DNA of 64,000 nucleotides from Bradyrhizobium sp. B124 (lineage in GTDB: Bacteria > Pseudomonadota > Alphaproteobacteria > Rhizobiales > Xanthobacteraceae), in assembly GCF_038967635.1 (NCBI RefSeq), contig NZ_CP152413.1, positions 930,001 to 994,000 on the forward strand, in the 5' to 3' direction. Shown here in pieces: positions 1-64,000 of this stretch. A program made the position numbers and the translations under genes. The notes beneath the pieces were generated by a model. It ran no database searches. It saw nothing but the letters and a program-made list of their open reading frames with translations, and was not told where the DNA came from. Every line of letters starts with the position of its first letter. Position 1 is the first letter of the stretch.

Positions 1-106
1 GGACCCATACTCCGCAGCCGACGTTGGAGGCGGGACTCGTCGTTCCAGCATCGTGAAACAATGACCGTCGGTGGTTATGGGTCCCTGCTTTCGCAGGGAC
101 GACACC
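1..106. repeat. Palindromic intergenic repeat, cut by window start
   Basis: The first nine bases (ggacccata) are the inverse of tatgggtcc at 76-84, and positions 81-100 form a perfect 8-bp hairpin (gtccctgc/gcagggac). This resembles a dispersed intergenic palindrome common in Bradyrhizobium. The window begins inside it, so its full length is not visible. Nothing else is seen between here and the end of actP at 224. Confidence 0.6.
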
Positions 107-223
107 GAATGTGTAGCGCGGCCGGGGAGTCACACATTCGCGTTCCCGTGACATGATTGTCCGAGCCAATCAGCGCTAGGGGCCGTTCGTCCTCATTGAG
201 GGTGGTCGTCCCCGCAGCGCTGT

Positions 224-1807
224 TCAGGCTGCACTCTTCACCTGGCCCTGCGCGCTGGTGTTGGGCTGAACCGGCCCGAGCAGGATGCGCCGCTGCATCT
301 CGTCAAAGGCGAGATCGGCGTTCTTCTCCCGCGTCATCAGCGATAGCAGGATCGCGACCGCGAACGACAGTGGCATGCTGATGATCGCAGGATTGCGCAG
401 CGACACGAACCACCATTGATGCTCGATCGCGGCCAGCGGCTTGCCGAGAATGTCGACCTGGATGGTCGGCGACAGATAGATCAGCACCAGCGAGCTCAGC
501 GTGCCGACGAGAATGCTCGCCACCGCTGCAGGCGTCGTGAAGCGACGCCAGGTAATGGCGAGCACCAGCGATGGGAAATTGGCGGCGCAGGCGATCGAGA
601 ACGCGAGGCCCGCCATGAAGGCGACGTTCTGGCCCTCGAACGCGATGCCGAGAAAGATCGCGAAGATCGAAATCATAACGGTCGCGACGCGCGCGACCTT
701 GAGCTGCTCGGCCTCGGAAGCGCTGCCGTTGCGGATCACATTGGTCCAGACGTCGTGGCAGAGCGTGGCGACGCCCGACAGCGTCAGCCCGGCGACGACG
801 GCGAGCATGGTCGCGAATGCGACCGCACAGATGAAGCCGAAGAAAGCATTGCCGCCGACCGCCAGCGCGAGCAGGGGCGCTGCCATGTTGCCGCCGCCTC
901 CGGCCTTTGCCACCGCGTCGGCGCCGACCAGCACCATGGCGCCAAAGCCGATGATGAAGACCATCAGATGAAACACGCCGATCAGGCCGGTGGCATAGAG
1001 GATTGACAGCCGCGCGGCCTTGGCATCCTTCACCGTATAGGCCCGCATCAGCACATGCGGCATCGCGGCGGTACCGAACATCAGGCCGAGCCCGAGCGAG
1101 ATGGCGTCCCATTGGCCCGAGACCACCTTGGATCCCGGCTGCAGGACCTTGGTGCCGTATTTCTCGGACGCCGCGGCGAACAGCTTGAGCGGGTTCATGT
1201 CGAAATGGGTCAACACGAGGAAAGCGAGCAGGATGCCGCCGCCCATCAGCAGCGCAGCCTTCACCACCTGTACCCAGGTCGTCGCCAGCATGCCGCCGAA
1301 CAGCACATAGACCAGCATGACGCTCCCGACCACGACCACCGACCAGGTGTAGGGCAGGCCGAACAGCAGCTTGATCAGCGATCCCGTCGCGACCATCTGG
1401 GCGATCAGGTAGAACAGGATGACGGCAAGTGTCCCGACGGCGCCGGCGAGGCGCACCGGGCGTTGGCGCAGCCGATAGGCCACGACGTCAGCGAAGGTGA
1501 AGCGGCCGACGTTGCGCAGCGGTTCGACGATCAGGAACAGAATGATCGGCCAGCCGACCAGCCACCCGATCGAATAGATCATGCCGTCGAAGCCGTTTGA
1601 GGTGACGATGCCGGCAATGCCGAGCAGGGCGGCGGCGCTCAGGAAGTCACCTGCGAGTGCCCAGCCGTTCTGCCACGGCGTGACCTGGCCGCCGGCGGCG
1701 AAGAAGTGTTCGGTGGTGCGCGTGCGCCGTGCGGCCCAATAGGTGATCGCCAGCGTCAACGCCATGAAGGCGAAGAAGAACCCGATCGAAAGCGTGGTGC
1801 TGCCCAT
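224..1807 (-). CDS. actP: Sodium:solute symporter, acetate permease ActP type
   Basis: A 527-residue polytopic inner-membrane protein of the SSS family, which couples Na+ entry to uptake of acetate and other short monocarboxylates. It is hydrophobic throughout with about 13 predicted helices. The family signature regions are visible: an early helix followed by AARRTRTTEHFFAAG, then GWALAGDFLSAAALLGIAG. The start ATG at 1807 has a purine-rich site (gaaggga) upstream. The gene lies 15 bp downstream of a DUF485 gene, the usual yjcH-actP pairing. No acetyl-CoA synthetase gene is nearby, so the substrate (acetate, pyruvate or another monocarboxylate) is inferred from family membership only. Confidence 0.88.
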   Translation of the reverse strand: MGSTTLSIGFFFAFMALTLAITYWAARRTRTTEHFFAAGGQVTPWQNGWALAGDFLSAAALLGIAGIVTSNGFDGMIYSIGWLVGWPIILFLIVEPLRNVGRFTFADVVAYRLRQRPVRLAGAVGTLAVILFYLIAQMVATGSLIKLLFGLPYTWSVVVVGSVMLVYVLFGGMLATTWVQVVKAALLMGGGILLAFLVLTHFDMNPLKLFAAASEKYGTKVLQPGSKVVSGQWDAISLGLGLMFGTAAMPHVLMRAYTVKDAKAARLSILYATGLIGVFHLMVFIIGFGAMVLVGADAVAKAGGGGNMAAPLLALAVGGNAFFGFICAVAFATMLAVVAGLTLSGVATLCHDVWTNVIRNGSASEAEQLKVARVATVMISIFAIFLGIAFEGQNVAFMAGLAFSIACAANFPSLVLAITWRRFTTPAAVASILVGTLSSLVLIYLSPTIQVDILGKPLAAIEHQWWFVSLRNPAIISMPLSFAVAILLSLMTREKNADLAFDEMQRRILLGPVQPNTSAQGQVKSAA

Positions 1808-1822
1808 CTTGCTCTGGTCCCT

Positions 1823-2113
1823 TCAGCGAAGATTGCGGATGCCGGCATCGAACACCCGGTTCGCCCACAGCACGTAGACCAGGCAGAGCGCGAAGGAGGA
1901 GATGATGACGAGCGGGCCGAGCACAATGCAGAGCGACAGGCCGGGCATCAGGATGGTGCCGAGCAGCGGCTTGTCGAACGCGAACAGCCCCATGAAGCTG
2001 AAATAGATCACGATCATCGCGGCACTAAGCACGAGCGCGACGATCAGCCGCTTCTTGGCCAAGGCCCTGACGCTGGGCGCCGGATCGGTATTGCCGGGAA
2101 TAACCACGTTCAT
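1823..2113 (-). CDS. yjcH: DUF485 membrane protein, YjcH-like partner of ActP
   Basis: A 96-residue protein with two long hydrophobic segments (about residues 27-50 and 58-82), matching the short DUF485 family that is encoded immediately before SSS acetate symporters. A strong Shine-Dalgarno (gaggggg) precedes the ATG. It is cotranscribed with actP (15-bp gap). Its role as an accessory or assembly subunit of the symporter is known only by association in the family. The 78 bp upstream separate it from the LysR gene on the same strand, so the three genes may share a transcript. Confidence 0.82.
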   Translation of the reverse strand: MNVVIPGNTDPAPSVRALAKKRLIVALVLSAAMIVIYFSFMGLFAFDKPLLGTILMPGLSLCIVLGPLVIISSFALCLVYVLWANRVFDAGIRNLR

Positions 2114-2191
2114 GCTTGCCCCCTCAAAACTTCAGCGCGCGCGACCTTGCGCCAATCGGGCGAGCTTCAGCCGGGCTCCGATGCAAGGGAA

Positions 2192-3142
2192 CTATGGATT
2201 TTTGCAATCTGCCGTGCGCGGCTGCGGCAGGGCGTCGGCCAGCGTGACCTGCATGTCGGGGTCCTGCTTCAGGGTATTTTTCAGAAACGCGCGGACGGCG
2301 CGGATGCGCGGGGCAAATTGCAGGTCGCTGTGGACGTTGAGCCAGACCTCGCGAACGGTGCCGGCGAGGGCGGGCAGCACGGGGACCAGATCGGGCCGGT
2401 CGTTGGTGGCAAAGCTCGGCAGCATGACGATGCCGAGGCCACCCGCCGCGGCGTTCATCTGTGCGATCATGCTGTTGGAGTGGAAGGCGACCTTCGGCTC
2501 CTCGATGACGTCGGCGAGCCAGCGCACCGAATCGACCTGGATCAGGTCCTCGATATAGGAGACGAACCAATGATCCCCGAGGTCGCGAAGGCTTGCAGGC
2601 ATGCCGTGATTGTCGAGATAGCTCTGGCTCGCGAATAGCCCGAGCCGAAACTTGCCGATGCGTTCGGAGATCAGGCCCGGACCGGGTGGCCGGAAGAAGG
2701 ACACGAACAGATCGGCCTCGCGCTTGTGCACGTAGACCGTCTGCGCGGAGGTGACGAGTTCGACGGAGAGTTGCGGCGCGGTGCGCCGCAGTTTCGCAAA
2801 GCGTTGCGCCAGATAGAGCGAGGCGATCCCCTCCATGGTGGCGAGCCGCACGGTCCCGACGAGTTCCTGGGTGTCGCTGGCGCTGGCCTCCTCGCGAATG
2901 GCGATTACCGCGCTCTCCACCCGCTCGGCATGACGCAACAACCGCTCGCCGACTTCGTTGAGCTTGAGCCCGGTACGGTGGCGTTCGAACACCGCAATCC
3001 CGAGCGAAGCTTCCATCTGGGCGATCCGCCGGCTCACGGTGGAATGATCCAGCCGCAGCCGCTTTGCTGTCTGACTCAAATTTCCGGCACGAGCGGCGCA
3101 GAGAAAGACCCGCAAATCGTCCCAGTTGATCGTATCGAACAT
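2192..3142 (-). CDS. LysR-family transcriptional regulator
   Basis: A 316-residue LysR regulator. The winged helix-turn-helix occupies residues 1-65 (NLSQTAKRLRLDHSTVSRRI), followed by the linker helix and a type-2 periplasmic-binding effector domain from about residue 90. It is divergent from the nitrilase gene at 3405 and codirectional with yjcH-actP. Because LysR proteins often control the divergent gene, nitrilase is the first candidate target and the symporter pair the second; this is inference. The 262-bp divergent region contains a RIME-like repeat rather than an obvious clean T-N11-A operator. Confidence 0.9.
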   Translation of the reverse strand: MFDTINWDDLRVFLCAARAGNLSQTAKRLRLDHSTVSRRIAQMEASLGIAVFERHRTGLKLNEVGERLLRHAERVESAVIAIREEASASDTQELVGTVRLATMEGIASLYLAQRFAKLRRTAPQLSVELVTSAQTVYVHKREADLFVSFFRPPGPGLISERIGKFRLGLFASQSYLDNHGMPASLRDLGDHWFVSYIEDLIQVDSVRWLADVIEEPKVAFHSNSMIAQMNAAAGGLGIVMLPSFATNDRPDLVPVLPALAGTVREVWLNVHSDLQFAPRIRAVRAFLKNTLKQDPDMQVTLADALPQPRTADCKNP

Positions 3143-3286
3143 GACCTGCCTCCGGATTTACGGCCCCTGTCAGCAAAGCAATTCCCGTTCCAACGCGCCG
3201 ACGGCTCCGATCCTTCGCAACCGACCTTGCGACAATTCCCATGCATGCCGGGAAGGCCGTGATGATACCGCTTCGCCTCCCTAGTC

Positions 3287-3390
3287 CTAGAGCTTTTCCG
3301 TTCCGATTGGATCGGAACGGAGCTCTAGATTTTGTTTTGACGCGTTTTCTTCGCGCGAACCGGTGTCCACTTCGCGGGAAAACGCTCTAG
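3287..3390. repeat. RIME-like 104-bp double-palindrome element
   Basis: The element is bounded by ctagagc/gctctag. It holds two inverted repeats: ttccgttccgat/atcggaacgga around 3296-3322, and cgcgttttcttcgcgcgaa paired with ttcgcgggaaaacgc at 3340-3385. Size and the two-palindrome build match Rhizobium intergenic mosaic elements as described for rhizobia. It sits in the lysR/nitrilase divergent region and supplies the upstream in-frame codons that falsely extend the nitrilase reading frame. Confidence 0.8.
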
Positions 3391-3404
3391 CCGGGATTTT
3401 CGTC

Positions 3405-4460
3405 ATGCTCCCTCGTTTCAAGGCTGCTGCTGTCCACGCCGCGCCCGTCTTCCTCGACAGCCGGGCGACCACCGAAAAGGCGATCGCCATCATGCGGGAG
3501 GCAGCCAGGGCCGGCGCCGAGCTGATCGCGTTTCCTGAAACCTACATTCCCGCCTTTCCGGTCTGGGCCGCGCTGTGGCCGCCGATCGACAATCACGATC
3601 TGTTCGTGCGGATCGCGGAGCAGTCCGTGCTGGTGGACGGACCGGAAGTGGCGCGGCTGTGCGCCGAGGCGCGCGGCCTCGGCGTCACCGTCTCGATCGG
3701 CATCAGCGAGCGCTCGGCCGTCAGCGTTGGAGGGCTGTGGAACTCGAACCTGTTGATCGGCGAGACCGGCGAAATTCTGGTTCATCACCGCAAGCTGGTT
3801 CCGACCTTCTATGAGAAGCTGGTGTGGTCGTCGGGGGATGGTGCGGGTCTCAAGGTCGCGGAGACACGGCAGGGCCGGATCGGTGGGTTGATCTGTGGCG
3901 AGAATACCAATCCGTTGGCCCGCTTCGCATTGATGGCGCAGGGTGAACAGGTGCACATCTCGAGCTGGCCGCCGATGTGGCCCACCCGGCGTCCGGCAGG
4001 CGGCGGCAATTTCGACAACGTCGCCGCCAACCGCATCCGGGCCAGCGCCCACTGCTTCGAAGCCAAGGCATTCGGGATCGTCACCGCCGGCTACATGGAC
4101 CAGCCGATGCGGGCCTTCCTCATTGAACGCGACAGAACCATCGCCGACGTGATCGACCAGACGCCACGCGCGGCGAGCTTCTTCGTCGATCCGACGGGTG
4201 GTGTCTTTGGCGATGAATTGCAGGACCAGGAAGGGATCGCCTACGCGGAGATCGATCTCAATCGCTGCGTCGAGCCGAAGCAGTTTCACGACGTCGTCGG
4301 CTACTACAACCGCTTCGACATCTTTGGCATGACCGTCGACCGCAGCCGCCTAACCCCGGCACGATTTCGCGATGAAGAACAACCCCTCGCGGCAGCCCAA
4401 GACGCGGCAATTCCAGACACCGATACCGACGCTGTATCGAACCGGCAGGGGGTGAGGTGA
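3405..4460 (+). CDS. Nitrilase, carbon-nitrogen hydrolase family
   Basis: A 351-residue enzyme of the CN-hydrolase superfamily that hydrolyses nitriles to carboxylic acids and ammonia in the cytoplasm. The catalytic triad is visible: Glu in FPETYIPAFP, Lys in HHRKLVPTF and Cys in GGLICGENTNPLARF, where CGEN is typical of the nitrilase branch rather than amidases. Length fits bacterial nitrilases (about 340-370). The frame is open from 3363, but those codons fall in the RIME-like repeat, so the ATG at 3405 (MLPRFKAAAVHAAP) is preferred. Substrate class (aliphatic, aryl, arylaceto) cannot be told. The C-terminal 20 residues are hydrophilic and look variable. Confidence 0.88.
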   Translation: MLPRFKAAAVHAAPVFLDSRATTEKAIAIMREAARAGAELIAFPETYIPAFPVWAALWPPIDNHDLFVRIAEQSVLVDGPEVARLCAEARGLGVTVSIGISERSAVSVGGLWNSNLLIGETGEILVHHRKLVPTFYEKLVWSSGDGAGLKVAETRQGRIGGLICGENTNPLARFALMAQGEQVHISSWPPMWPTRRPAGGGNFDNVAANRIRASAHCFEAKAFGIVTAGYMDQPMRAFLIERDRTIADVIDQTPRAASFFVDPTGGVFGDELQDQEGIAYAEIDLNRCVEPKQFHDVVGYYNRFDIFGMTVDRSRLTPARFRDEEQPLAAAQDAAIPDTDTDAVSNRQGVR

Positions 4461-4525
4461 CCAGGTTGAATCGCAGTCGCAGCTCTAGCCCCCGACGGCG
4501 GTTCGAGCGACTGCGCTGCCGGTGT

Positions 4526-4888
4526 TCATGGGAAGCCGGGAGGGGGCGGTACGCGAGCTGCCGTGAACGCTTGAATCATATTGGCTTTCTTGTTCGCCAT
4601 GTTAGCTCGCTGGATCGGATCTAGCTGACTCCACGTTCCAGCCATCGCCGACACACCGCTGACCCACACATTCGAAGGCGCAATGCCTGGTGGCGGCAAG
4701 TTGCGGATGACGACGTCAAACTGGGATTGAAAGCGTCTGGCTCGATTGATGGCGATCACCACGGAAATAACAAGCCATGCCAATCTCAGAAGAAGGACTA
4801 GAATGGGCAATGCGAAGAGGATCGGCAAATAGTAAAGCAAGCCACTCAGATCATTTTGCACAGCAACCTCCCTGAATGAGTTTCGCAA
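4526..4888 (-). CDS. Small single-helix membrane protein, third gene of DRHyd-like operon
   Basis: A 120-residue protein I do not recognise. Residues about 18-47 form one strong hydrophobic helix (LLYYLPILFALPILVLLLRL and on), followed by a basic stretch (NRARRFQSQ) and a Pro-rich tail ending PPPPGFP. Topology suggests a membrane anchor with a cytoplasmic C-terminus. It starts 28 bp after the stop of the 424-residue protein upstream and is probably cotranscribed. Base composition is low for this genome: 4561-4620 contains 29 G+C in 60. Transfer with the two upstream genes is likely. Function unknown. Confidence 0.6.
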   Translation of the reverse strand: MRNSFREVAVQNDLSGLLYYLPILFALPILVLLLRLAWLVISVVIAINRARRFQSQFDVVIRNLPPPGIAPSNVWVSGVSAMAGTWSQLDPIQRANMANKKANMIQAFTAARVPPPPGFP

Positions 4889-4916
4889 TATCGAGGCGCA
4901 CTACGCCGTGATGCAG

Positions 4917-6191
4917 CTAGACGATCCGAATACTCCTGAGCTTTGAACGCACGACTTCAGATAGTTCCGATTTGTCGGAGTACAGCTCCACGGAAAGCTG
5001 AGCAATTTCCGGAAACAGCCTAGTCCTCTCCCATGTTGCGCGATCGTGGCATAGAAGGAGAGGGCGGCCGAGAATTCGAGCAACGCCGAACTCCAGGCAG
5101 ACGTTGGACGTCACCCCGGTCAAATCGACAACGATAAGGGACGCCCGTCCGATACCATTCCAAATGCGATCCAGAATCTGCAAATCACGCTCGGTATCAC
5201 CACGTTCGTAAATGACGTGCGGCTCGCATGCCTCTCGTACCCCCTGGGTCACCCAATCCGGGCGATTGAACTGCAAAACGTGGAAGCAGTGGCGTCGATC
5301 ATGATCGGGATACGCCGGCCGAAAGGAGGAGATTTCGGTTCTGTAGGCGCCGCCAGGTCGACCGACATGACTGTCGATGGCGCGCCGTATCGCAATTGGG
5401 TCGACCTCGAACTTGCTGCATCTCTCCTTGAGACGTTGCGCCGTATGCCGGGTCCACCCGTCGGCTGGCGGATCAACGTCAAGCGTGTAACATGCCGCCG
5501 CTCCGACGAGATCCTGATCACGTGGGTCGTTCGGTATCTGGAGCATGGCGGCGGTCAGTGAACTGGCCGCAGAGTGGAGCGATGCTTCTACGCTGCGATC
5601 GAAGGGAGCCACGCATACGTCGAACGGCAACTCCAGGGCGCAATCAGTGATGACGAAAATGACGCGGCTGATCGCCAACGCGAAACCCATTGCATAGCAG
5701 GCTCTCGGCCAGACCGTGTCACGCTCGGATTCCCTCAAATCGATCAGCAGAATTTCCGCGGTCGCGACCTGACGCCAAAGATCTTGTTCAGCCGGTTGCC
5801 CCGCGACAGGTTTGTTCGGCCGCAGACCCGCTTCTTTTGCCACGAGCTCCAGCTCGGTATCCCCCTCCCCAGCCACGATCGCGCAGGCGTTCGGGTCAGA
5901 TTGCAGAGGGGGCCAGGGACACCGGACAATTTGCAAATGGCACCGGCGGGCATATTGCCGCAACGATTGCGCAACCGGTCTAAGATGATCCCGTTCCAGC
6001 CGCAAAAGCACATCGAGGGAGGCGGCATCCCTGATCGCAGCACCAGTTTCAGCAGCCCTTCTGTAGAGCTCGAATATCTCGGCGCTTTCCTCGGTGGCCT
6101 TCATGGGGTCGGCCAGCAGCAACCCGGCCGCGTGCACCAATCCTCGCGCCGCGGTTCGGATTGCTTCGGTTCGCCCCTCGGTCAAGATCAA
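4917..6191 (-). CDS. Tandem nucleoside-deoxyribosyltransferase/TIR-like domain protein
   Basis: A 424-residue protein with a helical N-terminus (1-80) and two related Rossmann-like modules. Module 2 (about 290-420) shows the deoxyribosyltransferase/TIR-like pattern: GDTERDLQILDRIW, IGRASLIVVDLTG, then NVCLEFGVARILG, where the Glu corresponds to the catalytic position. Module 1 (about 85-215) repeats the layout (ATAEILLIDLRES, then CYAMGFALA) but has Ala at that position, so it may be inactive. Such folds cleave N-glycosidic bonds of nucleosides or NAD and occur in anti-phage effectors. The start is TTG at 6191, overlapping the upstream stop as TTGA, which implies translational coupling; an internal ATG (residue 30) is an alternative. 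The family call is by motif reading only. Confidence 0.6.
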   Translation of the reverse strand: MILTEGRTEAIRTAARGLVHAAGLLLADPMKATEESAEIFELYRRAAETGAAIRDAASLDVLLRLERDHLRPVAQSLRQYARRCHLQIVRCPWPPLQSDPNACAIVAGEGDTELELVAKEAGLRPNKPVAGQPAEQDLWRQVATAEILLIDLRESERDTVWPRACYAMGFALAISRVIFVITDCALELPFDVCVAPFDRSVEASLHSAASSLTAAMLQIPNDPRDQDLVGAAACYTLDVDPPADGWTRHTAQRLKERCSKFEVDPIAIRRAIDSHVGRPGGAYRTEISSFRPAYPDHDRRHCFHVLQFNRPDWVTQGVREACEPHVIYERGDTERDLQILDRIWNGIGRASLIVVDLTGVTSNVCLEFGVARILGRPLLLCHDRATWERTRLFPEIAQLSVELYSDKSELSEVVRSKLRSIRIV

Positions 6192-6418
6192 CGCGGTTCT
6201 TGAGCGAAAGTCGCATTCATGCGCGCCATCACTCTCTTCATCTCGACCACTCGATCCTCGAGGTCTGGAAGGGCGCGGGCTCGATCGAAGTCGGCCATGA
6301 TCCCGCGCAACGCGGCAAGGCGTTCGCCCGAAATCTCGCCTTTTCTGAAGCGCTCTTCCATGACAGGGATCAACATCGCCCGCATGAGTTCAATTTGCTG
6401 CTCGAAATCTTCAGCCAT
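6188..6418 (-). CDS. Small helical protein heading the DRHyd-like operon
   Basis: A 76-residue, charged, almost wholly helical protein (FEQQIELMRAML, then VVEMKRVMARMNATF) with no cysteine, no membrane segment and heptad-like spacing of Met/Leu. A good Shine-Dalgarno (gggag) lies 8 bases before the ATG. Its stop overlaps the TTG start of the 424-residue protein. I do not recognise the family. As first gene of a three-gene operon with a putative nucleotide-cleaving protein and a membrane protein, it might be a regulator or antitoxin-like partner, but nothing in the sequence proves that. Confidence 0.6.
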   Translation of the reverse strand: MAEDFEQQIELMRAMLIPVMEERFRKGEISGERLAALRGIMADFDRARALPDLEDRVVEMKRVMARMNATFAQEPR

Positions 6419-6706
6419 TGCAAAGCTCCCAAGCGAAATAAACCTTAGGGTGCATTATTTCTATGGCTAAATCCAGACAACTATCGGTGAACTGTTTGGC
6501 CTGCTTCATGCAGACTGCGCCACACCAGTGACGCTAAAGTCTCGGATCAAGGCGAATAGTGCCGTCGTGAGTGTTGATTGCGTACGCGGTCGAGCACGGG
6601 CGCCGTCGGCAAATATTCGGTTCAGGGGGCCTGTTGCCAATGCGGGAATGTGTGACTACGCTTGCCCGATAAGCCCCAAAGCGCTCGTTCGATCGGCCGG
6701 ACGCTC

Positions 6707-7501
6707 ATGCCCAAATTCCTTCGCATCGGAGTCCATCAGTCGAACGTGTCCGGATACACGTCAAAGGCATGGTGCATTCGACGGTCTGGCTCGACGGTCT
6801 TCCTGAAATGGGGCGCCGTGGAGGTTCAAGGCGCCGGAGCCGGACGAAAGGTCTACTGGACGTTTCCACCGCAGGAAAAAACCATTCGCTGCCGCACGGT
6901 GCAGCGTGCCCAGGACTATACAAGGGCGGCCGTCGCGCGGCGGCGCAGCCATAGCTATGAACCGTTGACGGGAAATATTGCGAACCGGCGTCGAACCGCC
7001 GATCGAGGCTCGGAGCTCAAACAGGCGCTCGCCACGATCCTCTTTGTGGACATCGTCCGATCCACCGAAAAGGCCGCGCGGCTGGGTGACTCGCGCTGGG
7101 CAACGGTGATGAATCACTACTACGCCGCCGTTCGCCGCGAGCTGAAGGCCTTGCGCGGCAAGGAGGTCGTGACGACCGGCGACGGCGTGCTGGCGACGTT
7201 CCGCGCGCCCGCTGCCGGAATTAATTGCGCGACCGCGATCGTCAAGGCCGTCCGCACGCTCGGGCTCGAGATCAGGGTGGGACTACACGCCGGCGAATAC
7301 AAGGTCAGCGGCGCGGAGGTGATCGGTCTCGCGTTTCACATCGGTGCGCGCGTCGCCGCCAAGGCACGTGCCGGCGAGGTGCTGGTCTCGAGCGCAGTCA
7401 AGGACCTGATGCCAGGGTCAGCCATCCAGTTCAAGGATCGCGGCGCGCACCAGCTCAAGGGCGTGCCGGAGCGATGGCGGCTCTACCGGGTTGAACCTTA
7501 A
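6707..7501 (+). CDS. Class III adenylate/guanylate cyclase
   Basis: A 264-residue soluble protein. The C-terminal 165 residues are a class III cyclase catalytic domain: ATILFVDIVRSTEKAARLG carries the first metal-binding Asp, VTTGDGVLATF the second, followed by EIRVGLHAGEY and a C-terminal GVPERWRLYRVEP tail typical of this group. It would make cAMP (or cGMP) in the cytoplasm. The N-terminal 80 residues (VFLKWGAVEVQG, then KVYWTFPP) are a compact basic module I cannot assign; they may bind an unknown signal. The frame is open from a TTG at 6662, but the ATG at 6707 is preferred. Transcribed alone; the 6419-6706 gap shows no other gene. Confidence 0.85.
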   Translation: MPKFLRIGVHQSNVSGYTSKAWCIRRSGSTVFLKWGAVEVQGAGAGRKVYWTFPPQEKTIRCRTVQRAQDYTRAAVARRRSHSYEPLTGNIANRRRTADRGSELKQALATILFVDIVRSTEKAARLGDSRWATVMNHYYAAVRRELKALRGKEVVTTGDGVLATFRAPAAGINCATAIVKAVRTLGLEIRVGLHAGEYKVSGAEVIGLAFHIGARVAAKARAGEVLVSSAVKDLMPGSAIQFKDRGAHQLKGVPERWRLYRVEP

Positions 7502-7565
7502 GGCGTCCGGCAGGAACTGGACTCCGGTGTTGCGATCAACGCGGACGTGACACGCTCGGCATGCG

Positions 7566-9533
7566 CTAACCCTTGCGGGTCGAGATGCTCTCTCGAATTC
7601 GTTCCAGCCAGCCGATGATGGCGCCGAGCGCCTGATCCCCCTTGCCGAGAAGTCCCGCCAGTTCGCGCTCCGCGCTGCCGCGTCGCGTGGAGTCGGGTTC
7701 GGGCAATGGCGGAAGAATGTGGGCGTAGTACGTCTTGTCGAGCAGCCGGTGCAGCAGGCGTTCACCCGGGAATGGTTCGTTGTTGTTCAGGGCACGGGCC
7801 CCCTTCAGGATGGTGCGGATATCATATTGCGTAGGGCTGATGTCCGGCACCTGCTTGGGGAGTTTGAGAAGCGTATACACCGCGACCCGCGCGGTGCGGA
7901 CCGAACTGTCCATCGTGAAGATGATGTCGTTCGACGTTTCCACGAACTGGCCCATCAGCCCCAGATTGGTGCAGCCCGCGGGGACCGGATGCGGCCGGTC
8001 GCCTGCCGCGCGGGGCATGAACATCGCGGTGATGTAGGGCATCAGGGCAAGGCGGGCCTTGGTGTTCGCCACCACGGCGTCCAGCTTGTCCTCGATGCCG
8101 AGGTGATAGCAGAGCTCCGCCAGGATTTCGCGGCCCGTGCAGGCCGGCATCGGCTTCTTGACGTAGTTGCCCTCCTTGTCCATCAGCAACGCATAGACCC
8201 AGACGACCAGGACGTCCTTGGGCTGGGTCGGAAAGTGCGGCTGTCGGTTGCAGGTGAAGCTGAGCACCCAATTGGAGTCGGTGAAGGTGATGATCCCGCC
8301 GGTGACCGTCTTGCCGGAATAGGGATCGTTGACCGAAAGCTCCTTCAGGCGGTCGACGAAGGGCGACGGCTTGCAAGTGAGGGTGACCGACTCCCACATC
8401 GACTTGTCGACATTGCCGTAGAATTTTTCGGGCTTGCCGAAGATCGGCGATTTCTTCGCCAGGTTCGTCCACAGCGTCCAGTCGCTGGCTTCGCCCGGAT
8501 CATGCTTGCCGCGCGCAAGAACCGGGGCGTGGTCCATGTCGCCATAGGCGGTGCCCTCGGTCATCGATCCCGTGAGCGCAAAGACGAGGTCTTTCGGACC
8601 GACCGGAATCCTGGTGTCGGCGCCGCCTACCTTGGCGTGGATTGCGGTCACCGTGCGAGCATCGCCTTCGACCTTGATGTCGAGATCGTGGACGCGCGTA
8701 TCGAACTGCACCTTGACGCCGCGTTCGCGCAGATGGATCACCAGCGGACGGACGAAGCTGTCGAACTGGTTGTACTTCGGGAAGATCAGCGCCGACATGT
8801 CGGTCAGCCCGTCGATCGCATCGAGGAAGCGATGCATGTAGAGCTTCATTTCGAGCAGGCTCTGCCAGTTCTCGAAGGCAAACATCGAGCGCCAGAGGAA
8901 CCAGAAATTGGTCTGGAGGAAGCCCGGGCTGAAATATTGCTCGATGGTGATGTCGTCGAGATCCTCCTTGCGCTTCAGGAGCAGGCGGATCAATTCCCAT
9001 TGCTGCGGCTTCGACAGGCCGAGCGTCGAGAAGTCGCGGATCTGGCCGCGCTTGTGCATCAGCCGCGCCTTGGAGAAGTTCGGATCGTTGTCGTTGACGA
9101 GTCGGTATTCGTCGAGAACGCTGTATCCTTCGGGCAATTCGAGCGCCTGCACGTCCTGGAACATGTCCCAGAGATTGTCGTAGTTCCAGTTCATCTCGCG
9201 GCCGCCGCGGATGATGTAACCGTTCTCGGGATCGCCGGCGCCGTCGAGCGAACCGCCCTCGATGTGCATCGTGTCGAGGATGGTGATGTCCTCGCCCTTC
9301 ATGCCGCCGTCGCGGATCATGTAGAAGGCCGCGGCCAGTCCCGCGATGCCGCTGCCGATGATCCAGGCCTTGCGGGCTTCGACCGGCCCCTGTGGCACCG
9401 GACGGTTGCGCATGTAGGCGCCCATCATGTCCGGCGGTGGCAGCGTGTTGTGGCTGCTGTTGTGCCAGTAGCGGCTGGACGCGTCGGTTTCGACCTCGAA
9501 GGTGGGCGTGCCGGAAGCTGCGACATCAGTCAT
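7566..9533 (-). CDS. ohyA: Oleate hydratase, FAD-dependent (MCRA family)
   Basis: A 655-residue oleate hydratase, which adds water to the cis-9 double bond of unsaturated fatty acids to give 10-hydroxy acids and needs FAD as structural cofactor. The dinucleotide motif is at about residue 50 ([20 protein letters not shown]), followed by the family's [12 protein letters not shown] and [13 protein letters not shown] segments, and a C-terminal [10 protein letters not shown]. The frame extends to 9614, but ATG 9533 (MTDVAASGT) has a good ribosome site (agaaagg) and the usual family N-terminus. It is convergent with the cyclase gene (64 bp apart). Likely membrane-associated, used in fatty-acid detoxification. 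Confidence 0.92.
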
Positions 9534-9647
9534 TGGCGACCTTTCTGGGTGATTGGCTTTCGCGATCTCCGTGGACCTGATGCTGGCAGGTCGCCGTGTC
9601 ATTTTCTGGCCCAAGCCCGGTTGCGGCGAAGATGTCGCGCCACGACC

Positions 9648-9707
9648 GGCGATGCTCCGTTAAGGGAGCGTACCGCGGAGCCGGCAAATTTTCTTTGATT
9701 TGGGGAC
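9648..9707 (+). repeat. Dispersed motif shared with the glmS leader, copy 1
   Basis: The stretch ggcgat..cccgttaaggga, then ggcaaattttc, then gattt.gggga matches the stretch directly before glmS (12869-12930) with the same internal spacing through the first 40 or so positions. Here it overlaps the 3' end of the RDD gene: the complement of its ttaa gives that gene's TAA stop and the rest encodes the last 14 or so residues. This suggests an inserted or acquired repeat. Confidence 0.55.
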
Positions 9708-9983
9708 GTCGGCCGCAATGCGGTGCAACGCTACCGCGCCGAGGATGCGCTGCCACAGCGTGCCGCCGACCACCTTCCAGCCGAGATAGAAATACAGCAC
9801 GATCAGCGCGAACAGCAGCAGCGCGGGGCCGCCGGTCAGGTTGAATCCGTCCTGCGTGGTCTGGCCGGTGGCGGCGCCGATGGCGTAGCCGCCACCGAAG
9901 AACACCGTGATGAAATCGAGGAAGCCGGCAAGGCCGCGGCGCCAGAACGGTTTTGCGAGGGGCGGTGGCTGATCGTTCGACAT
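9660..9983 (-). CDS. RDD-family small membrane protein
   Basis: A 107-residue protein. The first helix carries the RDD-type pattern R..A..LD (FWRRGLAGFLDFITVFF), a second helix spans about 48-68 (ALLLFALIVLYFYLGW), and GGTLWQRILGAVAL corresponds to the family's G.TPGKRLLG loop. RDD proteins are poorly understood inner-membrane proteins, some linked to ion transport. The basic tail (KSKKICRLRGTLP) is encoded by the repeat at 9648-9707 and so probably does not belong to the ancestral protein. The 44 bp between it and the diguanylate cyclase on the same strand could allow cotranscription. Confidence 0.72.
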   Translation of the reverse strand: MSNDQPPPLAKPFWRRGLAGFLDFITVFFGGGYAIGAATGQTTQDGFNLTGGPALLLFALIVLYFYLGWKVVGGTLWQRILGAVALHRIAADVPKSKKICRLRGTLP

Positions 9984-10027
9984 CGTGGGGTCCTCACCAA
10001 CGGAGACAGGTTATCCCGCGCCGTCGC

Positions 10028-11248
10028 TCAGGTGAAGGCGACCTCGATCCGGTTGTCGGCCTTCGCGGTGATGCGGCAGGCCCGCGACAGCGCGTCGGCG
10101 ACGATCGCGAGCTTGAACTGATCGGGGATGCCCGAGATCGACAGCACCTCGATCGTCGCGGTGTCGCGCGACAGCCCGCGCACCGTGCAGTCGATCGTGG
10201 AATGGCCGGCGTTGAAGCTGATCTTGCCGGCCTTGAACACGCGCCGCGCGGTCGGCGCAATCGACGGCGCCCGGTCGACCCAGGCCAGCGCCTGATTGCG
10301 GCCGGCCTGCTTGGCGCCGTACATCGCAAGGTCGGCGTTGCGCAGCATGTCGTCGAAGCAGTTGCCGGGCGAGAGCACCGCGCCGCCAAGGCTGCAGGTG
10401 ACACCGATCGTGCCGGCCGGCGTCTCGATCCGCGTTGCCGCGACGGCGGCGCGCACCTTCTCGAGCACGCCCATCGCCTGGTCGAGCCGGGTGTGCGGCA
10501 GCAGGATGCCGAATTCTTCGCCGCCGAGCCGGCCGATCACGTCGGAGCCGCGCAACGCGCGGCGCGCGGCATCCGCGACCGCCGCCAGCACCATGTCGCC
10601 GACGGCGTGCCCATAGGTGTCGTTGACCTGTTTGAAGTGATCGACATCGAGCACGGCGCAGGCAAGCGGACTGAGATGCCGCGCGGCCAGCGCGGTCAGC
10701 CGTTCGCCTTCGCCTTCGCCGCGGAAGGCGCGCCGCGAGGAGCAGCCGGTGAGCCCGTCCTGCATGCTCAGGTTCCGCAGCATCATCTCGTCGACGGCGA
10801 TCGCGGCGAGGTCGGTCAGCATGCCGACCGCATCGGCATCGAACTCGCGGGTGCGCGTGTCCATCGCGCACAGGGTTCCGACGATCGCGCCTGAGATCTT
10901 GAGCTGCGCGCCGGCATAGAAGCGGATGAATGGCTTGCCGCGCACGAAAATATTGTCGGCGAGGCGCGGGTCGCGCTGCGTGTCGGGAATGATGAGGGGA
11001 TGGTCCTGCGCGATCGCAAAATTGCACAGCGCAGGTCCGCGTGCGGTCTCGCGATCCGCCATGCCGTCCGAGGCCTTGAACCATTGCCGATGGCCGTCGA
11101 TCAGCGTCAGCGTCGACATCGGCACGCGAAAGATCTTGCGGCACAGCCCGGTCAGGCGATCAAAAGCGAGTTCACGCGGCGTATCGAGGATGTCGAGTTC
11201 CGCCAGGACATCGAGGCGCTGCGTCTCACGGTCGTGCGTGGCTTGCAT
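10028..11248 (-). CDS. GAF-GGDEF diguanylate cyclase with PilZ-like C-terminus
   Basis: A 406-residue cytoplasmic protein. Residues about 10-160 are a GAF domain (ELDILDTPRELAFDRLTGLC, GTLCAMD). Residues 170-325 are a GGDEF domain with an intact GGEEF active site and an RxxD inhibitory site (RGSDVIGRLGGEEF), so it should make cyclic di-GMP with product inhibition. The last 75 residues (RRVFKAGKISF, then STIDCTVRGLS) look like a PilZ domain, but the canonical RxxxR and D/NxSxxG motifs are degenerate. Start: the frame opens at 11401, but ATG 11248 follows a strong ggaggtg site, giving MQATHDRETQRLD, typical of this GAF group. Confidence 0.87.
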   Translation of the reverse strand: MQATHDRETQRLDVLAELDILDTPRELAFDRLTGLCRKIFRVPMSTLTLIDGHRQWFKASDGMADRETARGPALCNFAIAQDHPLIIPDTQRDPRLADNIFVRGKPFIRFYAGAQLKISGAIVGTLCAMDTRTREFDADAVGMLTDLAAIAVDEMMLRNLSMQDGLTGCSSRRAFRGEGEGERLTALAARHLSPLACAVLDVDHFKQVNDTYGHAVGDMVLAAVADAARRALRGSDVIGRLGGEEFGILLPHTRLDQAMGVLEKVRAAVAATRIETPAGTIGVTCSLGGAVLSPGNCFDDMLRNADLAMYGAKQAGRNQALAWVDRAPSIAPTARRVFKAGKISFNAGHSTIDCTVRGLSRDTATIEVLSISGIPDQFKLAIVADALSRACRITAKADNRIEVAFT

Positions 11249-11494
11249 CAGGGCACCTCCGGCGGCGGCACCCTCTCCGAAAGCCGTTAATGCTGCGTTG
11301 ACGTGACGCGCTGCGTTTGCCGCCGGCGCTTTCGCCCATCTTGGGAACCGCGGTGCAAAACCGGCGGCATCCTGACCGATCGGCATCGGATTGCGCGGCA
11401 TGCTGCGGGCGTGCCGCGTGGCGCCGCGCGCAGCGGTGGGAACCGTGATCGAACAGTTGATCGGCGGCTTCGAAGCGCTGTTCGGAATCGATCT

Positions 11495-12610
11495 TTAGCC
11501 GGCGCGGTATGCCGCACCGTCCAGCACGTCCGGCCGCTCGCCCGCATTGGACGCCGGAGATCTGCGGACCGAATGAATTTTGAAACGCAGTGCCGGTTGC
11601 TCGACGGCGAACCACGTCGCAATCGCGGCGATGGCCGTCGTCACGATTAGGAGGACTGCGGCCGAAAAGCCCTGCCATCCGAAGGCGTGCAGGAGCATCA
11701 CGACCGGCATATGATGCAGATAAATGCCGTACGATATGTCGTTGCCTGCGAGCGGCTTTGACAGATTGGTCCAGGTGAAGGCCGCGGACATGACGCAGCA
11801 GGCAAGAAGGATCGTCAGCGCGGTCGATTGCAGCGTCGGCGGACGATAGAACGCAATGCCGTTCTGATCACCGATCAGGACGACCATCTCGGCATACAGC
11901 AACGCCCACAGCATGAACTTGCCGCGGAATAGCCGGTCAATTCGCGGCCAAAGGAGCGAAAATATCGCGCCGATGCCGAAGAACCAGAAATAGAACAGCG
12001 GGTTTGTCACGCGCGTGCTGTCGTCGGTCACGGTGACGGTGGCCAAGTAGTGCGAGTAGATGGTCGCGGCAAACATCACCGCGACCGAAGCCCACCGGCG
12101 GCGCCTGATCGGCGGCAGCAAGATCGCGGGGACGATCAGGTAGAAGCCAAGTTCGAGCTCGATGGTCCACAGCGCGGTTGTCGGCAGGAAAGGCAGGGCG
12201 TCGTTCCAGGCGAACGGGTATGGCGACAGCAGCCAACTGGTGACGGCATCGGAGCCGGTGGCGAGGACGACGGTCCAGTATCGCAGAAACTGCGGGCTGA
12301 GGAGCGACCCGATCGGCAACGCCCCGAACCCGATAAGCAGGGCGAGGATGATCGCGAGATTGAGCCAGAGCCCAGGATAGATGCGCAGGCAACGATTGCG
12401 CAGATACACGCCGACGTCTCCGTCGTTACGGAAGAAGGTGCCGGTGATCAAGTATCCGCTGATGATGAAGAAGATCGGAACGCCGGACGTATAAGCGACC
12501 AGCAGGGGCAGTGGCCTCGCCCAGGGAACCTGCAAATAGGCAGCATGCTGCAGCACCACGTTAAAGGCCGCGAACAGCCTTAAAACGTCAAAATTATTCC
12601 TGTGGTCCAC
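11495..12610 (-). CDS. Acyltransferase family 3 (OafA/NodX-like) membrane protein
   Basis: A 371-residue polytopic protein with about ten helices. The N-terminus has the acyltransferase-3 hallmark NFDVLRLFAAFNVVLQHAAY, with the catalytic-type His, followed by GVPIFFIISGYLITG and RNRCLRIYPGLWLNL. Members O-acetylate surface polysaccharides, LPS O-antigen or Nod factors at the inner membrane. The start is GTG at 12610 with a G-rich site upstream. No neighbouring polysaccharide genes point to a substrate. It faces away from glmS across a 330-bp region. Confidence 0.85.
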   Translation of the reverse strand: MDHRNNFDVLRLFAAFNVVLQHAAYLQVPWARPLPLLVAYTSGVPIFFIISGYLITGTFFRNDGDVGVYLRNRCLRIYPGLWLNLAIILALLIGFGALPIGSLLSPQFLRYWTVVLATGSDAVTSWLLSPYPFAWNDALPFLPTTALWTIELELGFYLIVPAILLPPIRRRRWASVAVMFAATIYSHYLATVTVTDDSTRVTNPLFYFWFFGIGAIFSLLWPRIDRLFRGKFMLWALLYAEMVVLIGDQNGIAFYRPPTLQSTALTILLACCVMSAAFTWTNLSKPLAGNDISYGIYLHHMPVVMLLHAFGWQGFSAAVLLIVTTAIAAIATWFAVEQPALRFKIHSVRRSPASNAGERPDVLDGAAYRAG

Positions 12611-12868
12611 TTCGCCCCCAGCCAGAGCAAACGCACTCTTGGCGTGCAGCGCGAATTGTGATTGACCTTGTCTCGACTGTTTCGCGCTGCGACGAAGGTT
12701 GTCGCAGATCCCTTATCACATCCTTAACGTGTGCATCGACGCTGCACGTGCCGCCTCATGCGGGGCCGGGTTTGCCGCGGCATAGTTAGCCCCGATTAAC
12801 CAGCCTTTCGCATCAACCCGCCGCTTAAGACTGTCGCAATCGGCAATAATTATTGAGTATCTTGCGGC
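12611..12868. other. Divergent intergenic region before glmS
   Basis: No gene is seen here. It must hold the promoters for the acyltransferase gene (minus strand) and glmS (plus strand). The one marked element is a perfect 12-base AT-only-cored palindrome, caataattattg, at 12844-12855, about 85 bases before the glmS start; it could be an operator or curvature site. No riboswitch or glmS-type ribozyme is recognised. Confidence 0.45.
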
Positions 12869-12930
12869 TGGCGATTCCCGTTAAGGGACCGTGTCGCCGC
12901 TTTGGCAAATTTTCGGCGATTTTTGGGGAC
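12869..12930 (+). repeat. glmS leader motif, copy 2 of dispersed repeat
   Basis: This carries the same motif as 9648-9707: cccgttaaggga, ggcaaattttc, then gattt and gggga(c), ending 10 bases before the glmS ATG. The terminal tggggac may act as the ribosome-binding site. The motif is either a dispersed repeat that landed in the leader or a leader element copied elsewhere. Confidence 0.5.
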
Positions 12931-12940
12931 ATTGAACCGC

Positions 12941-14767
12941 ATGTGCGGCATCGTCGGCATTCTTGGACGCGCTCCGGTCGCGGAGCAACTGGTGGATTCG
13001 CTCAAGCGGCTGGAGTATCGCGGCTATGATTCCGCGGGTGTCGCCACGCTGGAGAACGGCTCCCTGACGCGGCGCCGCGCCGAGGGCAAGCTGAAGAACC
13101 TCGAGGCCCGGCTGCAGGCCAAGCCACTCGGCGGCCACACCGGCATCGGCCATACCCGCTGGGCCACCCACGGCAGGCCGACCGAGAACAACGCGCATCC
13201 GCACGCTACCGAGCGCGTCGCCGTGGTGCATAACGGCATCATCGAGAACTTCCGTGAGCTGCGCGAGGAACTCGAGCACAAGGGCGCGGTGTTCTCGACC
13301 GAGACCGACACCGAGGTCGTGGTGCATCTGGTCGACAATCTGCTCAAGGGCGGCGTCGCGCCGGTCGAGGCGGTGAGGGCGGCGCTGTCGCAGCTGCGCG
13401 GCGCCTTCGCGCTCGGCTTCATCTTCGCCGGCGAGGACGATCTGATGATCGGCGCCCGCAACGGCCCGCCGCTCGCGGTCGGCCATGGCGAGGGCGAGAT
13501 GTATCTCGGGTCGGACGCGATCGCGCTCGGGCCGTTGACCGACACGATCAGCTATCTCGAGGACGGCGACTGGGTGGTGCTGACCCGCAAGGGCGCGACG
13601 ATCTTCGACAAGGACAACGCGATCGTCCACCGCGAGGCGATCAAGCACACCACCGCGACCGCGCTGGTCGACAAGGCAAATTATCGCCACTTCATGGCGA
13701 AGGAGATCCACGAGCAGCCCGAAGTGGTCGGGCACACGCTCGCGCGTTATGTCGACATGGCGACCGAGCGCGTCGCCCTGCCGATCAAGCTGCCGTTCGA
13801 CTTCAAGGATATCCAGCGCATCTCGATCACGGCCTGCGGCACCGCGAGCTATGCCGGCTTCGTCGCAAAATACTGGCTGGAGCGGCTGGCACGCGTTCCG
13901 GTCGAGCTCGATGTCGCCTCCGAATTCCGCTACCGCGAGGCGCCGCTGCGCAAGGGCGACCTTGCGATCTTCATCTCGCAGTCGGGCGAGACCGCCGACA
14001 CGCTGGCTGCGCTGCGCTACGCCAAGGCGCAGGGCGCGCATACGCTCTCGGTCGTCAACGTGCCGACCTCGACGATCGCGCGCGAGAGCGAGACCGTGCT
14101 GCAGACGCTCGCCGGTCCCGAGATCGGCGTCGCCTCGACCAAGGCGTTCACCTGCCAGCTGATGGTGCTGGCCGCGCTCGCGGTTGCCGCCGGCAAGGCG
14201 CGCGGCGAACTGTCCGATGCCGACGAGGCCAAGCTGGTGCATGGCCTGGTCGAGATCCCGCGGCTGATGTCGGAAGCGCTCACGTCAGAGCCGCAGATCG
14301 AAAAGCTGGCGCGCGAGATCTCGAAGTCGCGCGACGTGCTCTATCTCGGCCGCGGCACCAGCTATCCGCTGGCGCTGGAAGGCGCGCTGAAGCTGAAGGA
14401 AATCTCCTACATCCATGCCGAGGGCTATGCCGCCGGCGAGCTCAAGCACGGGCCGATCGCGCTGATCGACGAGCACATGCCGGTCGTGGTGATCGCGCCC
14501 TATGACAAGGTGTTCGAGAAGACCGTCTCCAACATGCAGGAGGTCGCCGCCCGCGGCGGCAAGATCATCCTGATGACCGACGCCAAGGGCGCCGCGGAGG
14601 CCACCATCCAGTCGCTGGTGACGATCGTGATGCCGGACATGGCGGCGACCTTCGCGCCGATGGTCTATGCCGTTCCGGTCCAGCTGCTCGCCTATCATAC
14701 CGCCGTCGTGATGGGCACCGACGTCGATCAGCCCCGCAATCTGGCCAAATCAGTCACGGTCGAATAG
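12941..14767 (+). CDS. glmS: Glutamine--fructose-6-phosphate aminotransferase
   Basis: A 608-residue enzyme converting fructose-6-phosphate and glutamine to glucosamine-6-phosphate, the first committed step to UDP-GlcNAc for peptidoglycan and LPS. The start must be the ATG at 12941, because Cys2 of MCGIVGILG is the nucleophile freed by Met removal; the open frame from 12902 is spurious. Residues 2-220 form the class II amidotransferase domain (RWATHGRPTE, HNGIIENF). Two SIS sugar-isomerase domains follow (TACGTASYAG, SQSGETADTL, STKAFTCQL, YLGRGTSYPLALEGALKLKE). The C-terminus DQPRNLAKSVTVE is the family hallmark. It is transcribed alone and glmU is not adjacent. Confidence 0.97.
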   Translation: MCGIVGILGRAPVAEQLVDSLKRLEYRGYDSAGVATLENGSLTRRRAEGKLKNLEARLQAKPLGGHTGIGHTRWATHGRPTENNAHPHATERVAVVHNGIIENFRELREELEHKGAVFSTETDTEVVVHLVDNLLKGGVAPVEAVRAALSQLRGAFALGFIFAGEDDLMIGARNGPPLAVGHGEGEMYLGSDAIALGPLTDTISYLEDGDWVVLTRKGATIFDKDNAIVHREAIKHTTATALVDKANYRHFMAKEIHEQPEVVGHTLARYVDMATERVALPIKLPFDFKDIQRISITACGTASYAGFVAKYWLERLARVPVELDVASEFRYREAPLRKGDLAIFISQSGETADTLAALRYAKAQGAHTLSVVNVPTSTIARESETVLQTLAGPEIGVASTKAFTCQLMVLAALAVAAGKARGELSDADEAKLVHGLVEIPRLMSEALTSEPQIEKLAREISKSRDVLYLGRGTSYPLALEGALKLKEISYIHAEGYAAGELKHGPIALIDEHMPVVVIAPYDKVFEKTVSNMQEVAARGGKIILMTDAKGAAEATIQSLVTIVMPDMAATFAPMVYAVPVQLLAYHTAVVMGTDVDQPRNLAKSVTVE

Positions 14768-14885
14768 CCGCAAGTGACGCTGTCACGCAGCCCTTCAAAA
14801 ACCTGCTAGAATGGCTTAGCTCAGGTGGTGCTGCGCGCCGAAGTTCGGGGCAGGATCATCATCTCGCGCTAGCCTTTTGTTTATA

Positions 14886-14931
14886 CACGATCTTTTCGGA
14901 AATCCGCGGCGCACTTTTCCGGATCATGCTG
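14886..14931. repeat. Dispersed intergenic repeat before DUF502 gene
   Basis: The core gatcttttcggaaa, then gcgcacttttccggatcatgct, matches a widespread rhizobial intergenic repeat whose usual form is catgatcttttcggaaaaccg followed by cacttttccggatcatgc. It lies 35 bases before the DUF502 gene, within the 198-base gap after glmS, where nothing else is recognisable. Confidence 0.6.
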
Positions 14932-14965
14932 GTGAGGACGGCCGCTTCGACGATCTGGAACAGCA

Positions 14966-15751
14966 ATGACGTCCAACAAAGTGCCTCCCCCCGCGCCAGG
15001 TGAACTACCCCCGGACGCTCCCCGCGGGCTGATGGCGCGGTTCCGCAACTATTTCCTGACCGGTCTCGTGGTGGCCGGACCAGTTGCGATCACCTTCTAT
15101 CTGACCTGGTGGTTCGTGAACTGGGTCGACAATTTGGTCCGGCCGTTCGTGCCCACGGCCTATCGGCCGGAGACCTATCTGCCGTTCGGATTGCCGGGTT
15201 CCGGCCTGATCGTCGCCGTCATCGCGCTCACGCTGCTCGGCTTCCTCACCGCCAACCTGATCGGGCGGACCCTGGTCGATCTCGGCGAGCGGCTGCTCGG
15301 ACGGATCCCTGCGGTGCGTGCGATCTATCGCGGCCTGAAGCAGGTGTTCGAGACGCTGTTCTCCGGCAACGGATCGAGCTTCCGCCGGGTCGGCCTGGTC
15401 GAGTTTCCCTCGCCCGGGATGTGGTCGATCGTGCTGATCTCGCAGGCGCCGAGCGCCGAGCTTGCGGCCAGTCTGCCTGGCGAGGAGGAGCACATCTCGG
15501 TGTTCCTGCCGTGCGCGCCGAACCCGACCACCGGCTTCTTCTTCTACGTGCCGAGGAGCAAGATCATCGAGATCGACATGAGCACCGAGGATGCCGCGAC
15601 GCTGATCATGTCGGCCGGCGTGGTGCAGCCCGGCGCCAACGATCAGAAGCAGCGCGCCGCGGCGCTCGCCGGCATGGCCAACGCAGCGCGCGTCGCCAAC
15701 CAGGCCTCGTTGCAGCCGGCCACTCAGCCCGCGCCGGCGAAGGTGGAGTAG
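14966..15751 (+). CDS. DUF502 family membrane protein
   Basis: A 261-residue protein with a Pro-rich N-terminus, then two transmembrane helices (about 28-50, NYFLTGLVVAGPVAITFYL, and 75-100, GLIVAVIALTLLGFL), and a soluble domain with the family's RIPAVRAIYRGLKQVFETLF, then EFPSPGMWSIVLIS and PNPTTGFFFYVP. DUF502 proteins are widespread inner-membrane proteins of unknown function in proteobacteria and plants. The Ala/Gln-rich C-terminal tail is low complexity. Monocistronic, with a palindromic repeat directly downstream. Confidence 0.88.
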   Translation: MTSNKVPPPAPGELPPDAPRGLMARFRNYFLTGLVVAGPVAITFYLTWWFVNWVDNLVRPFVPTAYRPETYLPFGLPGSGLIVAVIALTLLGFLTANLIGRTLVDLGERLLGRIPAVRAIYRGLKQVFETLFSGNGSSFRRVGLVEFPSPGMWSIVLISQAPSAELAASLPGEEEHISVFLPCAPNPTTGFFFYVPRSKIIEIDMSTEDAATLIMSAGVVQPGANDQKQRAAALAGMANAARVANQASLQPATQPAPAKVE

Positions 15752-15769
15752 GACCCTCCGCTCTATCCC

Positions 15770-15855
15770 CGTCATTGCGAGGAGCGAAGCGACGACGCAA
15801 TCCATGCTTCTGCATATGCTGCGCGATGGATTGCTTCGCTTCGCTCGCAATGACG
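15770..15855. repeat. 86-bp palindromic repeat, left copy
   Basis: The outer arms cgtcattgcgaggagcgaag and cttcgctcgcaatgacg are inverted, with tcca/tgga at the inner ends and a variable loop (tgcttctgcatatgctgcgcga). A second copy of exactly the same length lies at 16195-16280. The pair flanks the GIY-YIG gene at 15880-16167. Confidence 0.85.
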
Positions 15856-15879
15856 GTGGGAAGGAGCGATGAGCAAAAC

Positions 15880-16167
15880 CTAGATCAGCGTGTCGAAGAG
15901 GTCGTTCCAGTCAGGATTCAGCGCCTCGATCAGCGTGATCTTCTTCGCTCGACTGCCGGCCTTGATTTGTTTTTCCCGCGTGATCGCGTCGTGCATCGTT
16001 TCGTGAAGCTCGTACCAGACCAGCATCTTGCATCCATATTTGGCCGAGAATCCCTTTACTAATCCCTCGCGATGCTCAAACGCGCGCTTGGGCGGATTGG
16101 CGGTGACGCCGGTGTAAATGGTGCCGTGACGTTTGTTCGCAAAGATGTATACGCACGGTTGTTTCAT
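15880..16167 (-). CDS. Small GIY-YIG nuclease-superfamily protein
   Basis: A 95-residue single-domain protein of the GIY-YIG endonuclease superfamily. CVYIFANKRHGTIYTGVT holds the GIY-YIG-like core, followed by KRAFEHREG with Arg/His positions and the central AITREKQIKAGSRAKK with the metal-binding Glu, as in the YhbQ/UPF0213 group. The start is ATG 16167 with a gggga site. The frame runs open further upstream through the flanking palindrome, giving a spurious repeat-encoded extension. The gene sits alone between two 86-bp palindromes, an arrangement that could mean it is the mobiliser of, or mobilised with, that repeat. Function otherwise unknown. Confidence 0.82.
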   Translation of the reverse strand: MKQPCVYIFANKRHGTIYTGVTANPPKRAFEHREGLVKGFSAKYGCKMLVWYELHETMHDAITREKQIKAGSRAKKITLIEALNPDWNDLFDTLI

Positions 16168-16194
16168 GGTGATCCCCCAGCCGTAAGCATACAT

Positions 16195-16280
16195 CGTCAT
16201 TGCGAGGAGCGAAGCGACGAAGCAATCCATGGCTCCGCATACGTGGATGGATGGATTGCTTCGCTTCGCTCGCAATGACG
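16195..16280. repeat. 86-bp palindromic repeat, right copy
   Basis: It has the same arms as 15770-15855, beginning cgtcattgcgaggagcgaag and ending cttcgctcgcaatgacg, with a different loop (tggctccgcatacgtggatgga). Read on the minus strand it encodes the peptide MDCFVASLLAMT, in frame with the GIY-YIG gene. It ends 10 bases before the recG stop. Confidence 0.85.
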
Positions 16281-16290
16281 GGGCTGGCCG

Positions 16291-18399
16291 TTACCCCGCG
16301 CCGATCAGCGGCACCGCCTCGTCGCGCTCGTAGAGATAGAGCAGGCAGCGCAGCGCTTCGCCGCGCTCGCCCTTCAGCTTCGGATTGTCCTTCATGATCC
16401 GCAGCGCCTCGTCGCGGGCCTGGGTGATCAGCTGGCCGTGCACCTCGGAGCGCGCGATGCGGTAGCCGGGCAGGCCGCTCTGGCGGATGCCGAGCACGTC
16501 GCCTTCGCCGCGCAGCTTTAGATCCTCCTCGGCGATCCGGAAGCCGTCCGTGGTCTCGCGGATCACTTTCAGCCGCGCCTTCGACATCTCGCCGAGCGGC
16601 TCCTTGTACAGCAGGAGGCAGGTCGAGGCCTCCGAGCCGCGGCCGATGCGGCCACGCAGCTGGTGCAGTTGAGCCAGGCCAAAGCGTTCGGCGTTCTCGA
16701 TCACCATGATGGTCGCCGCCGGGACGTCGACGCCGACCTCGACGACGGTCGTTGCGACCAGCAAGCCGATCTCGTGCGCGGCGAATTGCGCCATCACGCG
16801 ATCCTTCTCGGTGCCCTTCATCTGGCCGTGCACCAGGCCCACACGATCGCCGAACCGCTGCTGCAGGCTCTCGAACCGCTCGGTCGCATTGGTGAGATGT
16901 TCGGTGCCCTCGGCCTCGGATTCATCGACCAGCGGGCAGATCCAGTAGACCAGCTTGCCGGCGCCGAGCGCGCGGCCGACGCCGTCTATGACATCCTCGA
17001 TCCGGTTCATCGGCACCGCGCGGGTGTCGATCGGCTGGCGGCCGGCGGGCTTTTCGCGCAGCTCCGAGACGTCCATGTCGCCAAAGTATGTCAGCACCAG
17101 CGTGCGCGGGATTGGCGTTGCGCTCAGCACCAGCACGTCGACGGCCTCGCCCTTGGAGGTCAGCGCGAGGCGCTCGCGCACGCCGAAGCGATGCTGCTCG
17201 TCGACCACGGCGAGCGCCAGCGCCTTGTAGATCACGTCATCCTGGATCAGCGCGTGGGTGCCGACCAACAGGTCGATCTCGCCGGCTTCGAGCCGCGCCA
17301 ACAGCTCGCGGCGTTCCTTGCCCTTCTCGCGGCCGGTCAGGATCGCAACCCGCATGCCGGCGCTCTCGGCGAGCGGCGCGATGGTCTTGATGTGCTGGCG
17401 CGCCAGGATTTCGGTCGGCGCCATCAGCGCGGCCTGCTTGCCGGCTTCGGCGACGGCGGCGGCCGCCAGCAGCGCCACCACGGTCTTGCCGGAACCGACA
17501 TCGCCCTGCACGAGGCGCAGCATCCGCACCGGCTGGCGCAGATCCTCAATGATCGCCGCGACCGCCTGCTGCTGCGACTTGGTCAGCGCATAGGGCAGGG
17601 CGTCGATGATCCGGTTGCGCAGATGGCCGTCACCGGCGTTGCGCACGCCGGCGGGGCGGCGCAACGTGGCACGGATCAGCGCCAGCGCGAGCTGGCCGGC
17701 GAGCAGTTCGTCGAAGGCGAGCCGCGACCAGAACGGGCCGTCCGGCAGGATGTCGGTCAGCTCGACCGGAACATGGACGCGGGTCAGCGCCTCCCTGATC
17801 GGCGGGAAGTTGCAGCGGCGCAGCACGTCGGGACTGATCCACTCCGGCAGGTCCGGCAGCTTGGTCAGCGCCTGCGCAATCGCGCGGCGGAGCGAGCCGA
17901 TCGCAAGCCCCTCGGTCAGCGGATAGACCGGGTCGATCCCGGACAGCTTTGCAAAGCCGGCTTCATCGATGACGCGGTCGGGATGCACGATCTGCGGGAT
18001 GCCGTCATACATCGCCAGCGTGCCGGAGACGTAACGCTTCTCGCCGACCGGCAGCAGCTTCTCGACATAGCCGGGCTGGGCGCGGAAGAAGGTCAACACG
18101 ACATCGCCGGTGTCGTCGCTGGCATAGACGAGGTACGGCGCGCGCGAATTGCGCGGCGGCGGCGGACGATGGCGGTCGACGGTGACCTCGAGCGTGACCA
18201 TGGTTCCGACCGCGGCGTCGCGGATCTTCGGCCGCGCGCGGCGATCGATCACGCTCGCCGGCAGGTGCAGCAGCAGATCCACCAGCCTCGGCGTCTCGCT
18301 GCGGTCGAGCAGATAGCGCAGCAGCTTGTCCTGCTTCGGGCCGACACCCTGGAGGGTCGTGACCTGGGCAAACAGCGGATTGAGCAGGCTGGGGCGCAT
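16291..18399 (-). CDS. recG: ATP-dependent DNA helicase RecG
   Basis: A 702-residue superfamily 2 helicase that regresses stalled replication forks and branch-migrates Holliday junctions. It has an N-terminal wedge/OB domain (residues 1-250, VTTLQGVGPKQDKLLRYLL near the start). Helicase motifs follow: Walker A GDVGSGKTVVALLAAA, the DEQH box in VVDEQHRFGVRERL, SATPIPRT, and motif VI LHQLRGRIGRGSEAS. The length matches the family (about 690-700). It is divergent from sdhE-mfd, another repair helicase, across a short region holding a palindromic repeat. Confidence 0.97.
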   Translation of the reverse strand: MRPSLLNPLFAQVTTLQGVGPKQDKLLRYLLDRSETPRLVDLLLHLPASVIDRRARPKIRDAAVGTMVTLEVTVDRHRPPPPRNSRAPYLVYASDDTGDVVLTFFRAQPGYVEKLLPVGEKRYVSGTLAMYDGIPQIVHPDRVIDEAGFAKLSGIDPVYPLTEGLAIGSLRRAIAQALTKLPDLPEWISPDVLRRCNFPPIREALTRVHVPVELTDILPDGPFWSRLAFDELLAGQLALALIRATLRRPAGVRNAGDGHLRNRIIDALPYALTKSQQQAVAAIIEDLRQPVRMLRLVQGDVGSGKTVVALLAAAAVAEAGKQAALMAPTEILARQHIKTIAPLAESAGMRVAILTGREKGKERRELLARLEAGEIDLLVGTHALIQDDVIYKALALAVVDEQHRFGVRERLALTSKGEAVDVLVLSATPIPRTLVLTYFGDMDVSELREKPAGRQPIDTRAVPMNRIEDVIDGVGRALGAGKLVYWICPLVDESEAEGTEHLTNATERFESLQQRFGDRVGLVHGQMKGTEKDRVMAQFAAHEIGLLVATTVVEVGVDVPAATIMVIENAERFGLAQLHQLRGRIGRGSEASTCLLLYKEPLGEMSKARLKVIRETTDGFRIAEEDLKLRGEGDVLGIRQSGLPGYRIARSEVHGQLITQARDEALRIMKDNPKLKGERGEALRCLLYLYERDEAVPLIGAG

Positions 18400-18427
18400 C
18401 GGGAGAATCTAGGTCCGTTTTGATACG

Positions 18428-18455
18428 TCATGCCCGGCCTTGTGCCGGGCATCCA
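18428..18455. repeat. Palindromic repeat between recG and sdhE
   Basis: A perfect 9-bp stem atgcccggc/gccgggcat (18430-18452) is followed by ccacgtc and a T run. It lies between divergent genes, so it terminates neither. The sequence matches a common Bradyrhizobium intergenic element whose translation (MPGLVPGIHVF) artificially extends the sdhE frame to 18430. Confidence 0.65.
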
Positions 18456-18618
18456 CGTCTTTTTTTGGAGCCGGCATGGATGGCCGGTCCAGTCTGCAGG
18501 TTCGGCCGTGGCGGCATGCCACTCAGGCGGCGAAAGAGGGCTGACATCGGCCCCGGCCATCGCTATATCAAGCCCGCCCGGCACGTCCGGGCTTTTGGCG
18601 TTTGATGGATTTTGGGAC

Positions 18619-18909
18619 ATGACGGGATCGACACGATCGAGCCACGGGCTCGATGACCGCCGCAAGCGGCTTTTGTTTCGCTGCTGGCATCGCGGCACCC
18701 GGGAGATGGACCTGATCCTCGGCCGCTTTGCCGATTCGACCATCGCCGACCTGTCCGATCAGGAGCTGGGCGAGCTCGAGCATTTGATCGAGGTGCCGGA
18801 CCCCGACCTCTATGCCGCGCTGACCGGCGATAGGGTGCTGGCTGCCGAGCATCAGACCGCGCTGTTTGCCCGCATCAAGGCGTTTAGGGTGGCGGATCCC
18901 AGCGCATGA
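18619..18909 (+). CDS. sdhE: Succinate dehydrogenase flavinylation factor SdhE
   Basis: A 96-residue protein of the SdhE/Sdh5 (DUF339) family, which promotes covalent attachment of FAD to SdhA. The conserved RGTREMDLILGRF (the RGxxE signature) is at residues 27-39, and LIEVPDPDLYAALTG follows. The open frame begins at 18430, but that part is repeat-derived; ATG 18619 gives the family's length. The last four bases overlap the mfd start (ATGA), so the two are translationally coupled, a common sdhE-mfd arrangement in alphaproteobacteria. Confidence 0.93.
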   Translation: MTGSTRSSHGLDDRRKRLLFRCWHRGTREMDLILGRFADSTIADLSDQELGELEHLIEVPDPDLYAALTGDRVLAAEHQTALFARIKAFRVADPSA

Positions 18910-21900
18910 AGCAGCCCATGAAATCCCCGGCCGCGATGCTCGCGCCCGGCCGGGTGCTGACCATCGCCAATGTCGCCGAGGGCGCCGAGGGGCTCGTCAT
19001 CTCCGACCTGGCGCGCGCGATCGCCGCGCAGCCGAAGCGGTCGGCGGTCAGCCTCGCCGTGGTGTGCCGCGACGGCGCCCGGATGCAGCAGCTCGCCCGC
19101 GCGCTGGAATTCTTTGCACCCGATATCGCCGTGATGCAGGTTCCGGCCTGGGATTGCCAGCCCTATGACCGCGTCTCGCCGCATTCCGGCGTTCTGGCGC
19201 AGCGGCTGACTGCGCTGGCGAAGCTGTCGCGCCTTGTGGGCTCCGACAAGCCGCTGATCGTGCTCACGACCGTGAACGCCGCCGTGCAGCGGGTGCCGGC
19301 GCGCGATCAGGTCGCAGCGCAAGCGCTGTCGGTTGCGCCCGGCAACGTGGTGCCGATGGATTCGGTCGTCGCCTGGCTCGAGCACAACGGCTACACCCGT
19401 TCGTCCACGGTGCGCGAACCCGGCGAATACGCGGTGCGCGGCGGCATCCTCGACCTGTTTCCGGCCGGCCTCGACCAGCCGGTGCGGTTCGACTTCTTCG
19501 GCGACTCCCTCGAATCGATCCGCACCTTCGACGCCGAGACCCAGCGCACGCTGCTCGACATGCGCGGGCTCGACCTCGTGCCGGTCTCCGAATTCCAGCT
19601 CACCACCGAGACGATCCGTCGCTTCCGCATGGGCTATGTCGCAGCGTTCGGCGCGCCGGGACGCGACGACCAGCTCTATGAAGCGGTCTCCGAGGGACGG
19701 CGCCATCCCGGCATGGAGCACTGGCTGCCGCTGTTCCAGGAGCGGATGGACACGCTGTTCGACTATCTCGACGGCGCAACGATCGCGATCGAGCCGCAGG
19801 GCGAGGACGCCGCGCGCGAACGCTTCACGCAGATTGCCGATTATTACGACGCACGGCGCGAAGCGCTGGAGCATCCCGGCAGCGGCGCGATCTACAAGCC
19901 GCTGCCGCCGGACAAGCTGTATCTGTCTGAGGCCGAATGGACCAGGCTGCTCGGCGATACGCCGCTGGCGCGGCTGACGCCGTTCGCGGTGCCGGAGGGC
20001 TCACCCGACGTGTTCGATGCCGGCGCGCGGCAGGGCCGCAATTTCGCGCCGGAGCGCGCCGACGGCAATGTCAACGTGTTCGAGGCCGTCGTCGGCCACA
20101 TCGGCGCGCTGCAGTCGCAGCGCAAGAAGGTGATCGTCGCGCTGTGGAGCGAGGGCTCGCGCGACCGCATGGGCGCGATGCTGCGCGACCACAAGCTGCT
20201 CAACACCACCAGCGTCAACACCTGGCGGATCGTGCAGGCGACCCCGCGCAACGAGACCATGCTGGCCGTGCTCGGCATGGAATCCGGTTTCGAGACCGAC
20301 GAATTCGCCGTCATCAGCGAGCAGGACATGCTCGGCGACCGCCTGGTGCGGCCGCGCAAGGCGAGCCGCAAGCTCGACAATTTCATCTCGGAGGTGACGA
20401 GCCTTGCGACCGGCGACCTCGTCGTTCACGTCGAGCACGGCATCGGCCGCTTCGTCGGGCTGCAGACCCTGGAAGTCTCCGGCGCGCCGCATGACTGTCT
20501 CGAGCTGCACTATGCGGCGGAGACCAAGCTGTTCCTGCCGGTCGAGAACATCGAGCTGCTGTCGCGCTATGGCTCCGACAGCGCCAATGTCGAGCTCGAT
20601 CGTCTGGGCGGTGGCGGCTGGCAGGCGCGCAAGGCGAAGCTCAAGAACCGCATCCGCGAGATCGCCGGCGAACTGATCAAGATCGCCGCCGAGCGGCAGC
20701 TGCACGAGGCGCCGAAATTCCCGCTGCAGCCGCATGTCTATGACGAGTTCTGCGCGCGCTTCCCCTATGAGGAGACCGAGGATCAGCTTGGCGCCATCAA
20801 TTCGACCTTGAACGACCTCGAGATCGGCCGCCCGATGGATCGCCTGATCTGCGGCGACGTCGGCTTCGGCAAGACCGAGGTGGCGCTGCGCGCGGCGTTC
20901 GCCGTGGCGCTCGAAGGCAGGCAGGTCGCGGTCGTGGTCCCGACCACGCTGCTGGCGCGTCAGCACTCGCGCACCTTCACCGAGCGCTTCAAAGGTTTCC
21001 CGGTCAACGTCGCGCAGGCGTCGCGGCTGGTCTCGACCAAGGAGTTGAACCAGGTCAAGAAGGGCCTCACCGATGGCAGCGTCGACATCGTCGTCGGTAC
21101 CCATGCGCTGCTCGGCAAGGCCATCAAGTTCAAGGACCTCGGCCTCCTGATCGTCGACGAGGAGCAGCATTTCGGCGTCAGCCACAAGGAGCGGCTGAAG
21201 CAGCTTCGCGCCCAGGTCCATGTGCTGACGCTGTCGGCAACCCCGATCCCGCGCACGCTGCAACTGGCGCTGACCGGCGTGCGCGAGCTCTCGATCATTG
21301 CCTCGCCGCCGGTCGACCGCCTCGCGGTGCGCACCTTCGTCGCGCCGCACGATCCCCTGATGATCCGCGAGGCGCTGCTGCGCGAGCGCTACCGCGGAGG
21401 GCAGGCGTTCTACGTCGTGCCGCGGATCGAGGACCTCGCCGGCGTCAAGGATTTCCTCGACAAGAACGTGCCGGAGATGAAGGTCGCGGTCGCCCACGGC
21501 CAGATGCCGCCGACCGTGATCGAGGACATCATGTCCGCGTTCTACGACGGCAAGTACGACATCCTGCTCTCGACCACGATCGTGGAATCCGGTCTCGACA
21601 TCCCGAACGCCAACACATTGATCGTGCACCGCGCCGACATGTTCGGCCTCGCCCAGCTCTACCAGCTGCGCGGTCGTGTTGGCCGCTCCAAGCTGCGCGC
21701 CTATGCGCTGTTCACCTTGCCGGCGCAGCAGAAGATCACGGCGCAGGCGGAGCGGCGGCTGAAGGTGCTGCAATCGCTGGAAACGCTCGGCGCGGGCTTC
21801 CAGCTCGCCTCGCACGACCTCGACATCCGCGGCGCCGGCAATTTGTTGGGCGAAGAGCAGTCCGGCCACATCAAGGAAGTCGGCTTCGAGCTGTACCAGT

Positions 21901-22424
21901 CGATGCTCGAGGAGGCGATCATCAACCTCAAGGCCGGCGTCGCCGAGCCCGCCGCCGACCGCTGGTCGCCGCAGATCACGATCGGCATGCCGGTCCTGAT
22001 CCCCGAGGACTACGTCAACGACCTCAGCGTGCGGCTGTCGCTCTATCGACGCCTCGCCGATCTCGAGACCGACGACGAGATCGACAGTTTTGCCGCCGAG
22101 ATGCGCGACCGCTTCGGCGTGCTGCCGGACGAGGTGCGTTATCTGTTCAAGGTCGCCGCGATCAAGGCCTATTGCCGCCGGGCCAATGTGGGGAAGGTCG
22201 ATGCCGGCCCGAAGGGCGCGGTGATCGCGTTCCGCGACAACAGCTTTGCGCATCCGGAGCGGTTGGTGACCTTCATCCGCCAGCACGGAAAGGCCGCCAA
22301 GGTGCGGCCCGACATGAAGGTGGTGTTCTTCCAGGAATGGGATACGCCGGAAGAGCGGCTCGCCGGCACCACCGAGATCCTGCGCCAGCTCGCCAATCTC
22401 GCGGAGACCAAAAAGGCTGCGTGA
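18906..22424 (+). CDS. mfd: Transcription-repair coupling factor Mfd
   Basis: An 1172-residue SF2 translocase that removes stalled RNA polymerase and recruits UvrA to lesions. The N-terminal UvrB-like region spans residues 1-450, the RNA-polymerase-interacting CarD-like domain about 490-560 (LVVHVEHGIGRFVGLQTLEV), then the helicase: GDVGFGKTEVALRAAF (Walker A), IVDEEQHFGVSHKE (DEEQ), SATPIPRTLQLAL, LYQLRGRVGRSK. The TRCF C-terminal domain ends in REIL-like LRQLANLAETKKAA. Length is normal. A degraded second copy of the last 50 or so bases of this gene lies 7.4 kb downstream (29798-29847), part of a tandem duplication. Confidence 0.97.
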   Translation: MKQPMKSPAAMLAPGRVLTIANVAEGAEGLVISDLARAIAAQPKRSAVSLAVVCRDGARMQQLARALEFFAPDIAVMQVPAWDCQPYDRVSPHSGVLAQRLTALAKLSRLVGSDKPLIVLTTVNAAVQRVPARDQVAAQALSVAPGNVVPMDSVVAWLEHNGYTRSSTVREPGEYAVRGGILDLFPAGLDQPVRFDFFGDSLESIRTFDAETQRTLLDMRGLDLVPVSEFQLTTETIRRFRMGYVAAFGAPGRDDQLYEAVSEGRRHPGMEHWLPLFQERMDTLFDYLDGATIAIEPQGEDAARERFTQIADYYDARREALEHPGSGAIYKPLPPDKLYLSEAEWTRLLGDTPLARLTPFAVPEGSPDVFDAGARQGRNFAPERADGNVNVFEAVVGHIGALQSQRKKVIVALWSEGSRDRMGAMLRDHKLLNTTSVNTWRIVQATPRNETMLAVLGMESGFETDEFAVISEQDMLGDRLVRPRKASRKLDNFISEVTSLATGDLVVHVEHGIGRFVGLQTLEVSGAPHDCLELHYAAETKLFLPVENIELLSRYGSDSANVELDRLGGGGWQARKAKLKNRIREIAGELIKIAAERQLHEAPKFPLQPHVYDEFCARFPYEETEDQLGAINSTLNDLEIGRPMDRLICGDVGFGKTEVALRAAFAVALEGRQVAVVVPTTLLARQHSRTFTERFKGFPVNVAQASRLVSTKELNQVKKGLTDGSVDIVVGTHALLGKAIKFKDLGLLIVDEEQHFGVSHKERLKQLRAQVHVLTLSATPIPRTLQLALTGVRELSIIASPPVDRLAVRTFVAPHDPLMIREALLRERYRGGQAFYVVPRIEDLAGVKDFLDKNVPEMKVAVAHGQMPPTVIEDIMSAFYDGKYDILLSTTIVESGLDIPNANTLIVHRADMFGLAQLYQLRGRVGRSKLRAYALFTLPAQQKITAQAERRLKVLQSLETLGAGFQLASHDLDIRGAGNLLGEEQSGHIKEVGFELYQSMLEEAIINLKAGVAEPAADRWSPQITIGMPVLIPEDYVNDLSVRLSLYRRLADLETDDEIDSFAAEMRDRFGVLPDEVRYLFKVAAIKAYCRRANVGKVDAGPKGAVIAFRDNSFAHPERLVTFIRQHGKAAKVRPDMKVVFFQEWDTPEERLAGTTEILRQLANLAETKKAA

Positions 22425-22464
22425 GGTTTTGGCCTGCCCGGAGCGGGAGGCTCGGCTCAAAAAG

Positions 22465-22578
22465 TCAGTGATCGAGACCTCGCGCCAAGTGAGTTGGCGA
22501 GGGCCAGCGGATCTTCGCTTCGACTGTCGGGCATCGGCCAGGCTCGGCCGCGGGGCGAGTTGCCGGACAGACTTGTTG
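22465..22578 (+). promoter_or_regulatory. Structured leader, copy 1 (ahead of decayed gene)
   Basis: About 114 bases match 30113-30227, the leader of the second giant gene. A 6-bp hairpin (cgccaa gtgag ttggcg) lies at about 22481-22497 and a longer stem pairs ctgtcgggca with tgccggacag (9 of 10). In the other copy the first stem changes one G-C to a G-U pair, which is consistent with a structured RNA leader. Here it precedes only a gene remnant. Confidence 0.5.
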
Positions 22579-22587
22579 GGAGTTGGA

Positions 22588-22955
22588 ATCGCGATCGACA
22601 CCACGATCGATGGCGTCCGAATGACAGTTGACAGTGGTTCAACCGCAAGCAGCACCACGTCGACAGCAACGGCAAGCTGACCGTGTTCGGCGGCACCACC
22701 AGCGACACCACCATCGATGGTAACGAAGAGTCGGGTGAGGAAATCTATCGCAGCACCGCCATCAATACGACGATCAAGAACGGTTGGCTCCAGTGCGTCT
22801 CAAACGACTGCAACAACAACCTGGCGCCTGCGGCAGCGCAGTCGCGTCCAACACCGCGGTGGAAAGCGGCTCCGAACAGATCGTTGGATTTCCTGGGGCT
22901 GCCACCGCGATCAACACCTTCGTCGAAGGCGGTACGCAGTACATCGGCTCGGAGC
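22588..22955 (+). pseudogene. Decayed 5' fragment of a giant strand-loop-strand repeat protein gene
   Basis: The sequence aligns with 30559-30923 of the second giant gene: shared stretches include acgacgatcaagaacgg, aacagatcgttggattt and ggcggtacgcagtac. It lacks about 300 bases equivalent to that gene's start, carries small indels that break the frame, and is cut off after the cagtac match. No continuous reading frame codes for the repeat protein. It is the remnant of a third paralogue or the original 5' end of the first giant gene. Confidence 0.75.
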
Positions 22956-23317
22956 GGAATTTGCGTACTGGTCTTTACAACCGGCCGCGATGGTGATCGC
23001 CACGTTCGTTGTCAGGGGCAGAGCAGACTTCGCCCAAGGCAAGCTGGAGCGGCGCTGGGATTCTGTTCATCGTTGTATGTTGCTTTGTTCCTGCGATTCC
23101 GGAGCAGCCCCGAAGGGGTACTCGCCAAGGTTTCGTTGACGAGGTTGTCAATCTCGCCTAGCTTTTTCTCACATTTCGAACAGTTTCTTTGTATTTCACT
23201 ACAGGGGTTTTTCGTGAATGCGATTACCGTCGCGCCGGCGATCGCGCTGAAGCGCCCGGCGGACCATTTGCCGGAACATCCCAACGTCATCGTTGATCGT
23301 TCGGCTGACGCCGCGCC
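22956..23317. other. Unassigned sequence between two gene remnants
   Basis: No supported gene. It separates the strand-loop-strand remnant from the heptosyltransferase remnant and matches neither in a way I can see. Short open frames exist on both strands, but they lack ribosome sites and recognisable motifs. It is locally more AT-rich (around 23150-23210). Confidence 0.4.
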
Positions 23318-23696
23318 AGTCATGCTGACTTTTTCATTGGTCTGTCGAGCGGCCTGTCGTGGCTTGCATGGGCGTCAGGAACGCGGGTCATCATGATCAG
23401 CGGGTTCACCCATCCCACCAACGAATTTGTTACGCCTTACCGCATTGTCAATTTTCACGCGTGCAACAGTTTCTGGAACGATCCGCGGATGCGTTTCGAC
23501 CACAAGGATTTCCTGTGGCGTCCGCGGCACGCAAATTCACCGCGACAATTTGAATGCACGCGGCTGATTTACGGCCGATCACGTAAAGCAGGTTATTGAG
23601 CGCATACCAGGATTTTCGGTCGACGCCAACGCGGTGCGCGTAAAGGACGTCGACGCCGACGGGCATCGCTGCCCGAAACCGGCAAATGAATTTTAG
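23318..23696 (+). pseudogene. 3' remnant of a TibC/Aah-type autotransporter O-heptosyltransferase gene
   Basis: Frame from 23318: SHADFFIGLSSGLSWLAWAS, then GFTHPTNEF, TPYRIVNFHACNSFWND, RFDHKDFLWRPRH and PRQFECTRLI, a clear match to the C-terminal part of the strand-loop-strand O-heptosyltransferases. One extra T at 23568-23570 shifts the frame; correcting it continues the protein as TADHVKQVIERIPGF and ends at TAG 23694-23696. A TGA at 23306 blocks the frame upstream, so the N-terminal two thirds are missing. Two of four cysteines of the family's iron finger are lost (CNSF for CNSC, WRPRH for WCPRH). The stop is 20 bases before the first giant repeat gene, as in tibC-tibA and aah-aidA operons. 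Confidence 0.78.
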
Positions 23697-23716
23697 TCTG
23701 GCCTAGAGGCGGAACC

Positions 23717-26700
23717 ATGCAGACGATTTCCAGCGGCGTCACCATTACTGTATCTTCTGGCACGGAATCCGGCGATACCGTCCTGACCGGCGGCACGCTG
23801 ATCATTGAGTCCGCGGGCAGCGCCACTGGAACGACTGTGTCCGGCGGCTCCGAGGTGATTTCGAGCGGTGGTGTCGACAGCGGCGCCACGATCCTGTCCG
23901 GCGGCAGCCAGAATATCTCCAGCGGCGGTCTCGGCGTCTCGGCCACGGTGTCTGCAGGCGGCCTGCTCAACGTTTCCTCGGGCGGTTCGGCGTCGTTCGT
24001 TGCCGTGTCGTCGGGTGGCACGCTGAACGTTACCGGAACGGTGACAAGCCACGTTGAGGTCTTTTCGAGCGGCCTTGTTGTGATCTCTTCCGGCGGCATC
24101 GAGACGGGCGCTCCCGGCAGCGACGAGACGATTGTGTCGGGTGGCACGGTCAGCGTGACCTCGGGCGGCCAGCTCTCCTACTTCACGGTCAGGAGTGGTG
24201 GCCTTGTCACGGCCGACAATGGCGCGACGATCCACGACTTCGGCGTCAGCAGTGGCGGCATCCTCAATCTCGCAGGTTCTCAGACCAGCAACTCGGAGGT
24301 CTTCGCCGGCGGCACCGAGAATGTCTTTTCGGGAGGCAACGCGCAGAACTTCGATGTGTCGGGGGGCACGCTGAACGTGCTCTCCGGCGGCAATGCGCAG
24401 TCCTTTACGGTGTCGGGAGGCTCGCTCAATGTCCTCTCCGGAGGCCAGTCCGAGTTCTTCACCCTGTCGTCCGGAGCCTCGGCCAGCGTCGCAACCGGCG
24501 GCACCGTTCACGATCTGACCATATCGAACGGAGCAACGCTCAGCCTTTTGGGTTCGGCGACGAACTTCGTGTTCGTTGGGGGCGGCGCCACGTTGAACGT
24601 CTCTGCCGGCGGTGCCCTCAGCGGTTCATTGGATCCATCCGCCCTCCCAACGGTCACCGTTGTGGGCACAGTGAATGCATCCGCGGGTGCGTCCGTCAGC
24701 TACGTTGCGGTCAACGGCAACGGCGCCCTGAACTTGCAGGCCGGCGCGTCCGCGCACGACATCAATGTGAATAGCGGTGGCCAATTCAATCTCGCGGGGA
24801 GCACGACCAGTAACATCAACATCCACGACGGTGGCCTGGAAACCGTTTCCTCCGGAGGAGCCGAGAACGGCGCCAATGTCTTCGGCGGCGGTGAGCTCGA
24901 TGTCCTTTCCGGCGGATCGGCAAACGGCACGATGGTCAATGGTGGTCTGCTGAAGCTGTTCTCAGGCGGGACCCTCAGTGGCGTTTCGGTCAATTTCGGC
25001 GCCGTAGAACTGGTCAGCGGAGCGTCCGTTTCGCAGCTTTCCAACACCACTTTTGGTAGCGGTACCGAGCTTGAGGTGGGGCCTGGCGCTGTCGTAAGCG
25101 GCTATTCGGTGGGTAGTGGCCCGATCCTCGAGGTTCTGTCGGGCGGCTCAACCTCCGCCATCACCGTCAGCGCGAATGGAACGGAGATCGTGCTTGCGGG
25201 CGGCACGGCCCTGGGCACCATCGTTGGCAGTGGCGGCTTCATGCAAGTCGGCATTCCGTCGTTCCAGGGATCGGGTGGTTCGGCGGGTGGAACCGCGAGC
25301 AATACGACCGTGGCGGGCGGTCAGCTCGATGTGAACTCCGGTGGCCTCGCGGTGTCCACCACGATTGCCAGCAACGGCGGCGCGCAAGTCACCTCAGGCG
25401 GTGCAGTATCTGGAACGACGATCTCCAACTCCGGTGGCATGACCGTGCTGAGCGGCGGCACGGCGGCCGGCACGACGGTGCTGAGCGGTGGCTACTTCCA
25501 ACTCGGATCGTTCAACGGTAGTCCCGGTTCAGCCGGTGGCAGCGCGACGGGCACTATCCTGTCTGGCGGATTCGAGGCCGTCTTCAGTGGTGGCGCCGAT
25601 TCCGGCGTCACGATTCTGTCGGGTGGCACTCAGGTGGTTTCCTCTGGTGGCGTCACCATTGGCGCCACGATCTCAAGCGGCGGCGTGTTGAATGTGTCGG
25701 CCGGCGGTTCGGCCGCGGCGCAAGTTTCAAGCGGAGGTGTTGAGGATGTTTCGTCTGGCGGCCTGACGTTCAACACTGCGGTCTTCGGCGGCGGCGCCTT
25801 GAATGTTTCCGCCGGCGCGACGGCGCACGACGTCACCCTGTCGGGTGGAACGCTCAATCTTGGCGGCACCGTCACCAGCAACGTTTTCATCTCAAGCGGC
25901 GGCATAGAAAACGTGCTGGTGGGAGGATTGGTCTCGGCATCCTCCAACGGTGTAGGGACGACGGTTTCGGCCGGCGGCATCCTCAACGTGATGGGGACCA
26001 CGTCCAACATGGTGGTGGTGTCCAGCGGCGGCGTCGAGAACGTCTCGTCCGGTGGCGTCATCCAGGGCACCATCAGCGGTGCGGCCAGTGCGGGAACGTT
26101 CATCGCGGCCGGCGGAACGCTCAACCTCCTGGCCGGAGGCTCGGCCAGCATGATCAACGTGTCCGGCACGCTTAACGTGCAGGGCAAGATCACCAGCAAT
26201 GTCACCATTCAGAGCGGCGGCCACGAAATCGTCTCTGCAGGTGGCTCCGTCACCGGCGTCACCGGTTCGGGGACCGTCATTTCCGGACTCGTCGACGTTC
26301 TCTCCGGCGCGTCGTTCGAATATGCGACAGTCTTCAATGGTGGTGACCTGAATGTCTCGTCCGGTGCGATGGCGGACCATATCTCCGTCTCGAGCGGCGG
26401 CATCTTCAACGTTGGCGGCACGGTTCTGAGCAATGTCTCGGTCTTTGCCGGCGGCATCGAGAACGTATTCTCCGGAGGTGTGGTCACCGGTGTCACCGGC
26501 TCCGGAACCGGGATTTCGGGTGGCACCGTCAACGTGTCCTCGGGAGGCGCAATCGACCACACGACCGTCATCAGCGGTGGCGTGCTGAACATTAAATCTG
26601 GAGCCGCGGCGCACGACATCGCGGTGTCGAGCGGTGGTGCGCTCAACGTCGCTGGCGCGGTGACGAGCAACGTCGCGGTCTTTGCCGGAGGCAATGAGAT

Positions 26701-29700
26701 CGTTTCCTCTGGCGGCTCCACGGGGCCGGTCACGATCTCCGGCGGCGTGGTCGAGCTGCGGGCCGGCAGCATCGCGAACGGCGGTATCACCTTCAGCGGT
26801 TCCGGCGGTCAGCTCAAGATCGATGGCACCTCCCTGGCCGGCACGACGATCAGCAGTCTGGTGCTGGGCGACAGCATCGATCTGGCAGGCCTCAATTTCG
26901 TATCGGGTGGGGCGGCGACCTTGCAGGCCGGCAACATCCTGCGCGTTACCGAGGGGGCATCCACCTTCAATCTGCAGCTTGATGCGATACCCGGCGTGCG
27001 GTTCAGCGTCAGCGCGGATTCCGGCACCGGAACGCTGGTCACGACGCGTGCCGATATCGCTCCGGTCACGTCAGCGTCCAACATCCATGCAGGCGCTGGC
27101 CAGACCTCCGTGCTGGCTTCCAGCCTCTTTACGGTGTCGGACGCCGATGGCGATCCGATCACCCAATACGCGTTCTGGGACACCGGCGGCAACGGCCACT
27201 GGGTGGTGAATGGTGTCGCCCAGGCGGCCAATGCCGAGATCGATGTTGCGGCGGCGAACCTGTCGCAGGTGAGCTACGTCTTCGGTCCAAACGGATCGAC
27301 TGATACCCTTCGCGTTCGAGGCAATGACGGCACGGTTTGGGGCGACTGGACTCAATTTACGGCCAAGGCATTTGGCGACAACGCGCCAACCGTGAACGCA
27401 GTCAACGTGACTGCGGCGCACGGCCAGACGTCGATTGCTGCATCGAGCCTGTTCACGGTGAGCGATCTGGACGGCGACACGATGACCCAGTACGCGTTCT
27501 GGGACACCCAAGGTAACGGACATTGGGCCATCAACGGCGTCGTCCAGGCCACCAACGCCGAGATCGATGTTTCGGCGGCGAACCTGTCGCAGGTGAGCTA
27601 CGTGTTCGGCCCCGGCGGTTCGACGCCCGATACGCTCTGGGTGAAGGCCAATGACGGTATCTTGTGGAGCGCCTGGCAGAGCTTCACGGCGTCGCCGGGT
27701 CCCGACACGGCTCCGGTGGTGACGGCACCGAACGTAACCGCCAATCACGGGCAGTTCTCGGTTCTCGCCTCGAGCCTGTTCTCGGTCAGCGATGCCGAGC
27801 ACGACACGATCACCCAGTACGCGTTATGGGACACGCAAGGTAACGGACACTGGGTCGTCAACGGTGTCGTCCAGGCCACCAACGCCGAGATCGATGTTTC
27901 GGCGGCGAACCTGTCGCAGGTGAGCTACGTGTTCGGCCCCGGCGGTTCGACGCCCGATACGCTCTGGGTGAAGGCCAATGACGGCAGCCTATGGAGCGCC
28001 TGGAAGAGCTTCACGGCAACACCGGGCCCCGACACGGCCCCGGTGGTGACGGCACCGAACGTGGCCGCGGTTCACGGGCAGACGTCGGCGCTCGCCTCGA
28101 GCTTGTTCTCGGTCAGCGATGCCGAGCACGACACGATCACCCAATACGCGCTCTGGGACACGCAAGGTAACGGACATTGGGCCATCAACGGCGTCGTGCA
28201 GGCCACCAACGCCGAGATCGATGTTTCCGCGGCGAACCTGTCGCAGGTGAGCTACGTGTTCGGCCCCGGCGGTTCGACGCCCGATACGCTCTGGGTGAGG
28301 GCCAATGACGGCAGCATGTGGGGCGCCTGGCAGAGCTTCACGGCAACACCGGGCCCCGACACGGCCCCGGTGGTGACGGCACCGAACGTGGCCGCGGTTC
28401 ACGGGCAGTTCTCGGCTCTCGCCTCGAGCCTGTTCTCGGTCAGCGATGCCGAGCACGACACGATCACCCAATACGCGCTCTGGGACACGCAAGGTAACGG
28501 ACATTGGGCCATCAACGGCGTCGTGCAGGCCACCAACGCCGAGATCGATGTTTCGGCGGCGAACCTGTCGCAGGTGAGCTACGTGTTCGGCCCCGGCGGT
28601 TCGACGCCCGATACGCTCTGGGTGAGGGCCAATGACGGCAGCATGTGGGGCGCCTGGCAGAGCTTCACGGCAACACCGGGCCCCGACACGGCCCCGGTGG
28701 TGACGGCACCGAACGTGGCCGCGGTTCACGGGCAGACGTCGGCGCTCGCCTCGAGCCTGTTCTCGGTCAGCGATGCCGAGCACGACACGATCACCCAGTA
28801 CGCGTTATGGGACACGCAAGGTAACGGACACTGGGTCGTCAACGGCGTCGTCCAGGCCACCAACGCCGAGATCGATGTTTCCGCGGCGAACCTGTCGCAG
28901 GTGAGCTACGTGTTCGGCCCGACCGGCTCGACGCCCGATACGCTCTGGGTGAAGGCCAATGACGGCAGCATGTGGAGCGCCTGGAAGAGCTTCACGGCAA
29001 CACCGGGGCCCGACCACCTTCCGGTCGTTTCGGCCTCGAACGTGGTGACGGTCTCCGGGCAGACGTTCGCCGCATCGAGCCTGTTCAGCGCCACGGACGC
29101 CGACGGCGATACCATCACGAAATATGCGCTGTGGGATTCCAACTCGAACGGGCACTGGAGCATCAACGGCACATCGCAGCCCGTGAATACCGAGATCGAC
29201 ATCACTGCGGCGCAACTTTCCCAGACGACCTATCAGGCCGGCTCGGGCACGGATCAACTCTGGATCCGGGCCAATGACGGCATTGCGTGGGGAGCCTGGC
29301 AGCCCTTCAACGTGACGGGCGAGAGCGCCACCAATGCCACCATCGCATCGGGCAGCACCCTGGAATTGACCGGAACGTCGAATGCCACCGTGGCGTTCCA
29401 GGGTTCGACGGGGACGCTCAAGCTGGACAATTCCGCGAGCTTTGCCGGAACGGTCGCCGGGATGACCGGTTCGGACGCGATCGATTTCGCGAACATCAAT
29501 TTCGCGAACGTTCACACTCCGAGCTTCAGCGGAGACTCAACGCACGGAACGCTCACGGTGACGGACGGCACCGTCACGGCGAGCATTGTGCTGCTGGGCA
29601 ACTACATGGCCTCGACCTTCACGACCTCAAGTGATGGCCATGGTGGGACCCTGGTTGTCGATCCGCCGGCGATGCAGGTCAGCCAGCTTGCGCAGCCACA

Positions 29701-29710
29701 GCATGCGTGA
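23717..29710 (+). CDS. Giant strand-loop-strand repeat surface/secreted protein 1
   Basis: A 1997-residue Gly/Ser/Thr-rich protein. Residues 1-1010 are strand-loop-strand repeats of about 19-20 residues (forms of TVSSGGTLNVSSGGSA) as in AIDA/TibA passengers, known targets of O-heptosylation. Residues 1012-1115 form a module with LVLGDSIDLAGLNF. Residues 1116-1870 are seven 108-109-residue repeats (ASSLFSVSDAEHDTITQYAL, WDTQGNGHW). The C-terminus 1871-1997 repeats the module (GSDAIDFANINFANVH) and ends ALLGNYMASTF-like and SDGHGGTLVVDPP, as in Bradyrhizobium type I secretion cargo. There is no signal peptide and no autotransporter barrel. The N-terminus lacks the opening segment of paralogue 2. 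Start ATG has gaggcgga upstream. Probably an exported adhesin or matrix protein. Confidence 0.8.
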   Translation: MQTISSGVTITVSSGTESGDTVLTGGTLIIESAGSATGTTVSGGSEVISSGGVDSGATILSGGSQNISSGGLGVSATVSAGGLLNVSSGGSASFVAVSSGGTLNVTGTVTSHVEVFSSGLVVISSGGIETGAPGSDETIVSGGTVSVTSGGQLSYFTVRSGGLVTADNGATIHDFGVSSGGILNLAGSQTSNSEVFAGGTENVFSGGNAQNFDVSGGTLNVLSGGNAQSFTVSGGSLNVLSGGQSEFFTLSSGASASVATGGTVHDLTISNGATLSLLGSATNFVFVGGGATLNVSAGGALSGSLDPSALPTVTVVGTVNASAGASVSYVAVNGNGALNLQAGASAHDINVNSGGQFNLAGSTTSNINIHDGGLETVSSGGAENGANVFGGGELDVLSGGSANGTMVNGGLLKLFSGGTLSGVSVNFGAVELVSGASVSQLSNTTFGSGTELEVGPGAVVSGYSVGSGPILEVLSGGSTSAITVSANGTEIVLAGGTALGTIVGSGGFMQVGIPSFQGSGGSAGGTASNTTVAGGQLDVNSGGLAVSTTIASNGGAQVTSGGAVSGTTISNSGGMTVLSGGTAAGTTVLSGGYFQLGSFNGSPGSAGGSATGTILSGGFEAVFSGGADSGVTILSGGTQVVSSGGVTIGATISSGGVLNVSAGGSAAAQVSSGGVEDVSSGGLTFNTAVFGGGALNVSAGATAHDVTLSGGTLNLGGTVTSNVFISSGGIENVLVGGLVSASSNGVGTTVSAGGILNVMGTTSNMVVVSSGGVENVSSGGVIQGTISGAASAGTFIAAGGTLNLLAGGSASMINVSGTLNVQGKITSNVTIQSGGHEIVSAGGSVTGVTGSGTVISGLVDVLSGASFEYATVFNGGDLNVSSGAMADHISVSSGGIFNVGGTVLSNVSVFAGGIENVFSGGVVTGVTGSGTGISGGTVNVSSGGAIDHTTVISGGVLNIKSGAAAHDIAVSSGGALNVAGAVTSNVAVFAGGNEIVSSGGSTGPVTISGGVVELRAGSIANGGITFSGSGGQLKIDGTSLAGTTISSLVLGDSIDLAGLNFVSGGAATLQAGNILRVTEGASTFNLQLDAIPGVRFSVSADSGTGTLVTTRADIAPVTSASNIHAGAGQTSVLASSLFTVSDADGDPITQYAFWDTGGNGHWVVNGVAQAANAEIDVAAANLSQVSYVFGPNGSTDTLRVRGNDGTVWGDWTQFTAKAFGDNAPTVNAVNVTAAHGQTSIAASSLFTVSDLDGDTMTQYAFWDTQGNGHWAINGVVQATNAEIDVSAANLSQVSYVFGPGGSTPDTLWVKANDGILWSAWQSFTASPGPDTAPVVTAPNVTANHGQFSVLASSLFSVSDAEHDTITQYALWDTQGNGHWVVNGVVQATNAEIDVSAANLSQVSYVFGPGGSTPDTLWVKANDGSLWSAWKSFTATPGPDTAPVVTAPNVAAVHGQTSALASSLFSVSDAEHDTITQYALWDTQGNGHWAINGVVQATNAEIDVSAANLSQVSYVFGPGGSTPDTLWVRANDGSMWGAWQSFTATPGPDTAPVVTAPNVAAVHGQFSALASSLFSVSDAEHDTITQYALWDTQGNGHWAINGVVQATNAEIDVSAANLSQVSYVFGPGGSTPDTLWVRANDGSMWGAWQSFTATPGPDTAPVVTAPNVAAVHGQTSALASSLFSVSDAEHDTITQYALWDTQGNGHWVVNGVVQATNAEIDVSAANLSQVSYVFGPTGSTPDTLWVKANDGSMWSAWKSFTATPGPDHLPVVSASNVVTVSGQTFAASSLFSATDADGDTITKYALWDSNSNGHWSINGTSQPVNTEIDITAAQLSQTTYQAGSGTDQLWIRANDGIAWGAWQPFNVTGESATNATIASGSTLELTGTSNATVAFQGSTGTLKLDNSASFAGTVAGMTGSDAIDFANINFANVHTPSFSGDSTHGTLTVTDGTVTASIVLLGNYMASTFTTSSDGHGGTLVVDPPAMQVSQLAQPQHA
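27062..29326 (+). repeat. Seven tandem 324-327-bp coding repeats, giant gene 1
   Basis: Units begin at 27062, 27386, 27713, 28040, 28367, 28694 and 29021. All but the first spacing (324) are exactly 327 bases. Units 3-6 are nearly identical at DNA level (for example gtgacggcaccgaacgt and gccgagcacgacacgatcac recur), while units 1, 2 and 7 are diverged. The pattern indicates recent unequal crossover in the middle of the array. Confidence 0.92.
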
Positions 29711-29728
29711 GGCTTGACGATGAGGTAT

Positions 29729-29757
29729 GCGGAGCCACCGAGATAAGGTGGCTTCGC
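29729..29757 (+). terminator. 3' hairpin after giant gene 1
   Basis: The stem gcggagccacc/ggtggcttcgc with a 7-base loop lies 18 bases after the stop. The same hairpin follows giant gene 2 with CCGCC/GGCGG in place of CCACC/GGTGG, a paired change that keeps the stem. No T run follows, so it may be a stability or attenuating hairpin rather than a classical terminator. Confidence 0.6.
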
Positions 29758-29797
29758 CTGCCGCGATGCCCGCGCAGCGATCGCAGCAACTGATAGG

Positions 29798-29847
29798 CGC
29801 CGGCACCACCGAGCTCCTGCGCCAGCTCGCCAATTTCGTGGAGAGCA
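29798..29847 (+). repeat. Displaced copy of the mfd 3' end
   Basis: Positions 29798-29847 match 22361-22410 in mfd (cgccggcaccaccgag, then ctcctgcgccagctcgcc) with only about four differences over 50 bases, at constant offset 7437. It lies just after a copy of the post-gene sequence and marks the junction of a tandem duplication. It does not encode a functional product. Confidence 0.85.
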
Positions 29848-29984
29848 GGAACGGCGGCGTGGCAGACTTCTCATGGCGGAGACAACTCCGTAATTTGACG
29901 GGTCATCTGTCGGCTGCCGAGCGGGCCGACTGTTTCACACTGTGAACAACCGGCGAGAAACATTGAACTTTTGCGATCAGCACC

Positions 29985-30012
29985 TTGACGACCCTTGGGC
30001 GACTTGTAAGCT
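29985..30012 (+). promoter_or_regulatory. Candidate sigma-70-type promoter for giant gene 2
   Basis: CTTGACG (-35, 29984-29990) and TAAGCT (-10-like, 30007-30012) are spaced 16 bases apart. They lie in the 211 or so bases of the second duplication unit that have no counterpart downstream of mfd. The rest of 29848-30112 holds no gene that I can support. Consensus match is partial. Confidence 0.3.
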
Positions 30013-30112
30013 GATCACGTTTTTAGTTCATACCGGCGATTTGTAATTTTGGATGACGTAGCAACTTGAAGCTGGTTCGCGTCCCGCCAGCATTTCAACT
30101 GCTCTCCAAAAC

Positions 30113-30227
30113 TCAGTGATCAAGACCCCGCGCCAAGTGAGTTGGTGAGGGCTAGCGGGCGTTTGCTTCAACTGTCGGGCGATCGGCCAAACTCGGCCGT
30201 GGGGGCGAGTTGCCGGACAGATCTATT
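30113..30227 (+). promoter_or_regulatory. Structured leader of giant gene 2
   Basis: Copy 2 of the leader seen at 22465-22578, ending 35 bases before the gene 2 start. The first hairpin is cgccaa gtgag ttggtg, with one G-U pair relative to copy 1. The larger stem again brings ctgtcgggc next to gccggacag. Position and stem conservation suggest a 5' UTR element affecting translation or stability of this very long mRNA. Confidence 0.5.
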
Positions 30228-30262
30228 GGATTTCGAGATCAGTTTTTTCGGGGGAGGGGTTG

Positions 30263-33200
30263 ATGAGTGTGAATGTTGCCAGCGGCAGCACCGTTTCTGT
30301 GTCCGATACGCAAAGTGGCAACACGGTTCAGGACGGCGGCACGCTTTATGTGCTGAATGGCGGGACTATCAGCAGCACCCTCGATGTTGGCACCGTCGTT
30401 GTGTCCTCCGGCGGCACCGATGTCGGCGACACCGTATCCCACGACTCAAATGGTGCCGCGCAGCTCTACGTTCTCGGCACCGTGATCAGTGCCGTGATCG
30501 ACGGCGGCAACGCGATCCTCGGCTTCAGCTATGTCCCTTCATACACGACCGGCGTTGGAACCGCGATCAACACCACGATCAGTGGCGGCCGACTGTCAGT
30601 GGACACCGGCTCAACCGCGAGCAACACCACGGTCAGCAGCGGCGGCAGGCTAGACCTGTTCGGCGGCACCGCCAGCAACACCACCGTCAATGGTGGAGGC
30701 GTGGACATCTATGGCGGCACCGCCATCGGTACGACGATCAAGAACGGCGGGCTCGAGTACGTCACAAACGACTACAATAACAACCCTGGCGCCTACGGCA
30801 GTGCAGTCGCATCCAACACCACAGTGATGGGAAGCGGTTCCGAACAGATCGTTGGATTTCTTGGGGCCGCGACCGCGGTCAACACCGTCGTCGACGGCGG
30901 TACGCAGTACCTCGGCTATACCGCCTTCGGAAGCGCCGGTTCTGGTTTCGCAAGCAACACCACCATCACCAACGGTGGAATCCAGTATGTTGCGCCATAC
31001 GGCCTCGCTAATGCGGGCGGCACAGCCGTCAACACGACGGTCACCGGCAGCGGCAGCATCCAATATGTCGGCAGTGGCCAATTCAGCGGCAGCGCAACGG
31101 CAAGCTCCACCACGCTGATCGCGGGCGGTGAGCAGGTCGTCTGGGGCGGCACCGCCAGCAGTACGGTGATCAGCTCCGGCGGTACCGAAATCGTTTCGTC
31201 CGGCGGCATCGCCAGAACCGCGGTGATCAGCGCCGGCGGCACCGAGATCGTGATGGCGGGCGGCACCGCCAGCGCGGCGGTGATCAGCTCCGGTGGCACC
31301 GAAGTCGTTTCGTCCGGCGGCACCGCAAGCGGCATCGTCGTCGATAGCGGCGGGACCCTGATTCTCATTGCTGGCGCCAATGTCACGAACGTGACCAGCA
31401 ACGGCGGCACAGTCGTTATCGAAAGCGCCCCTGTGACCGTAAGCAGCGGCTCGTCCTACACCGTATCGAGCGGCCAAACCGATACCGGTGATACCGTGCT
31501 CAATGGCGGTTCGATGTTCGTTGCCTCCGGCGGGTCGGTCGTCAGCACCACCGTCAGCAGCGGCGGGCTTCTGACCATCAGCAAGGGCGGCAGCGACACC
31601 GGCACGACCGTCTCTTCCGGCGGCACCGAAGCGGTCGCGGGCAGCGATACGAATGCCGTCGTTGCAAGCGGCGCGACGATGTTTGTCAGCAGCGGCGGCA
31701 CAGCCAGCGGAACGCTCGTATCCGGGGGAACGCTTGACGTCCTGGCTGGCGGATTTGCCACCGGGACGACGGTCTCAGTGGGCGGCACTCTCAATGTCAC
31801 GGGGACCACGTCCAACACGGTCTTGGTGTTGAGCGGTGGCATCGAGAACGTCTCGTCCGGCGGCGTCATTCAGGGCACCATCAGCGGCACGGCCGGTACC
31901 GGAACGTTCGTTGCAGCCGGTGCGACGCTCAACGTCCTGGCTGGAGGCTCGGCCAGTATGATCAACGTGTCCGGCACGCTCAACGTGCGGGGCAAGATCA
32001 CCAGCAATGTCACCATTCAGAGCGGCGGCCACGAAATCGTCTCTGCGGGCGGCTCCGTCACCGGCGTCACCGGTTCGGGTACCGCAATTTCCGGCGTGGT
32101 CGACGTTCTATCCGGAGGTTCTTTCGAATATGCGACCGTCTTCAGTGGCGGTGACCTGAATGTCTCGTCCGGCGCGACGGCGGACCATATCTCGGTCTCG
32201 AGCGGAGGCCTCTTCAACGTCGGCGGCACGGTCCTGAGCAACGTCGCGGTGTTGGCCGGCGGCATCGAGAACGTGCTCTCGGGAGGTGTCGTTACCGGCG
32301 TGACCAGCTCCGGAACCGGGATTTCGGGCGGCACGGTGAACGTGTCATCGGGAGGCGCAATCGACCACACGACCGTCAGCAGTGGCGGCATGTTGAATAT
32401 TCTGTCCGGGGCGACTGCCCACCATGTTGCCGTCTCCAGCGGCGGCACGTTCAAAGTGGCTGGCGCAGTGACCAGCAACGTGGCGGTGTTTGCCGGCGGC
32501 ACGGAAATCGTTTCCTCCGGCGGGTCGACTGGTCCGGTGACGATTTCGGGCGGCGTGGTCGAGTTGCTGGCCGGCAGCGTCGCGAGCGGCGGCATCACGT
32601 TTGGCGGCTCCGGCGGGCAGCTCAAGATCGACGGCACGTTGATGCCGTCGACGACCATCAGCGGGCTGGTGCTGGGCGACAGCATCGATCTGGCCGGGGT
32701 GACGTTCTCATCCGGCGGAGCAGTGACGTTGCTCCCGGGCAATATCCTGCAGGTCACGGAGGGCGCTTCCTCCTACGATCTGCAGCTTGATCAGACGCCT
32801 GGCGTGCGGTTCAGCGTCAGCACCGATTCCGGCAGCGGCACACTGGTCACCACGCGTGCCGATATCGCTCCGGTCACGTCAGCGCCCAATGTACAGGCAA
32901 CCGTGGGCGAGAGTTCGGCGGCGGCTTCCAGCCTGTTCACCACCTCGGACGCCGATGGCGATCCCATCACCCAATACGCGTTCTGGGACACCCAAGGTAA
33001 CGGCCACTGGGCCATCAACGGCGTCGTCCAGGCCACCAACGCCGAGATCGATGTTGCGGCGGCTAACCTGTCGCAGGTGAGCTACGTGTTCGGTCCAAGC
33101 GGTTCGAGCGATACCCTTTACGTTCGCGCCAATGACGGCACGGTTTGGGGCGGCTGGACTCAGTTTACGGCAACCGGATTTGTCGACACCGCGCCAACCG

Positions 33201-36166
33201 TGAACGCAGCCAACGTCACTGCGGCGCACGGCCAGACGTCAATTGCCGCATCCAGCCTGTTCACGGTGAGCGATCCGGATCACGACACGATCACCGAATA
33301 CGCCCTCTGGGACACCGGGGGGAGTGGCCACTGGGCGTTGAACGGCGTGGCTCTGCCTGCCAACACCGAGATCGATATTCCCGCGGCGCAGTTGCCGCAA
33401 CTGACCTACGTGTTCGGACCGCCAGGGTCAGCCCCTGATACGCTGTTCATCAAGGCGAACGACGGAACGTTGTGGGGAGCCTGGAAAGCGTTCACGGCGG
33501 GGCCAGGGAGCGATGCTGCTCCGGTTGTGACGGCACCGAACGTCACCGCCAATCACGGGCAGACATCGGCTCTCGCCTCGAACCTGTTCTCGGTCACGGA
33601 CGCTGATGGCGATGCGATCACCCAGTACGCATTCTGGGACACCGGCGGCAGCGGCCATTGGGTGGTAAATGGCGTCGCCCAGGCCGCCAACGTCGAGATC
33701 GATGTTACCGCGGCGAACCTGTCACAAGTGAGCTATGTGTTCGGCCCCGGCGGCCCGACGCCTGATACGCTTTACATACGGGCGAATGACGGAATGCTAT
33801 GGGGAAGCTGGACCGCGTTCACGGCAGCACCTGGCCCTGACACGGCTCCGGTGGTGACGGCACCGAACGTGACCGCCAATCACGGGCAGACGTCGGCGCT
33901 GGCCTCGAGCCTGTTCTCGGTGACAGACGCCGAGCACGATCCGATCACCCAGTACGCGTTCTGGGACACCGGTGGCAACGGCCACTGGGTGGTGAATGGT
34001 GTCGCCCAGGCCGCCAACGTCGAGATCGATGTGTCGGCGGCGAACCTGTCGCAGGTGAGCTACGTATACGGCCCGACCGGCTCGACATCAGATACGCTCT
34101 ATGTGCGGGCCAATGACGGATTGCTGTGGGGAGGCTGGACGGCGTTCTCGGCCACCCCGGGGCCCGACCACGCGCCGGTTGTGACGGCACCGAACGTCAC
34201 CGCCAATCACGGGCAGACATCGGCTCTCGCCTCGAACCTGTTCTCGGTCACGGACGCTGATGGCGATGCGATCACCCAGTACGCATTCTGGGACACCGGC
34301 GGCAGCGGCCATTGGGTGGTAAATGGCGTCGCCCAGGCCGCCAACGTCGAGATCGATGTTACCGCGGCGAACCTGTCACAAGTGAGCTATGTGTTCGGCC
34401 CCGGCGGCCCGACGCCTGATACGCTTTACATACGGGCGAATGACGGAATGCTATGGGGAAGCTGGACCGCGTTCACGGCAGCACCTGGCCCTGACACGGC
34501 TCCGGTGGTGACGGCACCGAACGTGACCGCCAATCACGGGCAGACGTCGGCGCTGGCCTCGAGCCTGTTCTCGGTGACAGACGCCGAGCACGATCCGATC
34601 ACCCAATACGCGTTCTGGGACACCGGCGGCAGTGGTCACTGGGTGGTGAATGGTGTCGCGCAGGCGGCCAATGTCGAGATCGATGTGTCGGCAGCGAACC
34701 TGTCGCAGGTGAGCTACGTGTACGGCCCGACCGGCTCGACATCAGATACGCTGTACGTGCGGGCCAATGACGGCATGCTGTGGGGAGGCTGGACGGCGTT
34801 CACGGCCACACCGGGGCCTGACCACGCTCCGGTTTTGACGGCGCCGAACGTCACCGCCAATCACGGGCAGGCGTCAGCTCTCGCCTCGAGCCTGTTCACG
34901 GCCACGGACGCCGACAACGACACGATCACCCAATACGCATTCTGGGACACCGGCGGCAGCGGCCACTGGGTGGTCAATGGCGTTGCGCAGGCGGCCAATG
35001 TCGAGATCGATGTGTCGGCGGCGAACCTGTCGCAGGTGAGCTACGTATACGGCCCGACCGGCTCGACGCCTGATACGCTCTACGTGCGGGCCAACGACGG
35101 ATTGCTGTGGGGAGGCTGGACGGCGTTCTCGGCCACCCCGGGGCCCGACCACCCTCCGGTCGTTTCGGCATCGAACGCGACCGGAATTCACGACCATTCG
35201 GTCACGGCCTCGAGCCTGTTCACGGTCACGGACGCCGACAACGACACGATCACGCAGTACGCGTTCTGGGACACCGGCGGCAACGGCCACTGGGTGGTCA
35301 ATGGTGTCGCGCAGGCGGCCAACGCCGAGATCGATGTGTCGGCGGCGAACCTGTCGCAGGTCAGTTACGTATTCGGACCCGGCGGCTCGCCGGCGGACAC
35401 GCTCTACGTGCGAGCCAATGACGGCATCACGTGGGGTGCATGGACGGCCTTTACGGCCACCGCCACGAACCAGGCGCCGACCGTCGCGGTCGCCAACGTC
35501 GTGACGGTCTCGGGGCAGATCTTTGCTGCTGCGAACCTCGTCACTGCGACGGACGCCGACGGCGATACCATCACGAAATATGCGCTGTGGGATTCCAACT
35601 CGAACGGGCACTGGAGCATCAACGGCACATCGCAGCCCGTGAATACCGAGATCGACATCACGGCGGCGCAACTTTCCCAGACCACCTATCAGGCCGGCTC
35701 GGGTACGGACCAACTCTGGATCCGGGCCAATGACGGCATTGCGTGGGGGGCTTGGCAGCCCTTCAACGTGACGGGCGAGAGCTCCGGCAGCGCCAACATC
35801 GCAGCGAGCGCCACCCTGGAATTGCCGGGGGCTTCGAGTGCCACCGTGGCGTTCCAGGGTTCAACGGGGACGCTGAAGCTCGACAATTCCGCGAGCTTTA
35901 ACGGAACCGTCGCCGGGATGACCGGTTCGGACGCGATCGATTTCGCGAACATCAATTTCGCGAACGTTCACACTCCGAGCTTCAGCGGAAACGCATCGGG
36001 CGGAACGCTCACGGTGACGGACGGCGCCGTCACGGCGAGCATTATGCTGCTCGGCAACTACATGGCCTCGACCTTCACGACCTTGAGTGACGGCCATGGC
36101 GGGACCCTGGTTGTCGATCCGCCGGCGATGCAGGTCAGCCAGCTGGCGCAGCCTCAGCATGCGTGA
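30263..36166 (+). CDS. Giant strand-loop-strand repeat surface/secreted protein 2
   Basis: A 1967-residue paralogue of the protein at 23717. A unique opening segment (MSVNVASGSTVSVSDTQSGN) leads into strand-loop-strand repeats to about residue 765 (runs such as VISSGGTEVVSSGGTASG), the SIDLAG module to 869, nine 107-109-residue repeats (870-1840), and a C-terminal module almost identical to that of paralogue 1, ending VVDPPAMQVSQLAQPQHA. ATG 30263 follows ggggaggggtt, an excellent ribosome site; the TTG one codon earlier is ignored. There is no signal peptide, barrel or cysteine-rich region. Long tracts are near-identical to paralogue 1 (residues before the array, and the last 200), suggesting gene conversion. 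Likely exported by a type I-like route; the exporter is not in the window. Confidence 0.82.
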   Translation: MSVNVASGSTVSVSDTQSGNTVQDGGTLYVLNGGTISSTLDVGTVVVSSGGTDVGDTVSHDSNGAAQLYVLGTVISAVIDGGNAILGFSYVPSYTTGVGTAINTTISGGRLSVDTGSTASNTTVSSGGRLDLFGGTASNTTVNGGGVDIYGGTAIGTTIKNGGLEYVTNDYNNNPGAYGSAVASNTTVMGSGSEQIVGFLGAATAVNTVVDGGTQYLGYTAFGSAGSGFASNTTITNGGIQYVAPYGLANAGGTAVNTTVTGSGSIQYVGSGQFSGSATASSTTLIAGGEQVVWGGTASSTVISSGGTEIVSSGGIARTAVISAGGTEIVMAGGTASAAVISSGGTEVVSSGGTASGIVVDSGGTLILIAGANVTNVTSNGGTVVIESAPVTVSSGSSYTVSSGQTDTGDTVLNGGSMFVASGGSVVSTTVSSGGLLTISKGGSDTGTTVSSGGTEAVAGSDTNAVVASGATMFVSSGGTASGTLVSGGTLDVLAGGFATGTTVSVGGTLNVTGTTSNTVLVLSGGIENVSSGGVIQGTISGTAGTGTFVAAGATLNVLAGGSASMINVSGTLNVRGKITSNVTIQSGGHEIVSAGGSVTGVTGSGTAISGVVDVLSGGSFEYATVFSGGDLNVSSGATADHISVSSGGLFNVGGTVLSNVAVLAGGIENVLSGGVVTGVTSSGTGISGGTVNVSSGGAIDHTTVSSGGMLNILSGATAHHVAVSSGGTFKVAGAVTSNVAVFAGGTEIVSSGGSTGPVTISGGVVELLAGSVASGGITFGGSGGQLKIDGTLMPSTTISGLVLGDSIDLAGVTFSSGGAVTLLPGNILQVTEGASSYDLQLDQTPGVRFSVSTDSGSGTLVTTRADIAPVTSAPNVQATVGESSAAASSLFTTSDADGDPITQYAFWDTQGNGHWAINGVVQATNAEIDVAAANLSQVSYVFGPSGSSDTLYVRANDGTVWGGWTQFTATGFVDTAPTVNAANVTAAHGQTSIAASSLFTVSDPDHDTITEYALWDTGGSGHWALNGVALPANTEIDIPAAQLPQLTYVFGPPGSAPDTLFIKANDGTLWGAWKAFTAGPGSDAAPVVTAPNVTANHGQTSALASNLFSVTDADGDAITQYAFWDTGGSGHWVVNGVAQAANVEIDVTAANLSQVSYVFGPGGPTPDTLYIRANDGMLWGSWTAFTAAPGPDTAPVVTAPNVTANHGQTSALASSLFSVTDAEHDPITQYAFWDTGGNGHWVVNGVAQAANVEIDVSAANLSQVSYVYGPTGSTSDTLYVRANDGLLWGGWTAFSATPGPDHAPVVTAPNVTANHGQTSALASNLFSVTDADGDAITQYAFWDTGGSGHWVVNGVAQAANVEIDVTAANLSQVSYVFGPGGPTPDTLYIRANDGMLWGSWTAFTAAPGPDTAPVVTAPNVTANHGQTSALASSLFSVTDAEHDPITQYAFWDTGGSGHWVVNGVAQAANVEIDVSAANLSQVSYVYGPTGSTSDTLYVRANDGMLWGGWTAFTATPGPDHAPVLTAPNVTANHGQASALASSLFTATDADNDTITQYAFWDTGGSGHWVVNGVAQAANVEIDVSAANLSQVSYVYGPTGSTPDTLYVRANDGLLWGGWTAFSATPGPDHPPVVSASNATGIHDHSVTASSLFTVTDADNDTITQYAFWDTGGNGHWVVNGVAQAANAEIDVSAANLSQVSYVFGPGGSPADTLYVRANDGITWGAWTAFTATATNQAPTVAVANVVTVSGQIFAAANLVTATDADGDTITKYALWDSNSNGHWSINGTSQPVNTEIDITAAQLSQTTYQAGSGTDQLWIRANDGIAWGAWQPFNVTGESSGSANIAASATLELPGASSATVAFQGSTGTLKLDNSASFNGTVAGMTGSDAIDFANINFANVHTPSFSGNASGGTLTVTDGAVTASIMLLGNYMASTFTTLSDGHGGTLVVDPPAMQVSQLAQPQHA
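32870..35782 (+). repeat. Nine tandem ~327-bp coding repeats with a 654-bp superrepeat, giant gene 2
   Basis: Units start at 32870, 33194, 33521, 33848, 34175, 34502, 34829, 35156 and 35477. Units 3+4 (33521-34174) and 5+6 (34175-34828) are almost identical to each other as pairs but differ within a pair (DADGDAITQY against DAEHDPITQY). The last duplication event therefore copied a two-unit, 654-base block. Confidence 0.92.
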
Positions 36167-36184
36167 GGCTTGAGGATGAGGCAT

Positions 36185-36213
36185 GCGGAGCCGCCCAGAC
36201 AAGGCGGCTTCGC
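36185..36213 (+). terminator. 3' hairpin after giant gene 2
   Basis: The stem gcggagccgcc/ggcggcttcgc with a 7-base loop starts 19 bases after the stop. It is the covarying counterpart of the hairpin at 29729-29757. It lies between convergent genes and may protect the long mRNA 3' end. Confidence 0.6.
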
Positions 36214-36269
36214 CTGCCGGCGATACCCGCGCAGCGATTGCAGCAACTGACAAGCGGCATAGAGCTTGT

Positions 36270-37496
36270 TTACGACGCCGCGCGCTCCGGCTTCTCGAAC
36301 AATCGTCCCAGCAGCGACATCGCGGAATCGCCCGGCAGCAGCGTTGCGATGCTGACGGCGGGCTCGGCCCTGCTGTCGCGGCGGCCGTTCTGGGTGTGGC
36401 GCATCACGCTCGCCAATCGCCGCGTAATTGCCTGGGCGTTGCGCATGTCGGTCCCGGCGAACGCCACGACGAGCGACCGGTCGTCGTGCACGGCGCCGAA
36501 ATCGGCCTGGCGCATCAGCCGGCTGATGATCCGCGCGCCGTCGAATTGCGCGCGCGGCTGCGTGTTGTCGAAGGTGAAACGCGCCACCGAGAGCGCGCCG
36601 CCGCGCTCCGCGGTCTGGTAGACGGTGGTCGCGAAGTCGCGCTCGAACGCGGCCTTGGTGAGCAGACCGGTGCGGGGATCGATCAGGCCCTTGGCGTCGA
36701 TCGCCTTCAACATGCGGCCGAGCCGCGCCTCGAAGGCATGCTGCCGGATCATCGGCAACACCATGTCGCCGACGCGTGTCGGCCCGGCCGTGACGATCTC
36801 GAGATTGGGCAGCTCGTAACGCGGCGTCAGCTCGCCGGAGGCGACGATCACGGGCAACGGACGAAAGCGGACATCCTCGGTCAGCACCGTCAGGAACGCA
36901 TCCATCACACGCGGGGTGAAGCCTTCGGCCAGCACGATGCCGTCGATGTCACGGTTGGAGAGATGTTTTGCGGCCGCCTCGATGCTCAGCGCACCGACCA
37001 CGCCGGCGCGTTCACCGAGCGCGACCGACAGGGCCGGGTAGGCGCCGCCGCGGCCGATCAGCAGCGCGGTGGCCTCTCCGACCGGATCGATATCGGACAT
37101 TGCGATCGGCGCCGGCGGCACCAGGCGGCGCATTACGGTCGCATGCAAGGCGCGAACGCGTAAGGACGCGTTGAGCCGGGCGGCCAGGCGATCCGGCATG
37201 CCCTTGTGCTGGAAGAACGCGATGACGGTGTCGGGTAGGGTGGTCGCAGGATCGACCGCGATCAGCGGCAGATAGGGCGCGCGGGCGGCAGCGCGCTTGG
37301 CAAGGCCCGACAGGGCGACGAAGTCGACGCCCTCGGCGGCGGCGATGATCGCCGCCGGCTTGACCTGTTCGATGGCGCGTCCGACCTCGTTCCAGTCGGT
37401 GACCACGACCGGAAACAGCTTCCTCTCATCGAGGACCGCGGCAAACGGCGGCTTTGCCGACGCCGATACGATGAGGACCGGACCTTGTTGAGACAT
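36270..37496 (-). CDS. Degenerate GGDEF-domain protein with receiver-like N-terminus
   Basis: A 408-residue cytoplasmic protein. The first 240 residues look like two receiver-like alpha/beta segments (VLIVSASAKPPFAAVL, PLPVIVASGELTPRYELPNL). The C-terminal part starts like a GGDEF domain (LIDPRTGLLTKAAFERDFAT) but the active-site loop is replaced (FGAVHDDRSLVVAF), so it probably makes no c-di-GMP and may instead bind ligand or partner. The frame opens at 37529; ATG 37496 (MSQQGPVLIVSAS) is preferred. It is convergent with giant gene 2, 104 bp away, and is not expected to be cotranscribed with anything on that side. Confidence 0.72.
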   Translation of the reverse strand: MSQQGPVLIVSASAKPPFAAVLDERKLFPVVVTDWNEVGRAIEQVKPAAIIAAAEGVDFVALSGLAKRAAARAPYLPLIAVDPATTLPDTVIAFFQHKGMPDRLAARLNASLRVRALHATVMRRLVPPAPIAMSDIDPVGEATALLIGRGGAYPALSVALGERAGVVGALSIEAAAKHLSNRDIDGIVLAEGFTPRVMDAFLTVLTEDVRFRPLPVIVASGELTPRYELPNLEIVTAGPTRVGDMVLPMIRQHAFEARLGRMLKAIDAKGLIDPRTGLLTKAAFERDFATTVYQTAERGGALSVARFTFDNTQPRAQFDGARIISRLMRQADFGAVHDDRSLVVAFAGTDMRNAQAITRRLASVMRHTQNGRRDSRAEPAVSIATLLPGDSAMSLLGRLFEKPERAAS

Positions 37497-37602
37497 TCGA
37501 ACGCTCGAAACCAATGCACAGATCAGCAAACGGCTACGATGCTAGTTGGCATGGCTTAATGCGGCGTCAACACAATGCTAAGACTAACGCAATGATAAGA
37601 TT

Positions 37603-39156
37603 CTAGGGCGTTCCGGTGCCGTTGCGGTCGCGAAATGCTTCGACCATCAAGGGGTTAAGCCCAAGTTCTGTCAGGGCGTCGCGGGCCCGCGCATTGTCCT
37701 GGGCCCGTCCGGCCAGCCGGTGGCCGCTCAGGCGGTCGGGCAGTGCCGTCAACAATGCGCCCTGGCCGAGCCGGCGCGACCACTCCTGCAACTCCCCGGC
37801 AAGGAAGCGGTAGCCGCCGACCGTCATGACCCCTGACGGCGGGGCGGTGATGTTGACGGCGCCGGTCGCGCGGTCGACCCGCGCAGCATATTCGGTGTCG
37901 ACGTAATCACGCGGCGGCGGCGCAATCAGACTGTCGCCCGGGGGCGGTGGCGGCGCATAGGCCGCGACCGGTACCATGGGCCCGCGCAGGCCGAGCGTAC
38001 CCTTGGGGGTCAGCAGGATTTCGCCGGCGATCGATGCGCCGGGAGCCTCACGCGGCGCGCCGTGCGGGCCGGGCTTGATCGGGGCCGGCGATCCATCCTC
38101 GGCGTTGCGGCGGGCGCCGAACAGCCCGGCCTCGCCGAACAGATAGACGTCGGTCATCGTCACCCGCCGCGAGGTCCAGTGCGCACTGGAGGCAACCTGC
38201 TCCGGCGTCCGCCAGAGGCCGATCGCGTTGCGCAGGGTGGGCAGGCGTTCCGACAGGCCACACTCGTCGAGCCGCAGCGCGAGCTGCGCCGGCGCGATCA
38301 GCGTGTCGCAGCCGTGATCGTTGAACTGGGCTTCGAACGCTTCCTCGTCGAACGGGTGATGCATGACGAGCGTTCCGCCCGACAGCAGCCAGGTCACCAG
38401 CGACGAACAGATGCCGGCAAACGACATCGGCGCGAACGCCGACATGATGGTCGCGCCCTGTGCCAGGTCGCTCTCCAGCGACATCGCGAGCCCGCCGGCG
38501 ATCAGGCCGAAATGCGCGCGCGGCACCGGGCGAAAGCCCTCGCTGGTGACGTCGAAGGAGATCAGCGCCGCCTTGCGGCCGTCCTGGATCATCGGGCGTG
38601 CGGTCCGCGAGTCCTGCAGGATCGCGTCATCGAGCGACGCCATGCCTTCGGGCAGATCGGTGCCGAAGCCGCAGACATGGCGGATCGAAAAGGCTTCCGC
38701 CGCGGCGTTCATGGCGATGTCCGCATAGGAGACGCCGTCGATCTTGCCGCAGGTGACGATCGCCCGCGCCGCGGTGCGGTTGAGGACGGACGTCAGCTCG
38801 GCCTGCCGCCACAATAGCGGCAACGGCGCCACCACCAGGCCGACACGATAGGCGGCGAGCACGGTCAGGGCGAATTCGATCGTCGAGGGAAGCTGAACCG
38901 CGATCACGGTATTGGCCGGCAATCCGCTCTCGACGAAGTGAGCGGCAATCGCCGAGATCGCGCGGTCGGCCTGAGCATAGGTCAGGCGCTTGCGGGTCTG
39001 TCCGGTGACGCGCTGCTTGTTGATCGGGTCGACCAGCGCCAGCGCCTCGGGTTGCCGCGCCAAGCTGCGCTTGAACAGCGTATCGAGCGTGGGCGAGGTG
39101 ATCGACTGGTTCACAGGTTCAACGTCGGTTGCATCGCTTCGATCAGACCGGACCAT
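37603..39156 (-). CDS. AMP-binding (acyl-CoA synthetase-like) protein with altered P-loop
   Basis: A 517-residue member of the class I adenylate-forming superfamily, judged from layout: LTYAQADRAISAIAAHFVESG, GLVVAPLPLLWRQAEL, and later GEILLTPKGTLGLRGPM. The ATP-binding A3 loop, normally TSGTTGxPKG, reads ISFDVTSEGFRPVPR, and the A5/A7 regions are also loose. Adenylation activity is therefore doubtful; it may be a pseudoenzyme or use another chemistry. A Pro-rich insertion (APPPPPGDS) is unusual. It lies 18 bp downstream of the YejA-like gene's stop on the same strand and may be cotranscribed. The reading frame is intact, so it is probably under selection. Confidence 0.75.
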   Translation of the reverse strand: MVRSDRSDATDVEPVNQSITSPTLDTLFKRSLARQPEALALVDPINKQRVTGQTRKRLTYAQADRAISAIAAHFVESGLPANTVIAVQLPSTIEFALTVLAAYRVGLVVAPLPLLWRQAELTSVLNRTAARAIVTCGKIDGVSYADIAMNAAAEAFSIRHVCGFGTDLPEGMASLDDAILQDSRTARPMIQDGRKAALISFDVTSEGFRPVPRAHFGLIAGGLAMSLESDLAQGATIMSAFAPMSFAGICSSLVTWLLSGGTLVMHHPFDEEAFEAQFNDHGCDTLIAPAQLALRLDECGLSERLPTLRNAIGLWRTPEQVASSAHWTSRRVTMTDVYLFGEAGLFGARRNAEDGSPAPIKPGPHGAPREAPGASIAGEILLTPKGTLGLRGPMVPVAAYAPPPPPGDSLIAPPPRDYVDTEYAARVDRATGAVNITAPPSGVMTVGGYRFLAGELQEWSRRLGQGALLTALPDRLSGHRLAGRAQDNARARDALTELGLNPLMVEAFRDRNGTGTP

Positions 39157-39174
39157 GCCGCGTCGGGTCGCAGT

Positions 39175-41070
39175 TCACTTGGATTGCGCGCCGGGCTTCT
39201 GCCACCAGGTCTCCGGCAGGTAGCCCGTCAACGCCGTGGCCGAAGGCCGTTCTATCCGATTCCAGCGCGCGATCCATTGCTCTCCCAAGTTAAATAGGGG
39301 GATAGCGTAGAAGCCCGACATCAGGGCCCGGTCCAGCGCCCGCACCGCCGAGACGAAGGCCGGCCGCTCCCGCGCCGCGAGCAGCGCGGCGATCGTGGCG
39401 TCGATGGCCGGATCCTTGGCACCCATGTAGTTGCGGGTGCCCGGCACGTCGGCGGCCTGGCTGCCCCAGTAGAACCACTGCTCGTTGCCCGGCGACAGCG
39501 ACTGGTCCCAGCGAATGGGGATCATGTCGAAGTCATAGGCGACCCGGCGCTGCTCGAACTGCACCGCGTCGACCACCCGGACCGCGGCGTCGATGCCGGC
39601 CCGCTTCAGGTCGCGCTGGTAGGCGAGGGCGATCCGCTCATGCTCGCGTGTCGTCACCAGGATCTCGATCCGGAGCGGCGTCCCGGTCGCGCGCTGCTTG
39701 AGCACCGTGCCGTCGAGCGCGTAGCCGGCGTCCGACAGCAGCGCGAGCGCGTTGCGCAGAACGGTGCGGTCGCGCCCTGACCCGTCGGTGTCGGGGAGGC
39801 GATAGCGGCCATCGAGAATGTCGGGCGCAATATGCGACAGATACGGCTTGAGGAGATCGCGCTCGCGGTCATCGGCCGGGCGGCCATAGGCCGACAAATC
39901 CGAGCCGGCGAAATAGCCGCCGGCACGCGAATAGAGTCCAAAATAGTAATTGCGGTTGATCCAATCGAAATCGAACAGCATCAGCAGCGCCTGGCGCACC
40001 CTGACGTCGGCAAACTTCGGCCGCCTGGTGTTGAACACCAGAAATTCGGATGGATCGGGCGTGCCGATCTTGATGGTGTCGCGGAGCACGTCGCCGTTGT
40101 TCGCGGCGGGGAAGTCGTAGCCGTCATGCCAGCGGAGCGGCTCGGGCTCGGTCCTGAAGTCATAGAGGCCGCGCTTGAACGCCTCGAACTGGCCGTTGGC
40201 GTCGCGGTAGTAATCGAGCCTGATCTCGTCGAAATTCCAGAGGCCGCGGTTCACCGGCAGGTCGCGCCCCCAGTAATTCGGATTGCGGGTGAAGGTCACG
40301 CTGCTGCCGGGCTTGACCGCCGTCACGCGGTACGGGCCGGAGCCGATCGGCGGCGCCAATGTGGTCTCCTCGAACTTGGAGACGTCGGTGGCGTGGCGCG
40401 GCAGGATCGGCATCAGGCCGAGGATCAGCGGCAATTCGCGGTCCGCAACGCCGCCAAAATCGAACCGCACCGTGAGCGGGTCGAGCACCTCGGCCTTTGC
40501 GACTTTCGAATAATACTGGTGATGCAGCGGACGGCCGTGATCGCGCAGCAGCTCGAGCGAGAACACGACATCGTCCGCCGTGACCTCGTGCCCGTCGGAG
40601 AAGCGCGCGCGAGGATCGAGATGGAATGTCACATAGCTTCTGGCATCGTCGGTCTCGACGCTGCGGGCGAGCAGGCCGTACAGCGTGAAGGGCTCGTCAT
40701 TGTTCCGCACCAACAGGCTTTCGTAGACATATCCGCGCTCGTAGGCGTAGCCCCGGAGCTGCTGCACGGCGAGACCCCTGACAATCAGGGGATTGAGGCT
40801 GTCGAAGGTGCCCTCCCGGGGGCTCAGGACCAGACGGCCGCCCTTGGGAGCGTCAGGATTGGCGTAGGGCAGGTGAGTAAAGTCGGCAGGCAGCGCGGGC
40901 GCGCCATGCATCGCGATGGCGTGGCTCTCGGTGGCGGCCGCAGGGTCAAGCGCGCTCGTCAGGAATGCCGGGATGGATGCCAGCACAAGCCAGACGACGG
41001 CCAATGCGGCGCGCCAACCGTGCCCGGGAACACGTGCGTGAGGCGCCCGATTTGATTCGCGAAACGTCAC
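39175..41070 (-). CDS. Periplasmic peptide-binding protein, ABC transporter family 5 (YejA-like)
   Basis: A 631-residue solute-binding protein. An N-terminal signal (LAVVWLVLASIPAFLTSALD) follows a basic stretch, then FTHLPYANPDAPKGGRLV, the N-terminal signature of the YejA group, and family-5 features such as DGHEVTADDVVFSLELL, GSGPYRVTAVKPGSSVTF and NYWGRDLPVNRG. It would deliver oligopeptides or related compounds to an ABC importer. The permease and ATPase genes are not adjacent; a YejBEF set would be expected elsewhere. Followed by the AMP-binding gene on the same strand. Confidence 0.87.
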   Translation of the reverse strand: MTFRESNRAPHARVPGHGWRAALAVVWLVLASIPAFLTSALDPAAATESHAIAMHGAPALPADFTHLPYANPDAPKGGRLVLSPREGTFDSLNPLIVRGLAVQQLRGYAYERGYVYESLLVRNNDEPFTLYGLLARSVETDDARSYVTFHLDPRARFSDGHEVTADDVVFSLELLRDHGRPLHHQYYSKVAKAEVLDPLTVRFDFGGVADRELPLILGLMPILPRHATDVSKFEETTLAPPIGSGPYRVTAVKPGSSVTFTRNPNYWGRDLPVNRGLWNFDEIRLDYYRDANGQFEAFKRGLYDFRTEPEPLRWHDGYDFPAANNGDVLRDTIKIGTPDPSEFLVFNTRRPKFADVRVRQALLMLFDFDWINRNYYFGLYSRAGGYFAGSDLSAYGRPADDRERDLLKPYLSHIAPDILDGRYRLPDTDGSGRDRTVLRNALALLSDAGYALDGTVLKQRATGTPLRIEILVTTREHERIALAYQRDLKRAGIDAAVRVVDAVQFEQRRVAYDFDMIPIRWDQSLSPGNEQWFYWGSQAADVPGTRNYMGAKDPAIDATIAALLAARERPAFVSAVRALDRALMSGFYAIPLFNLGEQWIARWNRIERPSATALTGYLPETWWQKPGAQSK

Positions 41071-41295
41071 GCCTGAAGGTTTATCACAGGGCGCTGAAAC
41101 TCGCCGTCACATGGGCGCAAATGCGCTTGTCGGCATTGATCTTTCCGCGCGCCGCTGTATTGAAGGCGTGCAATTGGAGGGCGGGAACGCCTGTCACGTA
41201 TCCGCCTCAATTGACTAGGAGACAGCCGCCCAAACGGCTATGTGTCGGCGCCTGCAGCGGTTTCGGGCGCTGCCGTTCAGAAAGGGTTTTCCGCA

Positions 41296-42132
41296 ATGAA
41301 TTTCCGTATCTTGGCCGCCCCGGTCCGGCCGCATGGGCGAATTGTTGCCCTGATGGCGGCGACGGCATTCTCTGCAGCGCTCCTGGTTCCTGCCGCTTGG
41401 GCCCAGCAGCCGGCAGCGCCGGCGCCCGCGGCACCGAAGGCAGCGCCCAAGGCGGCACCGAAGGCAGCTCCGAAGGCGCCGGCGCCGGCAGCCCAGCCGG
41501 CGCCCCAGGCACAGGCACCGGCCGCAGGTCAGGCGCCCGCCGCGGCCGCCCAGCAGCCGCCCCAGGATCAGCAGATCCAGCTGATCTACGCCCCCTGGAC
41601 CAAGTTCTGCCTGAAGGGTCAGGAAGCCAACGCCAAGCAGGTTTGCTTCACCGGCAAGGACGGCCGCATCGAGTCGGGCCAGCCGGTGATCGCCGCCGTG
41701 ATCATCGAGCCGGAAGGCGAGCCGAAGAAGATCCTGCGCGTCACGCTGCCGCTCGGCATGCAGCTCGTTCACGGCACCCGCATCATCGTCGACGGCAACC
41801 CGCCGCAGCAGGCGCCCTATGTGATCTGCTTCCAGAACGGTTGCATGTCCGACTATGAAGCAACCCCCGAGCTGATCGCCAACATGAAGAAGGGCCAGAA
41901 CCTCGTGGTCCAGGCGATCAATTCGAACGGCGCGCCGCTGACGCTGCCGCTGCCGCTCAACACCGAATTCGCCAAAGCCTATGACGGCCCGCCGACCGAT
42001 CCGAAGGTGTTCGAGGAAAACTCGAAGAAGCTGCAGGAAGAGTTGCAGAAGCGCGCCGAAGAGCAGCGCAAGAAGCTCGAAGGCGCGGGCGGTGCCGCTG
42101 CGCCGGCTCCGGCCAATCCGGCAGCCAAGTAA
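41296..42132 (+). CDS. Invasion-associated locus B (IalB) family protein
   Basis: A 278-residue exported protein. Signal peptide residues 1-36 end at AAWAQQ; a low-complexity linker (APKAAPKAAPKAAPK and Gln/Pro-rich sequence) runs to about residue 90. The IalB domain then carries four cysteines (TKFCLKG, KQVCFTG, VICFQNGCMSD), likely two disulphides. A charged helical tail (KKLQEELQKRAEEQRKKLE) ends the protein. The family is common in rhizobia and Bartonella, where it affects host-cell entry; the role here is unknown. The start is ATG 41296, upstream in-frame codons being unlikely. An intrinsic terminator follows at 42177. Confidence 0.87.
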   Translation: MNFRILAAPVRPHGRIVALMAATAFSAALLVPAAWAQQPAAPAPAAPKAAPKAAPKAAPKAPAPAAQPAPQAQAPAAGQAPAAAAQQPPQDQQIQLIYAPWTKFCLKGQEANAKQVCFTGKDGRIESGQPVIAAVIIEPEGEPKKILRVTLPLGMQLVHGTRIIVDGNPPQQAPYVICFQNGCMSDYEATPELIANMKKGQNLVVQAINSNGAPLTLPLPLNTEFAKAYDGPPTDPKVFEENSKKLQEELQKRAEEQRKKLEGAGGAAAPAPANPAAK

Positions 42133-42176
42133 CAACGTCGATCACGCGTTCAAGAAAGCGCGAGATCGTCGCAAGC

Positions 42177-42204
42177 AAAAGGCGCCCGCAAGGGCGCCTT
42201 TTTT
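42177..42204 (+). terminator. Intrinsic terminator after IalB-family gene
   Basis: aaaaggcgcc, loop cgcaa, gggcgcctttttt: a GC-rich stem flanked by A and T runs, 45 bases after the stop codon. Confidence 0.9.
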
Positions 42205-42524
42205 GTCATGCGAAACAGACTGGCTGATGGCAGCCTGCCGCGCTGGTGATCGCGCCGATCGTGTGCGATGGTCGCTCAAGGCAAATCGATCGCGCTAAGC
42301 CGCATCGTCGTTGCCTTGTCCGGACAAGTCCGGCGTCGAAGCCCAATCATAAATCCGTCACGGGAGGCCAGACGAAAGCGCGGGCAGCGCGCCTTCGATG
42401 CGCAAATGCGCGCGTGGTTCTGTGCGAACCCTGGCCGCTGTGCCGAAGCCTGATGGCGCGATGCGACTGGACTTTGCCTGGGGTCGCAAGCCCGTCCGCC
42501 GTTCGCAATCATGGAAGTCTCCCA
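42205..42524. other. Leader region before MFS gene, no gene seen
   Basis: This 320-base stretch is open in the MFS frame but its translation is rich in Arg/Cys/Ser and unlike any transporter N-terminus. It contains a 6-bp hairpin at 42318-42332 (ttgtccggacaa palindrome). The MFS promoter is presumably here. No RNA gene or riboswitch is recognised. Confidence 0.4.
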
Positions 42525-43799
42525 ATGTCCCAGCGAGTTAACACGCAGCGGCGGGAACCGCTTTCCCGGCCTTCGGAGCCGCCGACCGGGCGTGCTTCGG
42601 CCGATGCCGGCGGGCGCCTGAACCAGGACAACGTCCCCGGTGCCTTTCATCCGGGCATCGTTCATCTCGCGCTGGCGATGGGCGGGTTCGCGATCGGCAT
42701 CGCCGAATTCGCGACCATGAGCCTGCTGCCGTTCTTCGCCCACGATCTGCACATCAGTGAGCCCCAGGCCGGCCACGCGATCAGCGCCTACGCGCTCGGC
42801 GTCGTGGTGGGCGCGCCTGTGATCGCCGTGCTGTCGGCGCGCATGGCACGGCGGACGCTGCTGATCGCGCTGATGGGCTTCTTTGCGCTGATGAACGGCC
42901 TCTCCGGGCTCGCGCCCGACTATCACACCATGCTGGTGCTGCGCTTCCTTGCCGGGCTGCCGCACGGTGCCTATTTCGGCATCGCCATGCTGGTCGCGGC
43001 CTCGCTGGTCCCGATCGACAAGCGCACGGCGGCTGTCGGCCGCGTGCTGCTCGGCCTCACCATCGCGACGACGATCGGCGTGCCGCTCGCCAACGGCGTG
43101 GGGCAGGCGATCGGCTGGCGCTGGGCCTTCGCGATCGTTGCCGCCCTCGCGCTCCTGACCGCCATCCTGGTCCTGATCTTCGCCCCGCGCGACGTCGCGG
43201 ACGGTAAGGCGAGCCCGTTGCGTGAACTCTCGGCGCTCGGGCGCAAGCATGTCTGGCTGACGCTTGGGATCGGCGCCATCGGTTTCGGCGGCCTGTTCTC
43301 GGTCTACACTTATCTGGCGTCGACCATGCTGGCGGTGACGCACACGTCGCCCGCGCTGGTTCCCGTCACGCTATGCGTGTTCGGCGCCGGCCTCACCGCC
43401 GGCAACATCATCGTGCCGCGCTTTGCCGACCGCGCGCTGATGGCAACCGCGGGCGGGCTCCTGCTATGGTCGGCCGCGACGCTGGCGTTGTATCCGCTGG
43501 CGGCGGCGAACTTCTGGACGCTGAGCGCCGACGTGTTCCTGATCGGCCTGGGCGGAGCGCTCGCCACCGTGTTGCAGACCCGGCTGATGGATGTCGCGGG
43601 TGAGGCGCAGAGCCTCGCCGCTGCGCTCAACCATTCCGCCTTCAACGTCGCCAATGCGCTGGGACCGTGGCTCGGCGGAATGGCCGTCGCGGCCGGTTAC
43701 GGCTGGGCCTCGACCGGTCTCGTCGGCGCCGGACTGGCGCTGGCGGGATTTGCGGTCTGGGCGATCGCGGCGGCACTGGCCGCGCGTGAGGGGGTATGA
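42525..43799 (+). CDS. MFS exporter, DHA1 (AraJ/sugar-drug efflux) type
   Basis: A 424-residue 12-helix permease. A hydrophilic N-terminus (about 45 residues) precedes FAIGIAEFATMSLLPFFA, the DHA1 helix-1 motif with the GxxEF pattern. Motif A is visible between helices 2 and 3 (SARMARRTLLIALMG) and RFLAGLPHGAYFG in helix 4 is typical of the AraJ/YdhP/CmlA group. It probably exports sugars or small toxic compounds by proton antiport. The chosen start, ATG 42525, is not certain: a start nearer helix 1 is possible. It is convergent with hspQ (50 bp). Confidence 0.85.
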   Translation: MSQRVNTQRREPLSRPSEPPTGRASADAGGRLNQDNVPGAFHPGIVHLALAMGGFAIGIAEFATMSLLPFFAHDLHISEPQAGHAISAYALGVVVGAPVIAVLSARMARRTLLIALMGFFALMNGLSGLAPDYHTMLVLRFLAGLPHGAYFGIAMLVAASLVPIDKRTAAVGRVLLGLTIATTIGVPLANGVGQAIGWRWAFAIVAALALLTAILVLIFAPRDVADGKASPLRELSALGRKHVWLTLGIGAIGFGGLFSVYTYLASTMLAVTHTSPALVPVTLCVFGAGLTAGNIIVPRFADRALMATAGGLLLWSAATLALYPLAAANFWTLSADVFLIGLGGALATVLQTRLMDVAGEAQSLAAALNHSAFNVANALGPWLGGMAVAAGYGWASTGLVGAGLALAGFAVWAIAAALAAREGV

Positions 43800-43849
43800 G
43801 CAGGCAGGAAGCAGCGCCGTCGCGTCCGTCGCCGGACAGGCGCCGCGCG

Positions 43850-44182
43850 TCAGTTCAGCGACGGGTTGCGCGGACGGTAGCCGCCCGATTTGTCCTTCAC
43901 GAAGATCTCCGCCACCTGCGAGTGCCGGATCGGTTCGCCCGAATCGTCGGGCAGCAGGTTCTGCTCGGACACATAGGCGACGTACTCGGTCTCCGAGTTT
44001 TCCGCGAGCAGGTGATAGAACGGCTGGTCCTTGTGCGGCCGCATGTCCTCGGGGATCGACAGCCACCATTCCTCGGTGTTGTTGAACTCCGGGTCGATAT
44101 CAAAAATCACGCCCCGGAAGGAGAACACCCGGTGACGGACGATCTGCCCGATCTGAAACTTGGCGGTGCGCGCTTTGATCAT
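43850..44182 (-). CDS. hspQ: Heat shock protein HspQ (YccV-like)
   Basis: A 110-residue protein of the HspQ/hemimethylated-DNA-binding family, with AKFQIGQIVRHRVFSFRGVI then FDIDPEFNNTEEWW and QPFYHLLAENSETEYVAYV. In E. coli it is a heat-induced specificity enhancer of Lon. The start ATG 44182 (MIKARTAKF) is preferred over the frame opening at 44203. It is divergent from the AEC permease gene. No sigma-32 promoter was identified with confidence. Confidence 0.92.
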   Translation of the reverse strand: MIKARTAKFQIGQIVRHRVFSFRGVIFDIDPEFNNTEEWWLSIPEDMRPHKDQPFYHLLAENSETEYVAYVSEQNLLPDDSGEPIRHSQVAEIFVKDKSGGYRPRNPSLN

Positions 44183-44303
44183 GGTTCGTCGATAGACCAA
44201 CATTGTGGCCGATGCTAGGGGCTAAGCCTCGAATTAAGCCCCGGTTTACCGATTCTAGCGGCACCAAAACGACCCGAAATCCGGCCGAGAAACTACTTTC
44301 AGA

Positions 44304-45257
44304 ATGATCGATATCCTCAATCTGGCGTTGCCGTATTTCGGCTTGATCTTCATCGGCTACGCGTGCGGAAAAGCCAAGGGTTTGCCCGAGAGCGGGCTCG
44401 CCTGGATGAATTTCTTCCTGCTTTACGTTTCGTTGCCGGCGCTGCTGTTCGGGATCATGTCGAAGACGCCGTTCGCCGAGCTGAACAACCCGCCATTCCT
44501 GATCGCCACCACGCTCGGAACCGTGATCGCGTTCTTCCTGGCGATGGTCGCAGGCAGACTGATCGGCGGGCTGTCGCTGCGCGAGGCGACGCTCGCGGGC
44601 CTGTCGGGCGCCTACGGCAATATCGGCTATATGGGGCCTGGGCTGGCGCTCGCCGTGCTCGGCGCCAAGGCGGCGGCGCCGACCGCGCTGATCTTCTGCT
44701 GCGACAGCATCTTCCTGTTCTCGATCGTGCCGCTCCTGATCGAGCTCACCGACCGCGACCATCCCTCGCTGCTGCACGCGTTCGGCGTGGTGCTGCGGCA
44801 GATCGTGCAGAACCCGTTGATCATGTCGGCGGTGTTCGGCGCGCTGGTGGCCGCGTTTCACATCCCGATCCCGGTCGCGCTCGACCGGACCATCCAGTTC
44901 CTCGAGAACGCCGCCGCTCCGACGGCGCTGTTCGTGCTCGGTATCACCGTGGCGCTGCGGCCGTTCGAGCGGGTGCCGTGGGAGGTGCCGGGCGTAGTCG
45001 CGATCAAGCTTCTGATCCATCCGCTGCTGGCCTTCGGACTGATGCTGCTGTTCGGTCCGTTCGCGCAGCCCTGGGCTGCGACCGCGGTGCTGATGGCCTC
45101 GCTGCCGCCGGCACTCAACGTGTTCGTGATCGCGCGCCAGAACGACACCTGGATCGAGCCGGCATCGGTCGCGGTGCTGATCGGCACCTTCGCCTCTGTT
45201 GTCACGCTGACCAGCGTGATGTGGTTCATCCAGAGCGGACGGCTGGTATTTCCCTAA
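44304..45257 (+). CDS. AEC (auxin efflux carrier) family permease
   Basis: A 317-residue membrane protein with ten helices in the usual 5+5 arrangement (IDILNLALPYFGLIFIGYAC, then helices to residue 160 and again from 170). GAYGNIGYMGPGLAL in the first half is the conserved helix with Asn-Ile-Gly-Tyr; MASLPPALNVFVIARQ in the second half is its counterpart. AEC carriers move malonate, malate or other organic anions in bacteria; the substrate is not evident. It ends 12 bp from the convergent hydroxylase gene. Confidence 0.87.
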   Translation: MIDILNLALPYFGLIFIGYACGKAKGLPESGLAWMNFFLLYVSLPALLFGIMSKTPFAELNNPPFLIATTLGTVIAFFLAMVAGRLIGGLSLREATLAGLSGAYGNIGYMGPGLALAVLGAKAAAPTALIFCCDSIFLFSIVPLLIELTDRDHPSLLHAFGVVLRQIVQNPLIMSAVFGALVAAFHIPIPVALDRTIQFLENAAAPTALFVLGITVALRPFERVPWEVPGVVAIKLLIHPLLAFGLMLLFGPFAQPWAATAVLMASLPPALNVFVIARQNDTWIEPASVAVLIGTFASVVTLTSVMWFIQSGRLVFP

Positions 45258-45269
45258 GACAAGTAGGGG

Positions 45270-46454
45270 CTACCGCCGCCATGACGGCGCGAGGCCTTCG
45301 CGCATCGCCAGCCGCCGCAGCGGGCCGAACGCGCCGAGCAGATGCAGACCCGCGGCACGCGCCGTCTGCACACCGAGGAAATCGCTGAGCAACGACCGGT
45401 TGGCGATGTCGATCGCCCAGGTCCGGCTGGCGACATCCGGACGCCGCGCCGCCTGGTAGCGCGACAGCACATGTGGCGCGCCAGGATCCTCGCCGCGGCC
45501 GATTGCCTGGCCTGTGATCTCGGCAATATCGGCGGCATCGCGCAGTCCCATGTTGAGCCCCTGCGCGCCGATCGGCGGCAGCACATGGGCGGATTCGCCG
45601 ACCAGCGCGATCCGGTCCTTGGCGAACTGCCGGGGCCGCTCGATGGCGAGCGGAAACACGTGACGGCCGCCCTGAACCTCGACGCGGCCGAGAATCGAAT
45701 GCGACTGCCGCTCGGCCGCTTCAGACAATTCGCCATCGCCAAGGGCCTTCAGCCGTTCGGCCTCCTTGGGCGCCGAGACCCAGACTACGCTGCTGCGGTT
45801 GCCGCTGAGCGGCACGAACACGCAGGGGCCGTGCTCGGTGTGAAACTCGGTCGAGATGTTCCGGTGCGGCCGGCTGTGGGTGATGTTGAAGGTGAGGGCG
45901 GATTGGCCGAGCTCGCGGCTGACCACCTCGATGCCGGCGGCCTCGCGCGAGAGTGAATTGCGTCCGTCGGCGCCGACCACGAGCCGGGCCGATAACGTCT
46001 GGCCCTGCCGCGTCACCACGGTGACCGCGGTATCATCCGGTTGCACCGAGGCGGCCTCGTCGTCGAACCGCGTCAGCGCGGCCATCTCGCCGGCGCGGTC
46101 CTCGAGTGCTGCGACCAGCGAGCGATTGTCGATGTTGAAGCCGAACTGCTCGCGGCCGATCTCGTCGGAGGAGAACCGCACCTCCGGCGCGCGGATCAGG
46201 CGGCCGGTGTCGTCGACGAGGCGCATGGTCTTGAGCGCGGCAGCCTTGTCGCTGCAGCGCCGCCAGACGTCGAGCCGCTCCAGGATCTCGGTTGAGGCGC
46301 CGAGCAGCGCGGTGGTGCGGTTGTCGGCATAGGGGGCGCGGCGCGCCAACAGCGCGGTGCGCGCGCCGGCGTCGGCGAGGGCAATCGCAGCCGTCAATCC
46401 GGCCGGACCGCCGCCTATTACGATAACGTCATAATCCTGCGAGCTGTCGGTCAT
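45270..46454 (-). CDS. UbiH/UbiF-family FAD-dependent hydroxylase
   Basis: A 394-residue flavoprotein monooxygenase. It has the FAD Rossmann motif DVIVIGGGPAGLTAAIALAD at residue 9, the middle DG motif (LVVGADGRNSLSREAAGI), and the GD-type motif DRIALVGESAHVLPPIGAQG then LNMGLRDAADIAE, typical of ubiquinone-ring hydroxylases (UbiH/F/L). It would act in aerobic ubiquinone synthesis. Which ring position it hydroxylates cannot be told, so no symbol is given. The start ATG 46454 (MTDSSQDYD) is chosen over the frame opening at 46556. It is divergent from pcs. Confidence 0.86.
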   Translation of the reverse strand: MTDSSQDYDVIVIGGGPAGLTAAIALADAGARTALLARRAPYADNRTTALLGASTEILERLDVWRRCSDKAAALKTMRLVDDTGRLIRAPEVRFSSDEIGREQFGFNIDNRSLVAALEDRAGEMAALTRFDDEAASVQPDDTAVTVVTRQGQTLSARLVVGADGRNSLSREAAGIEVVSRELGQSALTFNITHSRPHRNISTEFHTEHGPCVFVPLSGNRSSVVWVSAPKEAERLKALGDGELSEAAERQSHSILGRVEVQGGRHVFPLAIERPRQFAKDRIALVGESAHVLPPIGAQGLNMGLRDAADIAEITGQAIGRGEDPGAPHVLSRYQAARRPDVASRTWAIDIANRSLLSDFLGVQTARAAGLHLLGAFGPLRRLAMREGLAPSWRR

Positions 46455-46587
46455 ATCAGGACATGTGACATGCTTGGCCCGATTTTCAAGCCATCGGTAA
46501 CCACTGAATCCTTCCAATGGTTTGCGCGGCGGAACGCCGCAAGACTGCATATGCAAAGGTGGCCGATTCCTGATAGCACTTCGGCCG

Positions 46588-47316
46588 ATGGAGCACTCGA
46601 GCCAGCCGGATGCGTTGCCAGAACGGATGCGGACCGCCGCATTCTCCGTTCATATCTTCACGGCGCTCGGCGCCGGGGTCGCGCTGCTGGCGATGCTGGA
46701 GGCGGTTCGCGAGCACTGGGCCAACATGTTCGCCTGGCTCGGGGTCGCACTGATCATCGACGGGATCGACGGCCCGCTGGCGCGCCGGCTCGACGTGGTG
46801 CGGCTGCAGCCGAACTGGTCGGGCGAGGTTCTCGACCTGGTGGTTGATTTCGTCACCTATGTGTTCGTGCCGGCCTATGCGATCACCGCGAGCGGCATGC
46901 TGCTGCCGTTGGCTGCGCCGGTCCTCGGCATCGGTATCGTGGTTTCCAGCGCGCTGTATTTCGCCGACCGCCGCATGAAGGCCGACGACAACCATTTCCG
47001 CGGCTTCCCGGCGCTGTGGAATGCGGCGGCGTTCTATCTGTTCCTGCTGCATTTGCCGCCGGTGCTGTCGACGATCGTAGTCGGGCTCCTGATCGTGCTG
47101 ACCTTTGCGCCGTTCCATGTGCTGCATCCGTTCCGCGTGGTGCGGCTGCGCTGGCTCACACTGTGGCTGCTCGGCGCCTGGGCGCTGCTCGGCATGTACA
47201 CGCTCGCCAACGATTTCATGGTCGGAGCGCCGATCACCTTCGGTCTCTGCGCCATCGCCGTCTACATCGTCGGCAGCGATACTTTGATCCGCCGGATGAA
47301 AGCCTTCAGAGCATGA
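46588..47316 (+). CDS. pcs: Phosphatidylcholine synthase
   Basis: A 242-residue CDP-alcohol phosphatidyltransferase that condenses choline with CDP-diacylglycerol to phosphatidylcholine in the inner membrane. The catalytic motif is present as DGIDGPLARRLDVVR, then GEVLDLVVDFVTY, fitting D-G-x(2)-A-R..G-x(3)-D-x(3)-D with the spacing known for Pcs. Eight helices are predicted. The enzyme is typical of rhizobia and Brucella, where phosphatidylcholine is needed for host interaction. Overlaps terC by four bases (ATGA). Confidence 0.93.
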   Translation: MEHSSQPDALPERMRTAAFSVHIFTALGAGVALLAMLEAVREHWANMFAWLGVALIIDGIDGPLARRLDVVRLQPNWSGEVLDLVVDFVTYVFVPAYAITASGMLLPLAAPVLGIGIVVSSALYFADRRMKADDNHFRGFPALWNAAAFYLFLLHLPPVLSTIVVGLLIVLTFAPFHVLHPFRVVRLRWLTLWLLGAWALLGMYTLANDFMVGAPITFGLCAIAVYIVGSDTLIRRMKAFRA

Positions 47317-48038
47317 TGCAATTGATCACCAGCCCGGAAGCCTGGGCGGCGCTGCTGACCCTGACTGCGCTCGAGATCGTGCTCGGCATCGACAACGTCA
47401 TCTTCCTGTCAGTGCTCGTCTCGCGGATTCCGCAGCCGCAGGCCAACCGCGCGCGGCAGATCGGCCTGCTGCTGGCGCTGGTGTTCCGTATCATCCTGCT
47501 CAGCGTCCTCGTCTGGCTGATCGGGCTGACGCAGCCTGTCATCACCATCGAGAGTGTCGCGCTGTCGTGGCGCGATATCATCCTGATCGGCGGCGGCCTG
47601 TTCCTGATCGCCAAGGCAACCCACGAGATCCACGGCGAGGTCGAGGCGCGTGACGCCGAGGAGAATAGCAAGCCGAGCCCCAACGCGTTCTTCTGGGTGA
47701 TCGTCCAGATCATCATCATCGACCTGGTGTTCTCGCTGGATTCGATCATCACCGCGATCGGCATGGCGCAGGACATCGAGATCATGATCGCGGCGGTCGT
47801 GATCGCCTGCGCGATCATGTACATCTCGTCGGGACCGGTGGCGCGGTTTGTCGCGGAGCATCCGACTACCAAGATGCTGGCGCTGGCGTTCCTGGTGCTG
47901 ATCGGCGTGGCGCTGGTGGCCGACGGATTCAAATTCCACATCCCGCGCGGCTACATTTATTTCGCCATCGCATTCTCGGCGGCGGTCGAGATGTTCAACG
48001 TGCTGGCCAGGCGCAACCGCAAGAAGCCGGCGCACTAA
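47313..48038 (+). CDS. TerC-family integral membrane protein
   Basis: A 241-residue protein with seven or more helices. It has the TerC/YjbE signatures ALEIVLGIDNVIFLSVLVSR (helix 1 with Asp-Asn) and QIIIIDLVFSLDSIITAIGM (second Asp pair) plus a basic end. The family includes tellurite resistance and manganese exporters; the paired Asp motifs suggest metal handling. The start overlaps the pcs stop (ATGA), so it is translationally coupled with phosphatidylcholine synthase, a pairing that may reflect membrane-linked function. Confidence 0.88.
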   Translation: MMQLITSPEAWAALLTLTALEIVLGIDNVIFLSVLVSRIPQPQANRARQIGLLLALVFRIILLSVLVWLIGLTQPVITIESVALSWRDIILIGGGLFLIAKATHEIHGEVEARDAEENSKPSPNAFFWVIVQIIIIDLVFSLDSIITAIGMAQDIEIMIAAVVIACAIMYISSGPVARFVAEHPTTKMLALAFLVLIGVALVADGFKFHIPRGYIYFAIAFSAAVEMFNVLARRNRKKPAH

Positions 48039-48120
48039 CCCCGGTTCCAGGCCGCTTGGTTGACAAGCCGGCGCCGATGGCATTCGCTCGTTTGACGCTG
48101 AGATCTGAGGGAGCGACGAC

Positions 48121-49095
48121 ATGACCAAGGCTGTGCGGGTGCACAAGGTGGGGGGCCCTGAGGTCCTGACCTATGAGGATGTCGAGGTGGGGGCGCCGGG
48201 GACCGGCGAGGTCCGCATCCGCCAGCATGCGGTCGGGCTGAACTTCATCGACGTCTATTTCCGCACCGGCCTCTACAAGGCGCCCGGCCTGCCGTTCATC
48301 GCCGGCAATGAGGCCGCGGGCGAGGTCGTGGCCGTCGGTCCGGGGGTGACCAATTTCCACCCCGGCGATCGCGTCGCCTACTACTACAACCTCGGCGGCT
48401 ACGCTTCAGAGCGCGTCATCCCGGCCGACAAGCTGGTCAAGTTGCCCGACCACATCACGTATGAGCAGGGCGCCGTGCTGATGCTCAAGGGGCTCACGGT
48501 GTGGTACCTCCTGCACAAGACCTTCAAGGTCGAGCAGGGCCATCGGGTGCTGATCCACGCCGCAGCCGGCGGCATCGGGCTGCTTGCCTGCCAGTGGGCG
48601 CATGCGCTCGGTGCGCACGTCATCGGCACCGTCGGCTCGAAGGCGAAGGCCGATATCGCGCTCGCCAATGGCTGCGACCACGTCATCCTCTACAACGAGG
48701 AAAACTTCGTCGAGCGCGTCAAGCAGATCAGCCGCGGCGAGCTCTGCGACGTCGTCTATGACGGCGTCGGCAAAACCACGTTCCCGGGATCGCTGTCGTG
48801 CCTGCGGCCACGCGGCCTGTTCGTCTCCTTCGGCAACGCCTCCGGGCCGGTGCCGCCGTTCCCGCTCGCCGAGCTCAACAACCACGGTTCGCTGTTCGCG
48901 ACGCGGCCGAAGCTCAACGACTATGTCGGCACCCGCAAGGAGCTGCTCGAAGGCGCCGACACGCTGTTCGCGGCCGTGATCAACGGCAAGCTGCACGTGC
49001 CGATCAACCACGCCTATGCGCTCAAGGACGTCGCCAAGGCGCATATCGATCTGGAGAGCCGGGCGACCACGGGCGCGGCGATTCTGCGGCCGTAG
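48121..49095 (+). CDS. qor: NADPH:quinone oxidoreductase, zinc-independent MDR family
   Basis: A 324-residue cytoplasmic enzyme of the quinone oxidoreductase branch of medium-chain dehydrogenases. The N-terminus MTKAVRVHKVGGPEVLTYED, GLNFIDVYFRTGLYK, and the nucleotide fold HAAAGGIGLLACQWAHALG are as in E. coli QorA; zinc ligands are absent. It probably performs one-electron reduction of quinones or enals using NADPH. The gene has its own 82-bp leader after terC. Downstream is a palindromic repeat. Confidence 0.9.
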   Translation: MTKAVRVHKVGGPEVLTYEDVEVGAPGTGEVRIRQHAVGLNFIDVYFRTGLYKAPGLPFIAGNEAAGEVVAVGPGVTNFHPGDRVAYYYNLGGYASERVIPADKLVKLPDHITYEQGAVLMLKGLTVWYLLHKTFKVEQGHRVLIHAAAGGIGLLACQWAHALGAHVIGTVGSKAKADIALANGCDHVILYNEENFVERVKQISRGELCDVVYDGVGKTTFPGSLSCLRPRGLFVSFGNASGPVPPFPLAELNNHGSLFATRPKLNDYVGTRKELLEGADTLFAAVINGKLHVPINHAYALKDVAKAHIDLESRATTGAAILRP

Positions 49096-49100
49096 GTCCA

Positions 49101-49203
49101 CGTCGTTCCGGGGCGATGCGCGAGCATCGAACCCGGAACCTCGAGATACCCCGGTGCGCAAGTGCGCACCTGAGGTTCACGCTTCGCGTGCCCCGGAATG
49201 ACG
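49101..49203. repeat. Intergenic palindromic repeat between convergent genes
   Basis: The outer arms cgt(cg)ttccgggg and ccccggaatgacg are inverted; inside are cgaacccggaacctcgagata and tgaggttcacg, and a perfect central stem ggtgcgca/tgcgcacc (49153-49170). This is the compound palindrome common between Bradyrhizobium genes. It lies between the qor and aminotransferase stops and may double as a bidirectional terminator. Confidence 0.75.
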
Positions 49204-49213
49204 GAATGGACGG

Positions 49214-50410
49214 TTACGCCACGCGCCGCGCCGCACCGACCTTCGTCAGCACGCCATCCAGACAATCGATCATCGCCGATATCTCCTCCCGCGTGACGTT
49301 GAGCGCCGGCATGAAGCGCAGCGTGTCCGGCTGCGGCGAGTTCACCAGCACGCCGGCCGCGAACGCCTCGGCGACGACGGCGGCGCCGATCGGCATCTTG
49401 AGATCGAGCGCGAGCAGGAGGCCGCGGCCTCTGATCTCGCCGAGCCCGTGACGCGCCGACAGCCGCTGCAATTCGCGCTCGAGCAGCAGACCGGCATCGA
49501 CGACCGATTTCAAGAAATCGGGCTGGGCGATCTTGTCGAGCACGACAAGCCCCGCGGCGCACATCAGAGGGTTGCCGTTGAAGGTGCCGCCCTGATCGCC
49601 GTGATCGAAGCAGGAGGCATGCTCGGTCGCGAGCAGCGCTGCGAGCGGCACGCCGCCGCCGATGCCCTTGCCGAGCGTCATGATGTCGGGCGCGATTCCG
49701 GCGTGCTCATAGCCGAACAGCTTTCCGGTCCGGCCGATGCCGGTCTGGATCTCGTCGACAATCAGCAGCAGGCCACGCTGCTGGGTCAGCGCCCGCAGCT
49801 CCTGCAGAAATCGATCCGTCGCGGGCCACACGCCGGCCTCGCCCTGGATCGGCTCCAGCATCACCGCCACCGTCGATGGCGAAATCAACTTCCGCACCGA
49901 CTCGATGTCGTTCAGCTTGGCCTTTCGGAATCCCGAGACCTTTGGCTCGAACAACGGCTCGAACGCCTTCTTGCCCGACGCCGACATGGTCGCGAGCGTC
50001 CGGCCGTGGAAGCCGCCTTCGAAGGTGATGATCTCGTGCGCGCCACCCTTGTACTTGGCGCCGAATTTGCGCGCGAGCTTGATCGCGCCCTCATTGGCCT
50101 CGGCGCCGGAATTGGCGAAGAACACCTGATCGAAGCAACTGTTGTCGACCAGCATCTTCGCCAGCTTCAGGCTCTGCTCGTTGTAGAATGCCGGGCTCGG
50201 CGTCAATAGCCGCCTGGCCTGCGCGGCCAGCGCATCGGCCACGATGACCGGCGAGTGGCCGAGCGGATTCACGGCCCAACCCTGCACGAAATCGAGATAG
50301 CGGTTGCGGTTGGCGTCCCACAAATACGAGCCTGCGCCGCGCACGAACACGACCTCGGGGCGAGCGGTGATGTCCATCAGCGCATCGAACGGATGGGTAG
50401 CGTTGGTCAT
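49214..50410 (-). CDS. Class III pyridoxal-phosphate aminotransferase (acetylornithine type)
   Basis: A 398-residue aminotransferase. The PLP lysine is in [20 protein letters not shown]; the cofactor-binding [31 protein letters not shown], and [17 protein letters not shown] are as in ArgD/AstC. It would transfer the delta-amino group of acetylornithine or related diamines to 2-oxoglutarate. No arginine genes adjoin it (argF is the usual partner of argD), so it may be a second paralogue with another substrate such as succinylornithine or 4-aminobutyrate. ATG 50410 start; promoter downstream of the 50453-50492 terminator. Confidence 0.87.
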
Positions 50411-50452
50411 GTCGATCTCCTCTGGGGTCGGTGTGGGGATTAAGGGCAGGCC

Positions 50453-50492
50453 GAAAAGCGAGAAGGCCGCGCCTTGGGGGCGCGGCCTTCTC
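50453..50492 (-). terminator. Strong intrinsic terminator (minus strand)
   Basis: A perfect 14-bp stem gagaaggccgcgcc/ggcgcggccttctc with loop ttggg; on the minus strand it is followed by gcttttc. It lies after the 29-codon ORF at 50517-50606 and before the aminotransferase gene. Confidence 0.85.
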
Positions 50493-50516
50493 GAAAACCT
50501 CGGCTGATTTAGCTAA

Positions 50517-50606
50517 TCAGCGGTGGCGTCGGACACGGCTCAGCCCATCATCGTCGCGGGTGCGACGACGGTTGATGGCGCGGCGGTGGGTCCGGTTCAG
50601 CTTCAT
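50517..50606 (-). CDS. Arg-rich 29-residue small ORF with its own terminator
   Basis: ATG 50606 to TGA 50517. The peptide begins MKLNRTHRRAINRRRTRDDD and ends in LSRVRRRHR: 11 or more Arg, strongly basic. It is followed 25 bases later by a perfect intrinsic terminator in the same direction, which implies a short transcript through here. No strong ribosome site is seen upstream (ctgcgcc). It could be a translated small basic protein, or the region could be a small RNA that merely contains this frame. Not a family I can name. Confidence 0.42.
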   Translation of the reverse strand: MKLNRTHRRAINRRRTRDDDGLSRVRRHR

Positions 50607-50719
50607 GGCGCAGGGCCATACAGCCGAAGGGCCGGTGGTGTCAAGCGGGAGGTGATATCGCACGCGAGTCGCTCGCGGAGCGTGATACGCTGCGACCAGG
50701 CAATCCTGGAGGTGGCGCC

Positions 50720-51016
50720 GTGATCAAGCTGCTGATCGAACGAGATCTTCCGGCCGGGTTCGATGTGACCGATGACGCACAGGCGGCGCGTCACGCGCGG
50801 ATCGCGCTGGACGCCATCATCGCGACGCAGGGCAGGATGCATTGGCTCTGCACCTATGCGACCGACGACCGCAAGCTGTTCGGCCTCGTCGTGGTCGAGA
50901 GCGAGGAGGTCATCGATGCCTATGTGCGCAATGCAGGCATCGCAAGCTCGGTCCGCATCCATCGCGTGCTTCGCACGCTCGATGCCGCGCTCGCCACTCC
51001 GCCAACTGCCAGTTAG
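50720..51016 (+). CDS. DUF4242-like small protein
   Basis: A 98-residue protein with ferredoxin-like alternating pattern: KLLIERDLPAGF at the start (as in DUF4242 'ERDLP' proteins), then MHWLCTYATDDRKLFGLVVV and EEVIDAYVRNAGI. Members of this group include nickel-binding proteins, but the usual metal ligands are not clear here. The start is GTG 50720 with a strong ggaggt 8 bases upstream. It is convergent with rimO, 6 bases apart. Confidence 0.7.
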   Translation: MIKLLIERDLPAGFDVTDDAQAARHARIALDAIIATQGRMHWLCTYATDDRKLFGLVVVESEEVIDAYVRNAGIASSVRIHRVLRTLDAALATPPTAS

Positions 51017-51022
51017 GCGCGT

Positions 51023-52342
51023 TCAGAATCCGGCGACGCTGCCGTGCAGGTCGTATTCGTCGGCGCGCTCGATCTTGGCGGTGACGATCTCGCCGACCTT
51101 GAGCGGGCGGCGGCTGGTGAGATAGACGGCGCCGTCGATCTCGGGTGCGTCGGCCTTTGAACGGCCTTTCGCGACCGTCGGGCCGACCTCGTCGATGATC
51201 ACCTGCTGGCGGGTGCCGACCTTGCGCTTCAGGCGCTTGGCCGAAATCTTCTGCTGCCGCGCCATCAGCGCATTCCAACGCTCCTGCTTGACCTCATCGG
51301 GCACGGCATTGCCGATTGCGTTCGACGCGGCGCCGGCGACCGGCTCGTATTTGAAGCAGCCGAGGCGATCGATTTCGGCTTCATCGAGCCAGTCGAGCAG
51401 ATAAGCGAAATCGGAATCGGTCTCGCCGGGGAAGCCGACGATGAAGGTCGAGCGCAGCGTCAGCTCCGGGCATTGCTCGCGCCACTTCTGGACTCGCGCC
51501 AGCGTCTTCTCCTGTGCCGCCGGGCGCTTCATCGCACGCAGCACGTCGGGGCTCGCATGCTGGAACGGGATGTCGAGATAAGGCAGCACCTTGCCCTCGG
51601 TCATCAGGCCGATGACCTCGTCGACATGCGGGTAGGGGTAGACATATTGCAGCCGCACCCAGGCGCCGAGCTCGCCGAGCTCCTTGGCGAGCTCGAAGAA
51701 TTTTGCGCGTACGCTGCGATCCTGCCAGGGGCTCTCGGCGTATTTCAGATCGACGCCATAGGCCGAGGTGTCCTGCGAGATGACCAGCAATTCCTTGACG
51801 CCGGCCTTCACCAGCTTCTCGGCCTCGCGCAGCACGTCATTGGCCGGCCGCGACACCAAGTCGCCGCGCAGCTTCGGGATGATGCAGAAGCTGCAGCGGT
51901 TGTTGCAGCCCTCGGAAATCTTCAAATAAGCGTAGTGGCGCGGCGTCAGCTTGACGCCCTGCGGCGGCACCAGGTCGAGATGCGGATTGTGCGCCGGCGG
52001 CAGCGCGCGATGCACGGCGTCCAGCACGCTCTCATATTGCTGCGGTCCGGTGATCGAGAGCACGCCGGGATAGGCGCTCTCGATCTGCTCGGGCTCGGCG
52101 CCCATGCAGCCGGTGACGATGACCTTGCCGTTCTCAGCCATGGCCTCGCCGATCGCCGCCAGCGATTCCTGCTTGGCGCTGTCGAGGAAGCCGCAGGTGT
52201 TGACGATGACGATGTCGGCGCCATCATGCTTGCGCGCGAGCTCATAGCCCTCCGCGCGCAGCCGGGTGATGATGCGCTCGGAATCGACCAGCGCCTTGGG
52301 GCACCCAAGACTGACGAACGAAATATGGGGCGCTCTTTCCAT
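51023..52342 (-). CDS. rimO: Ribosomal protein S12 methylthiotransferase RimO
   Basis: A 439-residue radical-SAM enzyme that methylthiolates Asp88 of ribosomal protein S12. The N-terminal UPF0004 domain has its three cluster cysteines ([23 protein letters not shown]). The radical-SAM CxxxCxxC motif is [17 protein letters not shown], and the TRAM domain closes the protein (VVLTS-like [14 protein letters not shown]). CPKALVD/SE is the RimO rather than MiaB form. Monocistronic, ATG 52342. Confidence 0.95.
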
Positions 52343-52619
52343 GTGGTCGCCTGGAGCCTGATCTGATTGTTCGGGATATGGTGATCCAACTAATTGATCT
52401 CATAGCAAAATTCAACCGCTGGCACGTTCCGGCGATGAGAAAGTTTTGCTTGTTCTTGACGATCTGCAATCCACCAGTTCTTTGGGATGCAACAATTCGA
52501 CGCGCGCGAGCGCTTCGCCCAGGCAGTCGGCCGGATGCCCACCCCCCGCAACCGGCACAAGAACGAACATTTGCCGGCCAGCGATCGGCCAGCCGGAAAA
52601 ATACTGCTATTGGATACGC

Positions 52620-53180
52620 ATGACCCGAACACACAACTGGATAGCGACGTCCGGCGGTCCTCACCTGCTAATTGCTGATGAACAGCTGTTACATTGGCGG
52701 GGTATCGAGGGATGGCGCGACCATGGAGATCCGGCTGACCAAAGTGACTATGCTCGTGCGTGCAGAGTGACGACCTGGTTGGGGTCAATTGCCTGCCACC
52801 GAGGCAAAGCTGTTGTGTTATCTGGCGATGCCGGCGACATCGCATGGTATCCCGATGGTCAGGGTGACGGGGGCTTTCTCGTTCAATGGATCGGCGTCGA
52901 TGACGAACGACTCATCGAGCCTGCATTGCGCACACCACAATTACGGGACATTTTGGGAAGCTCAGACGCTGAGCGGCTTGAATTGGAGACAGGTGCGTCC
53001 GGCACGATGTGGCTGATTGATGCAACGGATCGAGGCTGCGATCTGCGCGGCAATCATCAAGCTCTCGCGTTGCTGCCAGGCAGCTACCTCGCAAAGGCTG
53101 CGTACTATTGTTCAGCCGGGCTCGCGATTGTCGTTCGCGAAATCCGCCGGATCAATTCACCGCTCAACGAAGCTGGCTAG
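52620..53180 (+). CDS. Immunity protein 21 (Imm21) family, orphan
   Basis: A 186-residue protein whose opening HNWIATSGGPHLLIADEQLL, then SDYARACRVTTWLGSIAC and GGFLVQWIGVDD, match the Imm21 family of polymorphic-toxin immunity proteins. No toxin or Rhs/T6SS gene is next to it. The frame opens at 52446, but only from ATG 52620 does the sequence look like the family. The surrounding DNA is low in GC for this genome (28 of 60 at 52381-52440), suggesting transfer. As an orphan it might protect against toxins of neighbours. No terminator or operon partner seen. Confidence 0.75.
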   Translation: MTRTHNWIATSGGPHLLIADEQLLHWRGIEGWRDHGDPADQSDYARACRVTTWLGSIACHRGKAVVLSGDAGDIAWYPDGQGDGGFLVQWIGVDDERLIEPALRTPQLRDILGSSDAERLELETGASGTMWLIDATDRGCDLRGNHQALALLPGSYLAKAAYYCSAGLAIVVREIRRINSPLNEAG

Positions 53181-53416
53181 ATTCCGGGGCCAGTCAACCG
53201 GCTTCGGGCTGAATAGCCGGCTCGAAGAGTTTACATTCCTTGCCTCAGGACCACCCCAAGGACACAAAGCTCACTTTCGGCGTAGCGGCCTCTTGCATAT
53301 CTCTGAATCTGCCTGATTGATGGGCAGGAGCTAGTCCCAATTGCCGAGAATTACAACCCTTTCCGCACCGCTCTGGCGTGATATGGATGGTTCTTGCCGG
53401 GCTTTGAGAGTGGTCG

Positions 53417-54007
53417 ATGAGCGCTGAATCGTCTCCCAAGATCGTCATAGTCGACGAGAGCCCGATCCGTGCGGCCATCTTGGAGGAGGGACTGCGGGAG
53501 GCCGGCTATACGGACGTGGTCCACATCAGCGAGATGCAGAGCCTGCTTTCGCGGATTTATGCGCTCGATCCCGAGATCATCGTCATCGACCTCGAGAACC
53601 CCAGCCGCGACGTGCTGGAACAAATGTTCCAGGTCAGCCGTGCCGTCCGCCGCCCGATCGCGATGTTCGTCGACCAGAGCGACGCAGCTTCGATCCAGGC
53701 CTCGGTCGAAGCCGGCGTCTCCGCCTACATCGTCGACGGCCTCAAGAAGGAGCGGATGAAGCCGATCCTCGATCTCTGCGTCTCCCGCTTCAATGCCTTC
53801 GCCAAGTTGCAGGACGAGCTCGACCGTACCAAGCATGCGCTGGAGGAGCGCAAGGTGATCGATCGCGCCAAGGGCATCCTGATGAAGGTGAAGGGGCTGA
53901 CCGAGGAGGAGGCCTACGTGCTGATGCGCTCGACCGCGATGCGCGAGAAGAAGAAGATCGGGGAGATCGCGCAATCGATCCTGACGGCGTCGGAGCTCTT
54001 GAAATGA
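53417..54007 (+). CDS. nasT: ANTAR-domain antiterminator NasT
   Basis: A 196-residue response-regulator-like protein. The receiver-like domain (1-120: KIVIVDESPIRAAILEEGL, IIVIDLENPSRDVLE) is followed by an ANTAR RNA-binding domain (KVIDRAKGILMKVKGLTEEE then AYVLMRSTAMREKKKIGEIA). NasT binds leader RNA hairpins of nitrate-assimilation and, in Bradyrhizobium, denitrification genes to prevent termination, and is held inactive by NasS without nitrate. It overlaps nasS by four bases (ATGA), nasT first. No nas or nap genes are in the window, so targets act in trans. Confidence 0.92.
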   Translation: MSAESSPKIVIVDESPIRAAILEEGLREAGYTDVVHISEMQSLLSRIYALDPEIIVIDLENPSRDVLEQMFQVSRAVRRPIAMFVDQSDAASIQASVEAGVSAYIVDGLKKERMKPILDLCVSRFNAFAKLQDELDRTKHALEERKVIDRAKGILMKVKGLTEEEAYVLMRSTAMREKKKIGEIAQSILTASELLK

Positions 54008-55161
54008 CCGCACCCCTGCACATCGGATTCATTCCGCTGGTTGACGCTGCCGCCCTGATCGTCGCGACCGACAAGGGATTTGCCGCGGCCGAAGGCCTCG
54101 ACGTCACGCTGGTGCGCGAAGTGTCGTGGTCGAACGTCCGCGACAAGCTCAATATCGGCCTGTTCGACGCGGCTCATCTGCTGGCGCCGGTGGCCATCGC
54201 CTCGAGCCTCGGGCTCGGCCACGTCAAGGTGCCGATCGCAGCACCCTTCAATCTCGGGCTCAACGGCAACGCCATCACGGTATCGCCGGCGCTGCACGCG
54301 GCGCTGCTGGAGGAGATCGACGGCGACCGCTTCGATCCGATGGCGACCTCGCGCGCGCTTGCCCGCGTCGTGGCGAAGCGGCGCAAGAGCGGGGCCGAGC
54401 CGTTGACGTTCGGCATGACCTTCCCGTTCTCGACCCACAATTATCAACTGCGGTTCTGGATGGCCGCCGGCGGCGTCGATCCCGACGAGGACGTCCAGCT
54501 CGTGGTGCTGCCGCCGCCCTACATGGTCGACAGTCTCGCCAACGGCCATGTCGACGCGTTCTGTGTCGGCGCGCCCTGGAATTCGATCGCGGTCGATCTC
54601 GGTGTCGGCCACATCCTGCACTTCGTCTCGGACATCCTGCTCAGCGCGGTGGAGAAGGTGCTGGCGGTGCGCCAGAGCTGGTCGGAGAAGAACGCCGACG
54701 TCGTGGCCGCGCTGGTGCGCGCGCATCTGCGCGCCGCGGAGTTCATCGAGCAGCCGGAAAACCGGCCCGAGGTCGCGCGCATCCTGGCGCAGCCCGAGCG
54801 GCTCGGCGTCGACGCCAGCGTCATCCAGCGCACGCTCGACGGCCGGCTGAAGATCTTGCCCGACGGCACCATGCGCGAAAGCAGTCGCTATTTGCTGGTC
54901 GGGCGCGAGGCAGCAGCGCGGCCGGACCCGGGGCAGGCGGCCTGGCTCTACGCGCAGATGGTTCGCTGGGGCCAGACGCCGTACCGGCCGGAGGCGCTGA
55001 AGGCTGCCATGGCCGTGTTCAGGCCGGACCTCTACGACGCCGCATCCGGGCGCCCGGCTGGCACCTCCAACGCCATCGGTGCGTTCGCCGGTCCGCCGTT
55101 CGATCCGAACGACGTTCCCGGCCATCTGGCGGCCTTCAAGATCGGGCGCTGGAAGCCCTGA
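54004..55161 (+). CDS. nasS: Nitrate sensor NasS (NrtA/CmpA-like, cytoplasmic)
   Basis: A 385-residue protein homologous to periplasmic nitrate-binding NrtA but without a signal peptide (MTAPLHIGFIPLVDAAALIV directly starts the fold), as expected for the cytoplasmic sensor NasS. Segments ITFGMTFPFSTHNYQLRFWM-like (TFGMTFPFSTHNYQLRFWMA) and VDAFCVGAPWNSIAVDLG match the CmpA/NrtA ligand lobe. It sequesters NasT until nitrate or nitrite binds. Coupled to nasT. No transporter genes follow. Confidence 0.92.
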   Translation: MTAPLHIGFIPLVDAAALIVATDKGFAAAEGLDVTLVREVSWSNVRDKLNIGLFDAAHLLAPVAIASSLGLGHVKVPIAAPFNLGLNGNAITVSPALHAALLEEIDGDRFDPMATSRALARVVAKRRKSGAEPLTFGMTFPFSTHNYQLRFWMAAGGVDPDEDVQLVVLPPPYMVDSLANGHVDAFCVGAPWNSIAVDLGVGHILHFVSDILLSAVEKVLAVRQSWSEKNADVVAALVRAHLRAAEFIEQPENRPEVARILAQPERLGVDASVIQRTLDGRLKILPDGTMRESSRYLLVGREAAARPDPGQAAWLYAQMVRWGQTPYRPEALKAAMAVFRPDLYDAASGRPAGTSNAIGAFAGPPFDPNDVPGHLAAFKIGRWKP

Positions 55162-55428
55162 GCGCGGTGCAGCGGCCGCGCCTCAGCTATCCACCTCCGG
55201 CTACTTTGCATGGGGTTGTTTTCGAGATTTTCGGCTATTGCGGGACCGGCGCGGGTTCCCGACGCCTCGAATTGCAACGAATAAGATTCTCGGGCGAGCG
55301 CACGGGAAAGAATTTTCCTCTCGGAACCGTGTTCCCGAAGGCGGCGGCATCGCTATTTCTACCGCCCGCTTGAATCCGGGCGCGAACGCTATTCCATATG
55401 GCCGAGAATGGGGCGTTGGAGATCGACC

Positions 55429-55581
55429 ATGCGCGAGCTATCGGCGGAAGCCCGCCTCCACTTTTACGCGCGACAAATTTCAAGGAAGTCCGGGACCGGA
55501 ATTCACACTGCGGCGCTCTACAGCGCCTTTGCGGTGATCGCGGCGATCGTGTTCGGCACGCTGTCCGTCCACCCGTTCTGA
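55429..55581 (+). CDS. 50-residue single-helix membrane peptide
   Basis: ATG 55429, TGA 55579-55581; ggag lies 8 bases upstream. The peptide has a basic N-terminal half (MRELSAEARLHFYARQISRK) and one membrane helix (AALYSAFAVIAAIVFGTLSV) ending HPF. A perfect intrinsic terminator follows within 20 bases, so this is a complete small transcription unit. I recognise no family. It lies in the 574-base gap between nasS and a secreted protein. The 55162-55428 part shows no other gene. Confidence 0.62.
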   Translation: MRELSAEARLHFYARQISRKSGTGIHTAALYSAFAVIAAIVFGTLSVHPF

Positions 55582-55597
55582 GCTAACAAGAGAATTG

Positions 55598-55638
55598 AAA
55601 AGCCGCCGTCTGATGGTCTCAGGCGGCGGCTTTTGTTT
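55598..55638 (+). terminator. Intrinsic terminator after 50-aa peptide gene
   Basis: aaaagccgccgtctga, loop tggtc, tcaggcggcggctttt: long GC-rich stem ending in a T run. Confidence 0.88.
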
Positions 55639-55649
55639 GCGAACTTGCA

Positions 55650-55726
55650 GGGTGGGTTAGCCGAGGGCGTAACCCGCCACCTTCGTACCGCGACAAGGTG
55701 GGTTACGCTTCGCTAACCCACCTTAC
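55650..55726. repeat. Pair of 'ggtgggtta' palindromes
   Basis: Two hairpins in a row: ggtgggttagcc..ggcgtaacccgcc (55651-55678) and aaggtgggtta..taacccacctt (55695-55724). This is another Bradyrhizobium-style dispersed palindrome, placed at the 3' end of the minus-strand secreted-protein gene. Confidence 0.7.
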
Positions 55727-55735
55727 GCACCGTCA

Positions 55736-56143
55736 TCAGTAGCCATAACCGTATCCGTACCCACCACCGCCGCAGGTGTTGCAGGTCGGCTGGACCGGCG
55801 CGTAGTAGGAGTAGCCCGGCGAGACCATCTGCGTGCGTTCCTGGGTGGCGTATTGCGGCGCGATGCGCTCATAGGCGACGCCTTCGGGCGCGACCATCAC
55901 GGTCTTCGGCACCATCACGGTACGATACTGCGCCGGCGTGCGATGCGCGATGACGCGGCCCGGCGACACCATCACGGTCTCCTGCACGGTGCGATACTGC
56001 GGCGGCACGGTCTGCACCTGATAGCAGGTCGTGCAGGGCTGGGGCGGCGGCGTATAGCAGCTGTAGCAGCCGGCGGACGCCGCGCTGGTGAAGGCGGCCG
56101 TGGCCACCGCAGCAATTGCGAGGGAGAGGCTGGTGCGGAACAT
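55736..56143 (-). CDS. Secreted Tyr/Gly-rich protein with Cys pairs
   Basis: A 135-residue exported protein: signal peptide MFRTSLSLAIAAVATAAFTS to ASAG, then GCYSCYT, CTTCYQV and, near the end, CNTCGGGG pairs of CxxC. The middle holds imperfect repeats (PQYRTVQETVMVSPG, AQYRTVMVPKTVMVAPEG) and the C-terminus is YGYGYGY. Three CxxC motifs suggest disulphides or metal binding outside the membrane. Similar small proteins are frequent in Bradyrhizobium but uncharacterised. Start ATG 56143 chosen over 56206 because it begins the signal peptide. Confidence 0.72.
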   Translation of the reverse strand: MFRTSLSLAIAAVATAAFTSAASAGCYSCYTPPPQPCTTCYQVQTVPPQYRTVQETVMVSPGRVIAHRTPAQYRTVMVPKTVMVAPEGVAYERIAPQYATQERTQMVSPGYSYYAPVQPTCNTCGGGGYGYGYGY

Positions 56144-56294
56144 GCTTTCGTACCCAATTTTCCTGAGAGGACAATCAAAGTCTCGGAAGCTGCACCTAGC
56201 AATCAAACGGCAAGTTTGGGTTTAAGAAGACTCTTAACGGAATCTAAAAGGGTCGGCGCGGCGGCCGACCCTTGGCAGTCGACGTGTTTGCGGC

Positions 56295-57068
56295 TCAGGG
56301 CGCGGTCTTGAACGGCGCGACCGTGATGCCGGCCTTGCTCAGCGCCTCGCGCAAGCCGCGCGCGATCTCGACGGCACCATGCGTGTCGCCATGGATGCAG
56401 ACGGTATCGGTCTGCATCTTGATCACCTTGCCGGTGACCGAGACGACCGCGCCATCCTGCACCATCCGCACCACGCGCTCGGCGATCGCCTTGGGATCGT
56501 GCAGCACTGCGCCGGGCTTCTTGCGCGACACCAGATTGCCGTCGTCCTCATAGGCGCGGTCGGCAAACACTTCATGCGCCATCCGCAGATTGGCGGCTTC
56601 ACCGGCGCGCACCAGCTTCGAATTGGCGAGCACCACGAAGATGAGATTGCGGTCGACCGCCTTGATCGCATTGGCGATCGCCCGTGCGGTCATGTCGTCC
56701 TCACAGGCGACGTTGGATATGGCGCCGTGTGCCTTCACATGGGTGACCTTGTGGCCGGCCGCGGTCGCGATCGCCTGCAGGGCGCCGATCTGATAGGCGA
56801 TCAGGTTCTCGATCTCGGAGGATGTCAGCCCCGGCATCGGGCGGCGGCCAAAGCCATGCAGGTCGCGATAGCCGGGATGGGCGCCGACGCTGACACCGCG
56901 CGCCTTCGCGAGCTCGACGGTCTTGCGCATGATGTCGGCATCGCCGGCATGGAAGCCGCAGGCGACGTTGACCGAGGTCGCAAGCTCGATCATCGCGGCA
57001 TCATTGCCCATTTCCCAGGGGCCAAAACTTTCGCCGAGATCGCAATTGAGGTCGATGGTTGCAGTCAT
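56295..57068 (-). CDS. pxpA: 5-oxoprolinase subunit A (LamB/YcsF family)
   Basis: A 257-residue protein starting [20 protein letters not shown], the PxpA signature, with [19 protein letters not shown] and [14 protein letters not shown]. With PxpB and PxpC it forms ATP-dependent 5-oxoprolinase, which opens pyroglutamate to glutamate. It is the last gene of a pxpB-pxpC-pxpA operon on the minus strand (32 bases after pxpC). Confidence 0.94.
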
Positions 57069-57100
57069 GACGATCGATCCGTTTGTTGTTCGTATTTGAT

Positions 57101-58135
57101 TCAGGGTAGCGCAACTTGCCAGGTCGACACATCGACGGCGCTGACGGCCTGACCCGCGACATTCGCATCCCGCAGCGCCTCGATGTTGAGACCGAAATCG
57201 TCGATGGCGCGGAGGCGATCGGACAGGGAATGCAGCAGCGCATGGAACTTGATCGCCTCGGCCTGCGCTTCCGCCATCGTGACGGACTTGAAGCGGAACG
57301 GCCGGCCGGCGGAGGTCTGCGCGAAGCGGCCAAGATCGGCCGTGATCACGGTCGCGATCTTCGGATAACCACCGCTGGTGCCGCGGTCCGGCATCAGCAC
57401 GATCGGCTGGCCGTTGCCGGGCACCTGGATGCTGCCGTTGACGGTGCCGTCGGAGACGATGTTGTGGCCGTCGCGGTGCTTGATGACCGCCCCTTCGAGC
57501 CGGTAGCCCATGCGGTCGCTGGTGGCCGAGATCTTCCACTCGCTGTCGAGGAACAGCTGCTTGTTTTCCTCGGTGAACTCGTCGTCCTGCGGGCCGAACA
57601 CGATGCGGATCGGCGCATCGGTAGCGGCCGGCAATTCGATGCGGCGCTCGGCGGCTCCGCTCGCAGCTTTCGTCTTCAACTCGTCGCCGCTTTGCAGCGG
57701 CCGCGGGTAGGGGCTGCCGAGCCCGGCCCGGGCGTTGACGGCGAGGCTGCCGAACATCGGCTCGCCTTCGATGCCGTGCTCGATCGCGAGATAGCTGAAC
57801 GAGCCGCCGCGCGCAAAGCCGAGAGTGAGCGTCTCACCGTCGGCGAGCGTTGCCGAACTGTCGAAGGCAACCGGCCGGCCACCGATCTCCGCATTGCGCG
57901 ACGCGCCGGCGAGCCCGATGCGGACGGCGCCGCCGCGCGCGGTGAAGGTGGCGCCGAATGGACCGATTTCGACCGCAGCGGCGAACGGCTCATTGCCGAC
58001 CAGCGTATTGGCGGCCGCCAGCGAAAGCCGGTCCATCGCGCCGCTCGGCGTCAGGCCGTAGCGCTGCGAGCCCGGGCGTCCGCCGTCCTGCACCGAGCTT
58101 GCCGGGCCGATCGAGATGACGACGAGCTTGCTCAT
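57101..58135 (-). CDS. pxpC: 5-oxoprolinase subunit C (biotin-dependent carboxylase-like domain)
   Basis: A 344-residue protein of the allophanate-hydrolase subunit 2 (AHS2) family: [20 protein letters not shown] at the N-terminus, [18 protein letters not shown], later [19 protein letters not shown]. It pairs with PxpB in 5-oxoproline ATP-dependent cleavage. Its start overlaps the pxpB stop by four bases (ATGA), giving near-equal translation. Length is normal. Confidence 0.93.
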
Positions 58136-58863
58136 GGCGTCACCAGTTCTGCGACGAACGCGCCAGCCTCGGCGGCACGATCCTGTTCGGCAAAGGTCTT
58201 GGCATCCACTGCCGTGAAGCTGACGGCATCGCCCGGCTCCAGCAGGAAGGTCGGATCGCGATGCAATTGGTAGGTTCGCACCGGGGTGCGGCCGAGCAGG
58301 TGCCAGCCGCTCGGGCCGGCCAGGCACTGCACGCCGGTCTGGATGCCACCGATCGAGATGGTGCCGGCAGGGGTCACGAGCCGCGGCTCCTTGCGCCTCG
58401 GGATATGCAGGAACGTGTCCAGCCCGCTGAGATAGGACCAGCCGGGCGTGAAGCCGATCATGGCGACGCGATAGTCGCCGGCGGCGTGGCGCGCGACGAT
58501 GTCATCGGGCGTGGTCTGGAGTGCCTTCGCCACATCCTCGAGATCGATGCCGTGCTCGCCGCCATAGGTGATCGGGATCCGCCAGCGCCGCGTTCCGCTT
58601 TCGGTCGGCGGTGCCTTGGCGGCGCGCGCAAGCAGCTGCTCGCCGAGCGCATCGAAGGTGATCTGCACGGGATCGTAATGCACCAGCAGCGACCGGTAGG
58701 TCGGCACGGTTTCCGTGATGCCGGCGATCGGCTCGGCTGCTATCACGCGGTCGAGCGCGAGCACCCGCCGGTTGGCGGCGTCATCGATGGTGCGGCTGAA
58801 TTCCACCGTGATGGCGCTGTCGCCACTCGGCAAAAGGCGGGGAGGACTTAAGGGTTCGGCCAT
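58132..58863 (-). CDS. pxpB: 5-oxoprolinase subunit B (AHS1/KipI family)
   Basis: A 243-residue AHS1-family protein: RLLPSGDSAITVEFSRTIDD, IPITYGGEHGIDLEDVA, GFTPGWSYLSGLD, RLVTPAGTISIGGIQTGVQC, PSGWHLLGRTPVRTYQ. First gene of the pxp operon. The 213 bases before it separate it from the divergent RraA-like gene, and any shared regulator would bind there. Confidence 0.93.
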   Translation of the reverse strand: MAEPLSPPRLLPSGDSAITVEFSRTIDDAANRRVLALDRVIAAEPIAGITETVPTYRSLLVHYDPVQITFDALGEQLLARAAKAPPTESGTRRWRIPITYGGEHGIDLEDVAKALQTTPDDIVARHAAGDYRVAMIGFTPGWSYLSGLDTFLHIPRRKEPRLVTPAGTISIGGIQTGVQCLAGPSGWHLLGRTPVRTYQLHRDPTFLLEPGDAVSFTAVDAKTFAEQDRAAEAGAFVAELVTP

Positions 58864-59076
58864 CGGCTCAAGCAGATTGGGTCGGCCATCAAGCTAGCGT
58901 GTTTCGATTCAAAACGGAATTCGCTTCGTGCAAAATGATGCAGCAACTTCAATAAATTAATCGGCATGCCGGCGATAAATTCAGGTGATCGCAGCTTTTT
59001 CGCGCAGCCCTTGACGCAGGGCTTTCGCCCGGCAACATGCGCCGGTCTTTTCCTCCCATCGGAGCAAGCTTTCCAG

Positions 59077-59775
59077 ATGTCACTGTCCGCCGAAGCGATC
59101 GCGACGCTGTCGCACGTGTCCACCGCCACCATCACCACGGTCCTGCTCAAGAAAGGCCTGCGCAACATCTGGATGCGCGGCACCAAGCCCTTGAAGCCCG
59201 GGCAGAAGCGGTTGGTCGGACCGGCCTTCACGTTGCGCTTCGTGCCGGCCCGCGAGGATCTGGCGACGCCGGAATCCTGGTCGTCGCCGATCTCGACCCG
59301 GACCGCGATCGAGGCGATGCCGGCGGGCTGCATTGCCGTGGTCGACGCCATGGGCATCACCGATGCCGGGATTTTCGGCGACATCCTCTGCGCGCGCATG
59401 GTCAAGCGCGGGGTGACGGCACTGATCACCGATGGCGTCGTGCGTGACGTCGAGGGCGTCCTCGGCACCGGCCTGCCGGTTTGGTGCGACGGCTACGCCG
59501 CGCCGCCGTCGGTCGCAGGCCTGACCTTCGTCGGCTGGGGCGAACCGATCGGCTGCGGCGGCGTTGCCGTGTTTCCGAACGACGTGGTGGTGGCCGACCA
59601 GGACGGCGCGGTGCTGATCCCGCAGGCGTTCCTTGACCAGGTGTTGGCCGAGGGGCCCGAGCAGGAGCGGATGGAAGCCTGGATCGTCAACGAGGTGAAC
59701 AATGGCGCCCAGCTGCCCGGCCTCTATCCGATGAATGCAGAAACCAAGGCGCGCTACGCCGCATCCAAGAAATAA
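59077..59775 (+). CDS. RraA-like / class II pyruvate aldolase-fold protein
   Basis: A 232-residue protein of the RraA/HMG-aldolase superfamily. The active-site segment GDILCARMVKRGVTALITDG is followed by VVRDVEG, where the Arg-Asp pair binds substrate and metal in 4-hydroxy-4-methyl-2-oxoglutarate aldolases, so an aldolase or decarboxylase role is likelier than RNase E inhibition. The start ATG 59077 (MSLSAEAIATLSH, ggag 12 bases upstream) is chosen over the frame opening at 58966. Cotranscribed with the cupin gene 23 bases downstream and divergent from the pxp operon. Confidence 0.82.
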   Translation: MSLSAEAIATLSHVSTATITTVLLKKGLRNIWMRGTKPLKPGQKRLVGPAFTLRFVPAREDLATPESWSSPISTRTAIEAMPAGCIAVVDAMGITDAGIFGDILCARMVKRGVTALITDGVVRDVEGVLGTGLPVWCDGYAAPPSVAGLTFVGWGEPIGCGGVAVFPNDVVVADQDGAVLIPQAFLDQVLAEGPEQERMEAWIVNEVNNGAQLPGLYPMNAETKARYAASKK

Positions 59776-59798
59776 CGTCAAGAGAGCGAGGTAACCCC

Positions 59799-60203
59799 AT
59801 GGATATCCACGTTTCCGGCTCGCGGCCGACCCGCCGCGCGCCGAAGGAGAACTTCACCGGCAGCGTACTGCAGGACCCGATCAACATGGCGCCGGCGCCG
59901 GCCCGGCTGAATGCCTCGCGAGTATCGTTCGAACCCGGTGCGCGCACCGCCTGGCACACCCATCCGCTCGGGCAGACGCTGTACGTGATATCAGGCATCG
60001 GCCGCGTGCAGGCCAAGGGCGGCCCGATCCGGGAAATCCGCCCCGGCGACGTCGTCTGGATTCCGCCGAACGAGAAGCACTGGCACGGCGCTTCGCCCGA
60101 CAACAGCATGACCCATATCGCCATGCAGGAGGCGCTCGACGGCGTCTATTCGACCTGGATGGAGCACGTCACCGACGAGGAATATAGCGGCAAGGTCGGC
60201 TGA
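59799..60203 (+). CDS. Single-domain cupin protein
   Basis: A 134-residue cupin: ARTAWHTHPLGQTLYVISG is motif 1 (two His and the Gln/Glu position), and PGDVVWIPPNEKHWHGASPD is motif 2 with a third His, so a metal site is present. Similar proteins include cupin hydroxynitrile lyases and dioxygenase-like enzymes; the reaction is unknown here. A good gagcgaggt site precedes ATG 59799. In operon with the RraA-like gene; terminated at 60225. Confidence 0.83.
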   Translation: MDIHVSGSRPTRRAPKENFTGSVLQDPINMAPAPARLNASRVSFEPGARTAWHTHPLGQTLYVISGIGRVQAKGGPIREIRPGDVVWIPPNEKHWHGASPDNSMTHIAMQEALDGVYSTWMEHVTDEEYSGKVG

Positions 60204-60224
60204 GCCGGCGTAGCAAGCCAAAGG

Positions 60225-60252
60225 AAAGCCCCGCGCACTGCGGGGCTTTTTT
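60225..60252 (+). terminator. Intrinsic terminator after cupin gene
   Basis: aaagccccgc, short loop, gcggggctttttt; 22 bases after the stop codon. Confidence 0.9.
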
Positions 60253-60266
60253 GTTGCTCGTATGCG

Positions 60267-60351
60267 CAGCCCGGATGGAGCGAAGCGCAATCCGGGATTG
60301 TCACCGCGGGACAAGTTGCCCCGGATTTCGCTTCGCTCCATCCGGGCTACG
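60267..60351. repeat. Palindromic repeat (agcccggatggagcgaag type)
   Basis: Inverted arms agcccggatggagcgaagcg and cttcgctccatccgggct enclose caatccggg/cccggat. A dispersed Bradyrhizobium-type element sitting between the convergent cupin and DUF2147 genes. Confidence 0.75.
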
Positions 60352-60363
60352 ATTTGCAGGCAA

Positions 60364-61158
60364 TCAATTCACCCGCGTCCAGGTCTGGCCGCCGCAGAAC
60401 ATGCCGCCGAACGCGCAGCCCTGGACGCGCAGCGTGTCGGGGCTCTTCAGGGCGATCGTGGAATCGTAGGTGCTGCCGCTGTTCGGATCGAAGATGCGGC
60501 CGCTCCATTTGTCCTTGCCCGGCTTCATGTTGATCAGAACCTGCTCGCCGTTGGTGTTCGATTTCTTGTCGACCGAGTAACCGCAGAGATTGGCGCCGCA
60601 TTGCTCGATGCGGACCTTGCCTTCCTTCTCTTCGGTCAGCCAGACGCCGAGCGGCGAGTTGGCTTGTTGCACGGGGTTCGCTGCCGGCTTGGGCGCAGAC
60701 GATGCGGCGCCGACGGTGGGCGCTGAAGCGGGTTTTGCCGCCGGCGTCGCGCTTTGTTGCACAACTGGCGGCGCGGGCGGTGGCGGCGGTGTGGTCGCTG
60801 CCGTGGCCGGAGGGACGCTCGTGCTCGCGGGCTCTATCGTTGTTGCGGGCGCCGCCGGAGCAGCCGCCTGATCAATGGCAGAAGGAGAGGGTGAGGCAGC
60901 GACTGCGGGGGGCGTGGCAGGCACGGACGGAGAATCCGTCCTGGCATCCTTTGGAGCCGTCTCGCGCTTCTGCTCGGCGTCCCTATGCTTGGCGCGCTTG
61001 GTGCTGCGGCCGGTATTGTCATAGACGCCGGGGATCGAAACCGTTCCACGATCGGGATCGATACGAATGGTGCGGCCGCCGTAATCGAACGTATATTGCG
61101 CCTGCGCTGTCGCCGTGCTGGCCAGCACAAGCGTGGCGATCGCCAGAAGCTTTCTCAT
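60364..61158 (-). CDS. DUF2147-domain secreted protein with Pro/Ala-rich linker
   Basis: A 264-residue exported protein. Signal peptide MRKLLAIATLVLASTATAQA, a small N-terminal segment (YTFDYGGRTIRIDPDRG), a long Ala/Pro/Thr-rich linker (about 60-165), then the DUF2147 domain SPLGVWLTEEKEGKVRIEQC, LCGYSVDKKS, KDKWSGRIFDPNSGSTYDS and GCAFGGMFCGGQTWTRV. Cysteines suggest a disulphide. Function is unknown; the domain is often seen in rhizobial periplasmic proteins. Start ATG 61158 with ggagg upstream. Confidence 0.85.
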   Translation of the reverse strand: MRKLLAIATLVLASTATAQAQYTFDYGGRTIRIDPDRGTVSIPGVYDNTGRSTKRAKHRDAEQKRETAPKDARTDSPSVPATPPAVAASPSPSAIDQAAAPAAPATTIEPASTSVPPATAATTPPPPPAPPVVQQSATPAAKPASAPTVGAASSAPKPAANPVQQANSPLGVWLTEEKEGKVRIEQCGANLCGYSVDKKSNTNGEQVLINMKPGKDKWSGRIFDPNSGSTYDSTIALKSPDTLRVQGCAFGGMFCGGQTWTRVN

Positions 61159-61344
61159 CTCGACCTCCAGTGCAGGGAATCCCTTTCGCGAGGCTATTTG
61201 GTGGCTGCCTCGCTGAACGTGCCCCAAATCACGGTCAGAACATGAGTCGTGTCCTCGCGCCCCAGGTTCAAATCACCGGATTGCGATCTGGTTTCAGGCC
61301 GCGCGCATCAATTTGCGGCCCGCGAGCAGTGAACTTGACCCAGG

Positions 61345-62118
61345 CTATTCAAACCACGCGGCATAGATCTTCGCGTAGCTGCCGTCTTCGCGCGCGATGT
61401 GGAGCCACTGGTCGACGAACGCCTTCAAGGCGACGTCGCGCTGCATCCAGTAGGCCTTTTCCGCGAAGTCGAACGGCTTGTCGGGATGCACGGCGCAGAG
61501 CACGCCGGGATGCAGCTTCTGCTGATAGCGCGTCTCGGACGCGTCGGTCATCATCAGGTCGGCGTCACCCTTGGCGATCTCGTCGAAGATTTTGGTGTTG
61601 TCGTTGAAGACACGGATGTCGGCGGCCTTCACGTTGGCGCGCGCAAAACGCTCGTTGGTGCCGCCGGGATTGACGATGACACGGGTGCCGGGCTTGTCGA
61701 TCTCGGCGATCGTCTCAAACTTGCCCTTGTCGGCGCAGCGTGCGATCGGCGTCTTGCCCTCGCGCATGATCGGCGTCGAGAACAGACCCTTCTTTTGTCG
61801 GTGGAAGGTGATGGAGACGCCGCCCATCGCGATGTCGAAATTGTCGGCCTCGAAATCCTTCATCATCTGCGGCCACGATGTCGGCACGAACTCGACCTTG
61901 ACGCCGAGCGCCTTGCCGAGCGATTGCGCCATGTCGACGTCGAAGCCGCGAAACGCCTTCGTCTCCTTGTCGAGCGCCGTGAAGGGCGGGTAGTCGCCGG
62001 TCATGCCGACGCGCAGCGTGCCGCGCTTGACGATCTCATCGAGCCGGGACGGCGCCGGCTGCGCTTGCGCAGCAGAAACAAGCAAAGCGAGAACGAGGCC
62101 GGCCAGCGCGCGAAACAT
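61345..62118 (-). CDS. Periplasmic family-3 binding protein, PheC (cyclohexadienyl dehydratase)-like
   Basis: A 257-residue exported protein (signal MFRALAGLVLALLVSAAQAQ). The fold is that of ABC family-3 binding proteins (RGTLRVGMTGDYPPFTALD), but motifs VIVNPGGTNERFARANV, DADLMMTDASETRYQQKLHP and FAEKAYWMQRDVALKAFVDQ match the cyclohexadienyl/arogenate dehydratase branch (PheC), which makes phenylpyruvate from prephenate in the periplasm. Family placement is by motif only; no ABC permease genes adjoin, which favours the enzyme over a transporter part. ATG 62118 has a ggagag site; the TTG one codon earlier is ignored. Confidence 0.75.
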   Translation of the reverse strand: MFRALAGLVLALLVSAAQAQPAPSRLDEIVKRGTLRVGMTGDYPPFTALDKETKAFRGFDVDMAQSLGKALGVKVEFVPTSWPQMMKDFEADNFDIAMGGVSITFHRQKKGLFSTPIMREGKTPIARCADKGKFETIAEIDKPGTRVIVNPGGTNERFARANVKAADIRVFNDNTKIFDEIAKGDADLMMTDASETRYQQKLHPGVLCAVHPDKPFDFAEKAYWMQRDVALKAFVDQWLHIAREDGSYAKIYAAWFE

Positions 62119-62169
62119 CAAGTTCTCTCCATCCGCTTTTTTGCGATGCCCGTGAGCACGTATCGCGTT

Positions 62170-62829
62170 TCAGGCCTCGTTGCGGTCCTTGCTCTCCTGA
62201 AGGGCGGCCGCCGTGCGGCTGACGATCTCGTGCCTGAAATGCTCGAAGCGCCGCCGCGCTTCGGCCTCGCGATCGTCGACGAATTTGATCGCGGCGTCCC
62301 TGTCCATCGGGCCGTTGACCAGCGGGGTCGATCCTTCGCCGACGGTCTCGTCGACATAGTATTGGGCGCCGTCCTCGCGCACCGTCCAGCGAAACCGCAG
62401 CGCGGCCATCGGGCCTGGTCCGGACTTGGAATAGCCATTGGCCTCGATCGGCTGAGGCGGCGGGATCGGCTCTGGCTCCGGCACGCTCGGCTCGGGTTCG
62501 CTTGGCTCGGTCTCACTCGGCTCAGACTGTTCGACCAGGAGCTCGGACTCCTCGATCGACGCAGGCTCAACCGTCGTCGGCTCGGCAGGCGCGGCGTCCA
62601 TCGACTCCGTCTTGATGGACACGGCCTCGACGGTAACGACCTCGATGGATGTTGGCAGGGGCGGTGGCATCGCTATCGAGACCGGCGGCTCCTCGGCAGG
62701 CTCAGGTGCGTTGTCCGCCGCTTTGTCGGACGACTTGGTGTCAGACGGCTTGGACTTCTCGGGAGGCGTCGTCGTCTGATCGAGAATGCTCGCGATTGCG
62801 GCGAGCGCATTGTCGGTCGGGTCACTCAC
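62170..62829 (-). CDS. Acidic Pro/Glu-rich protein of unknown function
   Basis: A 219-residue protein. The start is GTG 62829 (MSDPTDNALAAIASILDQTT) with gggag upstream; the frame continues to 63009 but the upstream part reads like non-coding. Residues 20-135 are Pro/Glu/Ser rich (SEPSETEPSEPEPSVPEPEP). The last 80 are a compact domain (MAALRFRWTVREDGAQYYVD, then INRD-like MDRDAAIKFVDDREAEARRR) ending in a helical basic tail. I do not recognise the family. It lies between the PheC-like and amidase genes on the same strand. Confidence 0.6.
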   Translation of the reverse strand: MSDPTDNALAAIASILDQTTTPPEKSKPSDTKSSDKAADNAPEPAEEPPVSIAMPPPLPTSIEVVTVEAVSIKTESMDAAPAEPTTVEPASIEESELLVEQSEPSETEPSEPEPSVPEPEPIPPPQPIEANGYSKSGPGPMAALRFRWTVREDGAQYYVDETVGEGSTPLVNGPMDRDAAIKFVDDREAEARRRFEHFRHEIVSRTAAALQESKDRNEA

Positions 62830-62920
62830 GGTTCGGTCTCCCAGGCATGACGCCGGCGGAATCGTGCCGACGCCCTTCCTATCTACCTGATTGGACTGCC
62901 CTTTGTCGCGTCCGATTGAG

Positions 62921-64000
62921 CTAGGCGCAAACCGGCGGACGCCGGTCCTTCCAGGGACGAGCCTGTTCGAGCTGGCCGGCCAGGCGGAAAAGCAGCCCTT
63001 CCTCGCCAAGCTTGGCCGCGAACATCATGCCGAGCGGCAGACCGGCCTTGTTCCAGGCCAGCGGCACCGACATCGCCGGCTGCCCGGACATGTTGAACAT
63101 CGAGGTGCCAGGCATGTAGCGGCGCAGCACCGGCGCGATGTGGGTCAGGTCCTCGGACATCGTGTTCAGCTCGCCAATGCGTAGCGGCGGTGCGCACAGC
63201 GTCGGGCTGAGGAAGATGTCGCAGCCCTCGAAAAAGGTCGCAAGCCCGCGCGAGATTTGGAACGCCGCAAGCTGCGCGGCGACGTAGTCGGCGGGGGTCA
63301 TCTTGACCGAGTTCTGGCCGCTGGAGAGCGTCAGCCGCTCGACATCGTCCGAGGTCAGCGTGCGCCCGACGCGCTGTTCGAGCAGGCGGATGGTCAGCGC
63401 CGTGTTGCCGCCGACGATTGTTGTCATGACCGCGGCGGGATCGGCGGCAAGCGGCGGCGCGCGCTCCTCGACATGATGGCCGAGGCCCGCGAGCAGCTTG
63501 GCGATGTCGCGGACCGCCGCGGCAATTTCGCGATCGATCGCATCGCCATAGGGCGACTTGTCGGTGAAGCTGATGCGCAGATGGCCGGGATCGCGGCCGA
63601 CTTCCTGGGAAAACGGCCGCTCCGGCGGCGGCGCGACATAGAGGCTCGACGGCTCCGGGCCATGGATCGCATCCATCATGACCGCGCTGTCGCGGACGCT
63701 GATGCTCAGCACATGGCCGACGGAGAAACCGCCCCAGCCTTCGCCGCGATCGGGACCGCAGGGGTTGCGGGCGCGCGTCGGCTTCATGCCGAACACGCCG
63801 GAGGCAGAGGCGGGGATCCGGATCGAGCCGCCGCCGTCGCTCGCATGCGCGACGGGCAGGATGCGCGCGGCGACCGCGGCCCCCGCGCCGCCGGACGAGC
63901 CGCCGGAGGAATGGTCGAGATTCCAGGGATTGCGGGTCGGGCCGAACAGGCGCGATTCCGTCGTCGGCATCAGGCCGAATTCCGGGCTCGCACTCTTGCC
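62921..64000 (-). CDS. Amidase (amidase signature family), partial at window end
   Basis: About 360 residues visible; the N-terminus, with the catalytic Lys, lies beyond 64000. The amidase signature is present: HSSGGSSGGAGAAVAARILP, then SDGGGSIRIPASASGVFGMK with the cis-Ser/Ser pair, and SMFNMSGQPAMSVPLAWNKA near the C-terminus. It hydrolyses an amide bond; the substrate is not evident. The sequence at the window edge (GKSASPEFGL before MPTTE) is in frame, so the gene continues. The methionine at 63970 is internal. Confidence 0.88.
   Translation of the reverse strand, partial: GKSASPEFGLMPTTESRLFGPTRNPWNLDHSSGGSSGGAGAAVAARILPVAHASDGGGSIRIPASASGVFGMKPTRARNPCGPDRGEGWGGFSVGHVLSISVRDSAVMMDAIHGPEPSSLYVAPPPERPFSQEVGRDPGHLRISFTDKSPYGDAIDREIAAAVRDIAKLLAGLGHHVEERAPPLAADPAAVMTTIVGGNTALTIRLLEQRVGRTLTSDDVERLTLSSGQNSVKMTPADYVAAQLAAFQISRGLATFFEGCDIFLSPTLCAPPLRIGELNTMSEDLTHIAPVLRRYMPGTSMFNMSGQPAMSVPLAWNKAGLPLGMMFAAKLGEEGLLFRLAGQLEQARPWKDRRPPVCA

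Follow-up and report, generated by a model that had tools for sequence, protein, structure and literature searches.

The mfd locus and its giant repeat genes

The region analysed in this study (referred to below as the window) is a stretch of 64,000 nucleotides (930001-994000) from the genome of Bradyrhizobium sp. B124, which is assembled as a single contig of 9.17 Mb. The locus of interest is anchored by a gene which we take to be mfd (18906..22424, plus strand, 1172 aa); its counterparts in eight further mfd loci that were retrieved show 97.4-99.1% identity. Downstream, on the same strand, are two giant genes whose products contain strand-loop-strand (SLS) repeats: giant gene 1 (23717..29710, 1997 aa), in which the SLS repeats are followed by repeats of approximately 110 aa, and giant gene 2 (30260..36166, 1968 aa). 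Both match the SLS profiles TIGR04415 and PF16168 above the cut-off (gene 1: TIGR04415 with E=7e-72, in 22 stretches, and PF16168 with E=7e-16; gene 2: TIGR04415 with E=7e-59).

SLS repeats recognized by these two profiles are a feature shared with the self-associating autotransporters AIDA-I, TibA and Ag43, and the first-pass annotation had envisaged an autotransporter as the partner of the neighbouring enzyme gene. This proposal had to be rejected. In contrast to AIDA-I and its relatives, the giant proteins lack the PF03797 barrel, which profile searches found neither in the two whole proteins nor in the last 450 aa of the gene 1 product; TIGR01414 was likewise absent from the last 450 aa of both. 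Their C-termini instead match a protein encoded at 4.46 Mb of the same chromosome, at a type I secretion locus where an intact copy of the enzyme gene lies beside HlyB and HlyD genes: over the last 250 aa, its end shows 81.6% identity to giant protein 1 and 83.2% to giant protein 2. A C-terminus shared with the product of an HlyB/HlyD locus, together with the missing barrel, points to a type I system as the probable route of export for both giant proteins.

The distribution of the barrel was also examined in ten C-terminal pieces of 450 aa, picked from complete frames of SLS-like composition, with the window's gene 1 added. PF03797 was present in all four pieces from Burkholderia/Paraburkholderia and in none of the six others (three from Reyranella, two from Bradyrhizobium and that of gene 1), which indicates that the partners of the heptosyltransferase family described below fall into at least two kinds, one with a barrel and one lacking it.

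Immediately behind mfd lies what remains of a second giant SLS gene, a dead fragment of its 5' region (22456..22949, plus strand). It is a copy, with an internal deletion, of the 5' region of 30260-36166, and was aligned with the window's own gene 2 as well as with genomes G069 and G197. Its DNA is 82-85% identical to positions 30104-30229 and 30551-30917 of the window, and it gives weak TIGR04415 matches in two frames, below the cut-off. At approximately position 22949 this gene-2-like fragment joins the 5' flank of the enzyme gene. Since the fragment is also dead, the enzyme remnant is part of a more extended dead stretch, 22456-23630, situated between mfd and giant gene 1. In Bradyrhizobium altum (L075, 9257-11008) approximately 2.1 kb of extra DNA separates mfd from the dead stretch and carries a 584-aa open frame, for which there is no room in the window.

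A decayed heptosyltransferase gene and its relatives

The remainder of the dead stretch is occupied by a decayed gene of a TibC/Aah-family protein O-heptosyltransferase (23214-23630, plus strand), situated directly upstream of giant gene 1. The first-pass annotation had recognized such a dead gene, and profile searches bear this out: a 96-aa piece (23309-23596) matches TIGR04414 with 165 bits and E=2.2e-48, over profile positions 279-364 of 374, and the solved structure of TibC (4rb4/4rap) with E=2e-34. A chance similarity to heptosyltransferases is ruled out by the TIGR04414 value (E=2e-48). The score remains below the 200-bit cut-off of TIGR04414 because the remnant is not full length; it is a fragment of a member of this family, and no working member.

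The remnant had initially been taken for the C-terminal third of the enzyme. Alignment with the intact paralogue at 4.46 Mb does not permit this view, as the N-terminus is present at the same site: positions 23054-23322 hold 5' flank and N-terminus, and a deletion of 901 bases separates them from the C-terminal part. In the DNA comparison, 23054-23303 (flank and N-terminus) is 79% and 23321-23568 (C-terminus) 76% identical to this paralogue. The 5' flank (22950..23213, plus strand) aligns with that of the paralogue and of the copies in G192 and G069, and is probably the promoter region of the decayed gene. The N-terminal remnant (23214..23322) starts with GTG, is 65% identical to the intact paralogue over 43 aa (tblastn) and terminates at the deletion, recognized by alignment with intact relatives, in which a 901-base run of the G069 copy is missing from the window (junction at approximately 23321). 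As 901 is not divisible by three, the reading frame is broken at this point. The lost bases cover the catalytic lobe and a large part of the N-terminal domain; the equivalent of the catalytic Asp110 falls inside them, and the remnant is devoid of this residue.

The C-terminal remnant (23321..23568), which carries the TIGR04414 and TibC matches, is 78.6% identical to the intact 4.46-Mb copy. A second frame change occurs near 23570, and the final residues (23568..23630) lie in the other frame. This frame change, also noted earlier, is genuine (it is common to B. altum), but the 42-aa piece beyond it (23568-23693) gave no match to a heptosyltransferase family when searched alone, and its first ~20 residues fit the intact relatives by position only. 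The loss of two iron-finger cysteines was correctly identified in the first-pass annotation: the first and fourth are kept, while the second and third are replaced by Phe and Arg, leaving two of the four ligands. In TibC the iron ligands are Cys339/342/358/370, and every single mutant is inactive (PMC4358343). The order of enzyme gene and repeat gene also stood, but the ancestral stop codon was not the one located 20 bases ahead of the repeat gene; in the intact G069 relative, the ancestral stop is placed approximately 80 bases upstream of the giant gene (counted by eye in the alignment). The remnant resembles TibC of enterotoxigenic Escherichia coli and AAH (TIGR04414) in sequence family, in the enzyme-then-SLS gene order and in the iron-finger region. 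It differs from them in the absence of the catalytic lobe and of two of the four iron ligands, and in that no autotransporter barrel was found in its partner giant gene.

The closest relative found was G197 (B. altum Pear77), which is 93% identical to positions 22425-23720 of the window over 1265 of 1296 bases. Both the 901-base deletion and the frame change recur in this separately sequenced genome, whose remnant has additional small deletions of its own and carries the same Arg, but not the Phe, with two codons missing between the first two cysteines. Over 23056-24255 the window diverges from L075 by 0.5-5% in 200-base bins. The DNA search for relatives scored the best two candidates per genome, and may thus miss further places.

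Full-length copies of the enzyme gene, followed by an orthologue of giant gene 1 (95% and 93% identical over the first 700 aa, respectively), are present in G069 (contig 56) and G192 (at 6.01 Mb). Intact orthologous pairs, which the first-pass annotation had proposed to look for at the same place in related genomes, do exist, but not beside mfd; the mfd loci of G069 and G192, fetched separately, each contain a giant gene resembling gene 2 but lack the enzyme. In G151 the pair adjoins mfd and the enzyme gene is short of 972 bases, and in G170 (contig 4) it is short of 609 bases, in frame, so that a 292-aa frame is left. The window deletion can be neither the source nor the product of these two, since sequence missing on one side is retained on the other, and vice versa. 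The G151 deletion spans that of G170, and an enlargement would be possible in principle; they are nevertheless taken as separate because of their different surroundings, those of the G170 copy being the same as in the intact G069 copy (93% over 2.6 kb), whereas the G151 copy lies beside mfd. The deletions in the window and G197, in G170 and in G151 would represent at least two events, and probably three.

In summary, the enzyme-giant gene 1 unit is found beside mfd in the window's genome (G000), G197 and G151, and elsewhere in G069, G170 and G192. The varied surroundings (L069, L070, L071, L072 and L075) are those of a segment that seems to move as a unit, and the dead gene-2-like fragment joined to its 5' flank in the window suggests that it was inserted into, or duplicated beside, a locus composed of mfd and giant gene 2.

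Comparison with its relatives gave dN/dS values for giant gene 1 of 0.20 (G069), 0.28 (G192), 0.29 (G197), 0.33 (G170) and 0.34 (G151), the genes of G069 and G197 being truncated by contig ends. Values of 0.20-0.34 indicate purifying selection, i.e. that the gene is kept. Between G192 and G069, both of which have intact enzymes, the value for the giant gene is 0.31. For the C-terminal piece of the enzyme, comparison of the two intact copies gave a dN/dS of 0.053, and comparison of the window with G069 and with G192 gave 0.34 and 0.12, respectively (79-80 codons); a relaxation of selection on this piece of the remnant is only suggested. The N-terminal codons (38-45 codons; 1.31 for the intact pair, 0.41 for the window and G069) give no relaxation contrast.

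The intact enzyme and the neighbouring type I secretion genes

The window's genome contains one intact TIGR04414 gene, at 4462906-4464033 on the other strand of the same chromosome. Its product scores 655 bits, above the cut-off, over positions 1-374 of 374, and alignment with 4rb4 identifies all four cysteines as well as an Asp at the position of TibC residue 110. It is an intact TIGR04414 heptosyltransferase, with heptose transfer as its predicted activity, and a candidate for the glycosylating partner in trans that the first-pass annotation had suggested for the repeat proteins.

The cluster comprises, in this order, genes for (i) an HlyB-type ABC transporter (TIGR01846, 1024 bits), (ii) HlyD (TIGR01843, 407 bits), both above the cut-off, (iii) the heptosyltransferase and (iv) a 2306-aa SLS protein. 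Both transporter genes adjoin the enzyme gene in 10 of the 19 fetched stretches, the window excluded, that hold at least part of it (L018, L073, L081, L083, L084, L090, L091, L092, L093 and L094), several of the other nine being stretches that stop at a contig end. The best 80 of 190 relatives from named genomes, many of them with flanks truncated by contig ends, were inspected likewise: the flanks of 16 contain both transporter genes, as do those of 10 of the 18 with Bradyrhizobium in the title. In L018, a 1006-aa open frame with repeats of the same ~110-aa kind (16281-19301, other strand) adjoins the HlyB gene, and may possibly encode a further type I substrate.

With its TIGR01846 and TIGR01843 genes next to an intact enzyme and a 2306-aa SLS gene, the 4.46-Mb cluster resembles the HlyB/HlyD type I systems that secrete giant adhesins, but differs from them in including a protein heptosyltransferase gene. 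The mfd locus differs in another respect: at a threshold of E<=1e-8, the window gave no relatives of the 4.46-Mb HlyB or HlyD. Within the titles and abstract openings searched, a type I-linked enzyme of the TIGR04414 family was not described. The pairing of a TibC-family heptosyltransferase with type I secretion is the new element here.

As regards the donor sugar, matches to the HldE nucleotidyltransferase domain (213 bits) and to HldD (398 bits) lie near each other at 2.43 Mb of the window's genome; a search for GmhA (TIGR00441) gave nothing above the cut-off (best score, 22 bits). HldE matches occur in 252 of 265 genomes of the genus, and co-occurrence of HldE with the enzyme is therefore uninformative; the 13 genomes without such a match include G197 (610 contigs), which has the enzyme. 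TIGR04414 itself was matched in 37 of the 265 genomes, and in 26 of the 195 genomes of an earlier draw. The 195-genome survey listed 49 SLS-bearing genomes, of which 29 are without a TIGR04414 match; 20 of the 26 TIGR04414 genomes are also in this list. Most full-length copies in the genus have 430-515 aa. In nine genomes (G065, G145, G160, G166, G178, G202, G213, G251 and G257) the match lies in a frame of 726-748 aa, possibly with a fused domain, and G065, G145, G160 and G166 have no TIGR04415 match in the survey.

Loss of the local enzyme and possible modification of the giant proteins

Our preferred explanation, which we consider rather probable, is that the remnant represents a dead satellite copy, whereas the giant proteins of the window would still be made, exported by a type I system and, if heptosylated, modified in trans by the 4.46-Mb enzyme. 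A TibC/Aah-family enzyme encoded upstream of giant gene 1 would once have been paired with this gene. The satellite gene is dead: it has lost 901 internal bases and two iron-finger cysteines, and its frame is broken at two places. From the similarity of the C-termini we infer that both giant proteins may leave the cell through a type I system, most simply that of the 4.46-Mb locus. Any heptosylation would take place in the cytoplasm before export, carried out by the intact enzyme, which may have made the local copy dispensable. With an intact copy elsewhere on the chromosome, loss of the local one was probably tolerated, and service across substrates is plausible since TibC also acts on a second substrate, AIDA-I (PMC4358343). 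In favour of this explanation are, in addition, the full-length enzyme genes kept elsewhere by genomes with a broken copy, the purifying selection on giant gene 1, the shared C-termini and the presence of HldE and HldD. The SLS genomes without a TIGR04414 match (29 of 49, and also G120, see below) and the low GmhA score count against this explanation.

The same pseudogene would also be expected if enzyme loss had meant loss of the modification, the giant proteins of the window being unheptosylated and functioning bare. We regard this as unlikely, albeit as a serious alternative. It is favoured by the many SLS genomes of the survey without a TIGR04414 match and by G120, in which mfd is followed by a giant gene of the same kind although the genome has no TIGR04414 match; the latter case argues against an absolute need for the enzyme. 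(G173 likewise lacks a TIGR04414 match, and the sequence behind its mfd yielded just a short 5' piece of a giant gene of this type.) The activity of TibC on AIDA-I speaks against bare function, as does the finding that all four genomes with a clearly broken copy (the window's genome, G197, G151 and G170) hold a full-length TIGR04414 gene elsewhere, which in the first three lies beside HlyB/HlyD genes; this count leaves out G183 and G042, whose contigs end inside the gene.

It is rather improbable that the remnant has been retained as a leader or promoter region of giant gene 1, even though the three kinds of deletion (that of the window and G197, that of G170 and that of G151) all spare the 5' end of the enzyme gene and its junction with the giant gene, and divergence between the window and B. 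altum is as low as 1-3% over 22950-23716, compared with a pS of 0.185 for mfd. The low-divergence tract also takes in roughly 500 bases at the start of giant gene 1, and hence a recently exchanged tract fits better than constraint. Moreover, conservation relative to G069 is lower in the flank and N-terminus (84%) than in the 5' part of the giant gene (96%), and the B. altum remnant has suffered further small deletions. Finally, the idea that an intact gene merely looks broken through errors of sequencing or assembly, in favour of which nothing was found, is refuted, even without re-sequencing, by the occurrence of the same 901-base deletion and frame change in the independent genome of B. altum Pear77, and it retains practically no credibility.

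Returning to the explanation by a dead satellite copy, we tentatively propose, as a possibility that we would not yet call probable, a more general model for this genus of harmless soil and root-nodule bacteria. The TibC-family enzyme of Bradyrhizobium might be paired with type I secretion and not with autotransport. A master locus, comprising one intact enzyme and one HlyB/HlyD pair, might serve several giant SLS proteins encoded elsewhere, while satellite loci would repeatedly shed their enzyme by internal deletion. If this is true, the O-heptosylation of SLS adhesins does not depend on autotransporters, and modification in the cytoplasm would precede the export of very large proteins via a type I channel. 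The repeated loss of satellite enzymes would, in turn, suggest that a single enzyme is able to serve several substrates in trans.
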